Source of the DNA: Harmothoe impar
Taxonomy: Eukaryota; Annelida; Polychaeta; Phyllodocida; Polynoidae
Length of the DNA stretch: 64,000 nt
Direction of reading: 5' to 3'
Assembly (NCBI GenBank): GCA_947462335.1
Contig: OX381720.1
Coordinates: 4,037,501-4,101,500 of the forward strand
The notes under the pieces were generated by a model that saw only the letters and a list, made by a program, of their open reading frames with translations, searched no databases and was not told the origin of the DNA. The translations under genes and the position numbers were made by a program. This document shows positions 1-64,000 of this stretch, in pieces (the first letter of the stretch is position 1; the number at the start of each line of letters is the position of its first letter).

Positions 1-1498
1 ACTGAACTGGCCTCTCAATGCCATCAGGTGATACCTGACATAATATACTTCCGATACAATACTTTGACGCATCCGTATACAACAAGTAGGGCTCGTCCAA
101 TTTGGGGTATGCAAGTACCGTATCAGACATGAGAGCGTCTCGTAATGTCTCCCAGGCTTGTTGACAGGCGTCTGACCATTGGAACCGGACGTATCTACCT
201 GTCAATCGTGTGAGTGGGTTAGCAATATCAGCAAAATGGGGTATTAATTGGTGATAATACCCCACCATTCCTATAAAAGATCTCACCCCTTTTGTGTCCT
301 TTGGTGGGGCCATCTCTCTTATGGCTGAGACCTTCGCAGGATCCGACGTGATGCCATCCTTCGACACGATGTACCCAAGTAGTTTAACCTCCTCCAGTGA
401 GAAATGACACTTTGAAGATTTCACTACCAGTTGGTGTTCTTGTAATTTCTGTAAGACAGCATGCAGGTGTTCAGCATGCTGTTCCTCTGTCTTGGAATAT
501 ACTACTATATCGTCGATATAAACCATCACGAATTTTCCGATGAAAGGGGCCAATATTTGGTTCATCATACGTTGGAAAACAGCAGGCCCATAAGCTAACC
601 CAAACGGCATCCTGTTAAACTGAAATAGCCCTCTATGTGTGGCTATCGCTGTTTTTTCGATGGAGTCTGGGTGCATTTTTACCTGATGGTATCCACTCCT
701 GAGGTCGAGTGTGCTGAACCTTGTGGCCCCTTCCAAAGAATCAAAGATGTCCTGTATAAGTGGCATAGGGTATGCATCTTTACGTGTTAGAGCATTTAGT
801 TTCCTATAGTCACAGCATAAGCGTAGTTTAGTACTACCTGGTTTGGTTGCTATGGTTATAGGACTAGCCCACGGTGATGCTGATGGACTTATTACCCCCT
901 CCTCCAACAGTCTATCTAATTCTTGGTCTACAAATCTCCTTTTCATGAGTGACATCCTGTATGGTCTCTGATTGACTGGCCATGCATTTGCCGTGTCAAT
1001 TGACATCACAACAGAGGTAGTATGTCCAATTGGGTCGTCTGCTGAGGGGAATACATCTGGGTACATAGACTTCCAGTAATCTATGTCAGCATACACTCCC
1101 CCCATCGTGTTACTAGCGTGTACTGATTCAACAGCCACATAAGGCCGGCCTCCAAGTGCAACAGTTCTATCTACATAAGAAATATCTGCCTTCAAAATAG
1201 AAAGTACATCATCACCTATCAGGGCGTCATGTGATAGTTCATCGACAATATAAAATTCACACAGTTTCCCATGAATTCTCACATTTGCTTTCCCTCTCGT
1301 CGGTAGTTCATGCCCTGATAGTGCTCTTAACCTTAATCCTTTCCTCGCTATAGCAGGCTGGCCTCTCACATCACACAGTATACGCCACACCTCTGTCTTC
1401 ATCATCGATCTAGCTGCCCCAGTATCAATAAGGGATAAAATATGAACCCCGTCCAGTTGTAGGTCCACACTCACCCTGTGATCTGGGGCTTTTAGTTT
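1..1498 (-). CDS. pol: pol polyprotein (protease-reverse transcriptase-RNase H), partial
   Basis: Open minus-strand frame running off the left edge, in the -1 frame relative to gag. It starts by frameshift, not with its own ATG: the codons after the slip site read KLKAPDHR. The aspartic protease active site DTGA lies near 1417-1426. Reverse transcriptase follows, with the PFGLAYGPAVFQRMMN region and the catalytic YIDD box at 509-520. An RNase H start with YTDAS lies near 65-80. RT copies the element RNA into DNA and protease matures Gag-Pol. No stop is seen over about 500 codons, so it is probably functional. Integrase is not visible. Confidence 0.9.
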
Positions 1499-2742
1499 CC
1501 CCCATTGAACTTAGCGAAAGCTGTGTCCACTGCTGCTTGAATCTGTTCCATCTTCTTGGGGCATGCCCTAGCAAAATGACCTGGTTGGCCACATTCATAG
1601 CAAATCGTAGGGCGCCTTGGTGCTGAGCCCCAGTTAGACTGGTTTTGAGGCGGTCCCCAGTTCTGCTGTTGTGACTGGTTTTGAGGTGGTCCCCAGTTCT
1701 GCTGCTGAGGCTGGTTTTGAGGTGGTCCCCAGTTCTGCTGCTGAGGGGGAGCCCACTGTTGCTGTTGTTGTGGGGGACCCCACTGCTGTTGTTGTTGTTG
1801 TGGCTGTTGTTGTTGTTGCCAATATTGTTGTTGTTGCCATGGAGGAACATACGCCCAGGGAGGTAACTGTTGTGTATATATCTGTGTAGCCGGCTGTGGT
1901 GCGGGGGCTGGGGTAGACTGTGCCTGAGGTTGTGCAGTTGGAGTAGGTGTAGCATCTGTGCGTACTGCTGCAATTACAGCCTGCTTTGTCACCTTCCCCA
2001 CTGATTTCACCTCACCTTGTACAGTCTTAAACTTCTGCTCAATCCTGTCCACCGCCTTATCCAATTGAACCCCCACCGCTGCTGTGACCACCGCAGAAAT
2101 ATCCATTGGTTCCTCCTTCCTACATGACGAATTTCCCCTCCTTTTTAGATCAAAAGATCCCTCAATGTCATATGCATCGCGCATTACTGTAGCCAAATCC
2201 TTATTAGCCCTACCCCTAGCAGCTTGTTGGCGCACATTATCGTCGTATATGCCACCCAGAAATAGAGTCACTAGTCTGTTTGCCACTGAGGGAATGGCCA
2301 ACTCCGCCAGGGGGTAAGCCATGTTCTTAAGGTCTATGAATCTCCGTGCATAAGACCTGAGATCTTCAAAAGGTTCCTGTAACACCTTATCCAAACGTTG
2401 TTGCAAATATAAGGTCTCATCTCTTTCCAAGAACTCAGCCTTAATACCTTCTCTCACATTAGGCCATGTGCGCTGCGCTCCTGCCAACTGTTCTTTTATC
2501 GCCAATAACGATGCCCTTAATGCAGACTGAGCCTTTTGACCAGCAAGGTCTATGATCAGTGGGTCGGGCGCATTAGTCCAGGCTGCAATGTTGTCAATGT
2601 CCTGGATCCATTTACGTAAATGATCCCTGTTCGATCCATCCAATGGTATTAAAGAGTCTGCAAAGTCCTTGATTTTCCTGCTGAGAGCCTGGTTAGCTTC
2701 CAGTTGCATGCGCTGTTGTTGAACTACAGCTTGAGCTTGCAT
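1492..2742 (-). CDS. gag: Gag protein with Gln-rich region and CCHC zinc knuckle
   Basis: 416 aa. The N-terminal half is helical and resembles a retrotransposon capsid domain (for example the run LVTLFLGGIYDDNVRQQA). The middle is a Gln/Pro-rich stretch with imperfect tandem units around QNWGPPQNQ. The C-terminus has one CX2CX4HX4C knuckle (CYECGQPGHFARAC) for nucleic-acid binding. Gag forms the virus-like particle that packages element RNA. The stop codon immediately follows the slippery heptamer, so most ribosomes make Gag and a minority Gag-Pol. The start ATG at 2742 lies about 165 nt downstream of the primer-binding site. Confidence 0.9.
   Translation of the reverse strand: MQAQAVVQQQRMQLEANQALSRKIKDFADSLIPLDGSNRDHLRKWIQDIDNIAAWTNAPDPLIIDLAGQKAQSALRASLLAIKEQLAGAQRTWPNVREGIKAEFLERDETLYLQQRLDKVLQEPFEDLRSYARRFIDLKNMAYPLAELAIPSVANRLVTLFLGGIYDDNVRQQAARGRANKDLATVMRDAYDIEGSFDLKRRGNSSCRKEEPMDISAVVTAAVGVQLDKAVDRIEQKFKTVQGEVKSVGKVTKQAVIAAVRTDATPTPTAQPQAQSTPAPAPQPATQIYTQQLPPWAYVPPWQQQQYWQQQQQPQQQQQQWGPPQQQQQWAPPQQQNWGPPQNQPQQQNWGPPQNQSQQQNWGPPQNQSNWGSAPRRPTICYECGQPGHFARACPKKMEQIQAAVDTAFAKFNGGN
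1495..1501 (-). promoter_or_regulatory. Gag-Pol -1 ribosomal frameshift site (G GGA AAC)
   Basis: On the minus strand the last gag codons are GGG GGA AAC TAA. G GGA AAC fits the X XXY YYZ slippery heptamer exactly and sits directly before the gag stop. The pol frame is exactly -1 relative to gag and is open across this point. No pseudoknot was modelled downstream. Confidence 0.8.
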
Positions 2743-2908
2743 CTTGTCTGTTTGTATATACTGCTATCACAATAATGTTATATCCACGAAGAATCCAACC
2801 ACACAGGTAACTATCTAACCACGAAGATACATCCACACAGTCTAAAATACTACATCAGCATAACATGTCGGTCTAATAGTGTTCGGTAGACATTTTTGTC
2901 TACTTAGA
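2743..2908 (-). other. Retrotransposon 5' leader
   Basis: Untranslated leader between primer-binding site and gag. It should hold packaging signals, but I recognise no specific motif. Confidence 0.5.
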
Positions 2909-2925
2909 ATCGATCGTGGTCGCCA
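2909..2925 (-). other. Putative tRNA primer-binding site
   Basis: Two bases inside the LTR end the minus strand reads TGGCGACCACGATCG. It starts with TGG, as expected for a sequence complementary to a tRNA 3' CCA end. The tRNA identity is not assigned. Confidence 0.6.
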
Positions 2926-2927
2926 TT

Positions 2928-3319
2928 TGTAAAACGGGAGTTGGTGCTTTACATATAAATATGAATAGACCGACACGTACTCCAAGCTGATTCAAACATA
3001 ACTGATTCTTTATTATCTTCCAGGCAGGTCTCCCACCTGCCTCATTAATATTCATGAGCTCCCTGGACGGTATGAGCTCATGCATTGCTGCTTATCATAA
3101 CTATAATCAGTATTACATAATCACCAAGCCCATAAGGCACATGTACCAATGCATACTTAATTAGCCTAAATCTAAGATTAGTCTGTATTATAACGTCAAA
3201 AGGGTATCTATGAATAGTATATTAATATTCATTCATAATCATATTAAAAATGGTTATGTAATGTTACGTAATCATAAATTCTCGTAAATATATACAATTA
3301 TAATGTATACTACTTTACA
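2928..3319 (-). repeat. 5' LTR (392 bp)
   Basis: On the minus strand it begins TGTAAAGTA and ends GTTTTACA, a TG...CA pair with inverted termini (TGTAAA/TTTACA). It has an AATAAA signal (TTTATT at 3009-3014 on the plus strand). It is followed by the primer-binding site and gag. The partner 3' LTR is outside the window, so LTR identity and age cannot be measured. The bases just outside (GGTGG, 3320-3324) would be the target duplication. Confidence 0.75.
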
Positions 3320-3431
3320 GGTGGAAGGATCCAGCTGAAAAGCGTGATTAGGGCTTTTGTTTCTCTTATGATAGCAGCAGGTCAGCATGCGACAGCTGAA
3401 AATGTCAGACTAAGTCGAACTCTCGCCGCTC

Positions 3432-3440
3432 CTATAAAAG
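3432..3440 (+). promoter_or_regulatory. TATA box upstream of the 216-aa ORF
   Basis: CTATAAAAG in a C/T-rich context, about 220 bp upstream of the ATG at 3659. The interval contains a CCGCCGACACCGCC-type GC-rich leader. Confidence 0.5.
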
Positions 3441-3658
3441 ACTGAGATGCATCTCTCTTTCCACACCCCCTTCTACCATCGCCGCCGACACCGCCACCGC
3501 CGGCCAGCTGACCGCCGCCACCGCCTGCAGTCACCGCCATCACGCCAGCAGGGAATTTCGAGCTGAGTCTGCTTATTGCTTATTTTTTTTCTTTGAGCTT
3601 TTTGTTTTTTAAAATTTTTTATTTTCACTCAGTCTTTTTTGTTTCGGAGGAAAGAAAT

Positions 3659-4309
3659 ATGGCGCCGCAGAGGGCGCGAGTTTCTAAAAGACGGACACGC
3701 GAACAAAGTGCCCTCCTCAACTGCCCGGCTATTTTTTTATCTCAAAGGAGAGAGCGTCACGTAGTTGAGGTTCACGCTTCTCTTGAAGCGTACAGAATTC
3801 TCGAGAAAAGCAAAGCTGAGCGCCATCGTCGTTATACAAGAGCGGAAAAGGAAAACGTAGCGACATGGCCGAGAGCCGTCTTCTCAGAACAGTATTTACT
3901 CTACCATTGCATAACAGCCGCTCTCAGCGCCCCCACTCGTTGGGCGTTTCATGAAAAGAAAGAGCGCCGCTACTCTCCTCACCCTGCGTCCCCTTATAAA
4001 GTGAGAATAAGCGCTATGAAACGATTCGACAAGCCGATCGGTTTCTTGGGAGCGACTGCAGCTCCCACTCGGTGGGCGCGCGTTGTGGCCAACGTGAACA
4101 CGGTCTCTAAACGTTTCGACGTCGTCACTTGTTATCCCGCATATTGCAACGCAGCCGAATTGAAGAAGATAGGGACGCACTATTTTAAACCATACGCTCC
4201 AATATGTATTTATCACCGCCGCGCTCACACGCCTTATTGCTTTTTCGAGACGATCGTGTCACAACACAGAAATAGAAAAAAAAGCGGCAAAGCGACGAGC
4301 TTTGCCTAA
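3659..4309 (+). CDS. Uncharacterised basic protein of element 1
   Basis: 216 aa from the ATG at 3659, which has a good context (AAATATGG); the open frame extends 66 nt further upstream in T-rich sequence that is probably untranslated. The product is very basic (MAPQRARVSKRRTREQ at the N-terminus) with scattered Cys and His. The motif APTRWA occurs twice, about 40 residues apart, within short hairpin-forming DNA. I do not recognise a family. It lies upstream of the packaging ATPase, a position filled in element 2 by the death-domain gene, to which it shows no resemblance. It could instead be a transcribed non-coding stretch; the ORF length and the TATA box upstream favour coding. Confidence 0.45.
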   Translation: MAPQRARVSKRRTREQSALLNCPAIFLSQRRERHVVEVHASLEAYRILEKSKAERHRRYTRAEKENVATWPRAVFSEQYLLYHCITAALSAPTRWAFHEKKERRYSPHPASPYKVRISAMKRFDKPIGFLGATAAPTRWARVVANVNTVSKRFDVVTCYPAYCNAAELKKIGTHYFKPYAPICIYHRRAHTPYCFFETIVSQHRNRKKSGKATSFA

Positions 4310-4315
4310 ATGATC

Positions 4316-4400
4316 AAAAAAAAAAAAAAAAAAAAAAAAATTAATCTCCTCCTCCTCCTCCTCCTCCTCCTCCTCCTCCTCCTCCTCTTCTTTTTTTTTT
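4316..4400 (+). repeat. A25 run, (CTC)n microsatellite and T-run
   Basis: A run of 25 A, then about 14 CTC units, then a run of 10 T, ending just before the perfect hairpin at 4411. Confidence 0.9.
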
Positions 4401-4410
4401 AAAATAAATA

Positions 4411-4443
4411 TTTGTATCAGACTCCTCTGGAGTCTGATACAAA
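4411..4443. other. Perfect 15-bp inverted repeat with 3-nt loop
   Basis: Left arm TTTGTATCAGACTCC (4411-4425), loop TCT, right arm the exact reverse complement. It sits between the 216-aa ORF and the ATPase pseudogene promoter region. Plausible roles are a 3'-end or insulator structure or a small RNA; nothing decides between them. Confidence 0.85.
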
Positions 4444-4659
4444 CATTTATGACTATTGAGTGAAAATAGAATTTTATCGCAAAAATAAAAAGAAAAAAAA
4501 GTCACTTCTGCCGCCGCTACTGTGACACCGGCCGGTATCAATAAAAAGGTCGGCTGACTTTTCTCCACAACCATTCACTACCGACCGTTCGAGTGAGAAA
4601 CACAGCAGACAGTCAGACACACAACTACTCTCTGACGCGTCCTGAAAAAAAACAAAAAA

Positions 4660-5379
4660 ATGTCGAGTAGTAAAAGCAAACTCTTCACAGAAATTCATTT
4701 CGACGCTCGACTACAAGGACCCTTTAGTTGTATCATTAGCGGTCCGTCGGGTTGTGGAAAATCACGCTTGGTGGATCAATTTCTGAGCGACGTGAACAAT
4801 TTGGTCACGCCGCCGGTGGAAAAGACTTTTTACCATTACGGCGAGTGGCAACCTCTGTTTGAAAAAATGCAAAATCAGTACGGTGTGGAATTCAGAGAAG
4901 GTCTTCCTAGCAAAGAGTCTATAGCGGGAGACGTGGAAGTAGCAGAAGACGCTTTACGACCACACACTCTACTGATATTGGATGATCTGATGAGCAGTTC
5001 CAATCAGCAAGTGGTAGCCGACATCTTTACTAAATACTCCCATCACTGGAACGTGAGCGTCATATATATCACTCAGAACCTATTCCAGAAATCACCCGAC
5101 TTTCGAACTATGAGTCTGAACGCTCACTAGATGATCGTTTTCAAGAACCCGCGCGACATGGGGCAAATAGCTAGTCTGTCTCGCCAGGTGTTTCCCTCCA
5201 ACGCGGCGGCCCTCTCTAGTATATTTACCCATGAACTCAAGCGACCTCACTCATACCTCCTTCTGGACTTCAAGCAGTCAACACCTGACGATCTGAGAAT
5301 ATGCTCCTCTTTGACGTCCATACACTCTCAGCTAGTATTTGTACCGCTAGACAAAAAAAAGAACAAGAGAAAGCAGTAG
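4660..5379 (+). pseudogene. A32-like genome-packaging ATPase, nonsense mutation
   Basis: FtsK/HerA-superfamily DNA-packaging ATPase as in Polintons and other PRD1/adenovirus-lineage viruses. Walker A GPSGCGKSR lies near residues 27-35 and Walker B LLILDDL near 105-111, followed by the sensor-like YITQN. The frame is interrupted by TAG at 5128-5130; the frame stays open after it to 5379. The intact homologue at 24,972 has a Tyr codon at the same place (SHYLVIFKN there), so a single base change to a stop explains the break. The product would lack about a third of the protein, so it is probably non-functional unless the stop is read through. Confidence 0.9.
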
Positions 5380-5384
5380 CAAAA

Positions 5385-5717
5385 ATGTCTTCTCATCTAC
5401 TCGAAAGACACTTTGGTACTCTCAAGCACTTAGCTAAGTGCTCGCCAAAGGACTGCTCGCATCTAATAGACTCTGGAAGCGACGATCTGATCGCAGCGTT
5501 GAGTGAGATCTGTCACAATTTACTGGTAGGGAACATCCCGCTCAGCAACAAACAACTGGACAAGCTTCGAGAATCGGCTGACGTGTTGAGGGAGGTCGGC
5601 AAAAAATCTACGCCCATCAAAAAAAAGAGACGCGTCTTGGTACAAGAGGGAGGTTTCCTCATTCCGGCTCTCATAGGGATGGCCTTACCGCTTATAAAGA
5701 GCATTCTCCGTATATGA
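5385..5717 (+). CDS. pX/core-like small basic virion protein (element 1)
   Basis: 110 aa, starting at ATG 5385 just after the ATPase stop. It aligns with the 136-aa protein at 25,658 (shared LKHxAKCSxxDC near the N-terminus; a basic K/R run followed by GGF and a hydrophobic ALIGMALPLIKSIL tail). A Gly-Gly-Phe plus hydrophobic tail after basic residues recalls adenovirus pX-type core peptides; that link is inference. The frame is intact. Confidence 0.7.
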   Translation: MSSHLLERHFGTLKHLAKCSPKDCSHLIDSGSDDLIAALSEICHNLLVGNIPLSNKQLDKLRESADVLREVGKKSTPIKKKRRVLVQEGGFLIPALIGMALPLIKSILRI

Positions 5718-6862
5718 GACACCTCATTCGACACCTACTCGCCGACAGTACCACCACTACCGCCACCGCCAGCGTCATCGCCACCGTCGTCCCCATGACG
5801 GACTCAGAGCAGCAACAACACTACAAACGCTTAGCGCTCGTGGATCCTGAGACGCTCTACAAATCATCACGAGCAGGTCTACTTCATCATGTGCCCGCTG
5901 CTGCTACTACTAGCGCTGCTACTACTGCAGTCGCTGCTGCTAGTACTTCTACTGCTCTAAACCTTCCTCCTCTTCCTGATGAGCGTACTGTAAAGAACGA
6001 GAGTTCCGCTCCTGCCACCGCCGCCCGCCTACCTGCCGATATGGCCTATTACCACAAGCAGGCAGAACAGTCCCTTCATCCCGACGCGGCCTTGCACCAG
6101 GTGCTACAGTTTATCTACAGGGACTTGGACTTAGTGTTGAACGATCCCACTTTGGAATCGCGCGAGAAAATGTTGAAATACCGAAGGTTGTTGAATAGAT
6201 TGCAATTTTTTCTCGCGAATCCCAACAACAGCAACATCTCTTCGTCCTACACTTCTTCGCCCCCGGCTCACCTCCGTCAGTCTGCTGAAGAAGCCGGCGC
6301 GTCCCTACTTGAGCGGTTGGTGAACCAAGTTCCCAAGAGGAATCGCACCCGGACCGTGGCGCTGTACAAACAATTGGAGAAATCCGGTGTGGTCAAGTGG
6401 AACGAGGACGGTGCGGTGCGCGAGATGTCGGGTCGGAGAATACCACCTGAGCATCGCATCAACATAGTGGACTTACTGAACGACGCCGCAAGGTTCAAGA
6501 AGACGGCGCCCAGACCGGCGGGCTACTCTCCGTTCACAAAAGCACTGCGCGAAGCAGTTCCCACAGACTCCTTGATCGGAAACCATCTGTATAAAGCGAG
6601 CGGACCTGGCCAAAGCTTGGACACACGGCTTGCTGACAGAGGTCGGAAACGACCGAGCTTCGACTCGGAAGAAGGAGAAGCAGCAGCAGCAGTAGCAGCA
6701 GCAGACTCTTCTCTCCAGGTGGACGATCAATCCTCTGACGACGAGGAGGGCAGTGAACTTTTCCAAACTCCGACTTCCTATAGGAGCGCGGCGAGTAAGA
6801 AAAGGAAAGGGCGCAACCGCCTAGCGGCGGCGACGTCGTTCACGCCCCCAACAGGCCAATGA
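5714..6862 (+). CDS. Conserved virion-cassette protein of unknown function (element 1)
   Basis: 382 aa from ATG 5714, which overlaps the previous stop by 4 nt; an alternative start at 5795 (MTDSEQQQ) matches the N-terminus of the element-2 homologue better. The middle is Ala/Ser/Thr-rich low complexity. The conserved core near residues 190-280 contains RRIPPEHRINIVDLLNDAAR, matched at 26,071-27,099 by a similar RRI...NIIDLLGDAAR segment. An acidic SDDEEGSE patch and a basic C-terminus with SKKRKGRN suggest a nuclear or DNA-associated protein. The family is not recognised. Confidence 0.7.
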   Translation: MRHLIRHLLADSTTTTATASVIATVVPMTDSEQQQHYKRLALVDPETLYKSSRAGLLHHVPAAATTSAATTAVAAASTSTALNLPPLPDERTVKNESSAPATAARLPADMAYYHKQAEQSLHPDAALHQVLQFIYRDLDLVLNDPTLESREKMLKYRRLLNRLQFFLANPNNSNISSSYTSSPPAHLRQSAEEAGASLLERLVNQVPKRNRTRTVALYKQLEKSGVVKWNEDGAVREMSGRRIPPEHRINIVDLLNDAARFKKTAPRPAGYSPFTKALREAVPTDSLIGNHLYKASGPGQSLDTRLADRGRKRPSFDSEEGEAAAAVAAADSSLQVDDQSSDDEEGSELFQTPTSYRSAASKKRKGRNRLAAATSFTPPTGQ

Positions 6863-9000
6863 TGGGCAAACCAGTGAAGAGACTGACCAAGAAGGAAAAA
6901 GAAAAGAAGCGCGTAGTAGCTAGATATACCGACATCAAAGCACCCTCCAGTTTCACTAGCGTGACTAAACTCCAGAAACATCATTTTTGCCACCTAAACC
7001 CGGCCGTCATCCGAGATGCTTTAGTGTCGCTGGACGCCTACACTAAACATAAACCCATTCGGAGAAAATTCGCAAGGAACAAGACTATAACCGGCGCAAT
7101 CGATCAGCAGTGGCAGATAGATCTGATGGACATGCAGGCTTTGGCGTCTCACAACGACCGCTTCCGGTACGTGGTGACGGCGATCGACGTTTTCTCTAGG
7201 TACGCGTGGGCCGTTCCCATTAAATCCAAGAGCGGCGCTGATGTTACCGAGGCCTTCCGAAAGATGACAGACACTGGCGAGAGACGACCGCGCACTGTTC
7301 AGACAGACAAGGGGAAAGAGTTTTTGAACAAGATCTTTCAAGATCACTTGAAGAGCGAGGGCATACAGTTTTTCACTGGCGAGAACGACGACATCAAAGC
7401 TAGTCTAGTGGAGCGCTTGAACCGCAGTCTGAAGGAGAAGCTGTGGCGTTATTTCACACACAAGCGCACGTATCGCTACGTAGACGTACTGCACCATGTA
7501 GTGTCTTCTTACAATCGCACTCACCACAAGACGTTGAAAATGGCGCCGGCTCAAGTCAGCTCGGAAAACAGCGAAACAGTTTTCTACCGACAAGATCTCC
7601 CAACTAACAAACAAATCGACGAAATATGGAAAAAGAAGAAAAAAACAAAGACGTCCGCCGTCGACGTCATCGCTCCGGGTGACAGAGTGAGGATGTTGAG
7701 AACTAAAGGCGCCTTCGACAAAGGGTACGAGGGAAACTGGCGCGAGGAAGTGGTCGACGTTGCTAAGACGTTGGGAAGCAGAGGGTTCGAGCTGAAAGAC
7801 GACAAGGGCGAGGAGATAAAAGGCGTCTTCTACCTGGAAGAGGTTCAGAAGGTGTACAAGAGTCGTTACGACAACAACTACCCAGGTAGCAAGGGTATAT
7901 TGGGCCAATGTCGACAATGATCGACACCATCGCAATCGTTATACCAACCATGGCCCATTGTAGGTAATGCATACATCGGTTCAACATACAAATAACAATG
8001 ATGGCCCACCATTGGCAATTCCTATAATGGGCCATTGCTGGGTTGACCGCTGGCCCAGAGCTGGCCCATGCTTGATATTGCTGATATTGACCCAGTGTTG
8101 GCCCAGTGTTGGAACATTTCAGGGCCATCATATTATTTCTGATGTTGGACCAACATAAATTCTAACTGCACTTGTCCAATATTGGCTGTGATCTACACCA
8201 GGGGGATTCAATGTTGCCTGAAGAATATCTTACAGGATGGCTCCAACTTTGCCATCATATTGGGTTATAAATGTGATCCCCAGTGTGCTCTACATGGTTA
8301 AAGGTCAGAGGAAGTTTATGGATGAAATTTGATATCTAAAAGTGCCATTTACTGCATGACATCAGTGGGAATTTGTCAAAAGGAACTTGAAAACACCTCA
8401 TGTGTGGGTAATGGAGTTAGATAAGTCCTAAATCATAGTAATACAGTTTGTATGGTGTCTAACCAATTTGGGATAGAGATCAAGATGGATTAAAAAGACA
8501 GAAATGGCCTTTTCTAAACAGATGATACTTGACAGTCATGTCTTAAATGCGTTTGTACATTCAAATATACACATAAAAATAGTATTGTTCAATATTAGTG
8601 ATTGTTGCAGTTGTCCTATATTGAGAATTATATGTTGGAGCCACATATGTATTTCAAGGTTGCCCCAATGTTTAATTTGTAACTTTGGAATAATGTAAAA
8701 ACATTTTAATGTTGGCCCACCATTGGGCCAATATGAAATCGATATCCCTTTTTCCGAGCATGGGCCATTACAGGGCCAGCGGTCAAACCAGCGGTGGGCC
8801 AATATCAAAATGCCAATATTGGCCCATTTTTAAGTGGTATATTGGCCCAATGATGGCCCAATGTACCTATGTTACCTGGGTACCTGATAGACGAGGTGTT
8901 GCGCCGCAAGACCGTGGACGGTAAAGAGTTAGCTTTCATACGTTGGTTAGGTTACGACGACAAGTTCAACGAGTGGATCCCCGTCAAAAAAATAACGTAG
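6859..9000 (+). pseudogene. Retroviral-type integrase with chromodomain, split by MITE insertion
   Basis: DDE (rve) integrase: QIDLMDM carries the first Asp, QTDKGKEF the second and LVERLNRSL the Glu. After a linker the chromodomain begins, but it is interrupted at 7880 by a 1,000-bp insertion flanked by TA. The remainder (FIRWLGYDDKFNEW) resumes at 8881 and ends at the TAG at 8998-9000. The uninterrupted ORF ends at 7920 inside the insertion, leaving the catalytic core but losing the chromodomain, which in chromointegrases targets insertion to marked chromatin. The ATG at 6859 overlaps the previous gene. The intact homologue is at 27,081-28,163. Confidence 0.93.
7881..8880. mobile_element. 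Non-autonomous DNA transposon (MITE) with TA target duplication
   Basis: Exactly 1,000 bp, flanked by TA (7879-7880 and 8881-8882). Termini are inverted: CCCAGGTA...TACCTGGG, with about 24 of 28 terminal bases matching. Subterminal regions at both ends are packed with TTGGCCCA/TGGGCCAA words in both orientations. No transposase-like ORF is present. A TA duplication suggests mobilisation by a Tc1/mariner-type or similar TA-targeting transposase; the superfamily is not proven. Confidence 0.9.
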
Positions 9001-9021
9001 AAAAAAAAAAAAAAAAAAAAA

Positions 9022-10145
9022 ATGAACATCACCCTACCTAGCAACAGCTCTATGGAGTATTATCCTTACAACAGCTTGACGTCTTTCCGAACTCACTTCG
9101 ACTCGCCGCTCCTTCTGCCCGAAGCGTACGAAGCGGCTCTGACTGAGATCATCCTCCCTACAGAATGGACTAACGTGCACGACGACGACTTGATCATCTT
9201 TGTTCCTCTGCGCACCAAGGGTTCGCTAGAGGAGGCGATCAACGTTTTAAAAGAGACTGTATTCGCCGAAGGAAGAAAACCGCAGGTAGACTGGAAGAGA
9301 ATGAAAAACGCAAACGGTCTGAGCAAGCTAACGTTCAGCTCAAAATACCCGCTGAGCTGGAAGGAAGCGAGCTATGTAACGGTGGAAGAGATATCAGACA
9401 CGTCGGAAGAGCAGCGATTGAAACCGGAAACAAAAAGGTTAAAGAGAGAGGTCGACTTGAGACAGACGAATGCCGTATACAAGCAGTTCTTGTCCCCGGC
9501 GGTGAAGAAGAAGGTGATCAGCGATCAAGCAAGACAGATGATCGAAAAGATGGAGAAAGACATGGGAGTGCGCAGTTTCATGCCAAACATATTCCAGATA
9601 CCTCCTATTTTCACCGGAAGCAACCACACCCTTCTCGAGCGCTTGAGTGAGACGTTGCGAGATGACAGACTAGAGGGCGCCAGCTTCTTGCTCAAACCGA
9701 TGCGGATCTTATCGTACGACGCCAAGACGAAACGCGTCACCATCAAACCGCCGAGACACTGTGCTGTCCTGCTGACTCCGCATCTCGCATGCGTTCTAGG
9801 CTTCGGAGAGAAGACGTACCGTGTTTCGCGTCGCCGACTACCGGCGCCTACTCGATGGATGTTTACGGGGACGTGCACTCTGTGTACATATACACCGACA
9901 TGATCCAGGAGAGACGTGTGGGCGACATGCAAGTGCCGCTGTTACGCTGCGTCGCGGTGGACAGAGGCGGAAAGCGTCGAGGTGGCGTGCAAGCTATCAG
10001 TTTTCCCCATTTGGATTATTTCCCCTTGAAATCCAAGAGGTTTACCGAGGTCGGCATCTATTTAAGAGACCGATCCGGTCATTCCATCCCGTTCGGTAGA
10101 GGCGAGGTGACCGTGACACTTCATCTGAGACCTATTGAGCGCTGA
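9022..10145 (+). pseudogene. Penton-like minor capsid protein, frameshifted (element 1)
   Basis: Homologue of the 449-aa protein at 28,148. The N-terminal part is 9022 to about 9830 in one frame (MNITLPSNSSMEYYPYNSL; LGFGEKTYR near the break). The C-terminal part is about 9830-10,145 in another frame (GAYSMDVYGD, VGIYLRDRSGHSIPF). The frame change corresponds to a net loss of one base (or gain of two) near 9,820-9,840. The shared termini (LPSNSSM at the start; IYLRDxxGxxIPFxRG at the end) identify the family, which in Polintons forms the pentameric vertex capsomer. It is shorter than the homologue in the middle. An A-run of about 20 lies immediately upstream. Confidence 0.85.
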
Positions 10146-10156
10146 AAGAGAGAAAA

Positions 10157-10582
10157 ATGATGCGTCAACGCGTTCCGTACTTTCCACCCAGGCGCACCGT
10201 CGGCAGAGGGTACAGCGATTACTACAACGTGCAGCTGGGCAACGGCATCAACGTGTACAGCGGGCGCTCTTTCCAGAGCGGGCACGGTTTGGGCGGCGCT
10301 CTGTTAGGTCTGATGCGCTCGGCTACCCCGCTATTGAAGTCGGTGGGAAAAACGCTGCTTCGCGCCGGTGTGGGCGTAGCTAAAGATGTGCTGGCGGGTC
10401 GGACTTTAAAGAGCAGCATGAAAGACCGAGGCGCAGGCGCTCTGAAGAGACTGGCGAGTACGGCGTTCTCGGGAGGAAAGACGACTGTCGCGTCTAAGAA
10501 AGGGTCGAAACGTCGCCGGCATTCTCCTCAGACGGGCGGTGGCTCTTGCAAGAGACGTAGAGGGGATGTATTCGACCGGTAA
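10157..10582 (+). CDS. pVI-like minor virion protein (element 1)
   Basis: 141 aa. N-terminal Tyr/Pro/Arg-rich segment, then a Gly-rich amphipathic region (SGHGLGGALLGLMRSATPLL), then VAKDVLAGRTLKSSMK and a very basic tail (KKGSKRRRH). The whole order is repeated in the 163-aa homologue at 29,505. The amphipathic stretch plus basic tail resembles adenovirus pVI-type membrane-active cement proteins; this is inference by architecture. It sits between penton and major capsid genes, and the frame is intact. Confidence 0.7.
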   Translation: MMRQRVPYFPPRRTVGRGYSDYYNVQLGNGINVYSGRSFQSGHGLGGALLGLMRSATPLLKSVGKTLLRAGVGVAKDVLAGRTLKSSMKDRGAGALKRLASTAFSGGKTTVASKKGSKRRRHSPQTGGGSCKRRRGDVFDR

Positions 10583-10599
10583 GCGCCTAGGCGTTCAGG

Positions 10600-10610
10600 T
10601 ATAAATAAAA
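10600..10610 (+). promoter_or_regulatory. TATA box for the major capsid gene (element 1)
   Basis: TATAAATAAAA lies 52 bp upstream of the capsid ATG, in the only real gap of the late cassette, suggesting the capsid and protease genes have their own promoter here. Confidence 0.6.
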
Positions 10611-10661
10611 AGACTGGAGGCGGCCGGCGTCAGTCTGTCGTCCGCGTGAAGAGAGAACACA

Positions 10662-11969
10662 ATGGCTTACGTACACGAGAGCAGTAACGAGTGCGCGCTC
10701 TCTGAGCTCGACCTGCACACCGTAGCGCCGACTCAGACTACTATCTTAAAGTCGTCTTTCCTGGGGATAGAAACAAAAAACTCTTTAGAGGATGGAGGTA
10801 ACATAAATTTCACCATCAACAAGTCGCAAGAGTACACAGACCTGAACGAGAATTACCTTCATCTGGAATGTCAAGTGCTGAAAGCGAACGGAGCGGCGCT
10901 CGAGGACACCGACGCGGTAGCTCCGGTGAACAACTTGGCTCACTTGCTCTTCAAAGACGTCCAAGTCTCCATCGGCGGTTTCAAAGTGTCTGGCAACACC
11001 GAGACCTACCCTTACCGAGCTTACTTGGAAGGGTTACTCAACTACAACAAAGACGTGAAGGACGGCGTCATGAGCGCCCAGGGGTGGCATGAAGATACGC
11101 CTGGTCACTTTGACGCGTTGACTAACGCGAATGCGGGGTACAAAGCGCGCAGGAAGCTAATCTCCAACAGGCGCTTTTCGCTGATGGCGCGACTGCACTT
11201 TGACCTGGCTCATCAACCGAAGCTCATCGTTGGAGAGACAGAAATCAATCTCACTCTGAAACAGGCAGCGCCCTCTTTCTATCTGATGTGCGCCGCTGAG
11301 GGAGGCTACAGCTTGAAGATCTACAAAGCAAAGCTCTACGTGCGACGCGTGTTGGTGGCGGACGCTGTAGCGGAAACGCACGAGAGAGCGGTGATAGAAC
11401 ACGGTCCCTTCGACTACCCGGTGAACAGAGTGGAGGTGACGACGTACGCCATCCCTCAAGGTAACAGAGATCACAGCTACACGCACTCCAACACAGGCCA
11501 GCTTCCCAAGTCGATGATGATTTGCTTCCTATACCACGACGCCTTCAACGGTAGCTACACCAAGAACCCGTTCGAGATGAAGCATTACGACATCAGCTCG
11601 CTTCAAGTGATAGTGAACGATCAGAAAGTGCCGAACGACGCCTACGTGCCCGACTTTAAGACCAAAGCGGCCGTGAGAGAGTACTTGGCGCTACACACGG
11701 AAACGGGGATGTACGATGGCGCGCGCTCCTGCGGTATTTCATACGATCAATTCCTGAACGGTTACACGGTGTTACCCCTCGATTTAACCCCAGACAGATT
11801 GCACGACGGGTGTCGCGTGAACCTTATAAGAGCGGGTCAGCTGAGGGTGGAAGTCAGTTTCCGCTCGGCGCTACAAGCGACAACAACGGTGCTACTCTAC
11901 TTGGTGTACGACAACGTCGTCGAGCTGACCCGAGATCGACACCCCATCACCGACTACCACATGAACTGA
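10662..11969 (+). CDS. MCP: Major capsid protein, double jelly-roll type (element 1)
   Basis: 435 aa, nearly the same length as the 437-aa homologue at 29,999 and collinear throughout: ELDLH near the N-terminus, PVNNLAHLLFKDVQVSIGG, a GHF/GHM turn, APSFYLM, FDLTPDR-like PLDLTPDR, and the C-terminal TDYHM. In Polintons and adintoviruses the gene before the protease is the hexon-like capsid protein that builds an icosahedral shell. The double jelly-roll fold is assigned by family and position, not by a motif. The frame is intact although its neighbours are broken. Confidence 0.85.
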   Translation: MAYVHESSNECALSELDLHTVAPTQTTILKSSFLGIETKNSLEDGGNINFTINKSQEYTDLNENYLHLECQVLKANGAALEDTDAVAPVNNLAHLLFKDVQVSIGGFKVSGNTETYPYRAYLEGLLNYNKDVKDGVMSAQGWHEDTPGHFDALTNANAGYKARRKLISNRRFSLMARLHFDLAHQPKLIVGETEINLTLKQAAPSFYLMCAAEGGYSLKIYKAKLYVRRVLVADAVAETHERAVIEHGPFDYPVNRVEVTTYAIPQGNRDHSYTHSNTGQLPKSMMICFLYHDAFNGSYTKNPFEMKHYDISSLQVIVNDQKVPNDAYVPDFKTKAAVREYLALHTETGMYDGARSCGISYDQFLNGYTVLPLDLTPDRLHDGCRVNLIRAGQLRVEVSFRSALQATTTVLLYLVYDNVVELTRDRHPITDYHMN

Positions 11970-11998
11970 AGACAAGACAGCGGTACTTAGCGTATCGT

Positions 11999-12451
11999 AT
12001 GAACACGCTTGAAATAAGCAGAGTGTTGAAGGAAAACGTTCACACAAAACATCGTTTCCTGGGTGTTTTCTCTTGTGACACTATTCCGAAGCACCCTATC
12101 AAAGACACTTGTTTCGTGAGCAACACAGATCCGCAACATTTACCAGGTCAGCATTGGGTGGCGTTTTACGTGTCGAGCACGGGTGAAGTGTACTACTTTG
12201 ATTCCTTCGGCTTACCGCCGCTGAGTGCGGAGTTCTTGTCTTTCGTGGAACGCTCTGCTCCGTTCAAGTGGCAAAGAAACCGCGTTCAACTACAAGACAC
12301 TTCTGCTGACACCTGTGGACCTCATTGCGTTCATTTCCTAATTGAAGCATGTCGAACAAGAAACCCCAAGAAGTGCGTCATGCGCATGAGCAAAATCCCA
12401 AAGCTGAGCGACCGGACAGTGAGTCAGAAGCTATCGATGATGCTGTTGTGA
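11999..12451 (+). CDS. Adenovirus-type maturation cysteine protease (element 1)
   Basis: 150 aa from ATG 11,999, 29 nt after the capsid stop; the frame is open further upstream but that part overlaps the capsid gene. The catalytic His is in QHWVAFY, the acidic residue in YYFDSFGLPP, and the nucleophile Cys in DTCGPHC with a Gln seven residues before it (oxyanion hole). This arrangement and length match adenain-type (C5/Ulp1-like) proteases, which process capsid precursors. The active-site residues all appear intact. Confidence 0.88.
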   Translation: MNTLEISRVLKENVHTKHRFLGVFSCDTIPKHPIKDTCFVSNTDPQHLPGQHWVAFYVSSTGEVYYFDSFGLPPLSAEFLSFVERSAPFKWQRNRVQLQDTSADTCGPHCVHFLIEACRTRNPKKCVMRMSKIPKLSDRTVSQKLSMMLL

Positions 12452-12561
12452 CGGGTTGTTGCGATGGCGGCCGTTTCATGGAGGCAAAGATTCTCTGCCT
12501 TGCCGAAATGGTGTTGGTGTTTAAAATGATTAAATGCATGTTAACATTTATCATCAACTAA
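12349..12561 (+). pseudogene. Remnant of the small ORF overlapping the protease
   Basis: Starts ATGTCGAAC inside the protease gene in another frame, exactly where element 2 starts its 115-aa coiled-coil protein (ATGTCGAAC at 31,667). Only about the first 35 residues lie in element-like sequence; the rest (to residue 70) shows no coiled coil and looks like flanking DNA. The gene is probably truncated by the right boundary of element 1. Confidence 0.5.
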
Positions 12562-12908
12562 AGATCTACATGCTACTTCCCCAAAGTTCACCAGGTGCTA
12601 CTCTTTAACCCTCTAGTGACGGCATGATGCCCTACATGTTAATTTGTTGTAATGATGTACTAGACCTAGGTAAATAATTCAATGGTGATGCATTGGTGCA
12701 TCATGCAACCCCTTATGGATCTTCTTGGTATTGCATGAGACGGGAATGCAGTTATTGGTGTCATATAGTTCATGCATTATTTCCAAGTAAATAGTTATAT
12801 CATCTGGACAGCCTCCAGCTCTTTTTCTTGGTCTGTGTTCCATTTCAATGTTTCATAACTACGGTGGCCGTAGTACAGTGGCCCAAGAGGGCCAAAAAGT
12901 GAATTCGG

Positions 12909-12957
12909 AAAAAAAAAAATCTTGGGGGAAAAAAAGAAACCCCCTTTTTTTTTTTTA
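12909..12957. repeat. Homopolymer fold-back (A-run, GGGGG / CCCCC, T-run)
   Basis: An A-run and GGGGG on the left pair with CCCCC and a T-run on the right, around AAAAAAAGAAA. Confidence 0.7.
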
Positions 12958-13558
12958 AATATTCTTTGGATTATTTGTTTGTTTTGAACATTAAAAAATC
13001 TAGCATTGCAGTGATGGATCCAACCAATATATGTTATACAGGATTGGCTGGGGTATTGACGGAAGAACTCCCCAGGTGGCTCCACTCTCACCACCTACCG
13101 GCCACCTGGCCCCTTACCCCAGCCTGTGCCTCATGTCCACCCTACTGGGTGCCAGGACAGAACTCAGTTTTGTTTTTTTCTAATATATACATTTACACTC
13201 ATTACTTTGTTATTACTTGTTAATAAATAGGCCGGTCTTTATTTACAACCATCACAGGCCCAAACGCAGTTATCCCCGTTTGTTCCTTCTATTCTCGTCT
13301 CCTCCTAGTCAATAGTACTAGCAATAAATACACAAAGACTAACTGAGTGTTTGGGCATGTTTTAACAGTGTTCCATGTCCGTCCACTAGGGGGAACCACT
13401 GTAATAGTCTACAGTCACATTCAGCTTTATCGCTGTAGAAACATATACATAAAGAAATTGTAAGATAAGCCATTATATTGTGACAGGTATCCTTGGTGTG
13501 AGTCAAATTTCCTGAAAATGTCCAGAAAATGTCCAATTAGCATAAGGTGAGATTTTTC

Positions 13559-13676
13559 GAAAATGGCTTGGCAGGACAAAAGTTCAAAATCTCAAAAAAG
13601 TTGATTCTCCCAAAAGGGCCAAAATGGCGAGAACAAAATTCGAAATCGCAAAAAAGGTCGATTTTCACGAGGGCAA
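13559..13676. repeat. Imperfect tandem duplication, about 58-bp unit
   Basis: Two adjacent copies beginning AAAATGGC and containing AAATC(T/G)CAAAAAAG and GATT, with scattered differences. Confidence 0.7.
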
Positions 13677-13677
13677 A

Positions 13678-13727
13678 GAAATACTTGCAGTAGGGATTTC
13701 TCTGCTGGCTCAACTCGTTCCATAGGC
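13678..13727 (+). repeat. Host repeat, inverted copy at 33,888-33,937
   Basis: A 50-bp segment containing CTCTGCTGGCTCAACTCGTT that reappears in reverse complement at 33,888-33,937 with few changes; a dispersed host repeat on both sides of element 2. Confidence 0.85.
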
Positions 13728-13849
13728 TTATATTATTATGGGAATGAAGAGTGTTGTGTTTCTACGTTTTTCGTGATTTCGTGGCAACTACTGCACCAAA
13801 TGGGTCAAGAATTTAACACAGCAACCCTGGTAGGCCATGGAAAAGGTGT

Positions 13850-13855
13850 AGTGCA
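13850..13855 (+). repeat. Target-site duplication AGTGCA, left copy
   Basis: Six bases directly before the left TIR, identical to 32,422-32,427 after the right TIR; 6 bp is the duplication size typical of Polinton/Maverick insertion. Confidence 0.95.
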
Positions 13856-13942
13856 AGTAGTATATAGGAGCATATTCAGCGCGTAGTAAACGGGTGCATC
13901 TAGGTCAGTTGACACTTGCAGAACGGAAGTGACCTCTGTCAA

Positions 13943-14016
13943 CCAATCAGAAGCTTCTAAATGACAGGAAGTGACGTCATCAGAGGTCATGACATACTTT
14001 ACAAGCTTCTGATTGG
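13943..14016 (+). promoter_or_regulatory. Symmetric CCAAT-CRE-CCAAT module in left TIR
   Basis: CCAATCAGAAGCTT (13,943-13,956) and its reverse complement AAGCTTCTGATTGG (14,003-14,016) flank AGGAAGTGACGTCA, which contains a perfect CRE (TGACGTCA, 13,972-13,979). The same order is in the right TIR. These are consensus NF-Y, ETS-like and CREB/ATF sites; binding is inferred. Confidence 0.65.
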
Positions 14017-14049
14017 CTAGTACAATGTCAACATGACCTACTTCACTTG

Positions 14050-14144
14050 TACACGTGTTGAAGACCACGTGCTTATAATAAATGTCAACAATGACACGTG
14101 TTTAAGACCACGTGGTTGAAATAAATGTCAACAATGACATTGAG
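14050..14144 (+). promoter_or_regulatory. Two 43-bp tandem units with four CACGTG E-boxes
   Basis: Each unit holds ACACGTGTT, AAGACCACGTG and AAATGTCAACAATGACA. CACGTG occurs at 14,052, 14,066, 14,095 and 14,109. The right TIR has three CACGTG at 32,175, 32,189 and 32,203. Perfect E-boxes suggest bHLH-zip (Myc/USF type) regulation of the outer gene. Confidence 0.65.
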
Positions 14145-14204
14145 TAATGCCGTCACATGCTAAAGACAAACACAAGGCAAGAAATATTATTTTGGTTACT
14201 TTAT

Positions 14205-15143
14205 TCACATTTTATACTTTGTACAGTTCTTGCACACAAACAAGTCATGACCATTCCCTGCAATGTTACACATGATGCAGAAAGAACGATTGGTTGTGAA
14301 ACCTTTCTGGCCTTTCCAAGAAACACCTCGAGTATTCCAAGTACTCACCCAACCAGTCCCCATCTTCACAATTTTAGATAGTTTCACATCAAACAATGAC
14401 TGAGCTAGAAAGTATTCGCGATTGTTTCTCACACCTGGAGTCAGGGCATTCAAGTAATCAGTTTTGAAACTGACTTCATACGAGAAATGCTGTAACACGG
14501 CTGTGAGAGACAAAGCTTTCAACTCTAGAGTAGCTTGCAGACACGTGAAACACACATTGTAAGCGATATCTGAAGGGTTCATCGGAACATTACACCTACA
14601 GAATGCGCCTATAATAGGTGATTCACGTAACACTTCGTTGAACTCCATGAAGCTCTTGAAACTCCCTAGAGTGTATCTAGCATAGTGTCTGGGGCAAGTC
14701 AGAGAGTTATGCATTTGATACACAGCAATGGTGAAATCTGCAACGAATATAGGCAGATTCAATGTGGATTGCTCTATACACTGAGTGTATGCATCCCAGA
14801 AAGCTTCATGGAAATCTCTGTACACATGTATACCGGAAAAACAGCGCTCAACAACATCAGGTAAGGTTCCTCTAAAATAGCTAATATTATTTACAGGTAT
14901 GAACTCCCAGAAGAAATGACCTCTACAACCACAAGTCAAAGCTGTGTCGAAGTTACGAGGTGACACTGGTTTTACATGAGTTGTAATGCGTGGGGGTGTA
15001 TGAACATTTTTCTCACTTTCACGTGGTGAGAGAGTTGGTGCTGAAGCATCAAGTCTAGAACTACAACTACCATATATAGAACTGTACATACTGACAGAGT
15101 CAAGGATATCGTCTATTTTTGACGTCAACTTGCTGTCAGCCAT
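14205..15143 (-). CDS. Cys-rich protein with C-terminal zinc-finger-like motif, unknown
   Basis: 312 aa, the outermost left gene, ending 45 nt from the inner edge of the TIR. The N-terminal 75 residues are Ser/Thr-rich and probably disordered. A conserved-looking domain starts at CGCRGHFFWEFIPVNN, followed by Cys clusters FCRC and CFTC around residues 180-210. The C-terminus has CIMC-X10-CKNC, a likely four-Cys zinc site. The terminal position on the left arm and separate promoter region fit an early regulatory gene. No family is recognised; no counterpart is visible in element 1. Confidence 0.75.
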   Translation of the reverse strand: MADSKLTSKIDDILDSVSMYSSIYGSCSSRLDASAPTLSPRESEKNVHTPPRITTHVKPVSPRNFDTALTCGCRGHFFWEFIPVNNISYFRGTLPDVVERCFSGIHVYRDFHEAFWDAYTQCIEQSTLNLPIFVADFTIAVYQMHNSLTCPRHYARYTLGSFKSFMEFNEVLRESPIIGAFCRCNVPMNPSDIAYNVCFTCLQATLELKALSLTAVLQHFSYEVSFKTDYLNALTPGVRNNREYFLAQSLFDVKLSKIVKMGTGWVSTWNTRGVSWKGQKGFTTNRSFCIMCNIAGNGHDLFVCKNCTKYKM

Positions 15144-15774
15144 TGTATATATTTCTTGACACTAATCAGAAAAAAATAATTTTCTCTGATGAATTTGACG
15201 GACAAAGAGAGTTTAGTAAAGTAGTCTGAAATCAGTCAGTGGCGTCTTTGTAACAACTCTCTTTTCACGCCTGCTTTTTATTTTTTGGTGTGATACAGTT
15301 CACTTTTTTTTGTTATTTTACGAGCTTTTTTTTAGCGATATAGTTCACTAGGAGAGAAATTGAGGTGAAACATTCGGAGAGAAATTGGATAATTTCCTCG
15401 AATGTTCAACTATAATTTCTCTCTCTTTCTCTTTATAGAAGCTTTATTATTTACATTTTTATGAAAATTTTTCATGAAAATTTTTCTCTTTTCTTCTTTT
15501 TTTTTTACTATATAGTTAGTACTACTTAATTTCCAATTATGGAAATTTTTTCTTTTTCTTCACAGAAAATTTTCCTTTACTCCTTCTTTTTTTTTACTAT
15601 ATAGTTAGTACTACTTAATTTCCATTTGTGGAAATTTTCTTTTCTTCACAGAAAATTTTCCTTTTTCTCTTTAACTATTTTCTCTTTTCTTTTTTACTGT
15701 AGGAAAATACTGTTAGTTTTTTTACTTTTTTTTGAGTGATACAACTCACTTGTCTTTATCACACACAAACACAA

Positions 15775-15806
<32 letters not shown>

Positions 15807-15820
15807 ACAGAAAGAGAGAG
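15144..15820. promoter_or_regulatory. T-rich intergenic region with tandem and inverted repeats
   Basis: Downstream of PolB and upstream of the 312-aa gene (both minus strand). A unit containing ACTATATAGTTAGTACTACT is repeated at about 15,509 and 15,596, each followed by a small ATTTCC...GGAAAT hairpin and TTCACAGAAAATTTTCC. A further AGAGAGAAATT/AATTTCTCT inverted pair lies near 15,351-15,425. A (CA)n tract ends the region (15,766-15,808). A TATA-like ATATATAC lies just before the ATG at 15,143. Probably promoter and 3'-end signals. Confidence 0.5.
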
Positions 15821-18800
15821 TCATATATCTAAAGGTTCAGTGCTGACACCATCTTCACATACTATTCTCTTAATGTACTGGTAATTTAGACCTTGCTTGT
15901 TCTGAGAGTATGTAGTGACGTGATGGTCTATAACTCTGAAACCTCTGTTTGTCACTACATGAGTCTTTTCTGTTTTCAAAACGTTCTGATAATTTGTCTC
16001 AGTAAGATTATTCTGCCTCTGGATAACTCCTTTGCAACTAGTCTTATTCCCTGTCTCACTGACACACATGTAACATTTAGGGTTCAAAGATGTCATAGCG
16101 TCTCCTTCCCACTCTATCTTGAACAGACCTGGAGTTCGCTTGTCAAACACCAGGCGGCGATAGCAACACGGTGGTTGTACCCATGGGTAGTTGTGTGTTC
16201 TGCATTGAATGTACGTCTCTCTATGTTCGGGATTATCACAAGATTCAGAAGGTAACCACTTGTGGCGCTCTCTGAAGTATTGCTCACGCATATCAGGTTT
16301 GACAGCTTCGTCTAAATTCTTTTTAGACAATGCAAAATAAAAACTGTCAGTGTCCATTTCACACATTTCAAAGTCTTTTGAGTCAATGAACTTCAACAAG
16401 AAGTCGTAGTAGAACGCTAACATTTTCAGTTTAGCATACTGGTATACCATGAACCCAATCTGAACAGGTAAGTCGTATGTGATACTAGTCGGGAGAGATG
16501 ACATTTCTACAGTGTTCTCACTGATGTCATGCACTTGTTGTACTGACCAGTGCAGACAATGTCGACTAGCAAAATCTGGACTTACATATTTAGTATTCAA
16601 GAAATTCTGCTTGTTACATATAGTCTTACCATATGAACTGTTACCTAACAGTTTATACAAGTCAGACAAGATCTTGCAGTCAACATTCTCATCTCCTTTC
16701 CGTCTAGCTGCTGTCACTTCTTGTACAAAAGGTCTGAAAGTTTCTTCAGGTGTGTATTGAACTAACAAGTGCACTTTGCTAACTACTAAACCTTTCTCTA
16801 GATACCACTTAAGTAACGGAGTACCTAGTAGAAGACCTGATCCATGGAAACTACCTATCAACTGTCTCTGAGGTTGGCGCAGTTTCCCTACACTTTCTAG
16901 ATAACTTTTCATATGGTCACCTACATCTTCTTTGCTGACAAGAATGTTCTTGAAAACGGGTGTCATTTCAGCAAAATATGGTTTGAGATGTTCAGGTGTG
17001 TGAATATCTACTTGAATCAACCCAAACACTGAACCACTTTTCACACCTTCTATTATCTCAGCTTGACTCATCTTACCAGCTGAAGACGGTCTATTAACAC
17101 TCCATTCAGGTTTCAGTTTCAAACACTGAGTGTTTTTTCGTAATTTGATCCACTGACATTCATATTGTTCTACTACTGTGTAACCTAAACTTTTCAGATA
17201 CAGAGTTACAGCAGCTGTTTTAGTAGAACGCTCTTCTATCCATTCCCGACCCTTCGTACTAGTCATCAATGTCTTGTTGATCTGACATGTATGACCATGC
17301 CAATAGCAACCGTGGAACTGATATATCAATTTACGATCAGGGACTATCCCATCTACTCTTATACGCTGACTACCTACACTGACTTCACCATAGTTGTATT
17401 GATGTAAAATAGGTACTTTGTCTACTATAGCTCTGTAACGGAGCCATTCTACAGCTGAGTAACTGATTTGCTGACTGAGAACAGGCTTGAAATCATCTTC
17501 GTGACGTCTCACTACATAGAAACCTGTACAATGAGCTTCACCCATACATTTCAAGTACAAACTATTTGCATCTACTCCTAAAATGTGATCACACTTTTTA
17601 CTCTCAACTCCATACTTACGCTCTCTTATTCTAGTTATACCACTACGATGGTGTCTGTGGAATATTATAGCAGGTCCACCAACTAAATTCTTTCTCAGTA
17701 AGTTGTGGACTTCTTTTTCATGATGTGAAAAGAGAACATAAGGTGTCGCATTCAACTCAGTGTTCTGAAAGAGGAACTTCAAAGTCAAACCTGGAAGTGT
17801 CAAACCATCTTTGAACATGTCGACACTCCTTTCTATGAAGAACTTGCTATGTTCATTTATAGCTCTGACAAATGGAGCTACATCTAAATTGTTATAGTAC
17901 ACTAAGTAGTCTTTCATTGTTTTCATTTTTTCTTTCACCCACACTTCTTTACAGCTTCTATACTCAGCTTGAGTTATACCTTTCCCAGTCAGAGAGCTAT
18001 AGAAACTTCTCCTAGGTGGGAGAGTTGTGTTATCTAATTTTCGGACATTGTCCATCCACTCATAAGGAAAAAAACCTTTCTCTGTGTCTTTCAAAAAAGC
18101 TTTCAAATAACTAGCGTAATTATAACCTGGAGCTAGATAGTTCACCATGTCTAAGAAGACTAAGTGCTCAGTGTATACAGCAATGTACTGGTTGCACCTT
18201 TTTATAGTCGTCATAGGTTTCTTTTCTCTTTCTGAGAAGAAAGTGTGGAAGCTTCTCTTTATTAGATTTAAGTCATATCGACCTGAGTTAAAACCTACTA
18301 CAGGTACTCTGTTCATATAAGCTGTCAGAGCTTGTTTAGCTCTGACGACAGGTGATAAATTATACTTACTTTTCTCTAACTTAGCAGCTTTCAAAGCTGC
18401 ACTCTCTAACCTTTCCTCTTCAGCTTGCAGAGCATCTAGCTGATCTGTCACTACTTTAAAACGCTCTCTGACACATTCACCTATTTCACAAGCTAACATA
18501 TCTATGTACCCTAATACACGACTGACTAAGTCATCATTTTCCCTGTTACTCTCTCTGACAAAACACACTGGTTCTGTATACCCTGGAAAGTCACTAGCTA
18601 CACTAGCAGACAGTGGTACATGATCTAACTCAAAAGTTGTGTTACAACTTTTCTCACCGTTCTTTACAAAATAACTTTCAAAGTCAAAAGCAATCTTATA
18701 TGGGTATATCTTTAAGTGAGCAGGTGTATGTACACCTAGCTCACTCAACTTCTGAAATATAGTTCTACTAGGTTTGTACACACCCCCTTTGTATATAAAT

Positions 18801-19903
18801 CGTACTTTAGTACAGTCTTTTGTTACAGCAGTGTGTCTCTTCAAGTTGTAATTAGAAGAGAATGCTTTGTAACATTTTTCACAACTGTACACGCGCCCAT
18901 ATTTACACATGTCTACTATCAGACTCAAGTGGTTGCGGTACATGTTGAGATTCAAGACTTTCTTGCTACTACAAAGCTTGCTACGCACTACAGTCACTTT
19001 ATTAGTACTAGACAGCTTGAACACTCGTATGTCTATTTTGAATACTTTCTCTAATCTATCTAAATCACTTAAGAGAATACCTTTGAACTTTTTCTGACAA
19101 GTGTCTGGATAAGCTTCTTTGAAAAGCTCTACAGTTCTATCTAATGTTTTATACAAGTGGTGTGACAAGCATCTAAAGAAACACAAGTTGTCTCTGTACA
19201 CTCTCTTACTGTAAGAGTCTCGGTGGAAGTGTAACATACCTCTTTTCCTGAAACTAGGAGGGACACTCTCTAACTTACCTAAGAACACATTTGTAGGTCT
19301 AATATAAGTCAGATTCACATTCACATTACCTACTACTGTCCACTTTGTGTCAGGTCTACTTGTGTCAACTTTCACTTTACTTTTCAATAGATCTATGCAA
19401 CTTTCAAAGCTCTCAGAGTTCTTAACTAAGAAGTAAGGGTCTTGATGGTCTTCACTGTCATAAAAAACTGAAGAGTTGTTAGCTGAAGCATGAAAATACA
19501 TGACTCTTTGCTCAGCGTCTTCAGTGCAAGTCAAAATTCGACCAAAAGACACAGCTACTCTATAACTGTATAACTGGTTCTCATGTATAGCTCTGAGAGC
19601 TGTCACTATCTCACTCACTCCTTGATCAGATTCAAAAGTAGTTAATCTGACGTTATATATAGCTTGTACACAACCTAACACAACTAAACCTTGACCTATC
19701 GATCTGAAATTTGATTTGTAATATTCTAAGAAAAGAGAGTTTTTCTCAATCTCTTCAGGTAAAACTGTTTCACTAGAGAAGACTTCTCTCAAGCAAGTCT
19801 CTGAAGTACACAAGTTCTTACTACTGTTATGTATAGTAACTTGTCTAGGAATTCTAGGTGCATTACACCGAATACAACTGATAGTATTCACGTGTCTATG
19901 CAT
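15821..19903 (-). CDS. polB: Family B DNA polymerase, protein-primed type
   Basis: 1,360 aa, full length for Polinton PolB. The exonuclease motifs are Exo I DFES (407-410), Exo II FNSGRYDLN (538-546) and Exo III YYNNLD (669-674). The polymerase motifs are A DANSLYL (778-784), B LLGNSSYGK (1085-1093) and C DTDS (1184-1187). The long insertions between exonuclease and motif B, including FHGCYWHGH at 863-871, fit the DNA_pol_B_2 protein-primed group. The N-terminal 400 residues carry a C2HC finger (C341, C344, H357, C364) and a YRDNLCFFRCLSHHL segment seen in this class. It should replicate the linear element from protein-primed ends; the terminal protein itself is not identified. Confidence 0.95.
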   Translation of the reverse strand: MHRHVNTISCIRCNAPRIPRQVTIHNSSKNLCTSETCLREVFSSETVLPEEIEKNSLFLEYYKSNFRSIGQGLVVLGCVQAIYNVRLTTFESDQGVSEIVTALRAIHENQLYSYRVAVSFGRILTCTEDAEQRVMYFHASANNSSVFYDSEDHQDPYFLVKNSESFESCIDLLKSKVKVDTSRPDTKWTVVGNVNVNLTYIRPTNVFLGKLESVPPSFRKRGMLHFHRDSYSKRVYRDNLCFFRCLSHHLYKTLDRTVELFKEAYPDTCQKKFKGILLSDLDRLEKVFKIDIRVFKLSSTNKVTVVRSKLCSSKKVLNLNMYRNHLSLIVDMCKYGRVYSCEKCYKAFSSNYNLKRHTAVTKDCTKVRFIYKGGVYKPSRTIFQKLSELGVHTPAHLKIYPYKIAFDFESYFVKNGEKSCNTTFELDHVPLSASVASDFPGYTEPVCFVRESNRENDDLVSRVLGYIDMLACEIGECVRERFKVVTDQLDALQAEEERLESAALKAAKLEKSKYNLSPVVRAKQALTAYMNRVPVVGFNSGRYDLNLIKRSFHTFFSEREKKPMTTIKRCNQYIAVYTEHLVFLDMVNYLAPGYNYASYLKAFLKDTEKGFFPYEWMDNVRKLDNTTLPPRRSFYSSLTGKGITQAEYRSCKEVWVKEKMKTMKDYLVYYNNLDVAPFVRAINEHSKFFIERSVDMFKDGLTLPGLTLKFLFQNTELNATPYVLFSHHEKEVHNLLRKNLVGGPAIIFHRHHRSGITRIRERKYGVESKKCDHILGVDANSLYLKCMGEAHCTGFYVVRRHEDDFKPVLSQQISYSAVEWLRYRAIVDKVPILHQYNYGEVSVGSQRIRVDGIVPDRKLIYQFHGCYWHGHTCQINKTLMTSTKGREWIEERSTKTAAVTLYLKSLGYTVVEQYECQWIKLRKNTQCLKLKPEWSVNRPSSAGKMSQAEIIEGVKSGSVFGLIQVDIHTPEHLKPYFAEMTPVFKNILVSKEDVGDHMKSYLESVGKLRQPQRQLIGSFHGSGLLLGTPLLKWYLEKGLVVSKVHLLVQYTPEETFRPFVQEVTAARRKGDENVDCKILSDLYKLLGNSSYGKTICNKQNFLNTKYVSPDFASRHCLHWSVQQVHDISENTVEMSSLPTSITYDLPVQIGFMVYQYAKLKMLAFYYDFLLKFIDSKDFEMCEMDTDSFYFALSKKNLDEAVKPDMREQYFRERHKWLPSESCDNPEHRETYIQCRTHNYPWVQPPCCYRRLVFDKRTPGLFKIEWEGDAMTSLNPKCYMCVSETGNKTSCKGVIQRQNNLTETNYQNVLKTEKTHVVTNRGFRVIDHHVTTYSQNKQGLNYQYIKRIVCEDGVSTEPLDI

Positions 19904-19982
19904 TTTAAAAACTCTTCAGATATACACTCTCTCCTTCTTTTTTTCTTTCCTTTTTTCCACTAAAACATACTGACTAACAAAC

Positions 19983-19986
19983 AAGC

Positions 19987-20021
<35 letters not shown>

Positions 20022-20022
20022 T
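19983..20022 (+). repeat. (CAGA)n microsatellite
   Basis: About nine CAGA units in the 200-bp gap between PolB and the 510-aa gene. Confidence 0.9.
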
Positions 20023-20101
20023 AATGCAAAGAATTTACAGCCCTATCAATACAGTGTTGAGGAACCTTACAACTGATGTAATTTAATTGTTGAGCACTCA
20101 C

Positions 20102-21634
20102 CTAATCAGTCTCATCGCAAGTGGTAACACCTCTGTAAAAGTTCTTGTCACTCTCCAGCATCGGCCCAACACGTTCCAGTATGTCTTTGATCGTGTTGAC
20201 AGTCACCGTGTACCCACAGTGTATTGGGCTTGTTGTTGCTCGACCTGCCGGCAGCGCTTTATCCATTTCTTCCACGTACGACGACGTTCCGATGTGGATC
20301 TTAGGTTGTCCCCTGTAGAGGTTGACTAACACACCTGTGTGTTTGACAGGGTTGTCTAAGTAGTTCAGATAGTTCTGGACTGCTGGCGCTCCTTTCTTGG
20401 CTTCTTCTTTAATCCTGTCATAGTTCTCTATGATAGATTTGCTCTGGTAGAAGAGCCCTCTGAAGTCGTTTGCTCGTAAGTTGACGCGCCTCTCGTAAGG
20501 CTTGTTCAAATATTGCCTTATTGAGACGCCACTGATGAAGGGGAGCTTGTATACTTCAAGCAGCGTGCATGTATCCCCAGGTGGGTAGAAGAGTTGGTCA
20601 GGAACAATGCTACCTTCAGCTTGTTGAGATGGGAAACCAAACCGACTAGGCCACTTCTCACCAGTCAAAGGGACTATGCGGAAGTTAGCCAGCTTAGACC
20701 CAACTTTCTTGGATCCATTCCTCGGCGGAAGCGGTGTCACAACAGCAGTAGCAACCGTAGATTGGGAAGTAACACTTCCCACACCAGCCTTTGCAGCACG
20801 TGCAGCAGCTGCAGCTACAGTAGCCACACTCTTGGTGTACTTTCGCTTATTTTTTTTTTCAACAACTGCTTCTGGCTGAATCTGTGGAGATGGACCTCTT
20901 TTAGTAGCAGTCGTCACGCCCTTGGGAGGATTCACTTCACCACTTGTGTCACCTACTACTCTTGAGTAGTACTCATCTGTGACTACTGTAGCTTCCCCGT
21001 TGATGACGACGACAGTGTCGGTCAAGCCAGGAGTGATGACGGCCCCGGCACTATCCCTCACTACAATGTCGGCTGGTACAGCTGTAGTGACAGGTGAGGA
21101 AGGTGGCGCACAGCGTCCTTCAGCTTCAGCTTTCTGGAACCACTCATCTAGTACTTCATTCAAGTCGTGCCCGATGATTTCACCTTCTTCTACTTCGTCC
21201 TCTGTCAAGTCGATGACGATTGGCGTACTGGGTCGAAGTATCTCATCACCAGTCAAGTCGATGATGACTGGAGGAGTAGCGGCAGTGGGAAGAGCTCCAT
21301 TGCCTCGGCCCACGGGCATGACGTGTGACAGGGTCTGGTAAGTGAGGACATCTTGGGGTGGTTCAGGGTTGCTGAAGCTTGTAGAGCTCAAAGCTGGTGC
21401 TGACGTAGATACATCACGGTCCAGTACGCCAGTGGAAGGAGCCAGCATGCAGTCCAGATCGTGATGTAACCCCAAGATAGCTGCACTCTGCTCTTCAGGT
21501 GTACTTGGACGATGAATCCACTGTACTTCATTGCTCACTGTAGGAGGTATCTCCACAGAAACGTCCAGAACTAAGTTCTTGCTCTTAGCTACTTTAGAAC
21601 TCTTCTTAGAGCTCTTGTTGCCAGCAGACCGCAT
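20102..21634 (-). CDS. Unknown protein with two SUMO-interaction-like motifs
   Basis: 510 aa, divergently transcribed from the right arm. The N-terminus is Lys/Ser-rich (SKKSSKVAKSK, possible nuclear signal). Two near-identical motifs, VIIDLTGDE (123-131) and IVIDLTEDE (139-147), match the SUMO-interacting motif: a hydrophobic core plus acidic tail. Residues 155-320 are low complexity with Ala/Thr/Val runs and a basic KKNKRKYTK patch. The C-terminal 190 residues (from about TGEKWPSRFGF) look folded and contain LYRGQPKIHIG. It sits next to PolB, so a replication partner such as a terminal or ssDNA-binding protein is possible; I do not recognise the family. Confidence 0.75.
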   Translation of the reverse strand: MRSAGNKSSKKSSKVAKSKNLVLDVSVEIPPTVSNEVQWIHRPSTPEEQSAAILGLHHDLDCMLAPSTGVLDRDVSTSAPALSSTSFSNPEPPQDVLTYQTLSHVMPVGRGNGALPTAATPPVIIDLTGDEILRPSTPIVIDLTEDEVEEGEIIGHDLNEVLDEWFQKAEAEGRCAPPSSPVTTAVPADIVVRDSAGAVITPGLTDTVVVINGEATVVTDEYYSRVVGDTSGEVNPPKGVTTATKRGPSPQIQPEAVVEKKNKRKYTKSVATVAAAAARAAKAGVGSVTSQSTVATAVVTPLPPRNGSKKVGSKLANFRIVPLTGEKWPSRFGFPSQQAEGSIVPDQLFYPPGDTCTLLEVYKLPFISGVSIRQYLNKPYERRVNLRANDFRGLFYQSKSIIENYDRIKEEAKKGAPAVQNYLNYLDNPVKHTGVLVNLYRGQPKIHIGTSSYVEEMDKALPAGRATTSPIHCGYTVTVNTIKDILERVGPMLESDKNFYRGVTTCDETD

Positions 21635-22378
21635 CCTAAACTAAAACAGTTAGTTTTGTAGAAGTTGAAAAGTAGAGGCAGCGTGTAGAGTGGCAAGTGT
21701 AGAGTAGAGTAGTCGTCACAGTTGAGCAGCTCAGGAGCGGTTTGATTTCAACTGAGCAAATCAAGGGGTATATATACTAATTTTACTGAGAACGATTGTC
21801 AAACGTTGTCACACGTTTGTTGAACGACAATAGACGAACATTTGACGTCTGACATTTTTTTCATATTTCATCTCTAATTGTTATTGTACGACAATTATAC
21901 GCACATGTCACTATAGTAAAGCACTAGGCTGAGTTTAGATACAATGTATCTTTATCAACCACACTACATAAATAAGCACGGGATAACCCATAACAGACTA
22001 GTGCTTCTGCGGAGAGCAAAACAAAAAAAGTTGAAAAACAACAGTTGGAAATGTGAACTCTATTCAGATAGCACAGTGGCTGTCAGCTGGATGGGGCGTT
22101 GCAACATAAAAGGAACGTTCATGAATGCTGTATCTTATACTACACTTTTCAAGATGAAAAAATATAAATACAGTCTAAATTTTTTTTTAAACTTATTATA
22201 TGATTGACAAGTTTGAAGGTGAAGTTTACATTTTCTTCTTGACGTTTATTTGAAAGATTTTCTTTCAAGTGAGTTAATTTGTGAACACTACTTTTCTAGA
22301 GAGGGTGGGGGAAACGATTAGTGTACGTTGAAAACAACCGGCTGTGATCAGATTCAAACTGAGCAGCTCTGAGACAAC
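21635..22378. promoter_or_regulatory. Divergent promoter region between the two arms
   Basis: No convincing gene. A GTATATATAC-like TATA box at about 21,764-21,772 serves the minus-strand 510-aa gene about 130 bp downstream. AACGATTGTCAAACGTTGTC-type words and ACAAT/ATTGT inverted pairs cluster at 21,788-21,900. An 87-codon ORF (21,944-22,207) is probably chance. The plus-strand gene starts at 22,379 without an obvious TATA box. Confidence 0.5.
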
Positions 22379-23071
22379 ATGTCCAGTGCAGCTTGTACAC
22401 CTCTACCGATTTCACTCAGCACTAAACACAGGCGGTCAGTTTGGGAGTTCATTTCAGACGTCAAGAGTGGAGTAGAGACTGGTGAGGAAAAGCAGTTGTT
22501 CAGATATTGTCCTGAAGAGTACATCAGAGATAGTTACATACCTCCAAATTTAGATTTTTCAAATTGTTTTCTGCATAACAACACGACTCCCATAAATGCT
22601 AGTAGTCCTTCTCTCAAGAAGTTCATAACTAGTTCTACTGGGAAAGCTACTCAATCTGAAGTAGTGAGTAACGTGTTACTGCTAGTTTCTAAGTTACAAC
22701 ACAGTGTAACTTCTCATAGTGTAGTAGCTTCAGCTATCAACTTTCAAAAATGTAGGACGAAACCCTACTTCAAAATTAATCAGCTCGAATCACACCAGCT
22801 GGGAAATTCTGTGTTCATCTCTACGAGTATGGTACATGGCTTAATCAAGCACACAGTATCAGCTCCTGACAAGATAACACGTGCTAAATACTCTTCAGAT
22901 CGGTTTTTGTATGAAAGAGCATACAAGACTGAGATTGGACACAATGCAAACGGGTGTTGTCACGTTGTAAGAGTAGTTGTACAACGTTGTCAAAACCCTA
23001 CTCTACTGTGCCAAGGAGTCTTGTATGAACTGGTGACAGCCTTTCCAACTCAATCCTTCTCCCCTAACTGA
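22379..23071 (+). CDS. Unknown 230-aa protein, first gene of the right arm
   Basis: Uninterrupted 230-aa frame starting shortly after the divergent promoter region. No signal peptide, transmembrane segment or known motif is seen. It has mixed composition with Ser/Thr-rich stretches and a C-terminal segment CCHVVRVVVQRCQNP that looks like a buried beta strand. It has no counterpart in element 1. Position suggests an early gene. Confidence 0.6.
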   Translation: MSSAACTPLPISLSTKHRRSVWEFISDVKSGVETGEEKQLFRYCPEEYIRDSYIPPNLDFSNCFLHNNTTPINASSPSLKKFITSSTGKATQSEVVSNVLLLVSKLQHSVTSHSVVASAINFQKCRTKPYFKINQLESHQLGNSVFISTSMVHGLIKHTVSAPDKITRAKYSSDRFLYERAYKTEIGHNANGCCHVVRVVVQRCQNPTLLCQGVLYELVTAFPTQSFSPN

Positions 23072-23277
23072 TGAAAAAAAAACCTTGACCAATAGTCTAT
23101 TAGATGCTTCACAAAAAAATAAAAAAAGTGAAAAAAAAGGTATAGGTGTACTAACAAACTAACTCTGGTCTCTCATATATTGAGAGACCCCCCTTCAAAC
23201 TGTCACTCTACTTCTTAAAAATTTTACATGCACACTGTGTTTTAAACGGTTAGTTGTCAAGTCATAAATCACTCAGA

Positions 23278-23287
23278 GTATATAGGG
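23278..23287 (+). promoter_or_regulatory. TATA box for the DUF5662-like gene
   Basis: GTATATAGGG, 46 bp upstream of the ATG at 23,333. Confidence 0.5.
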
Positions 23288-23332
23288 TCGTGTAAGTGCA
23301 CTCACTCATTCAAACGACCTTTCAACGTCATC

Positions 23333-23986
23333 ATGAAGACAGCTCACGACCTCTACACGCTAGTTAAAGCTAGATACCCTGAAGACGAGTTAGTATTACA
23401 GTATGTGTGTGAAAGAAAAGAGTCTGTCACATGCACTGTAAAAACTTTACAGTACATTTTCAATCATTTCAAACAGACTTTAGAGCATAGGAAATGGTTG
23501 TATTACACTTGGGTTCTGCTAAGTGATAGCTTCAATGAGAGTGAAGCTAAATGTATAGACAAGTTGATAATGAAGCACGACTTGTCTAAGTTTTCAGCTG
23601 TAGAAGCTGTTGGATACGGGTGGAAGTTTGGCCGCCTTAAGAGTTCAAAACCTCTCAAGAACTCTGACCACCTTGCAATGTGGGAATCAGCGCTGAAACA
23701 TCACTACGCAAACAACCCTCATCATCCTCAGTACCACTCTAATCAAGACATGCCGACACATTACTTGTTAGAGAGTATCATAGACATGCTAGGTTGTCGG
23801 CTTCAAAGGAACTTAGCAGGTCGTTCAGATTTGAAAGTAGAAGACATTTTCAAAATCCCAGATACGTATCTAGAACGTTACACTGAAGCAGACAGACACA
23901 GAGTTAAAACTTATTTAAGTCAGTGGGAGCGTGATATTACAACGTCCCCTCATCGTAGTGGTTTAGCGCTCAGAATGTTATTGTAA
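23333..23986 (+). CDS. DUF5662/HD-hydrolase-like protein
   Basis: 217 aa. Around residues 77-135 it shows IMKHDLSKFSAVE, then W-x-SALKHHYANNPHHPQY, then an M-x-HYLLESIIDML helix. An HD pair, a Lys-Phe-Ser/Glu partner, a double His and NPHHPEY-type spacing are hallmarks of the DUF5662 family, common in phages and large viruses and thought to resemble HD-domain phosphohydrolases. If correct, a nucleotide or nucleotide-derivative hydrolase role is possible, with His82, Asp83 and the His cluster binding metal; no activity is known. Its own TATA box suggests separate expression. Confidence 0.65.
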   Translation: MKTAHDLYTLVKARYPEDELVLQYVCERKESVTCTVKTLQYIFNHFKQTLEHRKWLYYTWVLLSDSFNESEAKCIDKLIMKHDLSKFSAVEAVGYGWKFGRLKSSKPLKNSDHLAMWESALKHHYANNPHHPQYHSNQDMPTHYLLESIIDMLGCRLQRNLAGRSDLKVEDIFKIPDTYLERYTEADRHRVKTYLSQWERDITTSPHRSGLALRMLL

Positions 23987-24024
23987 ACACTCTGATAAAA
24001 AAGTGAAACGTTAGTGCATCGTAT

Positions 24025-24093
24025 AGAGTTGGGTGGGGTGGGGGGTGTGTATAGTATTAGCATAGGGTGTATGGGGTGGGGGCACCCCTCTAG
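24025..24093 (+). other. G-rich tract, possible G-quadruplex
   Basis: Runs of 3-6 G (GGGTGGGGTGGGGGG, then AGGGTGTATGGGGTGGGGG) on the coding strand about 100-160 bp upstream of the TATA box of the death-domain gene. Confidence 0.5.
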
Positions 24094-24183
24094 TGTGAAA
24101 TGGATAGGGGGGCGAGGAGTTCGAACTCAGAACGTTTTGCATACTCTTTACACGATTTCCCTACGTATTCTAGTCTAAAGAGC

Positions 24184-24193
24184 TATATAAAAG
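24184..24193 (+). promoter_or_regulatory. TATA box for the death-domain gene
   Basis: TATATAAAAG, 79 bp upstream of the ATG at 24,272; the best TATA match of the right arm. Confidence 0.65.
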
Positions 24194-24271
24194 CTCTCCC
24201 TAACCTACAACACCCCATACAACGCTCTACCTACCTACCTGCCTGTCTACTCCTTCACACACTCACTCATC

Positions 24272-24958
24272 ATGGCAGATTTCAATTTAGTAGTACCTGT
24301 ATCATCATTCTTCAAAGGAGAGCCGTTAGGATACTTACCAGACGCTATGCTACTGAAAATAAGTAGTAAGTTGCCGACATCAGATTACATACGGTTAGGT
24401 TCATACCTCAAAGTGAACTTGAAGGACATGGGATATCTCAGTTGTGAGAGAAGTGTCATAACTCAAGCTAGAGAAATGTTCACTACTTGGTACCAGAAAA
24501 GTTGTACTACTAGGTGGAAGGAACTAGCAGACGCCTTGGAAGAATCTTACCGTATGGACCTCATCCAATTCTCACGTGAGTACATGGACAAGCATGACAT
24601 GTGGGATGGCTTAGAGAGTGGAGACATAGAGTGGAAAGTGCAGAAATATTTCTCTCTTTTAGCTGAGCTCTGCCCTAGAGACTGGAAGACCATAGGGATC
24701 TACTTAGGGTTGACTTCTCATGAACTAGCTTTCATCTCTCAACCTGTGCCTTCTGACAGAACTGTCAAGAACCCTGTCTATGAAGTGCTGAGAGCTTGGA
24801 AGTACAACGAGACGTCTGAGCCTATGGCTCTGATGAAAGTGTTGCAAGACGACATGGGTCGCAGCGACGTCGCAATGTATGTTCAAGGGTTGTATGCAGC
24901 TGTACCCAAAGACATAAAAGTGAGCTGTGTCACTCCAGTGTTGACCACTCTCGTCTGA
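24272..24958 (+). CDS. Tandem death-domain protein encoded by element 2
   Basis: 228 aa with two death-fold repeats and little else. DD1 covers about residues 22-100 (LPTSDYIRLGSYL, AREMFTTWYQK, WKELADALEESYRMDLI). DD2 covers about 125-208 (CPRDWKTIGIYLGL, VYEVLRAWKYNE, ALMKVLQDDMGRSDVAMYV). Each shows the death-domain pattern: W-x2-(I/L)-G-x2-L-G-(L/I), then a helix ending M/V-L-x2-W, then a (L/A)-x2-(A/V)-L-x3-(G)-R-x-D helix. Death domains assemble apoptosis and innate-immune complexes by homotypic binding; a catalytic-less tandem protein from a virus-like element would be expected to act as a decoy or scaffold. It lies 13 bp before the ATPase gene with its own TATA box. No counterpart in element 1. 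The fold call is by motif only. Confidence 0.72.
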   Translation: MADFNLVVPVSSFFKGEPLGYLPDAMLLKISSKLPTSDYIRLGSYLKVNLKDMGYLSCERSVITQAREMFTTWYQKSCTTRWKELADALEESYRMDLIQFSREYMDKHDMWDGLESGDIEWKVQKYFSLLAELCPRDWKTIGIYLGLTSHELAFISQPVPSDRTVKNPVYEVLRAWKYNETSEPMALMKVLQDDMGRSDVAMYVQGLYAAVPKDIKVSCVTPVLTTLV

Positions 24959-24971
24959 TCACTGCACTAAG

Positions 24972-25661
24972 ATGGACGTCTCTAGCACTGTGGAATCTGT
25001 TGAATTCGATCCTAGACTACAGTCACCTTTCACTATGCTAATAGCTGGACCTACATCGTGTGGTAAGAGTCGTCTAGTATTCGAAGTGATAAATAACGTG
25101 AAGACTCTCGTCACACCTGAAGTACACGATATAACTTACTGCTACAGCCAGTGGCAAGCAGAGTTTGAAAAGTTGAAAAGTGCAGGTGTGAAATTCAACG
25201 AAGGTCTTCTTACAAGAGATGAACTTTTCAACTCTAGTCGAGATACTAGTAAACACTCGATGCTCATCATAGACGACTTGTTAGACCCAGAATATGCACC
25301 TATAGCTAAAGACCTCTTCATCAAAGGTTCTCATCATATGAACATGAATGTAATATTCATTACTCAGAACTTATTCTTTGCTAACAAAGACTTCAGGACT
25401 CTCAGTTTGAACAGTCATTATCTAGTTATTTTTAAAAACCCTCGAGATATGAGTCAGATAAGTTATATATCTAGACAAGCTTTCCCAGCGCAACCATCTT
25501 TCTTGACTCAAGTATATAACAAAGAGACTACAGCTAAACACTCATACATAGTGTTGGACTGTAAGCAGAGCACACCTGACAACTTGAGAGTGAGGAACAG
25601 TATAACAACACCTTGGAACAGCGTAGTATTCATTCCTACTGGGAAAAAGCAGAAGAAATGA
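24972..25661 (+). CDS. A32-like genome-packaging ATPase
   Basis: 229 aa, intact. Walker A GPTSCGKSR (26-34), Walker B LIIDDLL (98-104), and FITQNLF after it, as in FtsK/HerA-type packaging ATPases of Polintons, poxviruses and related viruses. It pumps DNA into the capsid. First gene of a tightly packed late cassette; its stop overlaps the next ATG (ATGA). The element-1 homologue carries a premature stop. Confidence 0.92.
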   Translation: MDVSSTVESVEFDPRLQSPFTMLIAGPTSCGKSRLVFEVINNVKTLVTPEVHDITYCYSQWQAEFEKLKSAGVKFNEGLLTRDELFNSSRDTSKHSMLIIDDLLDPEYAPIAKDLFIKGSHHMNMNVIFITQNLFFANKDFRTLSLNSHYLVIFKNPRDMSQISYISRQAFPAQPSFLTQVYNKETTAKHSYIVLDCKQSTPDNLRVRNSITTPWNSVVFIPTGKKQKK

Positions 25662-26068
25662 AGGGGAGTACTAAGAGTAAGCGTGCTGAGAGTCTTAAGC
25701 GCCGTCAGAGAAGTGCTTACTACCAAAAGTTAGTTTCTTTACGTCGTCATTACTCTCTGTTGAAACATATAGCTAAATGTAGTACTACAGACTGTCAACA
25801 TTTAGTGAGAGGTCTCAGTGAAGAAGTGATCAGACTAATGAGTGTCATATGTGTCAATGTAATGAACAAAACCTTGACACCGAACTCAATTCACGCAGTC
25901 AAGAAGTTATCGCCGTACAAGAAACAGCTGAGAGCTATAACAAAACCTAAGATTACTGTCATAGCTAAGAGACGAATACTACAGCAGAAAGGTGGCTTCA
26001 TAGGTGCACTACTGGGTGTAGCACTACCACTTATTACTAGTCTCATAGGATCAGCTGTCAAACGGTAG
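25658..26068 (+). CDS. pX/core-like small basic virion protein
   Basis: 136 aa from ATG 25,658, chosen because it forms the ATGA overlap with the ATPase stop and gives a very basic N-terminus (MKGSTKSKRAESLKRRQR). The middle matches element 1 (LKHIAKCSTTDC). The C-terminus is basic (KRRILQQKGGF) then hydrophobic (GALLGVALPLITSLIG). The layout recalls adenovirus core peptide pX, which condenses DNA; this is inferred from architecture and position. Confidence 0.72.
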   Translation: MKGSTKSKRAESLKRRQRSAYYQKLVSLRRHYSLLKHIAKCSTTDCQHLVRGLSEEVIRLMSVICVNVMNKTLTPNSIHAVKKLSPYKKQLRAITKPKITVIAKRRILQQKGGFIGALLGVALPLITSLIGSAVKR

Positions 26069-26070
26069 TC

Positions 26071-27099
26071 ATGTCTTACACACGTATGGCTTTAGTGAGA
26101 CCTGATTTAGTGGGTAGAAGCGACACCCCCATTTCTTCTACTACTAACACTGACCCGCTACCTAGTGCAACACTCGCGTCTTCTGCTCCAGCTGTGCTAC
26201 CAGACCCTCAAACTCAGTTCTATGAGAGTCAACTAGTCAGAGAAAAACTATCCCCACACAGTAGTCTAGTGGAGATATTGAGTCACTTACAGAAAGAAGC
26301 AACTAGAGTATTGAATGACTCTCAGTTGAACACTAGTGAGAGACTCAGTAGATACAACCAGCTCATGACTAAATCTTCTATACTATACAAAAAAGCTAAA
26401 ATTGTGAGTCGAGCTGCTTCTTCTATGAACCCTAGAAATATTACTCGACAACGTCACAAAAGAGGTAGGAGAGGGGAAGAAGCAGACGATGAAGCTACTT
26501 CAGGCGATGATGACGATATGTTTTCTACTACTAGTCATCAAACTCCAACTCCAAGTTTACCTGGTGCTAGTGGAGACGATGAATATGAGTCTCAAGAAGA
26601 AGAAGAAAGAGAAGAAGAAGACACAGGACCTATAGGTAGACAAGGTGTCATGGTGATGGATGCTTTAATTCAAAGGCGTGTACCTACTACTTATCAGAAG
26701 ACTGCTATGAATCTGTATAGACACTTAGCAGACTCTGACAAAGGTAGAGGTACTATCAACTGGACTCCTAGTGGTGAACTAGTAGTGCACGGGCGGCGTA
26801 TACAAGGGAGTAACATCATTGATCTACTAGGTGATGCAGCTCGGAAAAATAGTCTAACTAAGAAGCAACCTCCCATAGGACAAAAGTACTTCATCGCAGC
26901 TGTTAAAAGGTTGAACCCAGACCTCAAGTTCGTCAGAAACAAAGAATCTTTCAAGAGTGTTAGTTCTATGACTGGCTCCCCCTTCAGAAGACGTTCATAT
27001 AGTGTAACACCAAAGCGTAAACGTAAAGCTAATACTGCACAGAGTGGTACTGGTATAACATCTCGTCAACTAGCAAAGTTATGGCGGACAAAGCTTTGA
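26071..27099 (+). CDS. Conserved virion-cassette protein of unknown function
   Basis: 342 aa, two bases after the preceding stop. N-terminal YTRMALVRPDLV resembles the element-1 start (KRLALVDPETL). A helical region lies around 60-115. A strongly acidic stretch (SQEEEEREEEDTG) is followed by the conserved core YQKTAMNLYRHL...RRIQGSNIIDLLGDAAR. The C-terminus is basic with PKRKRKA. Conserved in position and core between the two elements, so probably a structural or assembly protein. The last 19 nt overlap the integrase gene. Family not recognised. Confidence 0.7.
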   Translation: MSYTRMALVRPDLVGRSDTPISSTTNTDPLPSATLASSAPAVLPDPQTQFYESQLVREKLSPHSSLVEILSHLQKEATRVLNDSQLNTSERLSRYNQLMTKSSILYKKAKIVSRAASSMNPRNITRQRHKRGRRGEEADDEATSGDDDDMFSTTSHQTPTPSLPGASGDDEYESQEEEEREEEDTGPIGRQGVMVMDALIQRRVPTTYQKTAMNLYRHLADSDKGRGTINWTPSGELVVHGRRIQGSNIIDLLGDAARKNSLTKKQPPIGQKYFIAAVKRLNPDLKFVRNKESFKSVSSMTGSPFRRRSYSVTPKRKRKANTAQSGTGITSRQLAKLWRTKL

Positions 27100-28163
27100 A
27101 GAAAGCTGTAGTAGATCGCTATACTTCAGTCAGAGAACCTGGAAGTTTCACTAGCGTGAGTAAATTGCGACACCATCACTTTAAGAAGACTGACTTAAAA
27201 AACATTGCTGAAGCTTTAGAAGATGTGGATGCTTACACTAGACACAAACCTTACAAGAGACGGTTCACAAGACACAAGACTCAGACTTGGGGTATAGATA
27301 GACAATGGCAGTTAGATCTTATTGACATGAGAGAGTCTTCACGTGAGAACAAAGGGTACCAGTATATTTTAGCTGGTATAGATGTCTTCTCAAGATATGG
27401 CTTTGCTCAACCTGTCAAGAGTAAGAAAGCTGTAGATGTATTAGAAGCTTACAAGAAAATGACTGAGAGTAGACAACCTGTTAAAATCCAGACTGACAAA
27501 GGAAAAGAATTTTTGAACCAAACTTTCAGAAGTCATCTAGAAGAAAGGGGTGTAAAATTGTTCACTGGAGAGAACGATGACGTGAAATGTGCTATAGCTG
27601 AACGATTTAACGCCACACTGCAAGGTAAGCTGTGGCGTTGCTTTGCTTACTTCAACAACTACAAGTGGACAGGCATACTTCAAGATCTAGTCCACTCTTA
27701 CAATAGTACTGTGCATAAGACACTAGGTGCAGCTCCAGTAGACATCACAGACAAGAACTCTGATGCTCTGTTCTACAGGCTATATGAACAACCACCAGAC
27801 AAGAGGACTGTGCCCAAGTTACTTTTGAAGAAAGGTTCTAAAGTGCGCATGCTTGCTAAGAAGCGCGCTTTCAACAGAGGTTACGAACCTAACTGGACTG
27901 AAGAAGTATACACTATAGATTCTGTTAAACCTAAAGGATACCAACTGAAAGATGAACTAGGAGAAGAGATAAAAGGAACTTTCTACCAGCCTGAAGTTCA
28001 AAAGGTCCATGTCCGTCAAGGGAAGAGGTACGACATAGAGGAAGTAGTGAAGTACAGAGGCTCAGGTCGTAAGCGTCAAGCATACGTCAAGTGGAAAGGT
28101 TACGGGGATAAGTTCAACACGTGGGAACCTGCTAAGAACGTGAAAAAATGGCGTTCACAATGA
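27081..28163 (+). CDS. int: Retroviral-type integrase with C-terminal chromodomain
   Basis: 360 aa. Catalytic core with D79 (WQLDLIDM), D139 (QTDKGKEF) and E174 (IAERFN), the DDE triad of the rve family. The C-terminal chromodomain (about 312-358) includes AYVKWKGYGDKFNTWEP with the aromatic residues that read methyl-lysine histones. It inserts the element with a 6-bp stagger, consistent with the AGTGCA duplication, and the chromodomain may direct it to particular chromatin. No N-terminal HHCC zinc domain is obvious. Overlaps both neighbours (19 nt and 16 nt). Confidence 0.95.
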   Translation: MADKALKKAVVDRYTSVREPGSFTSVSKLRHHHFKKTDLKNIAEALEDVDAYTRHKPYKRRFTRHKTQTWGIDRQWQLDLIDMRESSRENKGYQYILAGIDVFSRYGFAQPVKSKKAVDVLEAYKKMTESRQPVKIQTDKGKEFLNQTFRSHLEERGVKLFTGENDDVKCAIAERFNATLQGKLWRCFAYFNNYKWTGILQDLVHSYNSTVHKTLGAAPVDITDKNSDALFYRLYEQPPDKRTVPKLLLKKGSKVRMLAKKRAFNRGYEPNWTEEVYTIDSVKPKGYQLKDELGEEIKGTFYQPEVQKVHVRQGKRYDIEEVVKYRGSGRKRQAYVKWKGYGDKFNTWEPAKNVKKWRSQ

Positions 28164-29497
28164 CACTACCTAGCAACTCGTCTATGAAAGTTTTCCCAGA
28201 CAACACTCTGACAACTTACAACACATTGTTACCTGAGTATGTATCTTCTAGTACTCCAATGGAGTGTGCTCTGCAAGAAATAACGTGTCCTACTAGTTGG
28301 TACAACGTAGAATGTGAGACATTGTTGTTCATAGAAGGTGAAACAGACTCAACTATACCCAAGAGCGTCATGAGTGCTAAAAGACTACAAGAAGCACTAC
28401 ATAAGCGAAGCTCAGACTTTTTTCCTTACACAGCGAACGATCCTGTGTTGAATAGGAAAAGTTCAAGTATACACGACAGCGTAGCTAAGAAGTGTCTACA
28501 GCGAGGTGTAGAGATCAAACGCTCTAAACAAGTACCAGTACGACAACCTACAGCGAGACTTAGTGTAGAATCAGACCCAAGCTCTGGAGAAGTAGCGCGA
28601 CCTGCGCCGCCACCTAGTGTCGAATCGGACAGCGAAACCGAAACTGAACCAGACCCTTTAGCAGAAGTGCCGCCATCTGGTGCAGACAGTATCACTTACA
28701 GAATAGTACGCGGTTTGAACCCCGAGAACCGTGCGAGTGCAGCAGTCTCAGCTGTGAGAGATTCACTCAACTTAAATTACACAGAGAAAGCAGCATTCAT
28801 AAACGGGCTTACTACTAGAGAGTCAGAAGTTTTGACTGAGGAAGAACTCAGAGTAGTGAAAATAGAATTAAAGTTGAAGTATTTAGATAAACTAGTCAAC
28901 ACTTTTCAATTCCCAGCAGTCCGGACATATACAGCTTTCTCTCTGCAAGGTGTATATCTACAAGACAACAGTGACTTCATAAATTATCTGAACAAGTGTA
29001 TAAACAGGAAACACCCTAGTATCATCAAGAAACTGAGGACACACCACAAGAACAATAAATCTAACGTGTTCACATACAACAGGTATACAATGAAGTGTAT
29101 TGTAGCTCTACCCCCTGATGTTGTGATACAACTACCAGTTAACTTAGGTGTGCAGTTAGGATTCGGAGGTGGAGTCTTCTTGATGAATAAAACTGAAGGT
29201 CAAGCTGTAGTAGACTTGAAGTTCAGAGCTCAGACTGTGTATGTATACTCTGATATAGTGAAACATAACATTGTTGGAGACAAGAGAGCACCTCTCTTGA
29301 GAGTTGTAAACATTAATCCACTGCTAGGTGACACACAGACTGTCACTTTCCAACCTTTGATGTACCAACCTGTGAGTAAGAGCAGCTTCAGACAGATCGC
29401 GATCTACTTAAGAGACAGCACAGGTCGTCCTATACCATTTGAACGTGGAGCAGTGACTGTAGTACTAGCTTTTAAGCCTATAAGCAACCACATATAG
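28148..29497 (+). CDS. Penton-like minor capsid protein
   Basis: 449 aa. The N-terminal MTLPSNSSMKVFPDNTLTTY and MECALQEITCPTSWYNV, and the C-terminal IAIYLRDSTGRPIPFERGAV, are also in the element-1 copy and are typical of the Polinton minor capsid (penton) protein, a single jelly-roll that fills vertices. A low-complexity insertion around 125-180 (Pro/Glu/Ser-rich) is specific to this copy. Overlaps the integrase end by 16 nt. Confidence 0.85.
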   Translation: MAFTMTLPSNSSMKVFPDNTLTTYNTLLPEYVSSSTPMECALQEITCPTSWYNVECETLLFIEGETDSTIPKSVMSAKRLQEALHKRSSDFFPYTANDPVLNRKSSSIHDSVAKKCLQRGVEIKRSKQVPVRQPTARLSVESDPSSGEVARPAPPPSVESDSETETEPDPLAEVPPSGADSITYRIVRGLNPENRASAAVSAVRDSLNLNYTEKAAFINGLTTRESEVLTEEELRVVKIELKLKYLDKLVNTFQFPAVRTYTAFSLQGVYLQDNSDFINYLNKCINRKHPSIIKKLRTHHKNNKSNVFTYNRYTMKCIVALPPDVVIQLPVNLGVQLGFGGGVFLMNKTEGQAVVDLKFRAQTVYVYSDIVKHNIVGDKRAPLLRVVNINPLLGDTQTVTFQPLMYQPVSKSSFRQIAIYLRDSTGRPIPFERGAVTVVLAFKPISNHI

Positions 29498-29504
29498 TAA
29501 CAGT

Positions 29505-29996
29505 ATGCTTCAGCGCTTTGGCCCACCTCCATACTTAGCCCCTAGAGGGGAGTATGGTGCTTACTATGCTAAATCTCAGTTTGGTCACGGTGTTCTACCA
29601 GCTTTCGGTGGAGTAGCTAGGCAACGTGGTCATGGTATTGGATCTATCATATCAGGATTACTGCGAGGAGCTGTCCCCCTTTTGAGCACTATTGGTCGTA
29701 AAGTTGCTAAGACAGCTGGCACAGCACTACTCTCTACAGGTGCAGGAGTACTTTCAGATGTCATGGCTGGAAAACCACTCAAGAAGAGTGTAAACAAACA
29801 TGTCAGAGGTCAAAGCCAAGCTCTATTGAAGAGAGCTCATTCTTCAGCTCAGAACTACATAAACAGAGTGTCTCAACCGACTCCAGCCAAACGCCGTGCG
29901 ACAGTCCGACGTGCAGGACGTACTAAGCAGCAGACAGGCAAAGGGCGCAAGAAGAAGAAGCAGAGTCATGCTAGCAATAAAGCACTACTGTTCTAA
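29505..29996 (+). CDS. pVI-like minor virion protein
   Basis: 163 aa. N-terminal Tyr/Gly/Pro-rich segment, then an amphipathic region (RGHGIGSIISGLLRGAVPLL), then GAGVLSDVMAGKPLKKS, then a basic Lys/Arg/Gln tail. Same order as the 141-aa element-1 protein. By architecture a membrane-lytic or cement protein like adenovirus pVI. Two bases separate its stop from the capsid ATG. Confidence 0.72.
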   Translation: MLQRFGPPPYLAPRGEYGAYYAKSQFGHGVLPAFGGVARQRGHGIGSIISGLLRGAVPLLSTIGRKVAKTAGTALLSTGAGVLSDVMAGKPLKKSVNKHVRGQSQALLKRAHSSAQNYINRVSQPTPAKRRATVRRAGRTKQQTGKGRKKKKQSHASNKALLF

Positions 29997-29998
29997 TC

Positions 29999-31312
29999 AT
30001 GAGTCTGTTACATCCTCATGGCCAGACATGTGCTGTAGGAGAGTTAGATCTCCATGCAGTAGGAGTGACTCAAAAAGACATTCTGAAAAGTCAGACAGTC
30101 ACTAAGACAACTAACAATGCTTTGACTGACCACACTGACTCTTTCGACTTTACTTTTGAGCCAACTACTCTGTACACAGATTTGAGTGAAGCAGAGTTGT
30201 ACTTGGAAATAGAAGTTGTAGATGCTGCTGGGACACGTCTAGCAGTAGGTGACGAAGCTGCACCTGTGAACAACATAGGCCACTCCCTCTTCTCTTCTGT
30301 TCAACTGTTGATCAACGGAGAGAAAGTGACAGGGAACAATGAAGACTATGCACTGAAATCGACATTGTTAGACTTAGTAGGAACTGAAGTGAACGACAAG
30401 ACTACTCGGTTGAAGGGTCTACAGAAGTGGATGATGGACACAGCTGGCCACATGGAAGGACGAGTTGCTGCTAACACGGGTTTCGTTGCTCGCCGGAAAG
30501 AGTTCAGTGCAAGACGGACTCACGGAGTCATCATCAGACCCCACATCGACCTCCTCAAGCAGTGCAAGCTCTTCCCTTCACATTGTGAGTTCAAGTTCAT
30601 ATATGAACGTAGCTCTCCAGCTTTCTACATGATGCAAGCTGCAGACTTGGACTTCAAAGTGAAGATCACTAAAGCTGAGATGAGCGTGCGCCAAGTGACT
30701 GTGAGAGACGAAGTAGCTGAAGTCCACAATAAAACAGTGATGAACCCTCAGTTCGGGCCATTCAACTACACTCTGACGAGGTGTCGAGTCACTAAACACA
30801 CTCTAGACGGAGGGTCACAAGAGTACAGTTGGACTCAACCCGACACAAGCCAGATCCCGACCCGTGTCCTACTAGCTTTAGTCAAAGAGACTGCAGCGTC
30901 AGGCACTAAAAGCGAGAACCCGTTCAACTTCCAGAACTACTCAGTGAGAGAAGTAGGTCTGAAGTATGATGACCATAAATATGAAGTGAAGACTGACTTT
31001 GCTGCAGGGAACTGTGTGAAAGCTTACAGGAACTTGTTCAGAGAGACAGGTCTACTAGCTGTAGGTCAAGATTGTGGTCTCAGTTTAGAACAGTTCCAAT
31101 CAGGGTACACAGTCTTCGCTTTCGACCTGACTCCAGACAGGACTCCTGAATGCCCACGCATCAACTTAGTGAAGCAAGGGAAGTTGACTGTGTCTCTGAG
31201 GTTCAACGCTCCTACAAATCACGCCATCTCAGCTGTCATCTGTGCTTTCTACGACAACAACATCCAACTCACAGCTGACAGACTACCAGTCACAGACTAC
31301 CACATGGCCTGA
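29999..31312 (+). CDS. MCP: Major capsid protein, double jelly-roll type
   Basis: 437 aa, intact, collinear with the 435-aa element-1 protein from ELDLHAVG to the C-terminal TDYHM. Shared landmarks include APVNNIGHSLFSSVQLLING, TAGHMEGR, SPAFYMM and FDLTPDR. Identified by length, position before the protease and pairwise conservation; Polinton capsids of this kind build T-number icosahedral shells. No separate TATA box precedes it here, unlike in element 1. Confidence 0.87.
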   Translation: MSLLHPHGQTCAVGELDLHAVGVTQKDILKSQTVTKTTNNALTDHTDSFDFTFEPTTLYTDLSEAELYLEIEVVDAAGTRLAVGDEAAPVNNIGHSLFSSVQLLINGEKVTGNNEDYALKSTLLDLVGTEVNDKTTRLKGLQKWMMDTAGHMEGRVAANTGFVARRKEFSARRTHGVIIRPHIDLLKQCKLFPSHCEFKFIYERSSPAFYMMQAADLDFKVKITKAEMSVRQVTVRDEVAEVHNKTVMNPQFGPFNYTLTRCRVTKHTLDGGSQEYSWTQPDTSQIPTRVLLALVKETAASGTKSENPFNFQNYSVREVGLKYDDHKYEVKTDFAAGNCVKAYRNLFRETGLLAVGQDCGLSLEQFQSGYTVFAFDLTPDRTPECPRINLVKQGKLTVSLRFNAPTNHAISAVICAFYDNNIQLTADRLPVTDYHMA

Positions 31313-31316
31313 GAAG

Positions 31317-31766
31317 ATGAAGACTTCACAACTGAACACTGTTCTTAGCCAACACCCTCACACTCGACGATACTTCCTAGGTACTTTCCCTAGTGATGAG
31401 TGCCCTGCTGAAGCAACACCTCTGACTTGCTTTGTCAGTAACACACACCCCCACACACAACCTGGACAACATTGGATAGCTTTCTATGTTCAGAGTGATG
31501 GAGTAGTGTACTATTTCGATCCTTATGGTTTACCCCCTATGAGTGTATATCACAGAGCGTTCTTGAAGAAATCGTCAGACAAGCGTGGGACGTTCAACAA
31601 GCAACAACTACAAAGTTTATACACTAAGACTTGTGGAGCTCATTGCATCAACTTCTTGATAGAAACATGTCGAACCCAAGACCCTCAACACACTCTACAC
31701 AACCTTCTCCAACTGCCAACCAACCTGACCGATCGAATGGTCCAGCCATACATGAGTCTATACTAA
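31317..31766 (+). CDS. Adenovirus-type maturation cysteine protease
   Basis: 149 aa from ATG 31,317, four bases after the capsid stop; the frame stays open upstream but overlaps the capsid gene. Catalytic residues: H52 in GQHWIAFY, D68 in YYFDPYGLPP, Q99, and C106 in KTCGAHC. Length and residue spacing match adenain-type proteases that mature virion proteins. The last 100 nt are shared with the next gene in another frame. Confidence 0.9.
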   Translation: MKTSQLNTVLSQHPHTRRYFLGTFPSDECPAEATPLTCFVSNTHPHTQPGQHWIAFYVQSDGVVYYFDPYGLPPMSVYHRAFLKKSSDKRGTFNKQQLQSLYTKTCGAHCINFLIETCRTQDPQHTLHNLLQLPTNLTDRMVQPYMSLY

Positions 31767-32014
31767 AGTCTCTAGAGCAAGAAGCTGCAAGTACTAAACA
31801 CAACTTACTTGCAGACAGCACTCAGAGAGAATTAGACGTGATCGACGGGTTGAAGAGTAACGCTGATGTCATGGATAAAATAATTGATATGATCAGTCAG
31901 CTCATGTACAGAGTGAGGCAACTAGAAGAAGTTCAAGACAAGGCAGAAATGGAGAAAACTAAAACTGGAGGAGGGTGTGGGTTGAACTGTGCCAATAACT
32001 CATTCACTTTGTAA
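31667..32014 (+). CDS. Small coiled-coil protein overlapping the protease
   Basis: 115 aa from ATG 31,667, the first ATG conserved in both elements (ATGTCGAAC). The N-terminal 30 residues are Pro/Ser/Gln-rich and lie in the protease overlap. Residues about 50-100 form a heptad-like coiled coil (MDKIIDMISQLMYRVRQLEEV). The C-terminus is GGGCGLNCANN. A small trimeric or dimeric coil encoded last in a virion cassette could be a fibre- or cement-type protein; that is speculation. The element-1 counterpart is truncated. Confidence 0.65.
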   Translation: MSNPRPSTHSTQPSPTANQPDRSNGPAIHESILKSLEQEAASTKHNLLADSTQRELDVIDGLKSNADVMDKIIDMISQLMYRVRQLEEVQDKAEMEKTKTGGGCGLNCANNSFTL

Positions 32015-32129
32015 CTGCTTTGCTTTTTGCTTTGTGTGAAATAAAAAAAGAATGAAAAAAACAAATTGTGTCGTGTATCTGTGTATATACCAACGGTATT
32101 TATCGAATACTAAAGTTAGTATTCCATCT

Positions 32130-32421
32130 GCATGTGACGGTATTACTGAAATGTCATTGTTGACATTTGAAAGCCACGTGGTGTATAGCACGTGGTGTAT
32201 AGCACGTGTATGTGTTTACAAAGTTAGTAGGTCATATTGACATATATTAACCAATCAGAAGCTTGTAAAGTATGTCATGACCTCTAATCTAGGTCAGTGA
32301 CGTCACTTCCTGTCATATAGAAGCTTCTGATTGGCTCTTAAAGGTCACTTCCGTTCTGCAAGTGTCAACTGACCTAGATGCACCCGTTTACTACGCGCTG
32401 AATATGCTCCTATATACTACT
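32130..32421 (-). repeat. Right terminal inverted repeat of element 2
   Basis: Reverse complement of the left TIR; ends ...CTATATACTACT at 32,421. Contains three CACGTG (32,175-32,208), the CCAAT/CRE/CCAAT module and GGAAGTGACC. The outer 80 bp equal the left TIR. Confidence 0.95.
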
Positions 32422-32427
32422 AGTGCA
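32422..32427 (+). repeat. Target-site duplication AGTGCA, right copy
   Basis: Identical to 13,850-13,855. Confidence 0.95.
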
Positions 32428-32842
32428 TTATAAAACACCCCCTTACTGGGAAAAAATCCATTTTCCAACCTTGAGCCATAGGTCAAATATTAGCGCTATC
32501 AGAGATTTCCCAGAAACTATTGCATGGAATTGTCCAAGAATTCAACACAGCAACCCTGGCAGGCCATGGTAAAGTCGTCGTGCATTAGAACTGCCCTTGA
32601 CATTTTTGATACACATTTTCTAACCTCCCTCCCTACATGATTTCTTGTAATCCTGTTAATAATCATTGAAGACATTTGAATCGAGCAGTAGCCTAAGGCT
32701 AGAGTAGAAGAAATAACAGTATACAATCGAAAATCCAAACCATATGCATGATACATGTGGATATCAGTTATCCTATTGGAATACATAGGGGATATGACTC
32801 GAGCATGCAGTAAGGCTAGATCACAAGAAATAAAAGGATATA

Positions 32843-32979
32843 GCATAGCGACAGGCATGACATCGTCATCACGCAAATTGTTGTCATTTCGAAAAGTATA
32901 TTCCACGGCCGAGGATTTAACCCAGGGCCTCTCAAACACTAGGCCACCACGTTAAGGATTGTACCACAGAGGCAGCTGC
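32843..32979 (-). mobile_element. tRNA-derived SINE copy (minus strand)
   Basis: On the minus strand: GCAGCTGCCTCTGTGGTACAA (A-box region), then a B-box-like GGGTTAAATCC, then a body with ATGACAACAATTTGCGTGATG. The same head-body order occurs at 33,631 on the plus strand, defining a family. Confidence 0.65.
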
Positions 32980-33630
32980 TAATCACTCATGATTTGGAAG
33001 GCCTGGTTCGGGGCCCAAATACCCAATCAAAATCGAAAGCACCACCGCACTTTATTTTCGTAATGGCCTGCAGCTGGGTGGGGGGGGGGGGGCACCAAAA
33101 TGCCAGTGGTAGATGATTTTGAATGAAAGATGATTTGGAAAAAAAAGGAGTCTAAATGGTGCAAGTAGTCTTTAATATGCGTTTTATTCCTAATAACAGA
33201 GTGTGGTGGTGTTTCCGGCTCAATTGGGAGAGATGTGAAGTTATAATGTTAACCATTGGAGGATTTTTGAGACTTTTTAGCCATAGCGTTCACCACTGGA
33301 GGACTTGTGCCTACCCACACACCTTTCTGACACCGTGGTCTTGGTAAATGTCGCTACGTGTCGGTGGCTCATTGAACCCATTGGCTTAACCAAAGAAGTC
33401 TCTATGTCACTTCCCCCGTGAATTAACCCTGTGACGTCATCAATGGTGTCATCAATAGCTGTTTGTTTACATTTGTATAGCGTAGAATAAGCAATTATAC
33501 GCTCCCCCTACTATATTTCTAATAATTTGAATTGAAAAAGATGACAAATAAACACAAAAGTTCCGTGAATTAACCCAGCCAAGAGATTGAAACGTGTGCA
33601 CCTTTATCTATGCATATATAGGCTCTCACA

Positions 33631-33778
33631 GCAGCTACCTCTGTGGCGTAGTCTGTCGCACTCTTTCGACGTGTGAGAGACCCTGGGTTCAAGCGTCGGC
33701 TGGGGAGAACATTTTTCGTAGTGACAACATTTTGCGCAATGATGATGTTTACGGTGTACTAGCAGCCAGGCATCATAG
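33631..33778 (+). mobile_element. tRNA-derived SINE copy (plus strand)
   Basis: GCAGCTACCTCTGTGGCGTAG (A-box region), B-box-like GGGTTCAAGCG at 33,685, then body GTGACAACATTTTGCGCAATG, matching the inverted copy at 32,843-32,979. Confidence 0.65.
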
Positions 33779-33887
33779 AAGGCCACACAATGTCAGCTTT
33801 GGACGGCCTAACTTTGATCTATATGTGTAATTCTTTCCTAGGGGGGGGGGGGGTCAGGGCGGAGATTGACAATCTTCATTCCCTTAG

Positions 33888-33937
33888 GCCTATGGAGCGA
33901 GTTGAGCCAGCAGAGAAATCCTGACTGCAAGTATTTC
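33888..33937 (-). repeat. Inverted partner of host repeat at 13,678
   Basis: Reverse complement of 13,678-13,727 with a few substitutions. Confidence 0.85.
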
Positions 33938-34415
33938 TTCAAGTACCCACTGCCAAGGACGAATCAGAGGGCTCCTCTCATGTGCTGTTTGTAGTTCTGG
34001 CAGCCCATGGACACACTGTGTTGACAGCTATCTTTTGGACAAAATTGACAGAAGCAGCTTTTAAAAAAATGTACAAAAAAAAATCCCAAATTTAGTTTTT
34101 TCTGTGACCCTCCTCGGCCATCGTACATAACTCATAAAAGCGGAGGCTCTTTATGATGCTCACAAGTAATGGCTGCCATCCAATCACTTGGCCGACAGCT
34201 ATAAGCTGATAAGTGATAGAACATGACTGAGACATCTCTACATGCTAACTGGAGTAATCATAAGTTGTTTATGTAAGTTGTTATTCAGAATGTGGTAGAA
34301 GCAGGCAAAGGCCGGTAAATACCACTGATGGTTCTGGACCTTGCACCAGGTGTTGTGCTCCTGGAGGCGGGTACCCTAGTGTGGGTAGGTCCATTTGATG
34401 TTCAATTTTTTTTAA

Positions 34416-34569
34416 CACAGCCAAAAATAATTATCTCATTTCAAGAAAATAAGTTTATTAAACTCGTCTGGCGGACAAACCACTTGTTTTAAGAAAAACA
34501 TATACCCTGTCCACCAGACGAGTTTAATAAACTTATTTTCCTGAAATGAGATAATTATTTTTGGCTGTG
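34416..34569. mobile_element. Fold-back MITE with 62-bp arms
   Basis: Left arm 34,416-34,477 starting CACAGCCAAAAATAATTATC and right arm 34,508-34,569 ending TTTTTGGCTGTG are near-perfect inverted copies around a 30-bp spacer. No ORF. Confidence 0.9.
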
Positions 34570-36446
34570 AAGGCTTAGAAGCTGTGAAAAAGTTTCACGC
34601 GAGATACATGTAATGCCGGGATAGAGGCCTGAACGTCCTGATATAATTAGTCAATTGTTATATCATAATTAAGGTCGCATTGTCTTATTCATCATTGATT
34701 CCATTGAAATTGACCATTTCATAGATGAGTAGTATGCCCAATTGATCTAAAGTCTCTGATTTTATGAGGACTATGTTTGAGGTTAATCTGTCCATAACAT
34801 TAGCACCACCAACTTGAATAAAAGTAACTACAAAAGTATTACAAGATAATCCACATTACAAGAGTTGACGCCACCATATGTATAGATATCTAGATTTGTT
34901 TTCTGATCTTTGGTTTCTATGATTAGAAACTTTCAAATTATCACCTTATTGACACTTTATTATCTTCTAATAGAATGTTTTGATCAGTAATATCATCTCC
35001 TGGTGGCACCAACCCAGGAGTATGGGGACGTCATAAATCCTTCTATTCTCGATAACTATTCTGTCATATGTTACAAGCTTAAAAGGTGAAACCACTAACA
35101 TAAATCTGTCTGATTGGATGATGATTCACAATGTTAAACCTCTAGATGAATCGCGTCCCGTCCGACGGATTCACATCAGTGGATTCATCCTTTAATAGGG
35201 TTTATTCTCCAGCTCATCATCCTCAAACAAACACTGACATAGGTATGATATAATTTTGTTCCTATATAGGCATATACAGAAATATATTATCTCGTCGTTA
35301 GGTTACGCTATAATATATTTGCATGCAGGGTATTAAGCCACATGTACAGCAGAGCAGAATCAAGAAGGTCCTATTCAGTGAATCTCTATCAAATATAATA
35401 TTAGCAATGGACAGACTGATATATGATGTCATAATTATAAAAGTGAGGGAACCAGAAGGTCTATGGGTGAGAATTATGATGCCATAACTACTAGTGTGAT
35501 GTATGAATTCCAGTACATTCATATAACAAACTAGTTTCTATAATCGCCACAGGGCGGCACCACTGTGCTGTTAGGCTAAGTTGTTTACTCACCTGTGCCA
35601 TGCCACATAAAGCCCAACGAACCAGTATAGCTGGCAGAGGGCTGTCTACCTCCTTTGCTGGGGCCCTTGATAGCAGGGGGGGGGGGGTCGCCATGTCGAA
35701 CATCCATTAAGTGAATAATTTTCTTAAATAGATCCAAATGTATACAATGAAGTCATTTAGACCTCAAAAGTTAGTAGCTTACCCTGAAATCAATGCTTTA
35801 AAGATTGAATTTTATCCATTTTTACATTACATTTTTGTTTCAAAGGGTCAAAACACTCCAATTATGCATGGGATCCCCTATCGAAATCATGTTCACTTAT
35901 TAGCAAATAATTTAAGGAATCTTTTGGGGAAGCTTAAGAAAAATGACAATTCTGTGACTATCAACTTTAAATGATTTTGTGCAAAATCAATGACAAATTT
36001 ATCAAAGTTTTCAATCAAACATCATTCTTTAACCCATAAGGACCCTCAGGACTGTATTTTTTTTTTCGATTCAAGTACAATTTCGGAGCATTCATCGTTT
36101 AATGTTTTATATTTCAATTGGTATTGGATATAACAAAATATATTTATTCAATTTGTGTAAATTTTTCGAAATTTTTCGCGAAAAAAGTAAAAATGTTATA
36201 TTTTTCAAAATTCTGTGTTAAGAAAGGTAGCTCGAAGCCCCCTTTTTCTTTTCAAATTTCATTTCTATATTATATAAAGTACTTCTGGGGAGAAAATGGA
36301 GGAATTCTGATCTATTGATTCAATGGTCGCAACCTACCTCAAGGATACTATAAATGGAGCCTTTTAAGACATTAGCAATCAAGTAGCAGTCACGTAACAA
36401 CCCATTTGTGACAGATCCGACCGACCACAGGGAAGCTTCTCTATCC
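34570..36446. other. Host intergenic DNA, nothing recognised
   Basis: AT-rich sequence with short chance ORFs only. A poly-G tract near 35,680 is followed by CCATGTCGAAC, a word also found near 59,260. Confidence 0.5.
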
Positions 36447-36739
36447 GTACTCTCATTCCCAAATTCTCCGAATGAAGGCTCTGCTAACAAACGCTGTGAC
36501 CTTGAACTTAGATTTTGCTGGGTTTGGGAAATCCCTGCTGGTAGCTTGGAACCCATGTGCAGGATCAAAAATAATATTTAATAGTAGATTTACCATCATA
36601 CTTTCAGTTCCATTCCAGGTTCATGTTTGCTGGTTCCAAGTTAACCACAGGGACTGCCCAAACCCAGCAAAATCCAAGCTCAAGGTTATGGTGGCTGTGA
36701 CCAGAGCCTTCTTTCGGAAGCATTTGGGGATGAGAGTAC
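36447..36739. mobile_element. MITE with 7-bp target duplication TCTATCC
   Basis: 293 bp from GTACTCTCAT to ATGAGAGTAC. Long inverted arms include GAAGGCTCTG / CAGAGCCTTC and GATTTTGCTGGGTTTGGG / CCCAAACCCAGCAAAATC. Flanked by TCTATCC at 36,440-36,446 and 36,740-36,746. Confidence 0.85.
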
Positions 36740-36746
36740 TCTATCC

Positions 36747-37669
36747 ACTGGTCATACCTTGGTTACGTAGTACAAATTGTACAAATTACCCCATTTAGAT
36801 AGACGAGCCCTCATTTTGGCCACGCTACCGACATTGCGCTCCCTCTTTACCCTTTAGCCTAAGTCCGATATAGTTCTATAAATATCCAGTCTGTACCACT
36901 TTACGACATACCAGCGTCTCCGTGATGACCTCAACCTTTCATATGGACTTTGTTATCAGATGGATATTAACAGAGCAATATTATGAGAAAAGTTAAATAA
37001 GAATAAAAACCGTCAATGCCAAGTTCCCAGACTGGTAGAGGCTGAGAAGCCAACCCCGTCTTACCAAGTTGATACAAGTTGAGAGTCTATGAAGAGTGCA
37101 ATCTATAATTGGCAAAGCATGATTTTGAAAAAAATACTTTTTAGATTTTGAGACAAAATTAGTATCATAAAATCTTAAAACATCGAATAATCCTTTTGTG
37201 GCCATTTCTATGTACATCTACCAAATAATAAATAATCCATTTTCTCTCATAGCAAATCGATACTCACATGTGGCAGCTGAATTTACCAGACATATCTACC
37301 TACGCAGATTGGCTTTGTGCTTGACCTGAAAACCACAGCCAGAAGGTGATGTGTAACAATGCTTAGAAAAATGGTGAAAAATTATGTCAAAACCCAACTG
37401 CCATCCAAGTGTAGAAGCAAACAATACTGCCGGTATTGTTCTGCATCTGTAACTCAGGAGCCCGAATGTGTTCAAATTGGGGGGGGGGGATACCCAGCAA
37501 ATTGGGGTTAGCCTAGGGCATGCCAGTGTTATCTTCGACAAACTGATTTTATGCCTAGAACAATGTGTGAGAATGTGTTACCTTTGGGTGGGCTGTCAAC
37601 GGACAGAAATATTTAAAAAATTTGATATCAGTCAAAATGGTGACAGACCCGTCAGCCATTGATAGACCG
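36747..37669. other. Host intergenic DNA, nothing recognised
   Basis: Short chance ORFs only; a poly-G run lies near 37,481. Confidence 0.5.
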
Positions 37670-38010
37670 TTGACGGATCCGTCAGTGGACGGTCAGTGGA
37701 CGGATCAGTGGAAGCAGGAAAATGGGAATCCGTCCGTCAACAGCTGACGGATTTGGGCAAATATTGACAGATCCGTTGGACGGACCGGAATATCAAGTTT
37801 TTTTGATATTCCTGTACCTTGACGGATCCCCCAAAGTGTTGACGGATCTGTCACCTGTTGACGGACGGATTTCCATTTTCCTGCTTCCACTGATCCGTCC
37901 ATCGACTGATCTGTTGATAGACGGATCAGTGAATCATTTTTTGGGTCTTTATAATTTGGCTTCCACTGATCCGTCGCTCAACGGATCCGTAAAAAAAAAA
38001 GACATCAGTT
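37670..38010. mobile_element. Fold-back element rich in GACGGATC words
   Basis: Arms 37,700-37,742 and 37,856-37,898 are reverse complements with one clear mismatch (ACGGATCAGTGGAAGCAGG start). The whole segment is filled with GACGGATC/GATCCGTC words. An inner GGAATATCAA/TTGATATTCC hairpin lies near 37,787. Confidence 0.85.
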
Positions 38011-40393
38011 GACGGCAGAGGTTGTGTAAGCTTCGCATAGCCTGTAACCGGGGTTAAAGCGGCATAATCACCAAGCGTGTCCCACTCACAATTCTAGTAC
38101 TGTTCTAGTCTACTATGTGGTAGCTGCGCGAGTGGTGGGACTGCCGCTTTAAATATTTCAATTCTAGCATAGGGTAAGCCTGTCCACACTGAGCTCACCC
38201 TACCTAGCACAATGAGCATGCTTGCCCTACCTCACATCATTTTGCTGGGCAGGTACTTTCACCCTTAAGCTATGCACCTAGACAGGGAAATAACATTCAT
38301 TAGACTAGATATTGATATGTCACGATTCTCCAAATCCAATTTGGCGTATGGAATTGAAAGGCCATAACTGAACTGAACATGCAATTGCCCATTATTTGTG
38401 GCCGGGCTCTTCAGGCTAAAGGATAATTGCAGGAAGGGCAATGAATTATAGGAGAAAGAACGCAACTTACACTGGCTAGGAAAAAGTGGTTCAATTCTGA
38501 TAGCCTGGAGAGACTATTCTGCATTTGAGGAGTACCTGCAAAAATCAATGTAAATAAGGAAACTCTCCGGGTAGGAAGTATATAATATTGGGTGTTGTGA
38601 GCATACATGTACGAATATACATGACTGCATTAGAAGTACATACCCTGTATAGGGCATTAGAAGATGTGATACATTATTCACCGTATTTCCCTAGCTCTTT
38701 AGCAATTTACTGAAGTTATGAAATCATTGAAAAAATGATTCCCCACATACCATTTATGGTAGATAAAAAGAAAATGTATGTTGCAGATTACCCGACCCTA
38801 CCTGGCAAAAAAGGCCAACTTAGTCTGGTGATTTATGGTTATGATTATGGTGATTTATTAAAAATTCACAATGGCCACCATACATATTATTATTTATTTT
38901 TCATGTGGAGTTCCTAGCCACAGAAGTATCCTTTCTGAATTTGAAATTGTGTATTTATCTTGATTAGATACTGATAGACCCAGTTTCGGCTCTGATTTTG
39001 CCACATTGGAATGGTAACTTTATTAAATATGACTGCGAAATAGCCATTTGAAAATAGTTGGATTGGATTCCTTGGCCTCATGAATGTACTTTTTGACCTT
39101 TTATTTGAGTTGATTAGAAGCAAAGATTGACATTTTTTCAGTTTTCAGCAATTTTCAGGTGGCCATCTTGGAAATGGGGGGAAAAGGTTAATGGATATTT
39201 TAACACTGTATACTTCAAACGTCCCGGCATTTCTGTGTACATAGCTCCCATTTCAGCCATTTTAAACTTGCTGGTCAAAGACGACACCCGGTCAAAGACG
39301 TTTCAACTGTTACAAACTCACGGCCTTATGTAACAGGCTTTACCTGGCTATAAGACAGGCAGAACAACTTCCCCACAAAATAAGATGTGCACAGCATTAA
39401 AGACCTAAACCTATGGTGAGCTGTAGGGCCAAAACCTTGATCCTGTGGGTTAGACCAGTGTTTTATAATAAGCCTTTTACATGAAATCTGCTCCTTGGTG
39501 TAATCTCTTCCCAATTATCTAGCTGGCTCTTCACCTGTTACGCTTTACATTTAAACCCTTCACCAGTATCCTAAGTAGCCCAATTACAGCCTAAGTCCTA
39601 AAGTGACATAGCAAACTACAGTAGCCGGTGCTACTGTCCATGTACAAATGCATGGGCAGTGGGGCCATCTAGCAATATCATTTGAAGATGACTCGACTTC
39701 CACCATTATTTATCATGGTCCCATTAAACGACCTCAACAAACCAATAACATATATAGACTGGTATTTTGTGAATGTTGAATAAAGCAAAAGAAAACAGCA
39801 TAGTAACATAAATTTATTCTAATATCATACATTACCCCCTAATACATAATCACAGTTATTTACAAACAGATCCTCATATCAGACAAAGACAAATAATAAA
39901 AACATATTTTAGTCCAGACCCAGCACCGTTGAAAATCACCGTTTTAGAAAGTAAACCTGAGGATTTAATCATTTGAATCATTTCGAAAGATGCAAAGGCT
40001 CGGTGGTACAGGAAAAGGGAGAGGGTTAGATCCAAGAATATTATTTTCGCAATATAACCTGTTCTGTGTTGCATGACCTGTCATGTCTCTGCTATAAAAG
40101 TAAATACTAATACAAAATCTGTAGTGTCTACATATAAATATCACAGTCACCTTTGTTTGAACTATATCATATAATATAAGTATATTCAATGCTGCTATAT
40201 CACAATAATAAGAGCCTGGCAGATTCAGTATGTTTGTGCTTCTTCCATTTGGATATATCTCTTTTTAAATATGGTCAAATCTGCTGAACAAAGTTTAATA
40301 CATAGACAAATGCCAACGCCCATTGAGTGGGATGCTGAGTGGGATGCGCCCCAGCCCCCACTCATGAAATACACCAGGGTGGTATCTGTGTAG
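38011..40393. other. Host intergenic DNA, nothing recognised
   Basis: No gene, RNA or clear repeat could be supported here. Confidence 0.5.
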
Positions 40394-40690
40394 TTGGCAT
40401 TTGTGTTTATCTTTCTCCTGGAAGCAAGGGCATGGTGCATTAAGGCATCATGCCGCCCTTTAAGGGTTAATAAAGGTCATACAGTGTTTCAATGCACTAT
40501 GTTATGTCAGCATGAAGTCATTTATTTATTATGGCGAGCGGTCCAAAGATTATCAACCCCATCGAGTCGTCATGATGCTTTCATGCAGCACTAATGAGTT
40601 ACTCACCAAGGGTGCATTCATGCATCATGACGACAAGGGGCATTATAATATAAAAGGACCATTATGTGATACAATGAAGGAAACAACTTT
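40394..40690. repeat. Direct repeat copy A (GAGTTACTC family)
   Basis: Shares most of its length with 41,259-41,530, including CAACCCCATC(G/C)AGTCGTCATG, GCAGCACTAATGAGTTACTC and CATGACGACAAGGGGCATTA. Confidence 0.8.
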
Positions 40691-41258
40691 TTCTTAGCCC
40701 ATTGAATACGGCCACATTGTATTCAATGGGGGGCATTCAATACGGCCCTTTCAGTACTTAAGCATAGTAGATCTTGTATCTAAAATAAAATGCAATATTG
40801 ATGTATTTATTAACCCTTTGAGAAAATATATCGGGAGTGTATCAACCCCATAGGGTCGGCATGATGTGTTAATGCATTATGAGGCCATTACAAGGATATT
40901 GAACTTCATCTCTTACAGGAAAATACCTTCCTGACATATACATATATTGCTTTCCCTCAACCGAGAATATCCTCTCTCATGGACAACATTGAGAGGAACA
41001 TGTCAATTAATCTGGAAGAAGGCAATACAAGATAAACAGGTGTATAAGGTGTCTTGGGGTATCATGTTGTCATTAACTCCTTAGCCCTTTAAGGACGGCA
41101 TGTCACTAAAAGATGACATTTGATGTTATGATGCACCGATGCAGCCCCGGCGAGTAACATGTAAAATGCCAACCCTTTAGGGGTATCTGAACCCCGTAGG
41201 GTCAGCTTAATTGATGCTTGAATATAGCACTGCCGAGTAACTCACCAGGTCTGCATTC

Positions 41259-41530
41259 ATGCATCATGACAATCAAGGGCATGGTGCATTAAGGCATGAT
41301 GCCGCCCTTAAAGGTTTAAATGCCATACAGTTAAGTCTTTCAATGCACCATGCTCTTTGTCAGCATGAAGGCATGTATTTATCATGGCGAGCGGTCGAAA
41401 GATTATCAACCCCATCCAGTCGTCATGATGCTTTTATGCAGCACTAATGAGTTACTCACCAAGGGTGCATTCATGCATCATGACGACAAGGGGCATTATA
41501 GTATAAAAGGACCATTATGTGGCCCCTAAA
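41259..41530. repeat. Direct repeat copy B (GAGTTACTC family)
   Basis: Second copy of the unit at 40,394-40,690, about 0.86 kb away; related palindromic members continue at 41,770-41,850. Confidence 0.8.
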
Positions 41531-42369
41531 GGATTAAGGGGTAAGGTAACATGCATGGCAGACAATACAATAGTGGAATATGAGCTGTTATTCTCAGCCT
41601 AATCACATTTCTCTTCCCATCTACCTTCTTCATATTACTTTTCATTCACGGCTCAGGGGAGCATAGTGTTTTTATGTATGTATTTGATATATCATTGGTC
41701 GTTTCAACGCGTGGATGCAGCACTGGTGAGCCAAATAGGGATTCAATGATCAACCATGTAGGGTCGGCATAATGCACCAATGCAGTGATGTCGAGTTACT
41801 TGCCAGGGCTGCATCGATGCATCTTGGTGACAGAGGGCATAGCGCATTAAAGCAGCATGTGTTTCGCAAAGGGTTTACATGTATGATTGAAACTGGAAAC
41901 CTGATTCGAAGTTCTGAGTACTCTTCCATATTGAATTCCAAACATGTTAAGTGAAAAGTGACTACACGGGTAGGGGATCGTGAAGATGATATATAGGGAA
42001 ACCTTCTCACAACATGTTCAATTTAAATACATAAGAAGATCTAAGTATGTTCCACCTGCTGACAATGACAAGCGCCCTCATCAATTTGATTTTTCTTGGA
42101 AGTAGTGACCTGGGGTCTCATTCATAACAGATGCTTTATCCATCATAAAAAAAATGTCCATAATATCATATTTGACAAGGGTACTCGTCATCATCAATAG
42201 GTTGAGCATAGATTACATATTTCTATCTATGTTAATGTCTTTAAAAAAAAAAAAAGATCCCTATTATGATCGTCAGACCCTAAATCACTCGTGACTTTTT
42301 ACCCGACGGATGCGGCAGTTGTTATGAATGATACCCCAGAAGGTTAGTACTTTATAAGGCATCTTTTTA

Positions 42370-42580
42370 TATACGGGACTAGCGCATTAGGCTATGGGGG
42401 CCGCCATCTTGGCTCAGAGCAATTCATTGTGGTTAGGCCCCCGACTCCAGAGCAGTGCATCATGGGAGAATTTCTTATCAGCTCCTTTGTTCAAGGTGTG
42501 ACGAGAGGGGATTAGCCTAATAAGGAGATGGAGTTTAGCCCCCGACTACCTGAGGTACCAGGATATGCTAGTCCCGTATA
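42370..42580. mobile_element. MITE with TATACGGGACTAGC termini
   Basis: Inverted termini TATACGGGACTAGC (42,370-42,383) and GCTAGTCCCGTATA (42,567-42,580), 211 bp, with TA-rich flanks. Confidence 0.8.
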
Positions 42581-42911
42581 TGTCGGCATGTTGGAGACAC
42601 TTGGCCTCCTTTATAGGATGGACAGTGTTGGTGCCTTTGTTTGTCCATGAGGCCCTACTTGTACCCTCCCCGTGACACTACTGTGACGTCACTGCCCATG
42701 AAGGTCCTTGGTGCTCTTTTAGGACAGATTTGTCAGTTGTGAGAAACAAATGTCCACTTGAAACCCTGCCTCTTTACTGTTATCTAATTTTGTTAATATT
42801 GTAATAAATAGACCGGCTAACCAGTCGGTTCAAGTCCGCGCCTCCAGTGACGCCTCACCTTCCTGGCTAATGGTTAATATAATAACTTCTTTTCACCATC
42901 TTGAGTCACTA

Positions 42912-43303
42912 TCACCTAACAGCTATAGCTGGGAGGGTGGGAACAGGGGCCTTCATAGCTGAAACACCCATATCATCTTCGTCCTCATCTTCCTCCTCCT
43001 CCTCCTCCTCCTTTTCACGGGACTGCTTCATAGCTATCAGTTTAGACATGGGCAGAAACAGAGTGGCCAGGTTTTGTTGGCCTATGTCTAACAGGGCTAG
43101 TGCTATTTCACTGGGGGTGCCTGCCTCCTCGTCCCTCCATACACGGAGCATGTAGTAGGCAGTCCTCTCGGCACTGCCTGAACCTGCGTCCATCTCTACA
43201 ATGTCTAGTCTGTTGTCGGTGAGACCGAGCAGGGACCCAAGACCCCTCCAGTTAGCCTTCACCTTGTCTGATAGATAACGAAGCCGCTCCTCATTGAGAG
43301 ATT
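42912..43303 (-). CDS. Host death-fold gene, last exon: death domain and acidic tail
   Basis: Acceptor TTTCTAG just before 43,303; the stop is at the low-coordinate end. The exon encodes a death domain: LNEERLRYLSDKVKANW, then RGLGSLLGLTDNRLDIVEMD, then YYMLRVWRDEEAGTPSEIAL, then LLDIGQQNLATLF. After the domain there is a run of about 14 Glu/Asp. Entry phase (2 nt completing a codon) fits the donor of the upstream exon. Homotypic death-domain binding is the expected function. Confidence 0.82.
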
Positions 43304-43671
43304 CTAGAAAAAGAGAATTGCAAAAAATGAGTAATTTTTATTAAATAATTTATTCAAAGTAGAGTTTGATGAAATATGTTTTTCCTCTTGGGCATTCAAT
43401 ATCATTTTTGTTGACATGGTTATTCTGTGACAACAATGAAGGGAAATAGTACTGGTAATTCTAGAAAAAATAAATTATTCTAATATCAAACATATTTTGG
43501 TGAAGTAGTAGTTGATTTTACCACCTGAGATAAGACAACTCATGACAAATAGGAAGTATGGAAAACCAACACAACGGTGATTCTGGTATTTTGTTATCAA
43601 TGACTTAAGAGGTGGAAGTTATATGTATTAATGAAGGTATATCTCTATTTTCACAATATATCCTCACTTAC

Positions 43672-44836
43672 CTGGTATTTTCTTTTTCTTGCCTTTGTTT
43701 CCCTTCCCTTTCTTGCCTTTGCCTTTCTTTCCTCCCTTCCCTTTGTTCTCAGCCTTCTCTGCTAGCTTCCTCTCAGCTTCCTCCTCAGCCTGCTGCACTA
43801 CTGCCTCACGTTCATCAGCGATATCCCGAAGAATCCTAGCTTCCCCTATTATCGCTCGCACAATTTTACGACATTGGTCAACTGAAATCGTTGCATTCAT
43901 GTTCCGAGACTGATAGTTCTCCATGACCCTAATTTGGCCTCTGAGTTTTTTATGAAGCTGCTCCCGTTTTTGGATCTCAAACATCTTTTTGCGAATTGTG
44001 CCTTTTAGTTTTTCCACATCCTGCATATGTTTCTGGTTCATATTCTGGATGCGCACTATCATCTCGTCGACCTCTTTATCATGCTTTAGTTTTTGCTCCC
44101 TCATCTTGCGTGAGTGCGATCTCTTCATGTTCTCAATAGTGGCTTTGAGTTTCTCCACTAGGTCTGTGTGTGTCCAGACAGTGATCTCCGCAGGGATGGC
44201 ATGCTCCTTCTCCCTATCTGCCAACTCCTTTTCATGCAGCAAAAGATCCCTCTCCCCATCATCCAACTGGACCTCTAACTGATTCTTAGTCTTTCGGATC
44301 TCCTCTAAAAAAGTGGAAACCTCTTTTACGACTTGCGAGTCGACCTCACCGGGCTTGGCCTTGGCAATGCACTCGGAGACCTCCTCGACTCGCTTCTGCT
44401 CTCGGCTCAGGTTCTGAATACTAGTCCTGATGAGGTCCAGCCTCACCATATTCAGCCCCACCTGACTCTGCAGTAGGTGGAACTTCTGACGCTCGGTCTC
44501 GGAAACTGAGTGCACCGAGCGAACAGAGCGAGCCGACTCGAGGTCGCTTCCAGTGACCGAGGTGGCCACTAGGGGGACATACTCCTTATACTCGTCCTCC
44601 AGAAACCCCTCCAGGTCGGCGTGGATCTTGTAGAAGTGCTTCATGTGCCGAATCTCCCGCTTGCTGTCTCGGTTCATGTTCTCCAAGTCCTTAATGCGCT
44701 GTTTGAGCTCGTCGATTCGTCCCCCAGAGGTGGACCATAGGGCCTCGGCTGCAAGCTGCTTCTCCAGGGCCAGAGCCATCCGGGCCTCCATCTCCTTCAT
44801 TTCCTCCACCAGGCGGACATTGGTGGCCTCCAGGGT
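43672..44836 (-). CDS. Host death-fold gene, long coiled-coil exon
   Basis: 388 codons between a TTTTCTAG acceptor and a CCAG|GTAAGT donor. Almost entirely heptad-rich coiled coil (for example IDELKQRIKDLENMNRDSK, KLKATIENMKRSHSRKMRE), with a short Ser-rich break (SARSVRSVHSVSETE) and a lysine/glycine-rich end (KGKGGKKGKGKKGK). Likely an oligomerisation platform between the N-terminal and death domains. Confidence 0.85.
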
Positions 44837-44925
44837 CTAGAAAAGCAGCAAATTTAGAATTGGAGAGTCATTGTTTAACAAATTTAGTATATCAACATAT
44901 TTTTTTAATGTCGAGTGTCTATACT

Positions 44926-45151
44926 AAAGGCCCAGTCAGACCAGTCGCAGAAACGGGAAAGCTACGATCCGATTTTGTTCCTACCAAATCGGGACTAGAA
45001 ATCGTGCAGTCTGGCATAGGGTTACGACTAGAAAATCGGAAAAAAATCACCCAAAATCGTACGATTTTAAAATCGTGGGACTTTGGCAAGCACGACTCTG
45101 GCAGTCGTAGCAAAATCGGATCGTAATTTTGACTAGTCTGACCGGGCCTTA
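44926..45151. mobile_element. MITE in intron, AAGGCCCxGTCAGAC termini
   Basis: Termini AAGGCCCAGTCAGACCAGTC and the near reverse complement GACTAGTCTGACCGGGCCTT. The interior is rich in AAAATCG/CGATTTT words. Possible 5-bp flank ATACT on both sides. Confidence 0.75.
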
Positions 45152-45289
45152 ATACTGCATAATTGTAACTGTGTTAGACCCAGTGGGTCCTCAATAGTTT
45201 GGCCTTCATTAATCCGGCACCCCCGATTATCTGGCTGCGTTGTCAGGGACAGTTCTCTACATAAACACATAATATGCTTCAACAATCAT

Positions 45290-45565
45290 CATTGGCGGAT
45301 CCAGGGGGTGACCCGACGGGCCTTGCCCCCTCCCCCCCCCCCCCCCCCAAAAAAAAAAGTATAAATGAATAAAATAAAAGAGGGGAAAAGAGAGGAAAAA
45401 AAAGAGGAGGGGACAATACCATATAGACACAGACCATCAGCATTTTCTTTGGGGGGGGGGGGCTAGTATGGCCGCTTCACTTGAGCTGTGCGCGGGAACA
45501 GTCAGTCCATGGTTGGCCAGGTTTGGGCCCCCCCCCCCCTCTGGAAAATCCTGGATCCGCCACTG
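45290..45565. mobile_element. hAT-like MITE, CAxTGGCGGATCCAGG termini
   Basis: CATTGGCGGATCCAGG (45,290-45,305) pairs with CCTGGATCCGCCACTG (45,550-45,565). CAGTGGCGGATCCAGG-type ends are seen on hAT-like elements. No clear 8-bp duplication. The interior holds C- and A-homopolymers. Confidence 0.7.
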
Positions 45566-45654
45566 AATAATCCGCACATTGAAGATCCGGCCATGATTTT
45601 CCTAAAACAGGGGTGGTCGGATTATCAAGGCATCTAGCTGTAACTCACCAGGGC

Positions 45655-45890
45655 TGCATTCAAGAATCGTGCCTACCGTATGAGATTAAGACTTTCCTGA
45701 AGGGTCAGCACGATGCACCAAGAGTGGCAATACAGCACTGGCGAGTTACTCGCCGGGGCTGCATTGGTGTATCATGACGACCCTATGTGTTGAGACTTTT
45801 CTAAAGGGTTGGCAAGATGCACCAATGCAGCACTGGCGAGTTACTCGCCGGTGCTGCTTTGGTGCATCATGATGACAAATGTCATATTTT
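45655..45890. repeat. GAGTTACTC palindromic repeat cluster
   Basis: Two adjacent palindromic units of the form GCACCA...GCAGCACTGGCGAGTTACTCGCC...GCATCATG, separated by a short AAGGGT spacer. Confidence 0.8.
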
Positions 45891-46046
45891 AGCGCCATCC
45901 GTCCTTAACCAATAGAGTTAAGTCAATTATAATCGACATCCGGCCCCACATGGTGTAGTGAATAATCGACATCTCGCCAGGGATGGATGTTGATTATAAT
46001 CGACATTCGCCCTCAATGGGTTAAAGGGTTGACAGACATCCTGTAC

Positions 46047-46213
46047 CTTGAGGTGCTCCTTGTGTTTGCGGATCTCCACCTGGATCTTGCCCTCTATGTA
46101 GGTCTGTAGCAGGTGCTTGCCGTCCTCCCCCAGCTTCAGCCCGATGTGAGGGTACTTCTTCAGGAACGCCGACAGGTCCAGGAAGTAGGTGAAAGATGGA
46201 GGCAGCATCTCAC
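46047..46213 (-). CDS. Host death-fold gene, internal exon
   Basis: Acceptor CCAG| at 46,214-46,215 and donor CTCAAG|GTACAG. It encodes MLPPSFTYFLDLSAFLKKYP through KIQVEIRKHKEHLK. The entry phase (2 nt) complements the 1-nt exit phase of the 53,388-53,544 exon, and the exit phase 0 fits the coiled-coil exon. The ATG inside could be an alternative start. Confidence 0.75.
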
Positions 46214-46381
46214 CTGGCGAATGTAATTAAATTGGATTGAAATTTAAAAACTTTATTTTTCGACCGTATAAAAGTAGGTCCAGTGCCTGTTTGGTACTTG
46301 ACTGTCAGAACAAATAAAATGCCCCGACTGTATATGACGTATAAAAGGTGAGAAAGCACTAACCACAGTGTGTGGCATAAG

Positions 46382-46486
46382 GTAGTTAAACCACTGCCAG
46401 ACCCCTGTACTGAGGATAATGGCTTGTGCCCAGCCTTGACTGTCGCTATTACCCTCAGTACAACGGTCTGGCAGTGCTTTAACTAC
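46382..46486. mobile_element. Fold-back element, 39-bp arms
   Basis: Arms 46,382-46,420 and 46,448-46,486 are inverted copies with four mismatches (GTAGTTAAA ... TTTAACTAC). Confidence 0.85.
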
Positions 46487-49400
46487 GACATAGCCTACAG
46501 TGTTGCAGATAGGGATATCAGATGTAATGGATATCATCATATTAGTGTCCCTAATGGAGAATAACATGAATTTGCGTGAGATGGAGAGACCCTCAGTCGC
46601 CAATTAATTTCAAACATAGATTTGTGTGTGGGTGGTTTGAAATGAGTGGTAATAATGTGTCGGTTAATTCAGGACCGTATCTAGAGCTCTTGGAGTCGGG
46701 TAACCCTAAAATCATATATGAAGAGATAAATCAGGAATGCCGACATGTTGACAGGAAAAAGATGAAGGGTGGCGGCAGCATCTTACCTGGTGAGGCAAAT
46801 CACAGTAAAAGAAAAATTAATCAGTCTGATGAAATTCAAGAAACGGTGAAGCCTTGGAACAAAGCGAGGTCTGTTTGAGGGGTGATCGCAAAGTTAAGTT
46901 TGCTAAGCGAAGAGACAAGACAGCCTTTTACCAGAAGTCTGATTCTGGGATAGGCAAGACCATACGGTCCAGAAATTGGTAACTTAGGACAGCTTCAAGC
47001 TGGCAATATCAAAAATAGATTTTGGTTGATCATGCAGACCTATATTATACTGGTACATTCTGTCATCCACATATTTTCATCTCCCATCTATCATTTATAC
47101 TATATCGGCAGCAGCAAATTACTGCATGTAGTATAAAACATGTCCATAACTTGCGTGCGCGATATGACTCACCAGAGTGCACACACAAACTCTCGGAGCA
47201 TAAATGAATTTAAAAGTCCATAATCTTAACAACACCCGGAAGAGAAACTGAACCTGGACCCGAACCCTAAGATTGATTCTGACTTCCTGGGCTCTACTTG
47301 CTCCCCCCCCCCTCGGCGGAAAGCACCCAAATACCCCCCCCCCCCCCCCTTTGAACTATAGTAATTTGCGAGCCTTTTTGCTAAAAAGGGCACCCCTCCC
47401 CCCCCCCCCCCCCAAAAAAAAAAAGAAGATAATAATAGTTGGGCTGCCCTTGAGAGGTCTTTTCACCTTGTCCCTTGTCATCTTTTGCTCCTTTTTCTCC
47501 ACATCTCTCCTTTCTGGCTCCAGAGAATTCTTTCGCAGTTAACTGTAAACCAGTGCCAATGCCTGCCTACATTTTTGATACTACAGCAACCAATGAACAA
47601 ACTTCTTTATTCAAAAATATTGCTGATAACGCAGAGGTCGAGATCGTGCAGGTTTGGTCTAGGACCAAGGAGGGCTAAAGGGGGACAAAGAGAGCACTTC
47701 AACTCTGGCACTCTACAGGGCAACTCTCCCCACATGTTTTCATGTACACTGGGATCCGGTGCCCCTGCAGAGTTCAAAGCACAGGGCACCCCTACACAGA
47801 TGCCCTCTGGTGGCTTATCCTGAAACTAGGGCAGGAAGTCACAGATAGACACAAAAACAACATGGCTGCCATTTGAGAGCTTTGAAGAGGAGGTGTGGGC
47901 ACATATTCTATCTGTATACAAAATACATGACCAACTCGGAGTGAATGAAGTAAGTGGCAATAACACATTAACTTTAAGTAAGCACAGGGAATATTTCTAA
48001 TTGATCCACAATTACTACAAACTACCTAAAACACAGACTCAAACTGAACTCTCCTGGGATTTGGCCTCTGGCATCACAATGATCATAGACCAGGCTAACT
48101 GAGTAATTAACACAGTCGTTCCCATTAGAGCATGACAGTTTTACGATTATTCCATGATTTATTTAAAGTTTGAATAAGACATTACAAACTATTTCAAAAC
48201 GTTTTGGGGGAACTTGTCAATTTTAATGTTAGATATAATCAACAGATATCAGCAACATGTATTGGGACTATATGAATTGTGACAAAACCGGTTTCAGTTT
48301 CGGTTTTGGTTCAAAGCACAGTGTTTCCCTACACATCTGGTCGTTGTGTATATGATGTGTGAACGTGAATATTCACATTTATGGTATATGTATTTGTCTC
48401 ATCTGATATGCACAAAATAATGACTGCTCTATTTTAGGGATAAACAATAAACGCAGGTGGAATGCTTATCAGGTGCAAATCCGTTATCAGGATCAGGTAG
48501 ATATGGACGTGTATGTCCCTGTCTGGTTATCAGAGCTTCTGTCTGACCATGCTGGTCATTGCACCTGTTTGTTATCACTCACAATTCACTCTTTGCATCG
48601 TGGGTAGGATTCTGAGAGTGGTCAGAGGGTCAGAGTGAGATTTAACGCTTTTATCAGGAAGCCAACATCTACATAGATGTTGCCTTCCTGGGGGGTATTA
48701 CAGAAAAACAATGTAAGTTTAACAACCTAAGTAGGGTGTTACAGAACGTTCCTTTTTCCAAATAGGTGTTACAAAAAAAGTTCACGCTGTTGACTCTGCG
48801 TTAATAAACATAAATTTTCATGTAAAAATCGGCACCACTCCCAGATATATGGTGTGGATATTTAGCCTAAACAGCGTAGATCTGAAGACATTAACGTCAA
48901 TTTGAAGACATTAACATAAATTATAAAATATACTTTAGTATTGATGTAAGTTATTAGATAATGTTAATTATTAATGTAAACTATTTCTTATATTGTTTTC
49001 TGTAAACAGCCCCCAGATAAGTGCATGTTCAATGTCTTCCATTAGGATATAGCCGTGGCTGCATCCATACAACAATGACATGGGCCGCCTGACTGTTTCC
49101 CAGATAACACCCACACACATTGTACATGTGTGTCCTCAACCGCTCCAACAGGTCTGTCGTATGGACAAACATCTTTTTGAATACGATATAAGGTAATCAA
49201 GGTGGTGACGCAGGGACCAGAATCTAGTTCATATTCATGCCGAATTGATAGGCAACTATCTTCCTCCCATATGACCTTTCATTAGCCACTAGTCATTGTC
49301 AACTGTGGAGCTTCAGGCAATTTAGCCCATACCTTACCCATGTAAGTAACTTTAGACGATGAAACCCCAGTAAAAGGTGGCCATTGAGTAATGTTCGATC

Positions 49401-49698
49401 AGGTTTTAACAGATATTTTGATCTATTTCAGACCATTTAAGAGCAAAAAGGCACTTGGTACCAGTCCTGTACACCCTCTCTGGTTATAGTGTGAACCAGA
49501 GTTCAGCAAACAGGACTGAGGATATATAACACTATAACTACATTAGAGGCTAAGGCAAAGAAGAAACATATGAAGGAGCTTGAGTGACTTAGACTATAAA
49601 GTTCTACATTTATTGACATTCAGTTGGCAGTCGATTGAACAAGGATAACCTTTCACCTGCAGTTTAAAAAGGCAAACCTGCTTTAACTATTATACATC
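46487..49698. other. Intronic/intergenic DNA
   Basis: Large intron of the minus-strand gene. No coding exon recognised. Poly-C/poly-A tracts at 47,299-47,425. GGCAGCATCTTACCTGGTGAG near 46,780 resembles the exon boundary at 46,201-46,216, a small local duplication. Chance ORFs only. Confidence 0.5.
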
Positions 49699-50826
49699 AT
49701 GTCCAACTTCAGGATTCTGTTGGTCTTGGCACTCCATCTGCACCCCCTTGCACTCTGTGTGGGTAGTCTTTACGACCCGCATGTATTCCCACAACACGGC
49801 CCGTTCTTCGAGGGCTGGTACATGAGGTTCACCGACAGCGACAACAACAGGACTTTTGGAGTTCTCTTCGGGAAGGTCGTCCCAAAAAATCCTGAAACCG
49901 CCTCCAAGTTACTTCTCATGGGTTTAATTTACGACGATCACACCACATCTCGATTACTGTCTTATAATGCCTTTCCGCCACCCTCAGTTCTCAACCTGAC
50001 CACCAGAGGGGGACACCATCCTACACATGACCCAGATGTGGCCGGTCCTGCTGACTTCCGGTGGGACGCCGGTGACCAGTTCGGCTACATTGAGGTGACA
50101 CCAGAGGGAGCCTGTGTTAATGTGACAGCTGAGGGTGTGAGGTTTGAGGCCCGTATCGGTGCGCCGGTCGCATGGGACCCCCAACACGAGGGCCCGATGG
50201 GCTGGCTGCAGCGCCTGCCGTACATCCCACTCTACTGGTTTGTTTACAGTACACGGTCTCCGCTGATCTCCTACAGGTGGCAGCACCTGGGTAGCGGTGA
50301 CGGCATCAAGGGGACGACATCATCCGGACAGGTCCACATGGAGAAGAACTGGGGCCGGTCCTTCCCAGATGCCTGGATCTGGACACAGGGGGCACGACCG
50401 GATAATGTCTCCTACGCCTTGGCCTTTGGTCCTGTAAGCTTCAGTCTCTTCAGTGTACAGGGACATCTGGGGGGCTACAAGAACCCTAATAAGGGCATTG
50501 ACCTCAGCTTCCGGCCGGACAACTCATACATGGTCCAGAAATTGGACCCGTGTTCTGGCTCGGTGAAGGCAACCTTCACCACCGGGACGCACAAAGTGGT
50601 GTTCAATATTGTCGCTGACCCAACTACCTTCTCCTGTCTGTACGGACCTATGCAGAGCGGCTTCAGGAAGGTTTGTGCGGAGAGCTTCAAAGCCATGGTG
50701 AAGGTCACCGTGTTCAAGAGAACCGGGCTCTTTGGTAAACTGGTGAACATTGACACTCAGGATATCAGCCTGTCAGCCCTAGAGTTTGGGGGGACATTCA
50801 GGTGTGAAGGGATGTGTGGTCGATGA
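49699..50826 (+). CDS. Tocopherol-cyclase-like secreted protein, intronless
   Basis: 375 aa. The N-terminus is a signal peptide (FRILLVLALHLHPLALCVG). The mature part starts with GPFFEGWYMRFTD and has HMEKNWGRSFPDAWIWTQG near residues 215-233; FEGWY and EKNWG-x-x-FP-x-x-W-x-W-x-Q are hallmarks of the tocopherol cyclase-like family (PF14249). Plant and cyanobacterial members close the chromanol ring of vitamin E; the animal substrate is unknown. Asn-x-Ser/Thr sites (NRT, NLT, NVT, NVS) fit secretion. No introns. The gene is nested on the opposite strand in the 7.2-kb intron of the death-fold gene. A TTTAAAAAGG element is about 30 bp before the ATG. Confidence 0.85.
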   Translation: MSNFRILLVLALHLHPLALCVGSLYDPHVFPQHGPFFEGWYMRFTDSDNNRTFGVLFGKVVPKNPETASKLLLMGLIYDDHTTSRLLSYNAFPPPSVLNLTTRGGHHPTHDPDVAGPADFRWDAGDQFGYIEVTPEGACVNVTAEGVRFEARIGAPVAWDPQHEGPMGWLQRLPYIPLYWFVYSTRSPLISYRWQHLGSGDGIKGTTSSGQVHMEKNWGRSFPDAWIWTQGARPDNVSYALAFGPVSFSLFSVQGHLGGYKNPNKGIDLSFRPDNSYMVQKLDPCSGSVKATFTTGTHKVVFNIVADPTTFSCLYGPMQSGFRKVCAESFKAMVKVTVFKRTGLFGKLVNIDTQDISLSALEFGGTFRCEGMCGR

Positions 50827-51190
50827 TCAACAACCTAACTGTACATTGAGGTTCATGAATGGAAGTCGCATTTGCTGAAGTAACATGCCCGATTGCGCCC
50901 CGGTCAGATTTACCATGGGTACCTGAGAAAGGCTGCATGTCAGGAAATCTCAATCCAAGGGCTTCAGGCCTAACTTAGATCTTAGTGCTTTGTAAAGGTC
51001 CAGGACATCATGAATGATACACTCTATCTATAAAAATTCAGATACATGATATAGATGTTGTTAATGTTTTGGGGGAAATGAATGATTAGGCTTTTGATTG
51101 GGTAGAGCTGGGCTAATTGAATTCTGGAAGCTCTTCACTGTGTAAATGAAGCTCTTAGTTGCAGTTTAAAATGCTATAATAGAGATTTTG

Positions 51191-51196
51191 AATAAA
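51191..51196 (+). terminator. Poly(A) signal AATAAA
   Basis: 365 bp after the stop of the tocopherol-cyclase-like gene. Confidence 0.5.
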
Positions 51197-51475
51197 AGCC
51201 GTTTGGGCTCATGATGAACTTATCCTAGGCTTACGAAGGGACTTGGGTCGGCTGCTCCATGTATGGTTCTCAGCTTTAACAGTAGATGGCTTCATGTGTA
51301 GAGAATTAGCTAAATGTAGCATATTCCTTTCATTATCAGTACAATAAAGGCAAAATGTGCCACTAAGTTGAAGAATGGATTTATGAGGATGAGCATACAT
51401 TTCATTTAGTTTAGTAATGTATAAAGGGTTCCATCTTATTATGTGAATTGAGATGCAAACATGAAGCATTAACCC

Positions 51476-51660
51476 ATTAAGGACGCATGTCGCTAAAAGA
51501 TGATATTTGTCGTCCTGATGCACCAATGCAGCCCCGATGAGTAACTCACCAGTGCTACATTGGTGCATCATGATGACCCTTCGGGAGTGTCTCAACTTCA
51601 TAAGGTAGGCATGATGCTCGAATGTAGGCCTACCGAGTTACTCACCAACGCTGCATTCAA
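51476..51660. repeat. GAGTTACTC palindromic repeats
   Basis: Members with CCTGATGCACCAATGCAGCC...GAGTAACTCACC and ACCGAGTTACTCACC; another, more decayed, lies at 52,130-52,330. Confidence 0.75.
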
Positions 51661-53387
51661 GCACTTTAAGCCTTTTATTTGTGAATAATAGTTAGGTGTA
51701 AGTGTTATTCTTTCCAGAAAAACAAACACATTATGCTGTCCTTAAAAGGTTGAGCGGTAGAAACCTTACTCATCTGTACTAAGTGCTTTTATCTATGCTA
51801 ACAGATCTCTTGGGATTGCACTTGTTTGTTCAATGCTGTGATCACCCCTGGTCTTATGTCCTTCCTCAGCCTTTTTGTCTGCAGCGAATACAGTGAGCAG
51901 TCTACAGGGACTCATTACAACACGTTGGTGGGGGTGTATGAGTGTATGGGGGGCAGGCTTGTATATTGCATGATGGTGGATAGTCTAACTGCTGGTGTCT
52001 CTCTGATTGAGACACATCATGGGCTTCCAACCACGTGACCTTGGTACATTAACACTGATTGCACAAGCAGATCCATGTGTTATGTAGACCAAGTATGCAG
52101 CTCAACCTGCTACATTCCATATAGTGCTTTAATGCTTTGTCGCTGTGATGTATGAATGCAGCTGTGGCGAGTAACCCACCATGCAAGGCTGCAATCATGC
52201 CGACCTTATAGGCCTAATATACTAAAGTTCAGCGTGATCCGTGAATACAACCCTAGGAGATAGACTTTCTTGGTTACCAACCAGGTCTCACAACAAAGGG
52301 CATATCGTATAAAAGCACTAAGCGGCCTTGAAAAGGTTAATGCATCCAGCAAATGGGAGGTTGTGGCCGCCAGATGTTTCAGACGAGCATGATATTGTTG
52401 GTTTCATGATGTACAAAGAGTGTAGGTCATCAGTTACTCCACCGCCCACACAGCTCTGGGTGGCCCATTGTCAGGGAGGTATATATAGCGATAATTCTGG
52501 TGGCTCCATATGGGATGCCATGTTAGTTCTGTCCTCAGAATTTCTCGCGAGATTCAGGTGGCTGCCAGACATCCACACACCATAGCTTGCAAAGAACAAG
52601 CTAAGCTGCGAGAGCAGAGCCAAGATCTCACAAGATAGCTGGTGTCAGTGTACACACAGCAGTAGCAGGAACAAGTCAACACCAGTTAGAGCTCTATACC
52701 ACAGCACAGGATGATAAGCACAGATCTTATCTTATACATTATAAATAATTAAGATATAAGGGAGGGTTCAGACAATTCTATTCTACACACAATATCTCTT
52801 AGTCACTTGGGATTCTTGATGATGTGATTGAAGCAAAGAAAAATCAATACCTCATAGTGCTAGAAGTTTATACATTTATATTGAAATGTGAAGATAGGAC
52901 ACAGGCCATATTTCATAGATAATAACCTATACAAAAAACGGAAAAAAAAACTCCCCTCCCACATTGGGCTTGATATATAACTCCCTCTGTGTCCCGGCAC
53001 CACGATAGCGAGTTAAACATTAGGCTGGTTGAGGTGAGGAAATTTCACCAAAGAAGTGATACCCATCAGACCAAAAAAATAAAAGGTGTGTTTTAGGTTA
53101 CATGGTCTGAAAATCTTGCAAGGGTCGGTCGGATTCTTTTCTTTTTAAGAGTTTTTTTTTACCTTTGGCTTGAAAAGTACCTGAAATCTGACTCTTAAAC
53201 TTCAGCGCTAACTCACTGACAACAGTGTTGACCCATGGACCATCAAGTCGACTCTGAAATAGCCCTAAAATTACAAAGAAAATCCAAATTGGATAAAGAA
53301 CTCTAGGGTCGGGGCCCTGTTTTGCTAGGTAGGGTTGGGTAACCTGAAACATATATTTTTTTATCTGGCCAAAGAGCCTATACATAC
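51661..53387. other. Intron of the death-fold gene, no exon recognised
   Basis: Contains decayed palindromic repeats and chance ORFs only. Confidence 0.5.
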
Positions 53388-53544
53388 CAAACTTGGTGAG
53401 TTTGTGCGTTCTCTGGATGTCCTTGACCAGGGCCCCATGGTCGGCCTGTGTTAGGGCTTTCAGGAAGCGGCGGTACACGTCTGTGTTGTGGGACCCGAGC
53501 AGCGTCAGGAACCGCAGCTTCCTCTCCACGTTATAGCGGTACGA
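53388..53544 (-). CDS. Host death-fold gene, upstream exon: CARD-like segment
   Basis: Acceptor CTCCCCCAG before 53,544 and donor TTTG|GTATGT after 53,388. Encodes SYRYNVERKLRFLTLLGSHN followed by VYRRFLKALTQADHGALVKD. The pattern LLxLLxxxxxxxYRRFLxALxxxxxxxLV fits helices 4-6 of a CARD; half a domain, so moderate confidence. Exit phase 1 fits the 46,213 exon. The first exon(s) are further upstream and were not found. Confidence 0.6.
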
Positions 53545-53955
53545 CTGGGGGAGAGACACAACATAGGAGTCAATATTATGGGTGAGACCATCCTTAAATG
53601 TACAATTCAGGCATTTTGACATGTACAATATCCTGCAAAATGCTACAGAATCAGCAATATTGGATTAATTTAGTAAAATCCTTTTTTGTGATAGAGAATA
53701 GTTGAGACATTCAGAAAAAAAAAGTTGGTGTGTTCGGTGAGAATTAAATGGTCGGTCAAACCTGAAATTCACAAAAATGTAACGTCTGTCATGTGTCAAT
53801 TGATGTACCTCTAGTTATAAATTAAACTCTTTCTTTTTCAACTGGTCACATAATTTTCGTAATATATATGGTAGGGATGAGTTCCTGTGTAATAGGCCAA
53901 CGACAGGGTAATTGTCCAAGGCTCTACTGGCTGGGGGAAGATACAACATAGAATT

Positions 53956-53992
<37 letters not shown>

Positions 53993-56900
53993 TGTATTGA
54001 AGTACAATGCAGGCCTGAAACACCTTTTTATTTACCCTGATCATGATGGAGAATATTACAAACAGCTGTTGATGCTAATAAGGGTGTGGTCATTTTTTAA
54101 CAACAGGGGGGTTGGTGGATTTGTGTGGTAACCAAAAGAATTTCGACCACTGTTAAGGGGGGACCAGGAAAATTGCACCCCTTTTTACCAAAAAAGCATC
54201 AACCCTGTAAGGTTGGCATAACGTATTGATGTACCATTCACGAGTAATTGGTCAGACCTCATAGACTGCATCGGTTATCAATACTTTAGGGTTTCTACGC
54301 TAATCAAGCCTTCAAACTTAGTAAACTGATAGGGTAGATGCACCCTGAGTCGGACAGACACCTTGTGTCGGACACCATTGGCTTTGAGTTACACAGTTAA
54401 TGAGAACAATTCACATGTCATGTGAAGCAAATATGAAAATGCATGTATCCTTCGTTCTAACTAGTATAGCAGATCACATATAACTCACTCCCTACATGGC
54501 TTTATATCAGCTTGAATATGGGGTGTTTTTGCAATATTCTCAACATAAAATTAACAAGGAAATGGGAAAATTGGTTTCCTTATTGTGTCTGTTCTGGCTT
54601 CCCCATTATAGTTACACTATTCCTGAGCATAATAATAGCAATGTATATGTCTTTTGCAATGTTTTATATCAAGAATATATTAATATATCACCCACAATGC
54701 TTTGTGGCAGGAGACCTTACAGTAGCATCAAACTGCACCTAAAGTCGGACACCATTTAAACCCAGACTTGGACACTATGCTTGTGTATGTTATGGGCTTG
54801 CCCAGTGGGGACAGAACATTTATTCAACATTGATAACTTGTTGTCAATGTTGATTCAATTTTAATTCAATGTTGTATTGACTTTTTGTGCCCACTGGGTG
54901 TCAGGCTACACAATTGCAGAGGATACGGGGAATTTCCTCCTTCCAAATTTCAATTATGAATTACATTGCATGTAATGCATGATTAAAGCAGAAAAATAAA
55001 ACCCATCTTTCCCACATAGCCCTTACAAGCATATTGCAAAAAGATATATGTATATACAGCCAAGTAGACCTATGTAATTAGTGGATGCACACAGTGTCCG
55101 ACTCTAGGATCAGTTCTAGCATGAAGTGTCCGACTTTAGGTGCAATTTGGTGTATTGAAATCCACATATTCGATGGATATATGCTCATAGTTAGGTTATG
55201 AAATTTATTCTGATTCCCCTTGAAATAGAAACTGCTAGACCACATTATCCTATGGTGCAAACCATGTAAGAATTACTATCATTTAAGGGTGCCAATTTCA
55301 ACACTTAAAAGTGGTCAGGTTTTCCTTGTCCAGGAGCGTCCGAAATGGGTGCCTTTACCCTATATCAAACTGGACAGTATTGCCGTCGACACTCCGTGTC
55401 CGTACATTCTAGAGCCATTTTATCAAGCCATATTACTATACTTTTTCATGACATTAAGAATGATCTCCAGATCCCTTTTAAAGGTTCATCCGCCAATATA
55501 TCAACAAGTGTTAGTTGCACATAATAACCATTTGTCATTTGACGTTCAAAAAAAGAGAAAAAAACCCTACTTTTTTATGCAATTCTAAAGGAACTTTCGT
55601 ACTTTTATCCTTTTTTCTGGTGAGTTCTAGGGTATGCAGAGAGGCTGGCTAATACATTCATGTTTTGAAAATCTTTTTTTATCCGACAGCCCCTACATTT
55701 TCCTCCCATATGCATTATATTAAATCATGAACAATCACTGTGAAATGCTGTCAATTTAGTGTCGAATCCAGAAAACCATTGACATTAATTATAAGTCGTC
55801 CTTTGCAAATGCGCTTCAAGAAGACAACCGGGCCTCTAGATATTACAATGTCTGTACCATGTGACAAACCAGGACAACGGTATCCGGGTTAGTGTTTGCC
55901 AGTTATTAAAGATACATTACCACCTAAATCGACCCAAAATCAAGTTATGAAATAAACCCAATATAGACTTCTATGAGTCATTTCCTTATCAATTGGCAGG
56001 GCCTTTATCATAGGAAGTCCATTTGTTATGAACTATAAATGAAATACTGAAGGAGGGCTCTCTGGTAGACCTATGAATTCACTGGGAGAGCATATATGTG
56101 TATTGATTGTTCACAATGCACCCCTTGCTGGTTTTTATTGCTGGTGGCTCGCAGTTATATATTTTGCATGATATCATGGTCATATTTACAAGTTAAGAGA
56201 GAACTAACAGACTCAAAGTTTCTCATATAGACTTACAAGCACTTGGTACATGGAAACATGATAGAAATTAAAAATCTCCCAAAATTAGCTGTTAATGCAT
56301 CGTTAAGGTGTGTCCAGAACCTAGGCAGAGGTCTAGCAATTAGTCTGTGTCCACTAGCATTTATCAGGCATTTATGTTGTCTGTCAAACCTTATTATTAC
56401 TTAATATTAGGCCGTTTGTCGCCTCTCAAAGCTTGATTTAGGGTCTTGTCCACTGGAATATATCTGACAGTTTTGTTGTCGAAAAACACATTTTGTCGGA
56501 GCCAAAACGATTTTGTCGGCGCCAAAACGTGTTTGTTGGCGCCAGAACAGTCTGATATATCCTAGTGGACACAGGCCTATTCAGACACCAAGTTGAAATG
56601 ATGTTTTGTCCCCCTATGGACACAAGTGGACAACAAAAACAGTCTAATATATCCCAGTAGACATAGGCCTATACCTGCAGTTAAAGTGGAGATATCAAGA
56701 AAAAATACATTCCCACATTTGTACATATTACTGGACGTCAAGCAGGTGAAATCATCCACTCTCTCTGTGGTATAAGGCCTGTGTCCACAGGATAAGGGAA
56801 GTGGACGATTTTAGGTGTTTGTCCTCCAGTGATGGGTTGAAATTTGTTCATGGTATTTTAGTTTTTCCGTCCTGTTTCTTGCTGCAAATGTATGCCCACT

Positions 56901-57202
56901 AGGATACATATTTAAAATAACATAAGTGCATGTAGTTCATTAAAACTTAGTTCTGCTATATGGATGTGAGTACTGTTAGCTATCTTTAGTGTATGGACAT
57001 CAGAGACCGGTATAACTGTGAGACAGTATAGGATGTGTATTGTAAAGTAAAAGTAACACGAACAATTTGATCTTAACTTGTTTTTGGAGCGTTATTGAAA
57101 ATATAACAGAGAGTCCCATATCTACATATACACGTAAGTAGTATAGTATGTATCGGAACGGGACTATAGTTAAGTACTGTTTATTACTCAATCGACCTGC
57201 AG
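53545..57202. other. Host DNA, no exon recognised
   Basis: (TA)n microsatellite at about 53,960-53,990. TGTCCGACTxTAGG(T/A)-like words recur at 54,340-54,370, 54,735 and 55,095-55,140. No gene supported. Confidence 0.5.
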
Positions 57203-57475
57203 CCAATCAGAGGCCTCCCTTTTGGCGGGAAATTCAAAAGCAGCCAATGAGAGGCCTCCCTTTTGGCGGGAAATTCAAATAGGTCACGTGACCGGAAGTG
57301 ACCTACTTCCGGTCACGTGACCTTTGGGCGGGAAATTCAAATAGGTCACGTGACCGGAAGTGACCTACTTAAGAGGGTCACGTGACCACCATGTTGGCGG
57401 GAAATTCAAATAGGTCACGTGACTGGAAGTGACCTACTTAAGGGGGTCACGTGACTACTAGGTTGGCGCGAATTT
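57203..57475 (+). promoter_or_regulatory. Dense array of E2F-, ETS-, CCAAT- and CACGTG-like sites
   Basis: Five TTGGCGGGAAATT-type E2F sites (starting about 57,223, 57,263, 57,324, 57,395 and a variant at 57,463). Six GGTCACGTGACC/T palindromes (57,283, 57,312, 57,345, 57,377, 57,414, 57,446). CGGAAGTGACCTACTT or its reverse beside most of them. CCAATCAGAG/CCAATGAGAG twice at the left. Arranged as imperfect tandem and inverted units of about 60-70 bp. Confidence 0.75.
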
Positions 57476-57530
57476 CAAAATAAGTCACTTGAGATTTTTA
57501 TGGATAAATAAATTTTAAAAAAGAAAAAAA

Positions 57531-57549
57531 GCAAGCTGAAAGCTTGCTA
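57531..57549. other. Perfect 8-bp hairpin in A-rich context
   Basis: AGCAAGCT, loop GAA, AGCTTGCT; flanked by A-runs. Confidence 0.7.
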
Positions 57550-57579
57550 AAAAATAATTTAAAAATGTGGCTCTTTTTT

Positions 57580-57658
57580 TTAGGGGGGGGAGGGGCACTC
57601 TGGGGGGCACTCTTTAAGATGCATGGGGGGGGAGGGGGGGAAGGGGGGAGGGGAAGGG
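57580..57658 (+). repeat. G-rich low-complexity tract
   Basis: Runs of G up to nine long with A/AGG interruptions, directly before the 21-bp hairpin. Confidence 0.85.
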
Positions 57659-57671
57659 TTTTTTAAGAGTG

Positions 57672-57718
57672 AGACTCGCTTCTCTGCCCTCTCTTTTAGA
57701 GGGCAGAGAGGCGAGTCT
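57672..57718. other. 21-bp stem hairpin, 5-nt loop
   Basis: Left arm 57,672-57,692 (AGACTCGCTTCTCTGCCCTCT minus last base for length) and right arm 57,698-57,718 are reverse complements except one G-T position. Confidence 0.85.
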
Positions 57719-59683
57719 ACTGGTTCGTCTACTTACAATGAAATGTATCATGATTGCGTTTATGATGATGTGCATCATGATGTGACTATCTTACAACTTT
57801 ATAAGAAATAAGCAAGGTCTCTCTCCTATACATGGGCGTACTTACACTGACTATTTGTAAACTAATGAATGGGACTTCCTCGTTAAAATCAGTATCTACA
57901 ACTCTTTCAATCTTAAGGCTTTTTTTGAGTTTATTCTTTTGTTCAATTTTGGGCCCACCTCAAAAGAGGAATAGGCCCTCGCTTGCTCATCAGAGCCGGG
58001 GTGTAGAAGGCCCCTGCCCTGTCGGGTACATTCTGAGATAGATCGCCCTCTGGTACGTTTTTGGTTACTTTGGAGCTCTCAGTCGACTGTCTTATCCACC
58101 TTAAAAAAACCAGACTTTCGGTGTCTCATGATAAAACTGGTGCCTTATACTAAGTGCTGGATTACTTTCTCATTTTTTTATTGTTCTATCCGATGCTTAT
58201 TTAATTTTTGCACTGATAAAAACGGCTAGCTTGTACAAACACGCGGTCTATTTAAGCGTTAAGTGTAGAAAATGAACAGAACAGTGCACAGAAAATAGAG
58301 CTACCGACTACATTTCGCCCAGTCACTCAGCGGAGAACAAAAGAACTACTGACGTAGTGTACCCGCTATTCCGACAGTTGGCGCCACCGTTATACTTTTC
58401 CCGCGTGCGACATGAAGCCCTAGGGTGGGTACTGGCTGTTTGGTTGTAGGTACCGAAACATAAAAAACTACAGCCAGCCCATGTCATGGTGAGACAGCTC
58501 TCTTATTCCCCCTTGAGTAGCGTCCGTAGGGCCTATGACAAAACCTAGTCCCGTACACTGAGCAGCTTCAGGTCTGAAGGCTCATACAGAAAAATGTGTG
58601 GGTGTGTGGGTGTGTGGGTGTGTGGGTTGCTTTACGCCTTAGTTAACAGCTATGGTCATTTCAAGGGCGGTGATGGTGATCGAATCTATGGCCCTTTTAC
58701 CGAGACAAGGGTTTCTTTTACATCCCACACTACATAGCAGAGAGACGTCTAGCAGATTCAGAGTGGATAGAATTTATCCACTGACCACGGGAGCCCCAGA
58801 CAGCCGGTGACCAGTGGTGGTGGTGGAAGGGGTCAGGGGCAGTTTGTAGTAATCTGATACATCCTGGTCAGATACCACCACTAACCTTACCCCTTCTAAC
58901 TGTGCCTGCAAACCCAAAATATTTGAATACCTGATTGAATTGATGTTATTCTTTAATAAGCATGACATGCATGTCATGTGCTTCACATAGGTACTTTATT
59001 TATGATTCAACTCCTACCAGAAGCCAGTATATAAGAAAATGTTTGATACAACGTTATCATGTTATACATTTTTGTATTACTGCTTCTAGAAAGAGTTGAG
59101 GCTTAATTAATTTACCTCTGTGGAACACAGAACATGAATAATATATCTATTTTAGAATTTCATCAAATTAATGAAGCCTTTTATCATCTTTGATTGTGAG
59201 GCATACGCTTTTCTTACACACAACAGCTGTCATCTATCAAGGGGCTCTGGATGGGGGGTCCCCATGTCGAATGTCGATCTTAGAAAATGGCCATGTCACA
59301 TGTCAATGTCACTTAATAATGCTCATATCCCATGTCGATTTTAAGAATTGCTCATGTCGCCTGTCACTATGATTTTTGGGCCTCATGTCACTTGTCATTA
59401 GGCCTCATGTTGTTTGTCGATTATAAGAAATGGCCATGTCGCCATGTCGAATTTGGTGGTCCACACCCATTATCAAGTGTCAGGGCATGTTGGCTGCTTG
59501 ACCACATAGTCTGTCATCACCCTTGTTTCTGTGCCTTATCTAAACAGCTAATTAGTGGCCGCTAGCCGAGAGTACCTCCCTGGTCACCTCTCCCAAATCT
59601 GCTAGACGCCTCACTGATAGGGGTGTGTGGGGGTGTGGGTCTGTGTGTGTCTGTTCGGTCTGTGTGTGCACGTGTCTTGCACT
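57719..59683. other. Host DNA with simple repeats
   Basis: No gene supported. (GTGTGGGT)n at about 58,590-58,625; a unit at 58,624-58,710 repeated at 61,318; a region of loose ATGTCGxxTGTC repeats at 59,260-59,460. Confidence 0.5.
58624..58692 (+). repeat. Direct repeat, partner at 61,318-61,387
   Basis: Shares GCTTTACGCC and GTGATGGTGATCGAATCTAT with 61,318-61,387. Confidence 0.85.
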
Positions 59684-59772
59684 CTAGTCTTGCGGACCAC
59701 TGTTAAGACTGTGGTTGGAGAGCGCGACATAGCCGCCCGCTACACTCTCCAAACAGGGGTCCGCAAGACTAG
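59684..59772. ncRNA. Strong 89-nt hairpin, possible structured RNA
   Basis: Outer stem of 15 perfect pairs (CTAGTCTTGCGGACC at 59,684 with 59,758-59,772). CTGT/ACAG pair inside it, then an inner 8-bp stem TTGGAGAG/CTCTCCAA, and a GCG/CGC closing pair. Two strands or DNA cruciform are alternatives; no A/B box was found inside. Confidence 0.5.
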
Positions 59773-59952
59773 GCCAGATCGCGCTCTTGCTTAAAGGTGC
59801 ACCTCAACTCAGTGCGCCTTTAACAGCCGTCCCAAATAGGTGAAGTTCTTGACGCGGCACAGCGCCTCCCACCAGTAGCCAATCAGCGCGCCGAACGCCG
59901 GACACACCCCCACCGTGTGAGCCTCTAAGTAGGTCACACGAATCATACTAAG

Positions 59953-60180
59953 ATGCCGAGGTCTTCAGTCGGTTCGTCGCGACGGCCGCGAGCGATTGCG
60001 CGGTCGTCTAGATTCACTGCCTTGATTGGCAGAGGGGGGGCTGATTACCCCCCGTCGGATGAATTGCGGCGAAACCATAATCAATTTTTCGCTGTTTTAG
60101 ATAAAAGAGATCCAGAGCTATCCGCTCGTCCAAGAATTATTTTTCTATCAGCCCGGGATCACCCTCAAATTAAGGCCTAA
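59953..60180 (+). CDS. Small Arg-rich ORF, doubtful
   Basis: 75 aa, starting MPRSSVGSSRRPRAIARSSR. Short, Arg-rich at the N-terminus, no recognised domain. It follows the 89-nt hairpin in a CpG-rich stretch (about 59,680-60,350) unlike its surroundings. May be chance or part of a small gene. Confidence 0.25.
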   Translation: MPRSSVGSSRRPRAIARSSRFTALIGRGGADYPPSDELRRNHNQFFAVLDKRDPELSARPRIIFLSARDHPQIKA

Positions 60181-60226
60181 AGTCCAAAAACCCAAAATTT
60201 TTTCCCTATGGGATTTCAAGGTCTAA

Positions 60227-60357
60227 GCGTTTTTTGTAGCCCCAAGGAGCAGCTCACGGGTTCGAACCCTGTAAACGCCTTGACGCGCTTTCGTCGCCTT
60301 AGGCGACGTGGCTAGACGTCTTGACTAAAACTTAGTGAGGGTTCGAACCCAGAACGT
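60227..60357 (+). other. Two tRNA-like B-box palindromes (GGGTTCGAACCC)
   Basis: GGGTTCGAACCC at 60,258-60,269 and 60,339-60,350. The first forms a good T-arm (ACGGG/CCTGT) flanked by a GCGTTT/AAACGC stem 52 nt across, too short for a normal tRNA. Between them is a CGTCGCC-TTA-GGCGACG hairpin. Confidence 0.4.
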
Positions 60358-61317
60358 CCGTATTAGACGCCTAATTTCTACTAGCCCCGAAAACGAGAGT
60401 ATCACATCTATATAGGTCAACCATGTTAGCCTTGGTTTAAGTGCGTGCAGAACCGTGTATTGTGCATTTATGCAGCATACAGATATGGAGACAGGCTGCT
60501 ACAGTGTCAAATTGATCGACATTGTATGTAACTGGACATGAAGAAGGATAATTTTTACTTAGTTTTCTAAAAAAAGAGGGTAGTTCTCGGTTCTCCTCCA
60601 GCAGCAGTGGTAGAGGGGTCGGACAGGTACTTAACCCTATTTATAGGGGCGCTAAGGTAGGGAGTTTGATAAATTTTTGAAAAATGAGTTAAAAAATACA
60701 TATTGGTTCCATTAGTATAGATCCCTATGAGAGCTTTTCAGATCTGTAAAAGATCAGGAGTTTCTATCCTGCCTAGATCCAGAAATATCATGGTGAATGC
60801 AACTGAACATATTTCCCATTTCTGTGATCTAGGCAGGAGAGGGGCACTTTCACAGCAGTTAGGGGTTCTGTAGCTCTAGCCCTCCTAGGCACCCTTCTAA
60901 CTCAGACAGAACAGGTTAACTTAAAATGGCTAGGGACATCATTGGGCAGAGGCACATACATCTGGATTTCACATACGTCTTCAAGAACACAATTACCAAC
61001 ATCCCCATGGTAACAAGTTTTAACAACTCATATTTATTTATTACATTTTGACATGAAGAATGTCACCATAATATTGTAGGCTACAGAAAACAGAGACTCT
61101 TATCTTTCTCCACTAATGGTTCCATTCATGTTGACTGCCATGATATTGTGATTAAAATGAGGGGTTTGTGTTTTTTATAGCTCAAGAAATGAGGTCAGGG
61201 GGGCTATTTTTATGCAATGCATCAGTGGGGGTGCTATTAGGAAGGGTTCATATTGGATCACAGAAACGGGCAGACTACAGCGTTATTCACATCTTTTGAC
61301 AGGGACTTGGTTGGTTG

Positions 61318-61387
61318 TTGGGCTGCTTTACGCCCTAATTAACAGCTGAGGTCATTTCAAGGGGGGTGATGGTGATCGAATCTATGG
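61318..61387 (+). repeat. Direct repeat, partner at 58,624-58,692
   Basis: See partner; 2.7 kb apart. Confidence 0.85.
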
Positions 61388-61482
61388 ATGCCTGAAGGTG
61401 GAAAGCACACACCCTACACTTTTACCGAGGCAATGGTGCTGCTCAAAGGGTGTGGCGAGCTAGACTGGAGGATGTAATAACT

Positions 61483-61616
61483 AGGCGGCAGAGGGGCCAA
61501 AAAGACAATCACGTAGTAGTAGGTCTACTTGGATCTTGAGTAGCCGCCTTTGTGGTTATAATTACCTAGACTAGTTGGCTCTGCCAGCCTGGTCAAGTGA
61601 AAATTGGTAAGGAGAC
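61483..61616 (+). repeat. 134-bp direct repeat, partner at 63,582-63,716
   Basis: Shares CGTAGTAGTAGGTCTACTT, GAGTAGCCGCC and CCTGGTCAAGTGAAA with the partner 2.1 kb downstream. Confidence 0.88.
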
Positions 61617-61620
61617 TATG

Positions 61621-63581
61621 AACTAAGCTAAGCTCGGATTTTAAAAATGGTCTATAAAAGTATAATAAAACTATAGCACCCTCTTAGATTTGATGATAAG
61701 ACGCTGCCTACTAGGTATACGCATTTGTACAAGGGTATCATTGTGTATAAAACGCTCTTTTGGTACATCATCCCGACTCTACACGAGCACCATTTTCAAC
61801 GACAGATAATGCTGTAGTTAGGGTGGCCGGAGGGTCGGCGTGAGGGCCCAGTGTGTATCTGATCCTATGTTAAATGACCCTTTTATGATATGCCCTCATT
61901 TTCGATTCAAAGCAGATAGACACTTCTAGTAATTTGTTATCAACAGATCCTGAATGGGTCCATCCTATACAGGCTGGATAATGCATTATAAACTGTATTA
62001 CATAATGTAATTCAGGGGCAATGTTGACAGACCTCAGGTTTTGAGTCTCCTTTAAGCTCATAACTGGGAAATCTCTTTAACCTGACCTTTGGGAGAATTT
62101 GCACTGGCTGATGGCAAATCCATGTATCAACGAGATTCCTTTTCTGTTTGAAGCATCTTGAATGCAGCTATCCCATGGAGGGTCCTATAACTACTTAGGA
62201 TATTGTTATCTTTTTTGAGATAAGCCACCTAAATTGCGCATTTTCAGGGCTCATTTTCTTTTATAGAAATCTTTAATTGGTAGTTTACGGTAAATTACTG
62301 AATATAGAGATAAATCAAGTTAAAATAATGCATTTTGAATGGAAATGATACAATCTACCGCCAGCCAGCGTCAGAGCATCTGCTGGGGGTCATATGAGGA
62401 CCTCAGACCCCAATCTCAAGTATTAAAATCATATAAATAACACTAGAGGACACCTTCTGTCATACAGTTAGATAGAGAAATCTTAGTTCTCCCAATAGCC
62501 ACTATAGCATGGCAGGGCTATAAGTAAGCCATGGGTATGGCATGTCTTCTCTATACAGATCTTCAGATCTGTCAGAAAGGTTTGAGGAGTGAGGTATATG
62601 TAATCAGCTACAGTTAGTTACCTAGTTACTCTATCAATATAACAGTGCTAATTTGTTAAATGCGAATATTGAGACATTCTAGACATACATAATACATGTG
62701 TGTCTAGTTTATTTTCAAAAATGCTCCGGCCACCCTACTGTAGTGAATTTCCCATCTCAAGGCGAGCCCCGCGCTGGGTGGTGCTTATGTCTCGTAAGAG
62801 CTCCATCTCATAAGTATTAGTTACCATCACCTCACACCCGTTTAACAACAGATTCAGGGTCTAATTATGGAGACCCTGGAGTAGGATTAACAATATATCC
62901 CAATGTCTGTGGTGGACATTTAGGACATGCAGCCTGCCTCCTGGAGGTGATAGATCTGACCACAGGTCCGCAATATGGAGCTCCCCCTCTGAGAGTATCA
63001 AGGTTTGCGTATAGTCTCCTGCAGTTTAATCTGTTATCTCCCCCTTTGTCGACCTCGCCAAAATCCTGGGAGATTCACTTTAAACCTAAGTCCTACCCTT
63101 TTTTATTCTTTGTTTATTGTGTGGCCCCTAAAGAGGGGCCGCGGTGTTGATTAATTACACCACATGTTAAGCAGCATGAGATCAAACCTCCCTCAAAAGC
63201 GTCAAGGCTCAAAGTCCTGTTGGACGGGAACCCTGTGTTGCTTTCGAGGACGAATGGTTGAGTGATCCGTTGCAGAATACCGATCCGTCAGAGGTTCTGA
63301 CTTTATATAGCTTTTATATCGCTTTAGATATGGTGTAGTATTTTCAATCTCACTATAGTTTAGTTGATATTTCAAAGAATCTGCCTCATTCTATCAGAAA
63401 TACACAACGTTGACATGTTTCTTATATTCAATATATTAGAAGTGTGCTTTGTTGCTTATTATAGGTCATTATGCGTTTAAAATGTTCGCGAGTATCGTGG
63501 AAATGTACAAAAACCCTATTGTGGCGTCATCTGACGAAAAGAGCGGAGAACTATACTAGAGCATGTAATCGCCAGACCAGC
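61621..63581. other. Host DNA, nothing recognised
   Basis: No gene, RNA or transposon end could be supported. Confidence 0.5.
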
Positions 63582-63716
63582 AGGCGGCGGCAGAGTGGTC
63601 AAAAGACAATCTCGTAGTAGTAGGTCTACTTGCATGTTGAGTAGCCGCCCTTGTGGTTGTAATTACCTAGCCTAGTTGACCCTGCCGGCCTGGTCAAGTG
63701 AAATTAGTAAGGAGAC
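63582..63716 (+). repeat. 135-bp direct repeat, partner at 61,483-61,616
   Basis: Second copy; about one in ten positions differs. Confidence 0.88.
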
Positions 63717-64000
63717 CACCCATTAACGTGCTCCACAGTCTTTAGACAGTTAAGACTATAGTCAAGACTGGAGAATTTGGCGAGACGCCCCTCTGGGAGG
63801 TCATAATCCTCAATGTTAGGTGTTAGCTCATTAACATCAGATACCATATTAACAACCCATTTAAATGTTCATTTTAATAGCAACTCACCCTATTCTGACA
63901 AAATCCTATTAGCAGGTAACCTCTGTATAAACCATACTGCAAACATCTGCTACTTCCAGCGTCTGCCTCGTGACTGATAGTGTACAACAAGACGAAGTGG

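Follow-up and report, generated by a model that had tools for sequence, protein, structure and literature searches.

Gene and Element Architecture

The window, the whole 64-kb stretch of DNA analyzed here, comprises a Polinton that carries a tandem death-domain (DD) gene between a DUF5662 gene and the packaging ATPase. The principal features are the following:

13850..13855: target-site duplication AGTGCA, 6 bp, left copy (ends read)
13856..32421: Polinton, 18,566 bp, ends AGTAGT...ACTACT (inverted repeats and ends read)
13856..14022, + strand: left terminal inverted repeat, core (inverted-repeat pairs I1, I6)
23333..23986, + strand: DUF5662 gene, directly upstream of the DD gene (Pfam DUF5662, E 1.6e-21)
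24184..24193, + strand: TATA-box-like site, TATATAAAAG, 88 nt before the ATG
24272..24958, + strand: tandem death-domain gene, 228 aa, with the ATG at 24272 and the stop codon ending at 24958
24341..24595, + strand: death domain 1 (DD1), residues 24-108 (model helices, own model with fold search, Pfam)
24620..24901, + strand: death domain 2 (DD2), residues 117-210 (model helices, Pfam, FADD profile match at E 0.001)
24911..24955, + strand: C-terminal tail, loose in the model (pLDDT under 50), residues 214-228, with T-L-V at its end
24972..25661, + strand: packaging ATPase (weak Pox_A32 and Adeno_IVa2 matches; homologues carry those domains)
32245..32421, - strand: right terminal inverted repeat, core (inverted-repeat pairs I1, I6)
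32422..32427: target-site duplication AGTGCA, 6 bp, right copy (ends read)

The terminal inverted repeats and the 6-bp duplication place the element among the Polintons/Mavericks, as does the integrase ORF (27081-28163), which displays an rve domain (E 1.7e-10) and a C-terminal Chromo domain (E 6e-9). Ends, duplications, integrase, and ATPase together bear out the Polinton setting that an earlier note on this DNA had given the gene, with coordinates, strand, and frame that are all correct. The chromodomain integrase, ATPase, protease, 6-bp duplications, and (AGT)2//(ACT)2 ends are held in common with the Polintons/Mavericks and adintoviruses as described in PMC8097293, according to which ends of this type are the most common end motif among vertebrate Mavericks. 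The label "adintovirus" fits the integrase with its chromodomain, but scans of IMG/VR disclosed no relative of the DD protein, the ATPase, or the hexon.

The ORF at 15821-19903 (-), which we take to be PolB from its size, place, and DTDS motif, gave zinc-finger and Vsr-like matches as the only noteworthy ones in Pfam, NCBIfam, and the PDB, the Vsr-endonuclease-like stretch covering residues 849-925 (PDB E 5e-4; NCBIfam E 3.7e-5). A 510-aa protein of the element displays two consecutive SUMO-interaction-like motifs, VIIDLTGDE and IVIDLTEDE (21194-21268, -). At 4660-12451, the window contains a second, divergent Polinton fragment with an ATPase 46% identical, comprising ATPase, integrase, penton, hexon, and protease in the order of the main Polinton, with PolB absent and no clear inverted ends.

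The DD gene is the first of a tightly packed block running into ATPase, integrase, penton, hexon, and protease, with successive spacings from the DD gene to the protease gene (PRO) of -49 to +13 nt, values that depend on the chosen starts (p151 from a TTG, PRO from 31308). The gene does lie just upstream of the packaging ATPase, which starts 13 nt downstream of it, and the gap on its own upstream side is 285 nt. The TATA box previously assigned to the gene is present, but TATATAAR does not occur in the window more often than expected by chance (6 found versus 5.2 expected), so the site proves little by itself and is retained as a plausible candidate promoter. Because the gene heads a packed block into the virion genes, a structural or assembly role has to be weighed, in which the helical-assembly tendency of death domains would be re-used for particle building or packaging.

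Two Death Domains and a Loose Tail

The protein comprises two genuine death domains and no other recognized domain, as the earlier note had proposed and as Pfam, fold, and profile searches now confirm. In animal cells, death domains serve to build up cell-death and immune signalling assemblies. Two stretches of the whole protein match Pfam Death (PF00531) at E 2.3e-13 and 50.5 bits, above the curated cut-off of 22.6 bits for membership; half 1 alone scores slightly below that cut-off (E 1.6e-4, 22.2 bits), and half 2 alone reaches E 1.4e-7 and 32 bits. Death is the top family in nine of nine halves, two from the window and seven from relatives (E 3e-11 to 2.2e-4), and hhalign relates the DD1 and DD2 halves to one another (E 1.4e-4, probability 52%). 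In the Pfam scan of the protein, Death alone exceeds the cut-offs, with F-box failing at E 0.06, and no DED or CARD family occurs among the matches listed for either half. The protein displays the six-helix death fold. A fold search with DD1 modelled alone ranks solved death domains first, before CARD, PYD, and DED, and the profile matches among solved structures include the death domains of FADD and RIPK1 (E 0.001 to 0.006), FADD being the best (E 0.0011).

The tail ends in [ST]-x-V in 12 of 15 intact C-termini of the DD family, compared with one among the best 120 of 136 ATPases, and positions -2 and 0 are less variable than position -1 and the eight preceding residues. All 49 genomic copies end in TTLV. 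None of nine divergent DD proteins has the [ST]-x-V end, and six of the nine contain three or four cysteines within the last 20 residues. An [ST]-x-V end on a loose tail makes this segment a candidate class I PDZ ligand; such ligands have S or T at position -2, and an adenovirus E4 oncoprotein is described as being among the earliest viral PDZ ligands (PMC8506081).

A Family That Probably Descended with the Packaging ATPase

A single-sequence search of public assemblies returned eight proteins and a profile search 18; one of the 18 belongs to the window's own family and differs at a single residue, and 17 are further relatives at 39-73% identity, mostly 225-231 aa long; P0006, P0008, and P0018 are shifted or cut, and P0003 and P0017 lack the start. 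Death is matched by all ten of P0009-P0018 and by all eight members of alignment A1. That relatives, both in public assemblies and within the host genome, hold nearly equal length shows the gene to be more than a chance reading frame.

Four of the 18 DD contigs are equal in length to contigs of ATPase homologues (best 120 of 136), compared with 0.19 expected from jittered lengths, and none of 20000 jitter trials reached four coincidences. For the four linked contigs and the window, DD and ATPase distances agree (r 0.81, 1/120 permutations), the former being about 2.3 times the latter. Rather than repeated capture, the length coincidences and agreeing distances favour joint descent of the DD gene and the ATPase. 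Some other long ATPase contigs gave no equal-length DD match, a result in which absence and a missed match are indistinguishable.

This close retention, the length of ~225-231 aa conserved in most homologues, the agreement of DD and ATPase distances over the five linked genomes, and the gene's leading position in the virion block favour a structural role. Against it stand the greater DD distances, though virion genes may be fast too, the signalling domains that are the closest solved relatives of the protein, and the position of the gene in the divergent elements described below, so that a virion or assembly function is, in our judgment, unlikely.

Recent Copies and Old Lineages in the Host Genome

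The host genome (1.51 Gb) contains at least 150 near-identical copies of the DD gene (150 scored of 3695 candidates), each covering residues 1-227 or more with no less than 97% identity, and 148 of the scored copies are free of internal stops. In all 30 flanked copies, the window itself included, DUF5662, DD gene, and ATPase keep the same order and strand. These near-identical, mostly stop-free copies reflect a very recent spread. A biased sample of 49 copies, 29 of them distinct, gives a pN/pS of 0.31.

Twelve further regions were chosen from multicopy-looking rows of a Death search of the host genome (150 scored of 1467). Nine contain a long tandem-DD match (L009-L014, L017, L018, and L020), one (L019) contains both death domains apart, and L015 and L016 gave no tandem-DD match at 1e-5. 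Seven of these nine regions contain recognizable Polinton genes beside the tandem pair:

L009-L012: DUF5662 and PRO, with the hexon too in L009 and L012 (L009 and L010 are near-identical)
L013: PolB
L014: ATPase and integrase
L020: PolB

Of the other two, L017 shows a neighbour ORF common to L020 and L053, both with PolB, and in L018 recognizable Polinton genes were not found. A single-BIR (IAP-type) ORF lies in L017 (4731-5135, E 1.6e-15), about 440 nt downstream of the tandem-DD gene. The dN/dS ratio is 0.24 for L011-L012, 0.11 for L009-L010 (on few changes), and 0.83 for L017-L020, three pairs being saturated.

As read from these sequences, the DD gene is old and common to several divergent Polinton lineages, which contradicts a capture by the window's element alone. 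DUF5662 keeps its directly upstream place in four of the nine regions (L009-L012). The DD gene itself changes place: it precedes the ATPase in the window, follows PRO and DUF5662 outside the virion block in L009-L012, and lies near PolB in L013 and L020, differences consistent with an accessory module.

A Host-Type Relative and the Direction of Capture

The two death domains of L019 occupy stretches about 820 nt apart, bordered by ...ttatttcag and gtgaga (DD1) and by ...tatttcag and gtactc (DD2), and may be read as two exons with splice-like borders; a coiled-coil-like frame follows them. No Polinton gene was found in the ~28 kb around L019, where PolB was looked for too. The domain order is that of the elements, and each domain prefers its own counterpart: with the element profiles, DD1 reaches 83 bits for DD1 but 32 for DD2, and DD2 reaches 75 bits for DD2 but 45 for DD1. 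In a tree of 47 domain rows, from which the window's death domain at 42915 was dropped for its long branch, L019 DD1 groups with 19 element DD1s (99/97) and L019 DD2 with 20 element DD2s (96/84). Six other genomic death domains (L001, L002, L004, L005, L007, and L008) fall outside the element groups, and in their 3.2-kb stretches no Polinton gene besides a DD match was found. L019 and the element genes share a tandem ancestry.

Two observations count against L019 as a host-type relative: Pfam ranks the bacterial death-like family bDLD3 above Death for its first stretch, and its DD1 adjoins one element clade (94/78) instead of lying outside both. The latter, together with the very many element copies in the genome, would suit the reverse flow, in which a Polinton gave rise to the cellular gene L019, which then acquired introns and might, e.g., defend the host against such elements. 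This we regard as very unlikely, since L019 DD2 lies outside all 20 element DD2s, no Polinton gene was found in the surrounding ~28 kb, and gain of a linker intron is less simple than its loss.

Because related elements carry the gene and its two domains recur, in unchanged order, in a host-type gene, the tandem-DD gene was probably taken from a host long ago. The capture from a host that had been suggested before is thus made likelier by L019, but as an old event spanning several lineages and not one in a single element. The capture would have been of a whole cellular tandem-DD gene as a single unit; the interruption between the L019-type domains is absent in the element.

Proposed Function and Known Death-Fold Proteins

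We lean towards reading the protein as a virus-borne tandem-DD adaptor, captured as a unit, kept by Polinton lineages, and dampening host DD signalling. Most likely active inside the infected cell, the protein would join host assemblies of the FADD, RIPK1, PIDD, or MyD88 type; having two DDs and no effector part, it would not pass the signal on, and assemblies would be capped or diverted, with cell death or NF-kB type signalling dampened as the outcome. The S/T-x-V tail found in the window's clade may, in addition, anchor the protein to a PDZ protein. A protein with two DDs but no effector is suited to act as a decoy or bridge within DD assemblies, and the BIR neighbour, the changing position in the element, and L019 favour such a role over a structural one. 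The dN/dS of 0.24 for L011-L012 likewise counts in favour of the adaptor reading, for which the apoptosis-inhibiting CARD-only protein of grouper iridovirus is a precedent.

KSHV vFLIP turns on NF-kB via IKK-gamma, and the vFLIP-IKK-gamma complex (3cl3) is among the DD1 fold matches. Two interaction domains could likewise bridge or seed assemblies, so that the Polinton protein would nucleate them and switch on host signalling, e.g., NF-kB. This activator role appears quite unlikely: no effector or IKK-binding part was recognized in the Pfam scan, though seeding and capping are not separated by the present data.

Several known proteins resemble the proposed dampening adaptor. Viral FLIPs (tandem DED, e.g., MC159 and K13) likewise comprise two consecutive death-fold domains and no effector, and MC159 and vFLIP are among the DD1 fold matches; theirs, however, are death-effector domains, whereas the Polinton protein has death domains and its carriers are Polintons. 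FADD is also a small adaptor with two death-fold domains, but combines a DED with a DD, whereas Death matches both halves here. The viral CARD-only proteins of ranavirus and grouper iridovirus are small death-fold-only proteins of DNA viruses too, with a single CARD in contrast to a tandem DD with a tail; the grouper iridovirus protein is described as inhibiting apoptosis (PMC4457926). Membership in the viral FLIPs or the viral CARD-only proteins was rejected, as both halves match Death (their best match) and DED and CARD families are absent from the matches listed.

In the literature search, "adintovirus" or "Polinton" never occurred with "death domain" (the founding adintovirus paper lay outside its scope), and viral death-domain phrases returned no title on a viral death-domain protein. 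No mention of death domains was found by term search in the main texts of PMC11071296, PMC8363768, and PMC8097293, the sole "death" in the main text of PMC8363768 being a birth-death model. A dampening adaptor would suggest that Polintons, like viruses, counter the cell-death defences of animals, and it would offer a traceable capture, since one genome holds virus families together with a host-type relative whose paired domains are in register.

Known viral death-fold proteins are of the DED, CARD, and PYD types, and to our knowledge no virus family has a DD-only protein. More tentatively, it is conceivable that a class of Polintons carries a dedicated DD signalling module, captured once, with clade-specific tails and a long contest with its hosts. 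The tandem-DD adaptor, which frequently neighbours DUF5662 and in one case an IAP, would have been captured once as a tandem unit and then formed the viral side of a contest with animal DD signalling, and the tails (PDZ-type S/T-x-V in one clade, Cys-rich in others) would set different cell sites. If true, this would be the first viral family based on death domains proper.

Further ORFs of the window comprise (i) a death-domain ORF in the host region (42915-43337, -; Pfam Death E 2.4e-5), (ii) a coiled-coil-like ORF near it (43664-44809, -), (iii) an ORF that lacks introns and encodes a tocopherol cyclase domain, here in an animal genome (49699-50826, +; Pfam E 7.1e-15), and (iv) a Gag-like ORF with a zinc knuckle (1492-2742, -), probably of a retroelement.
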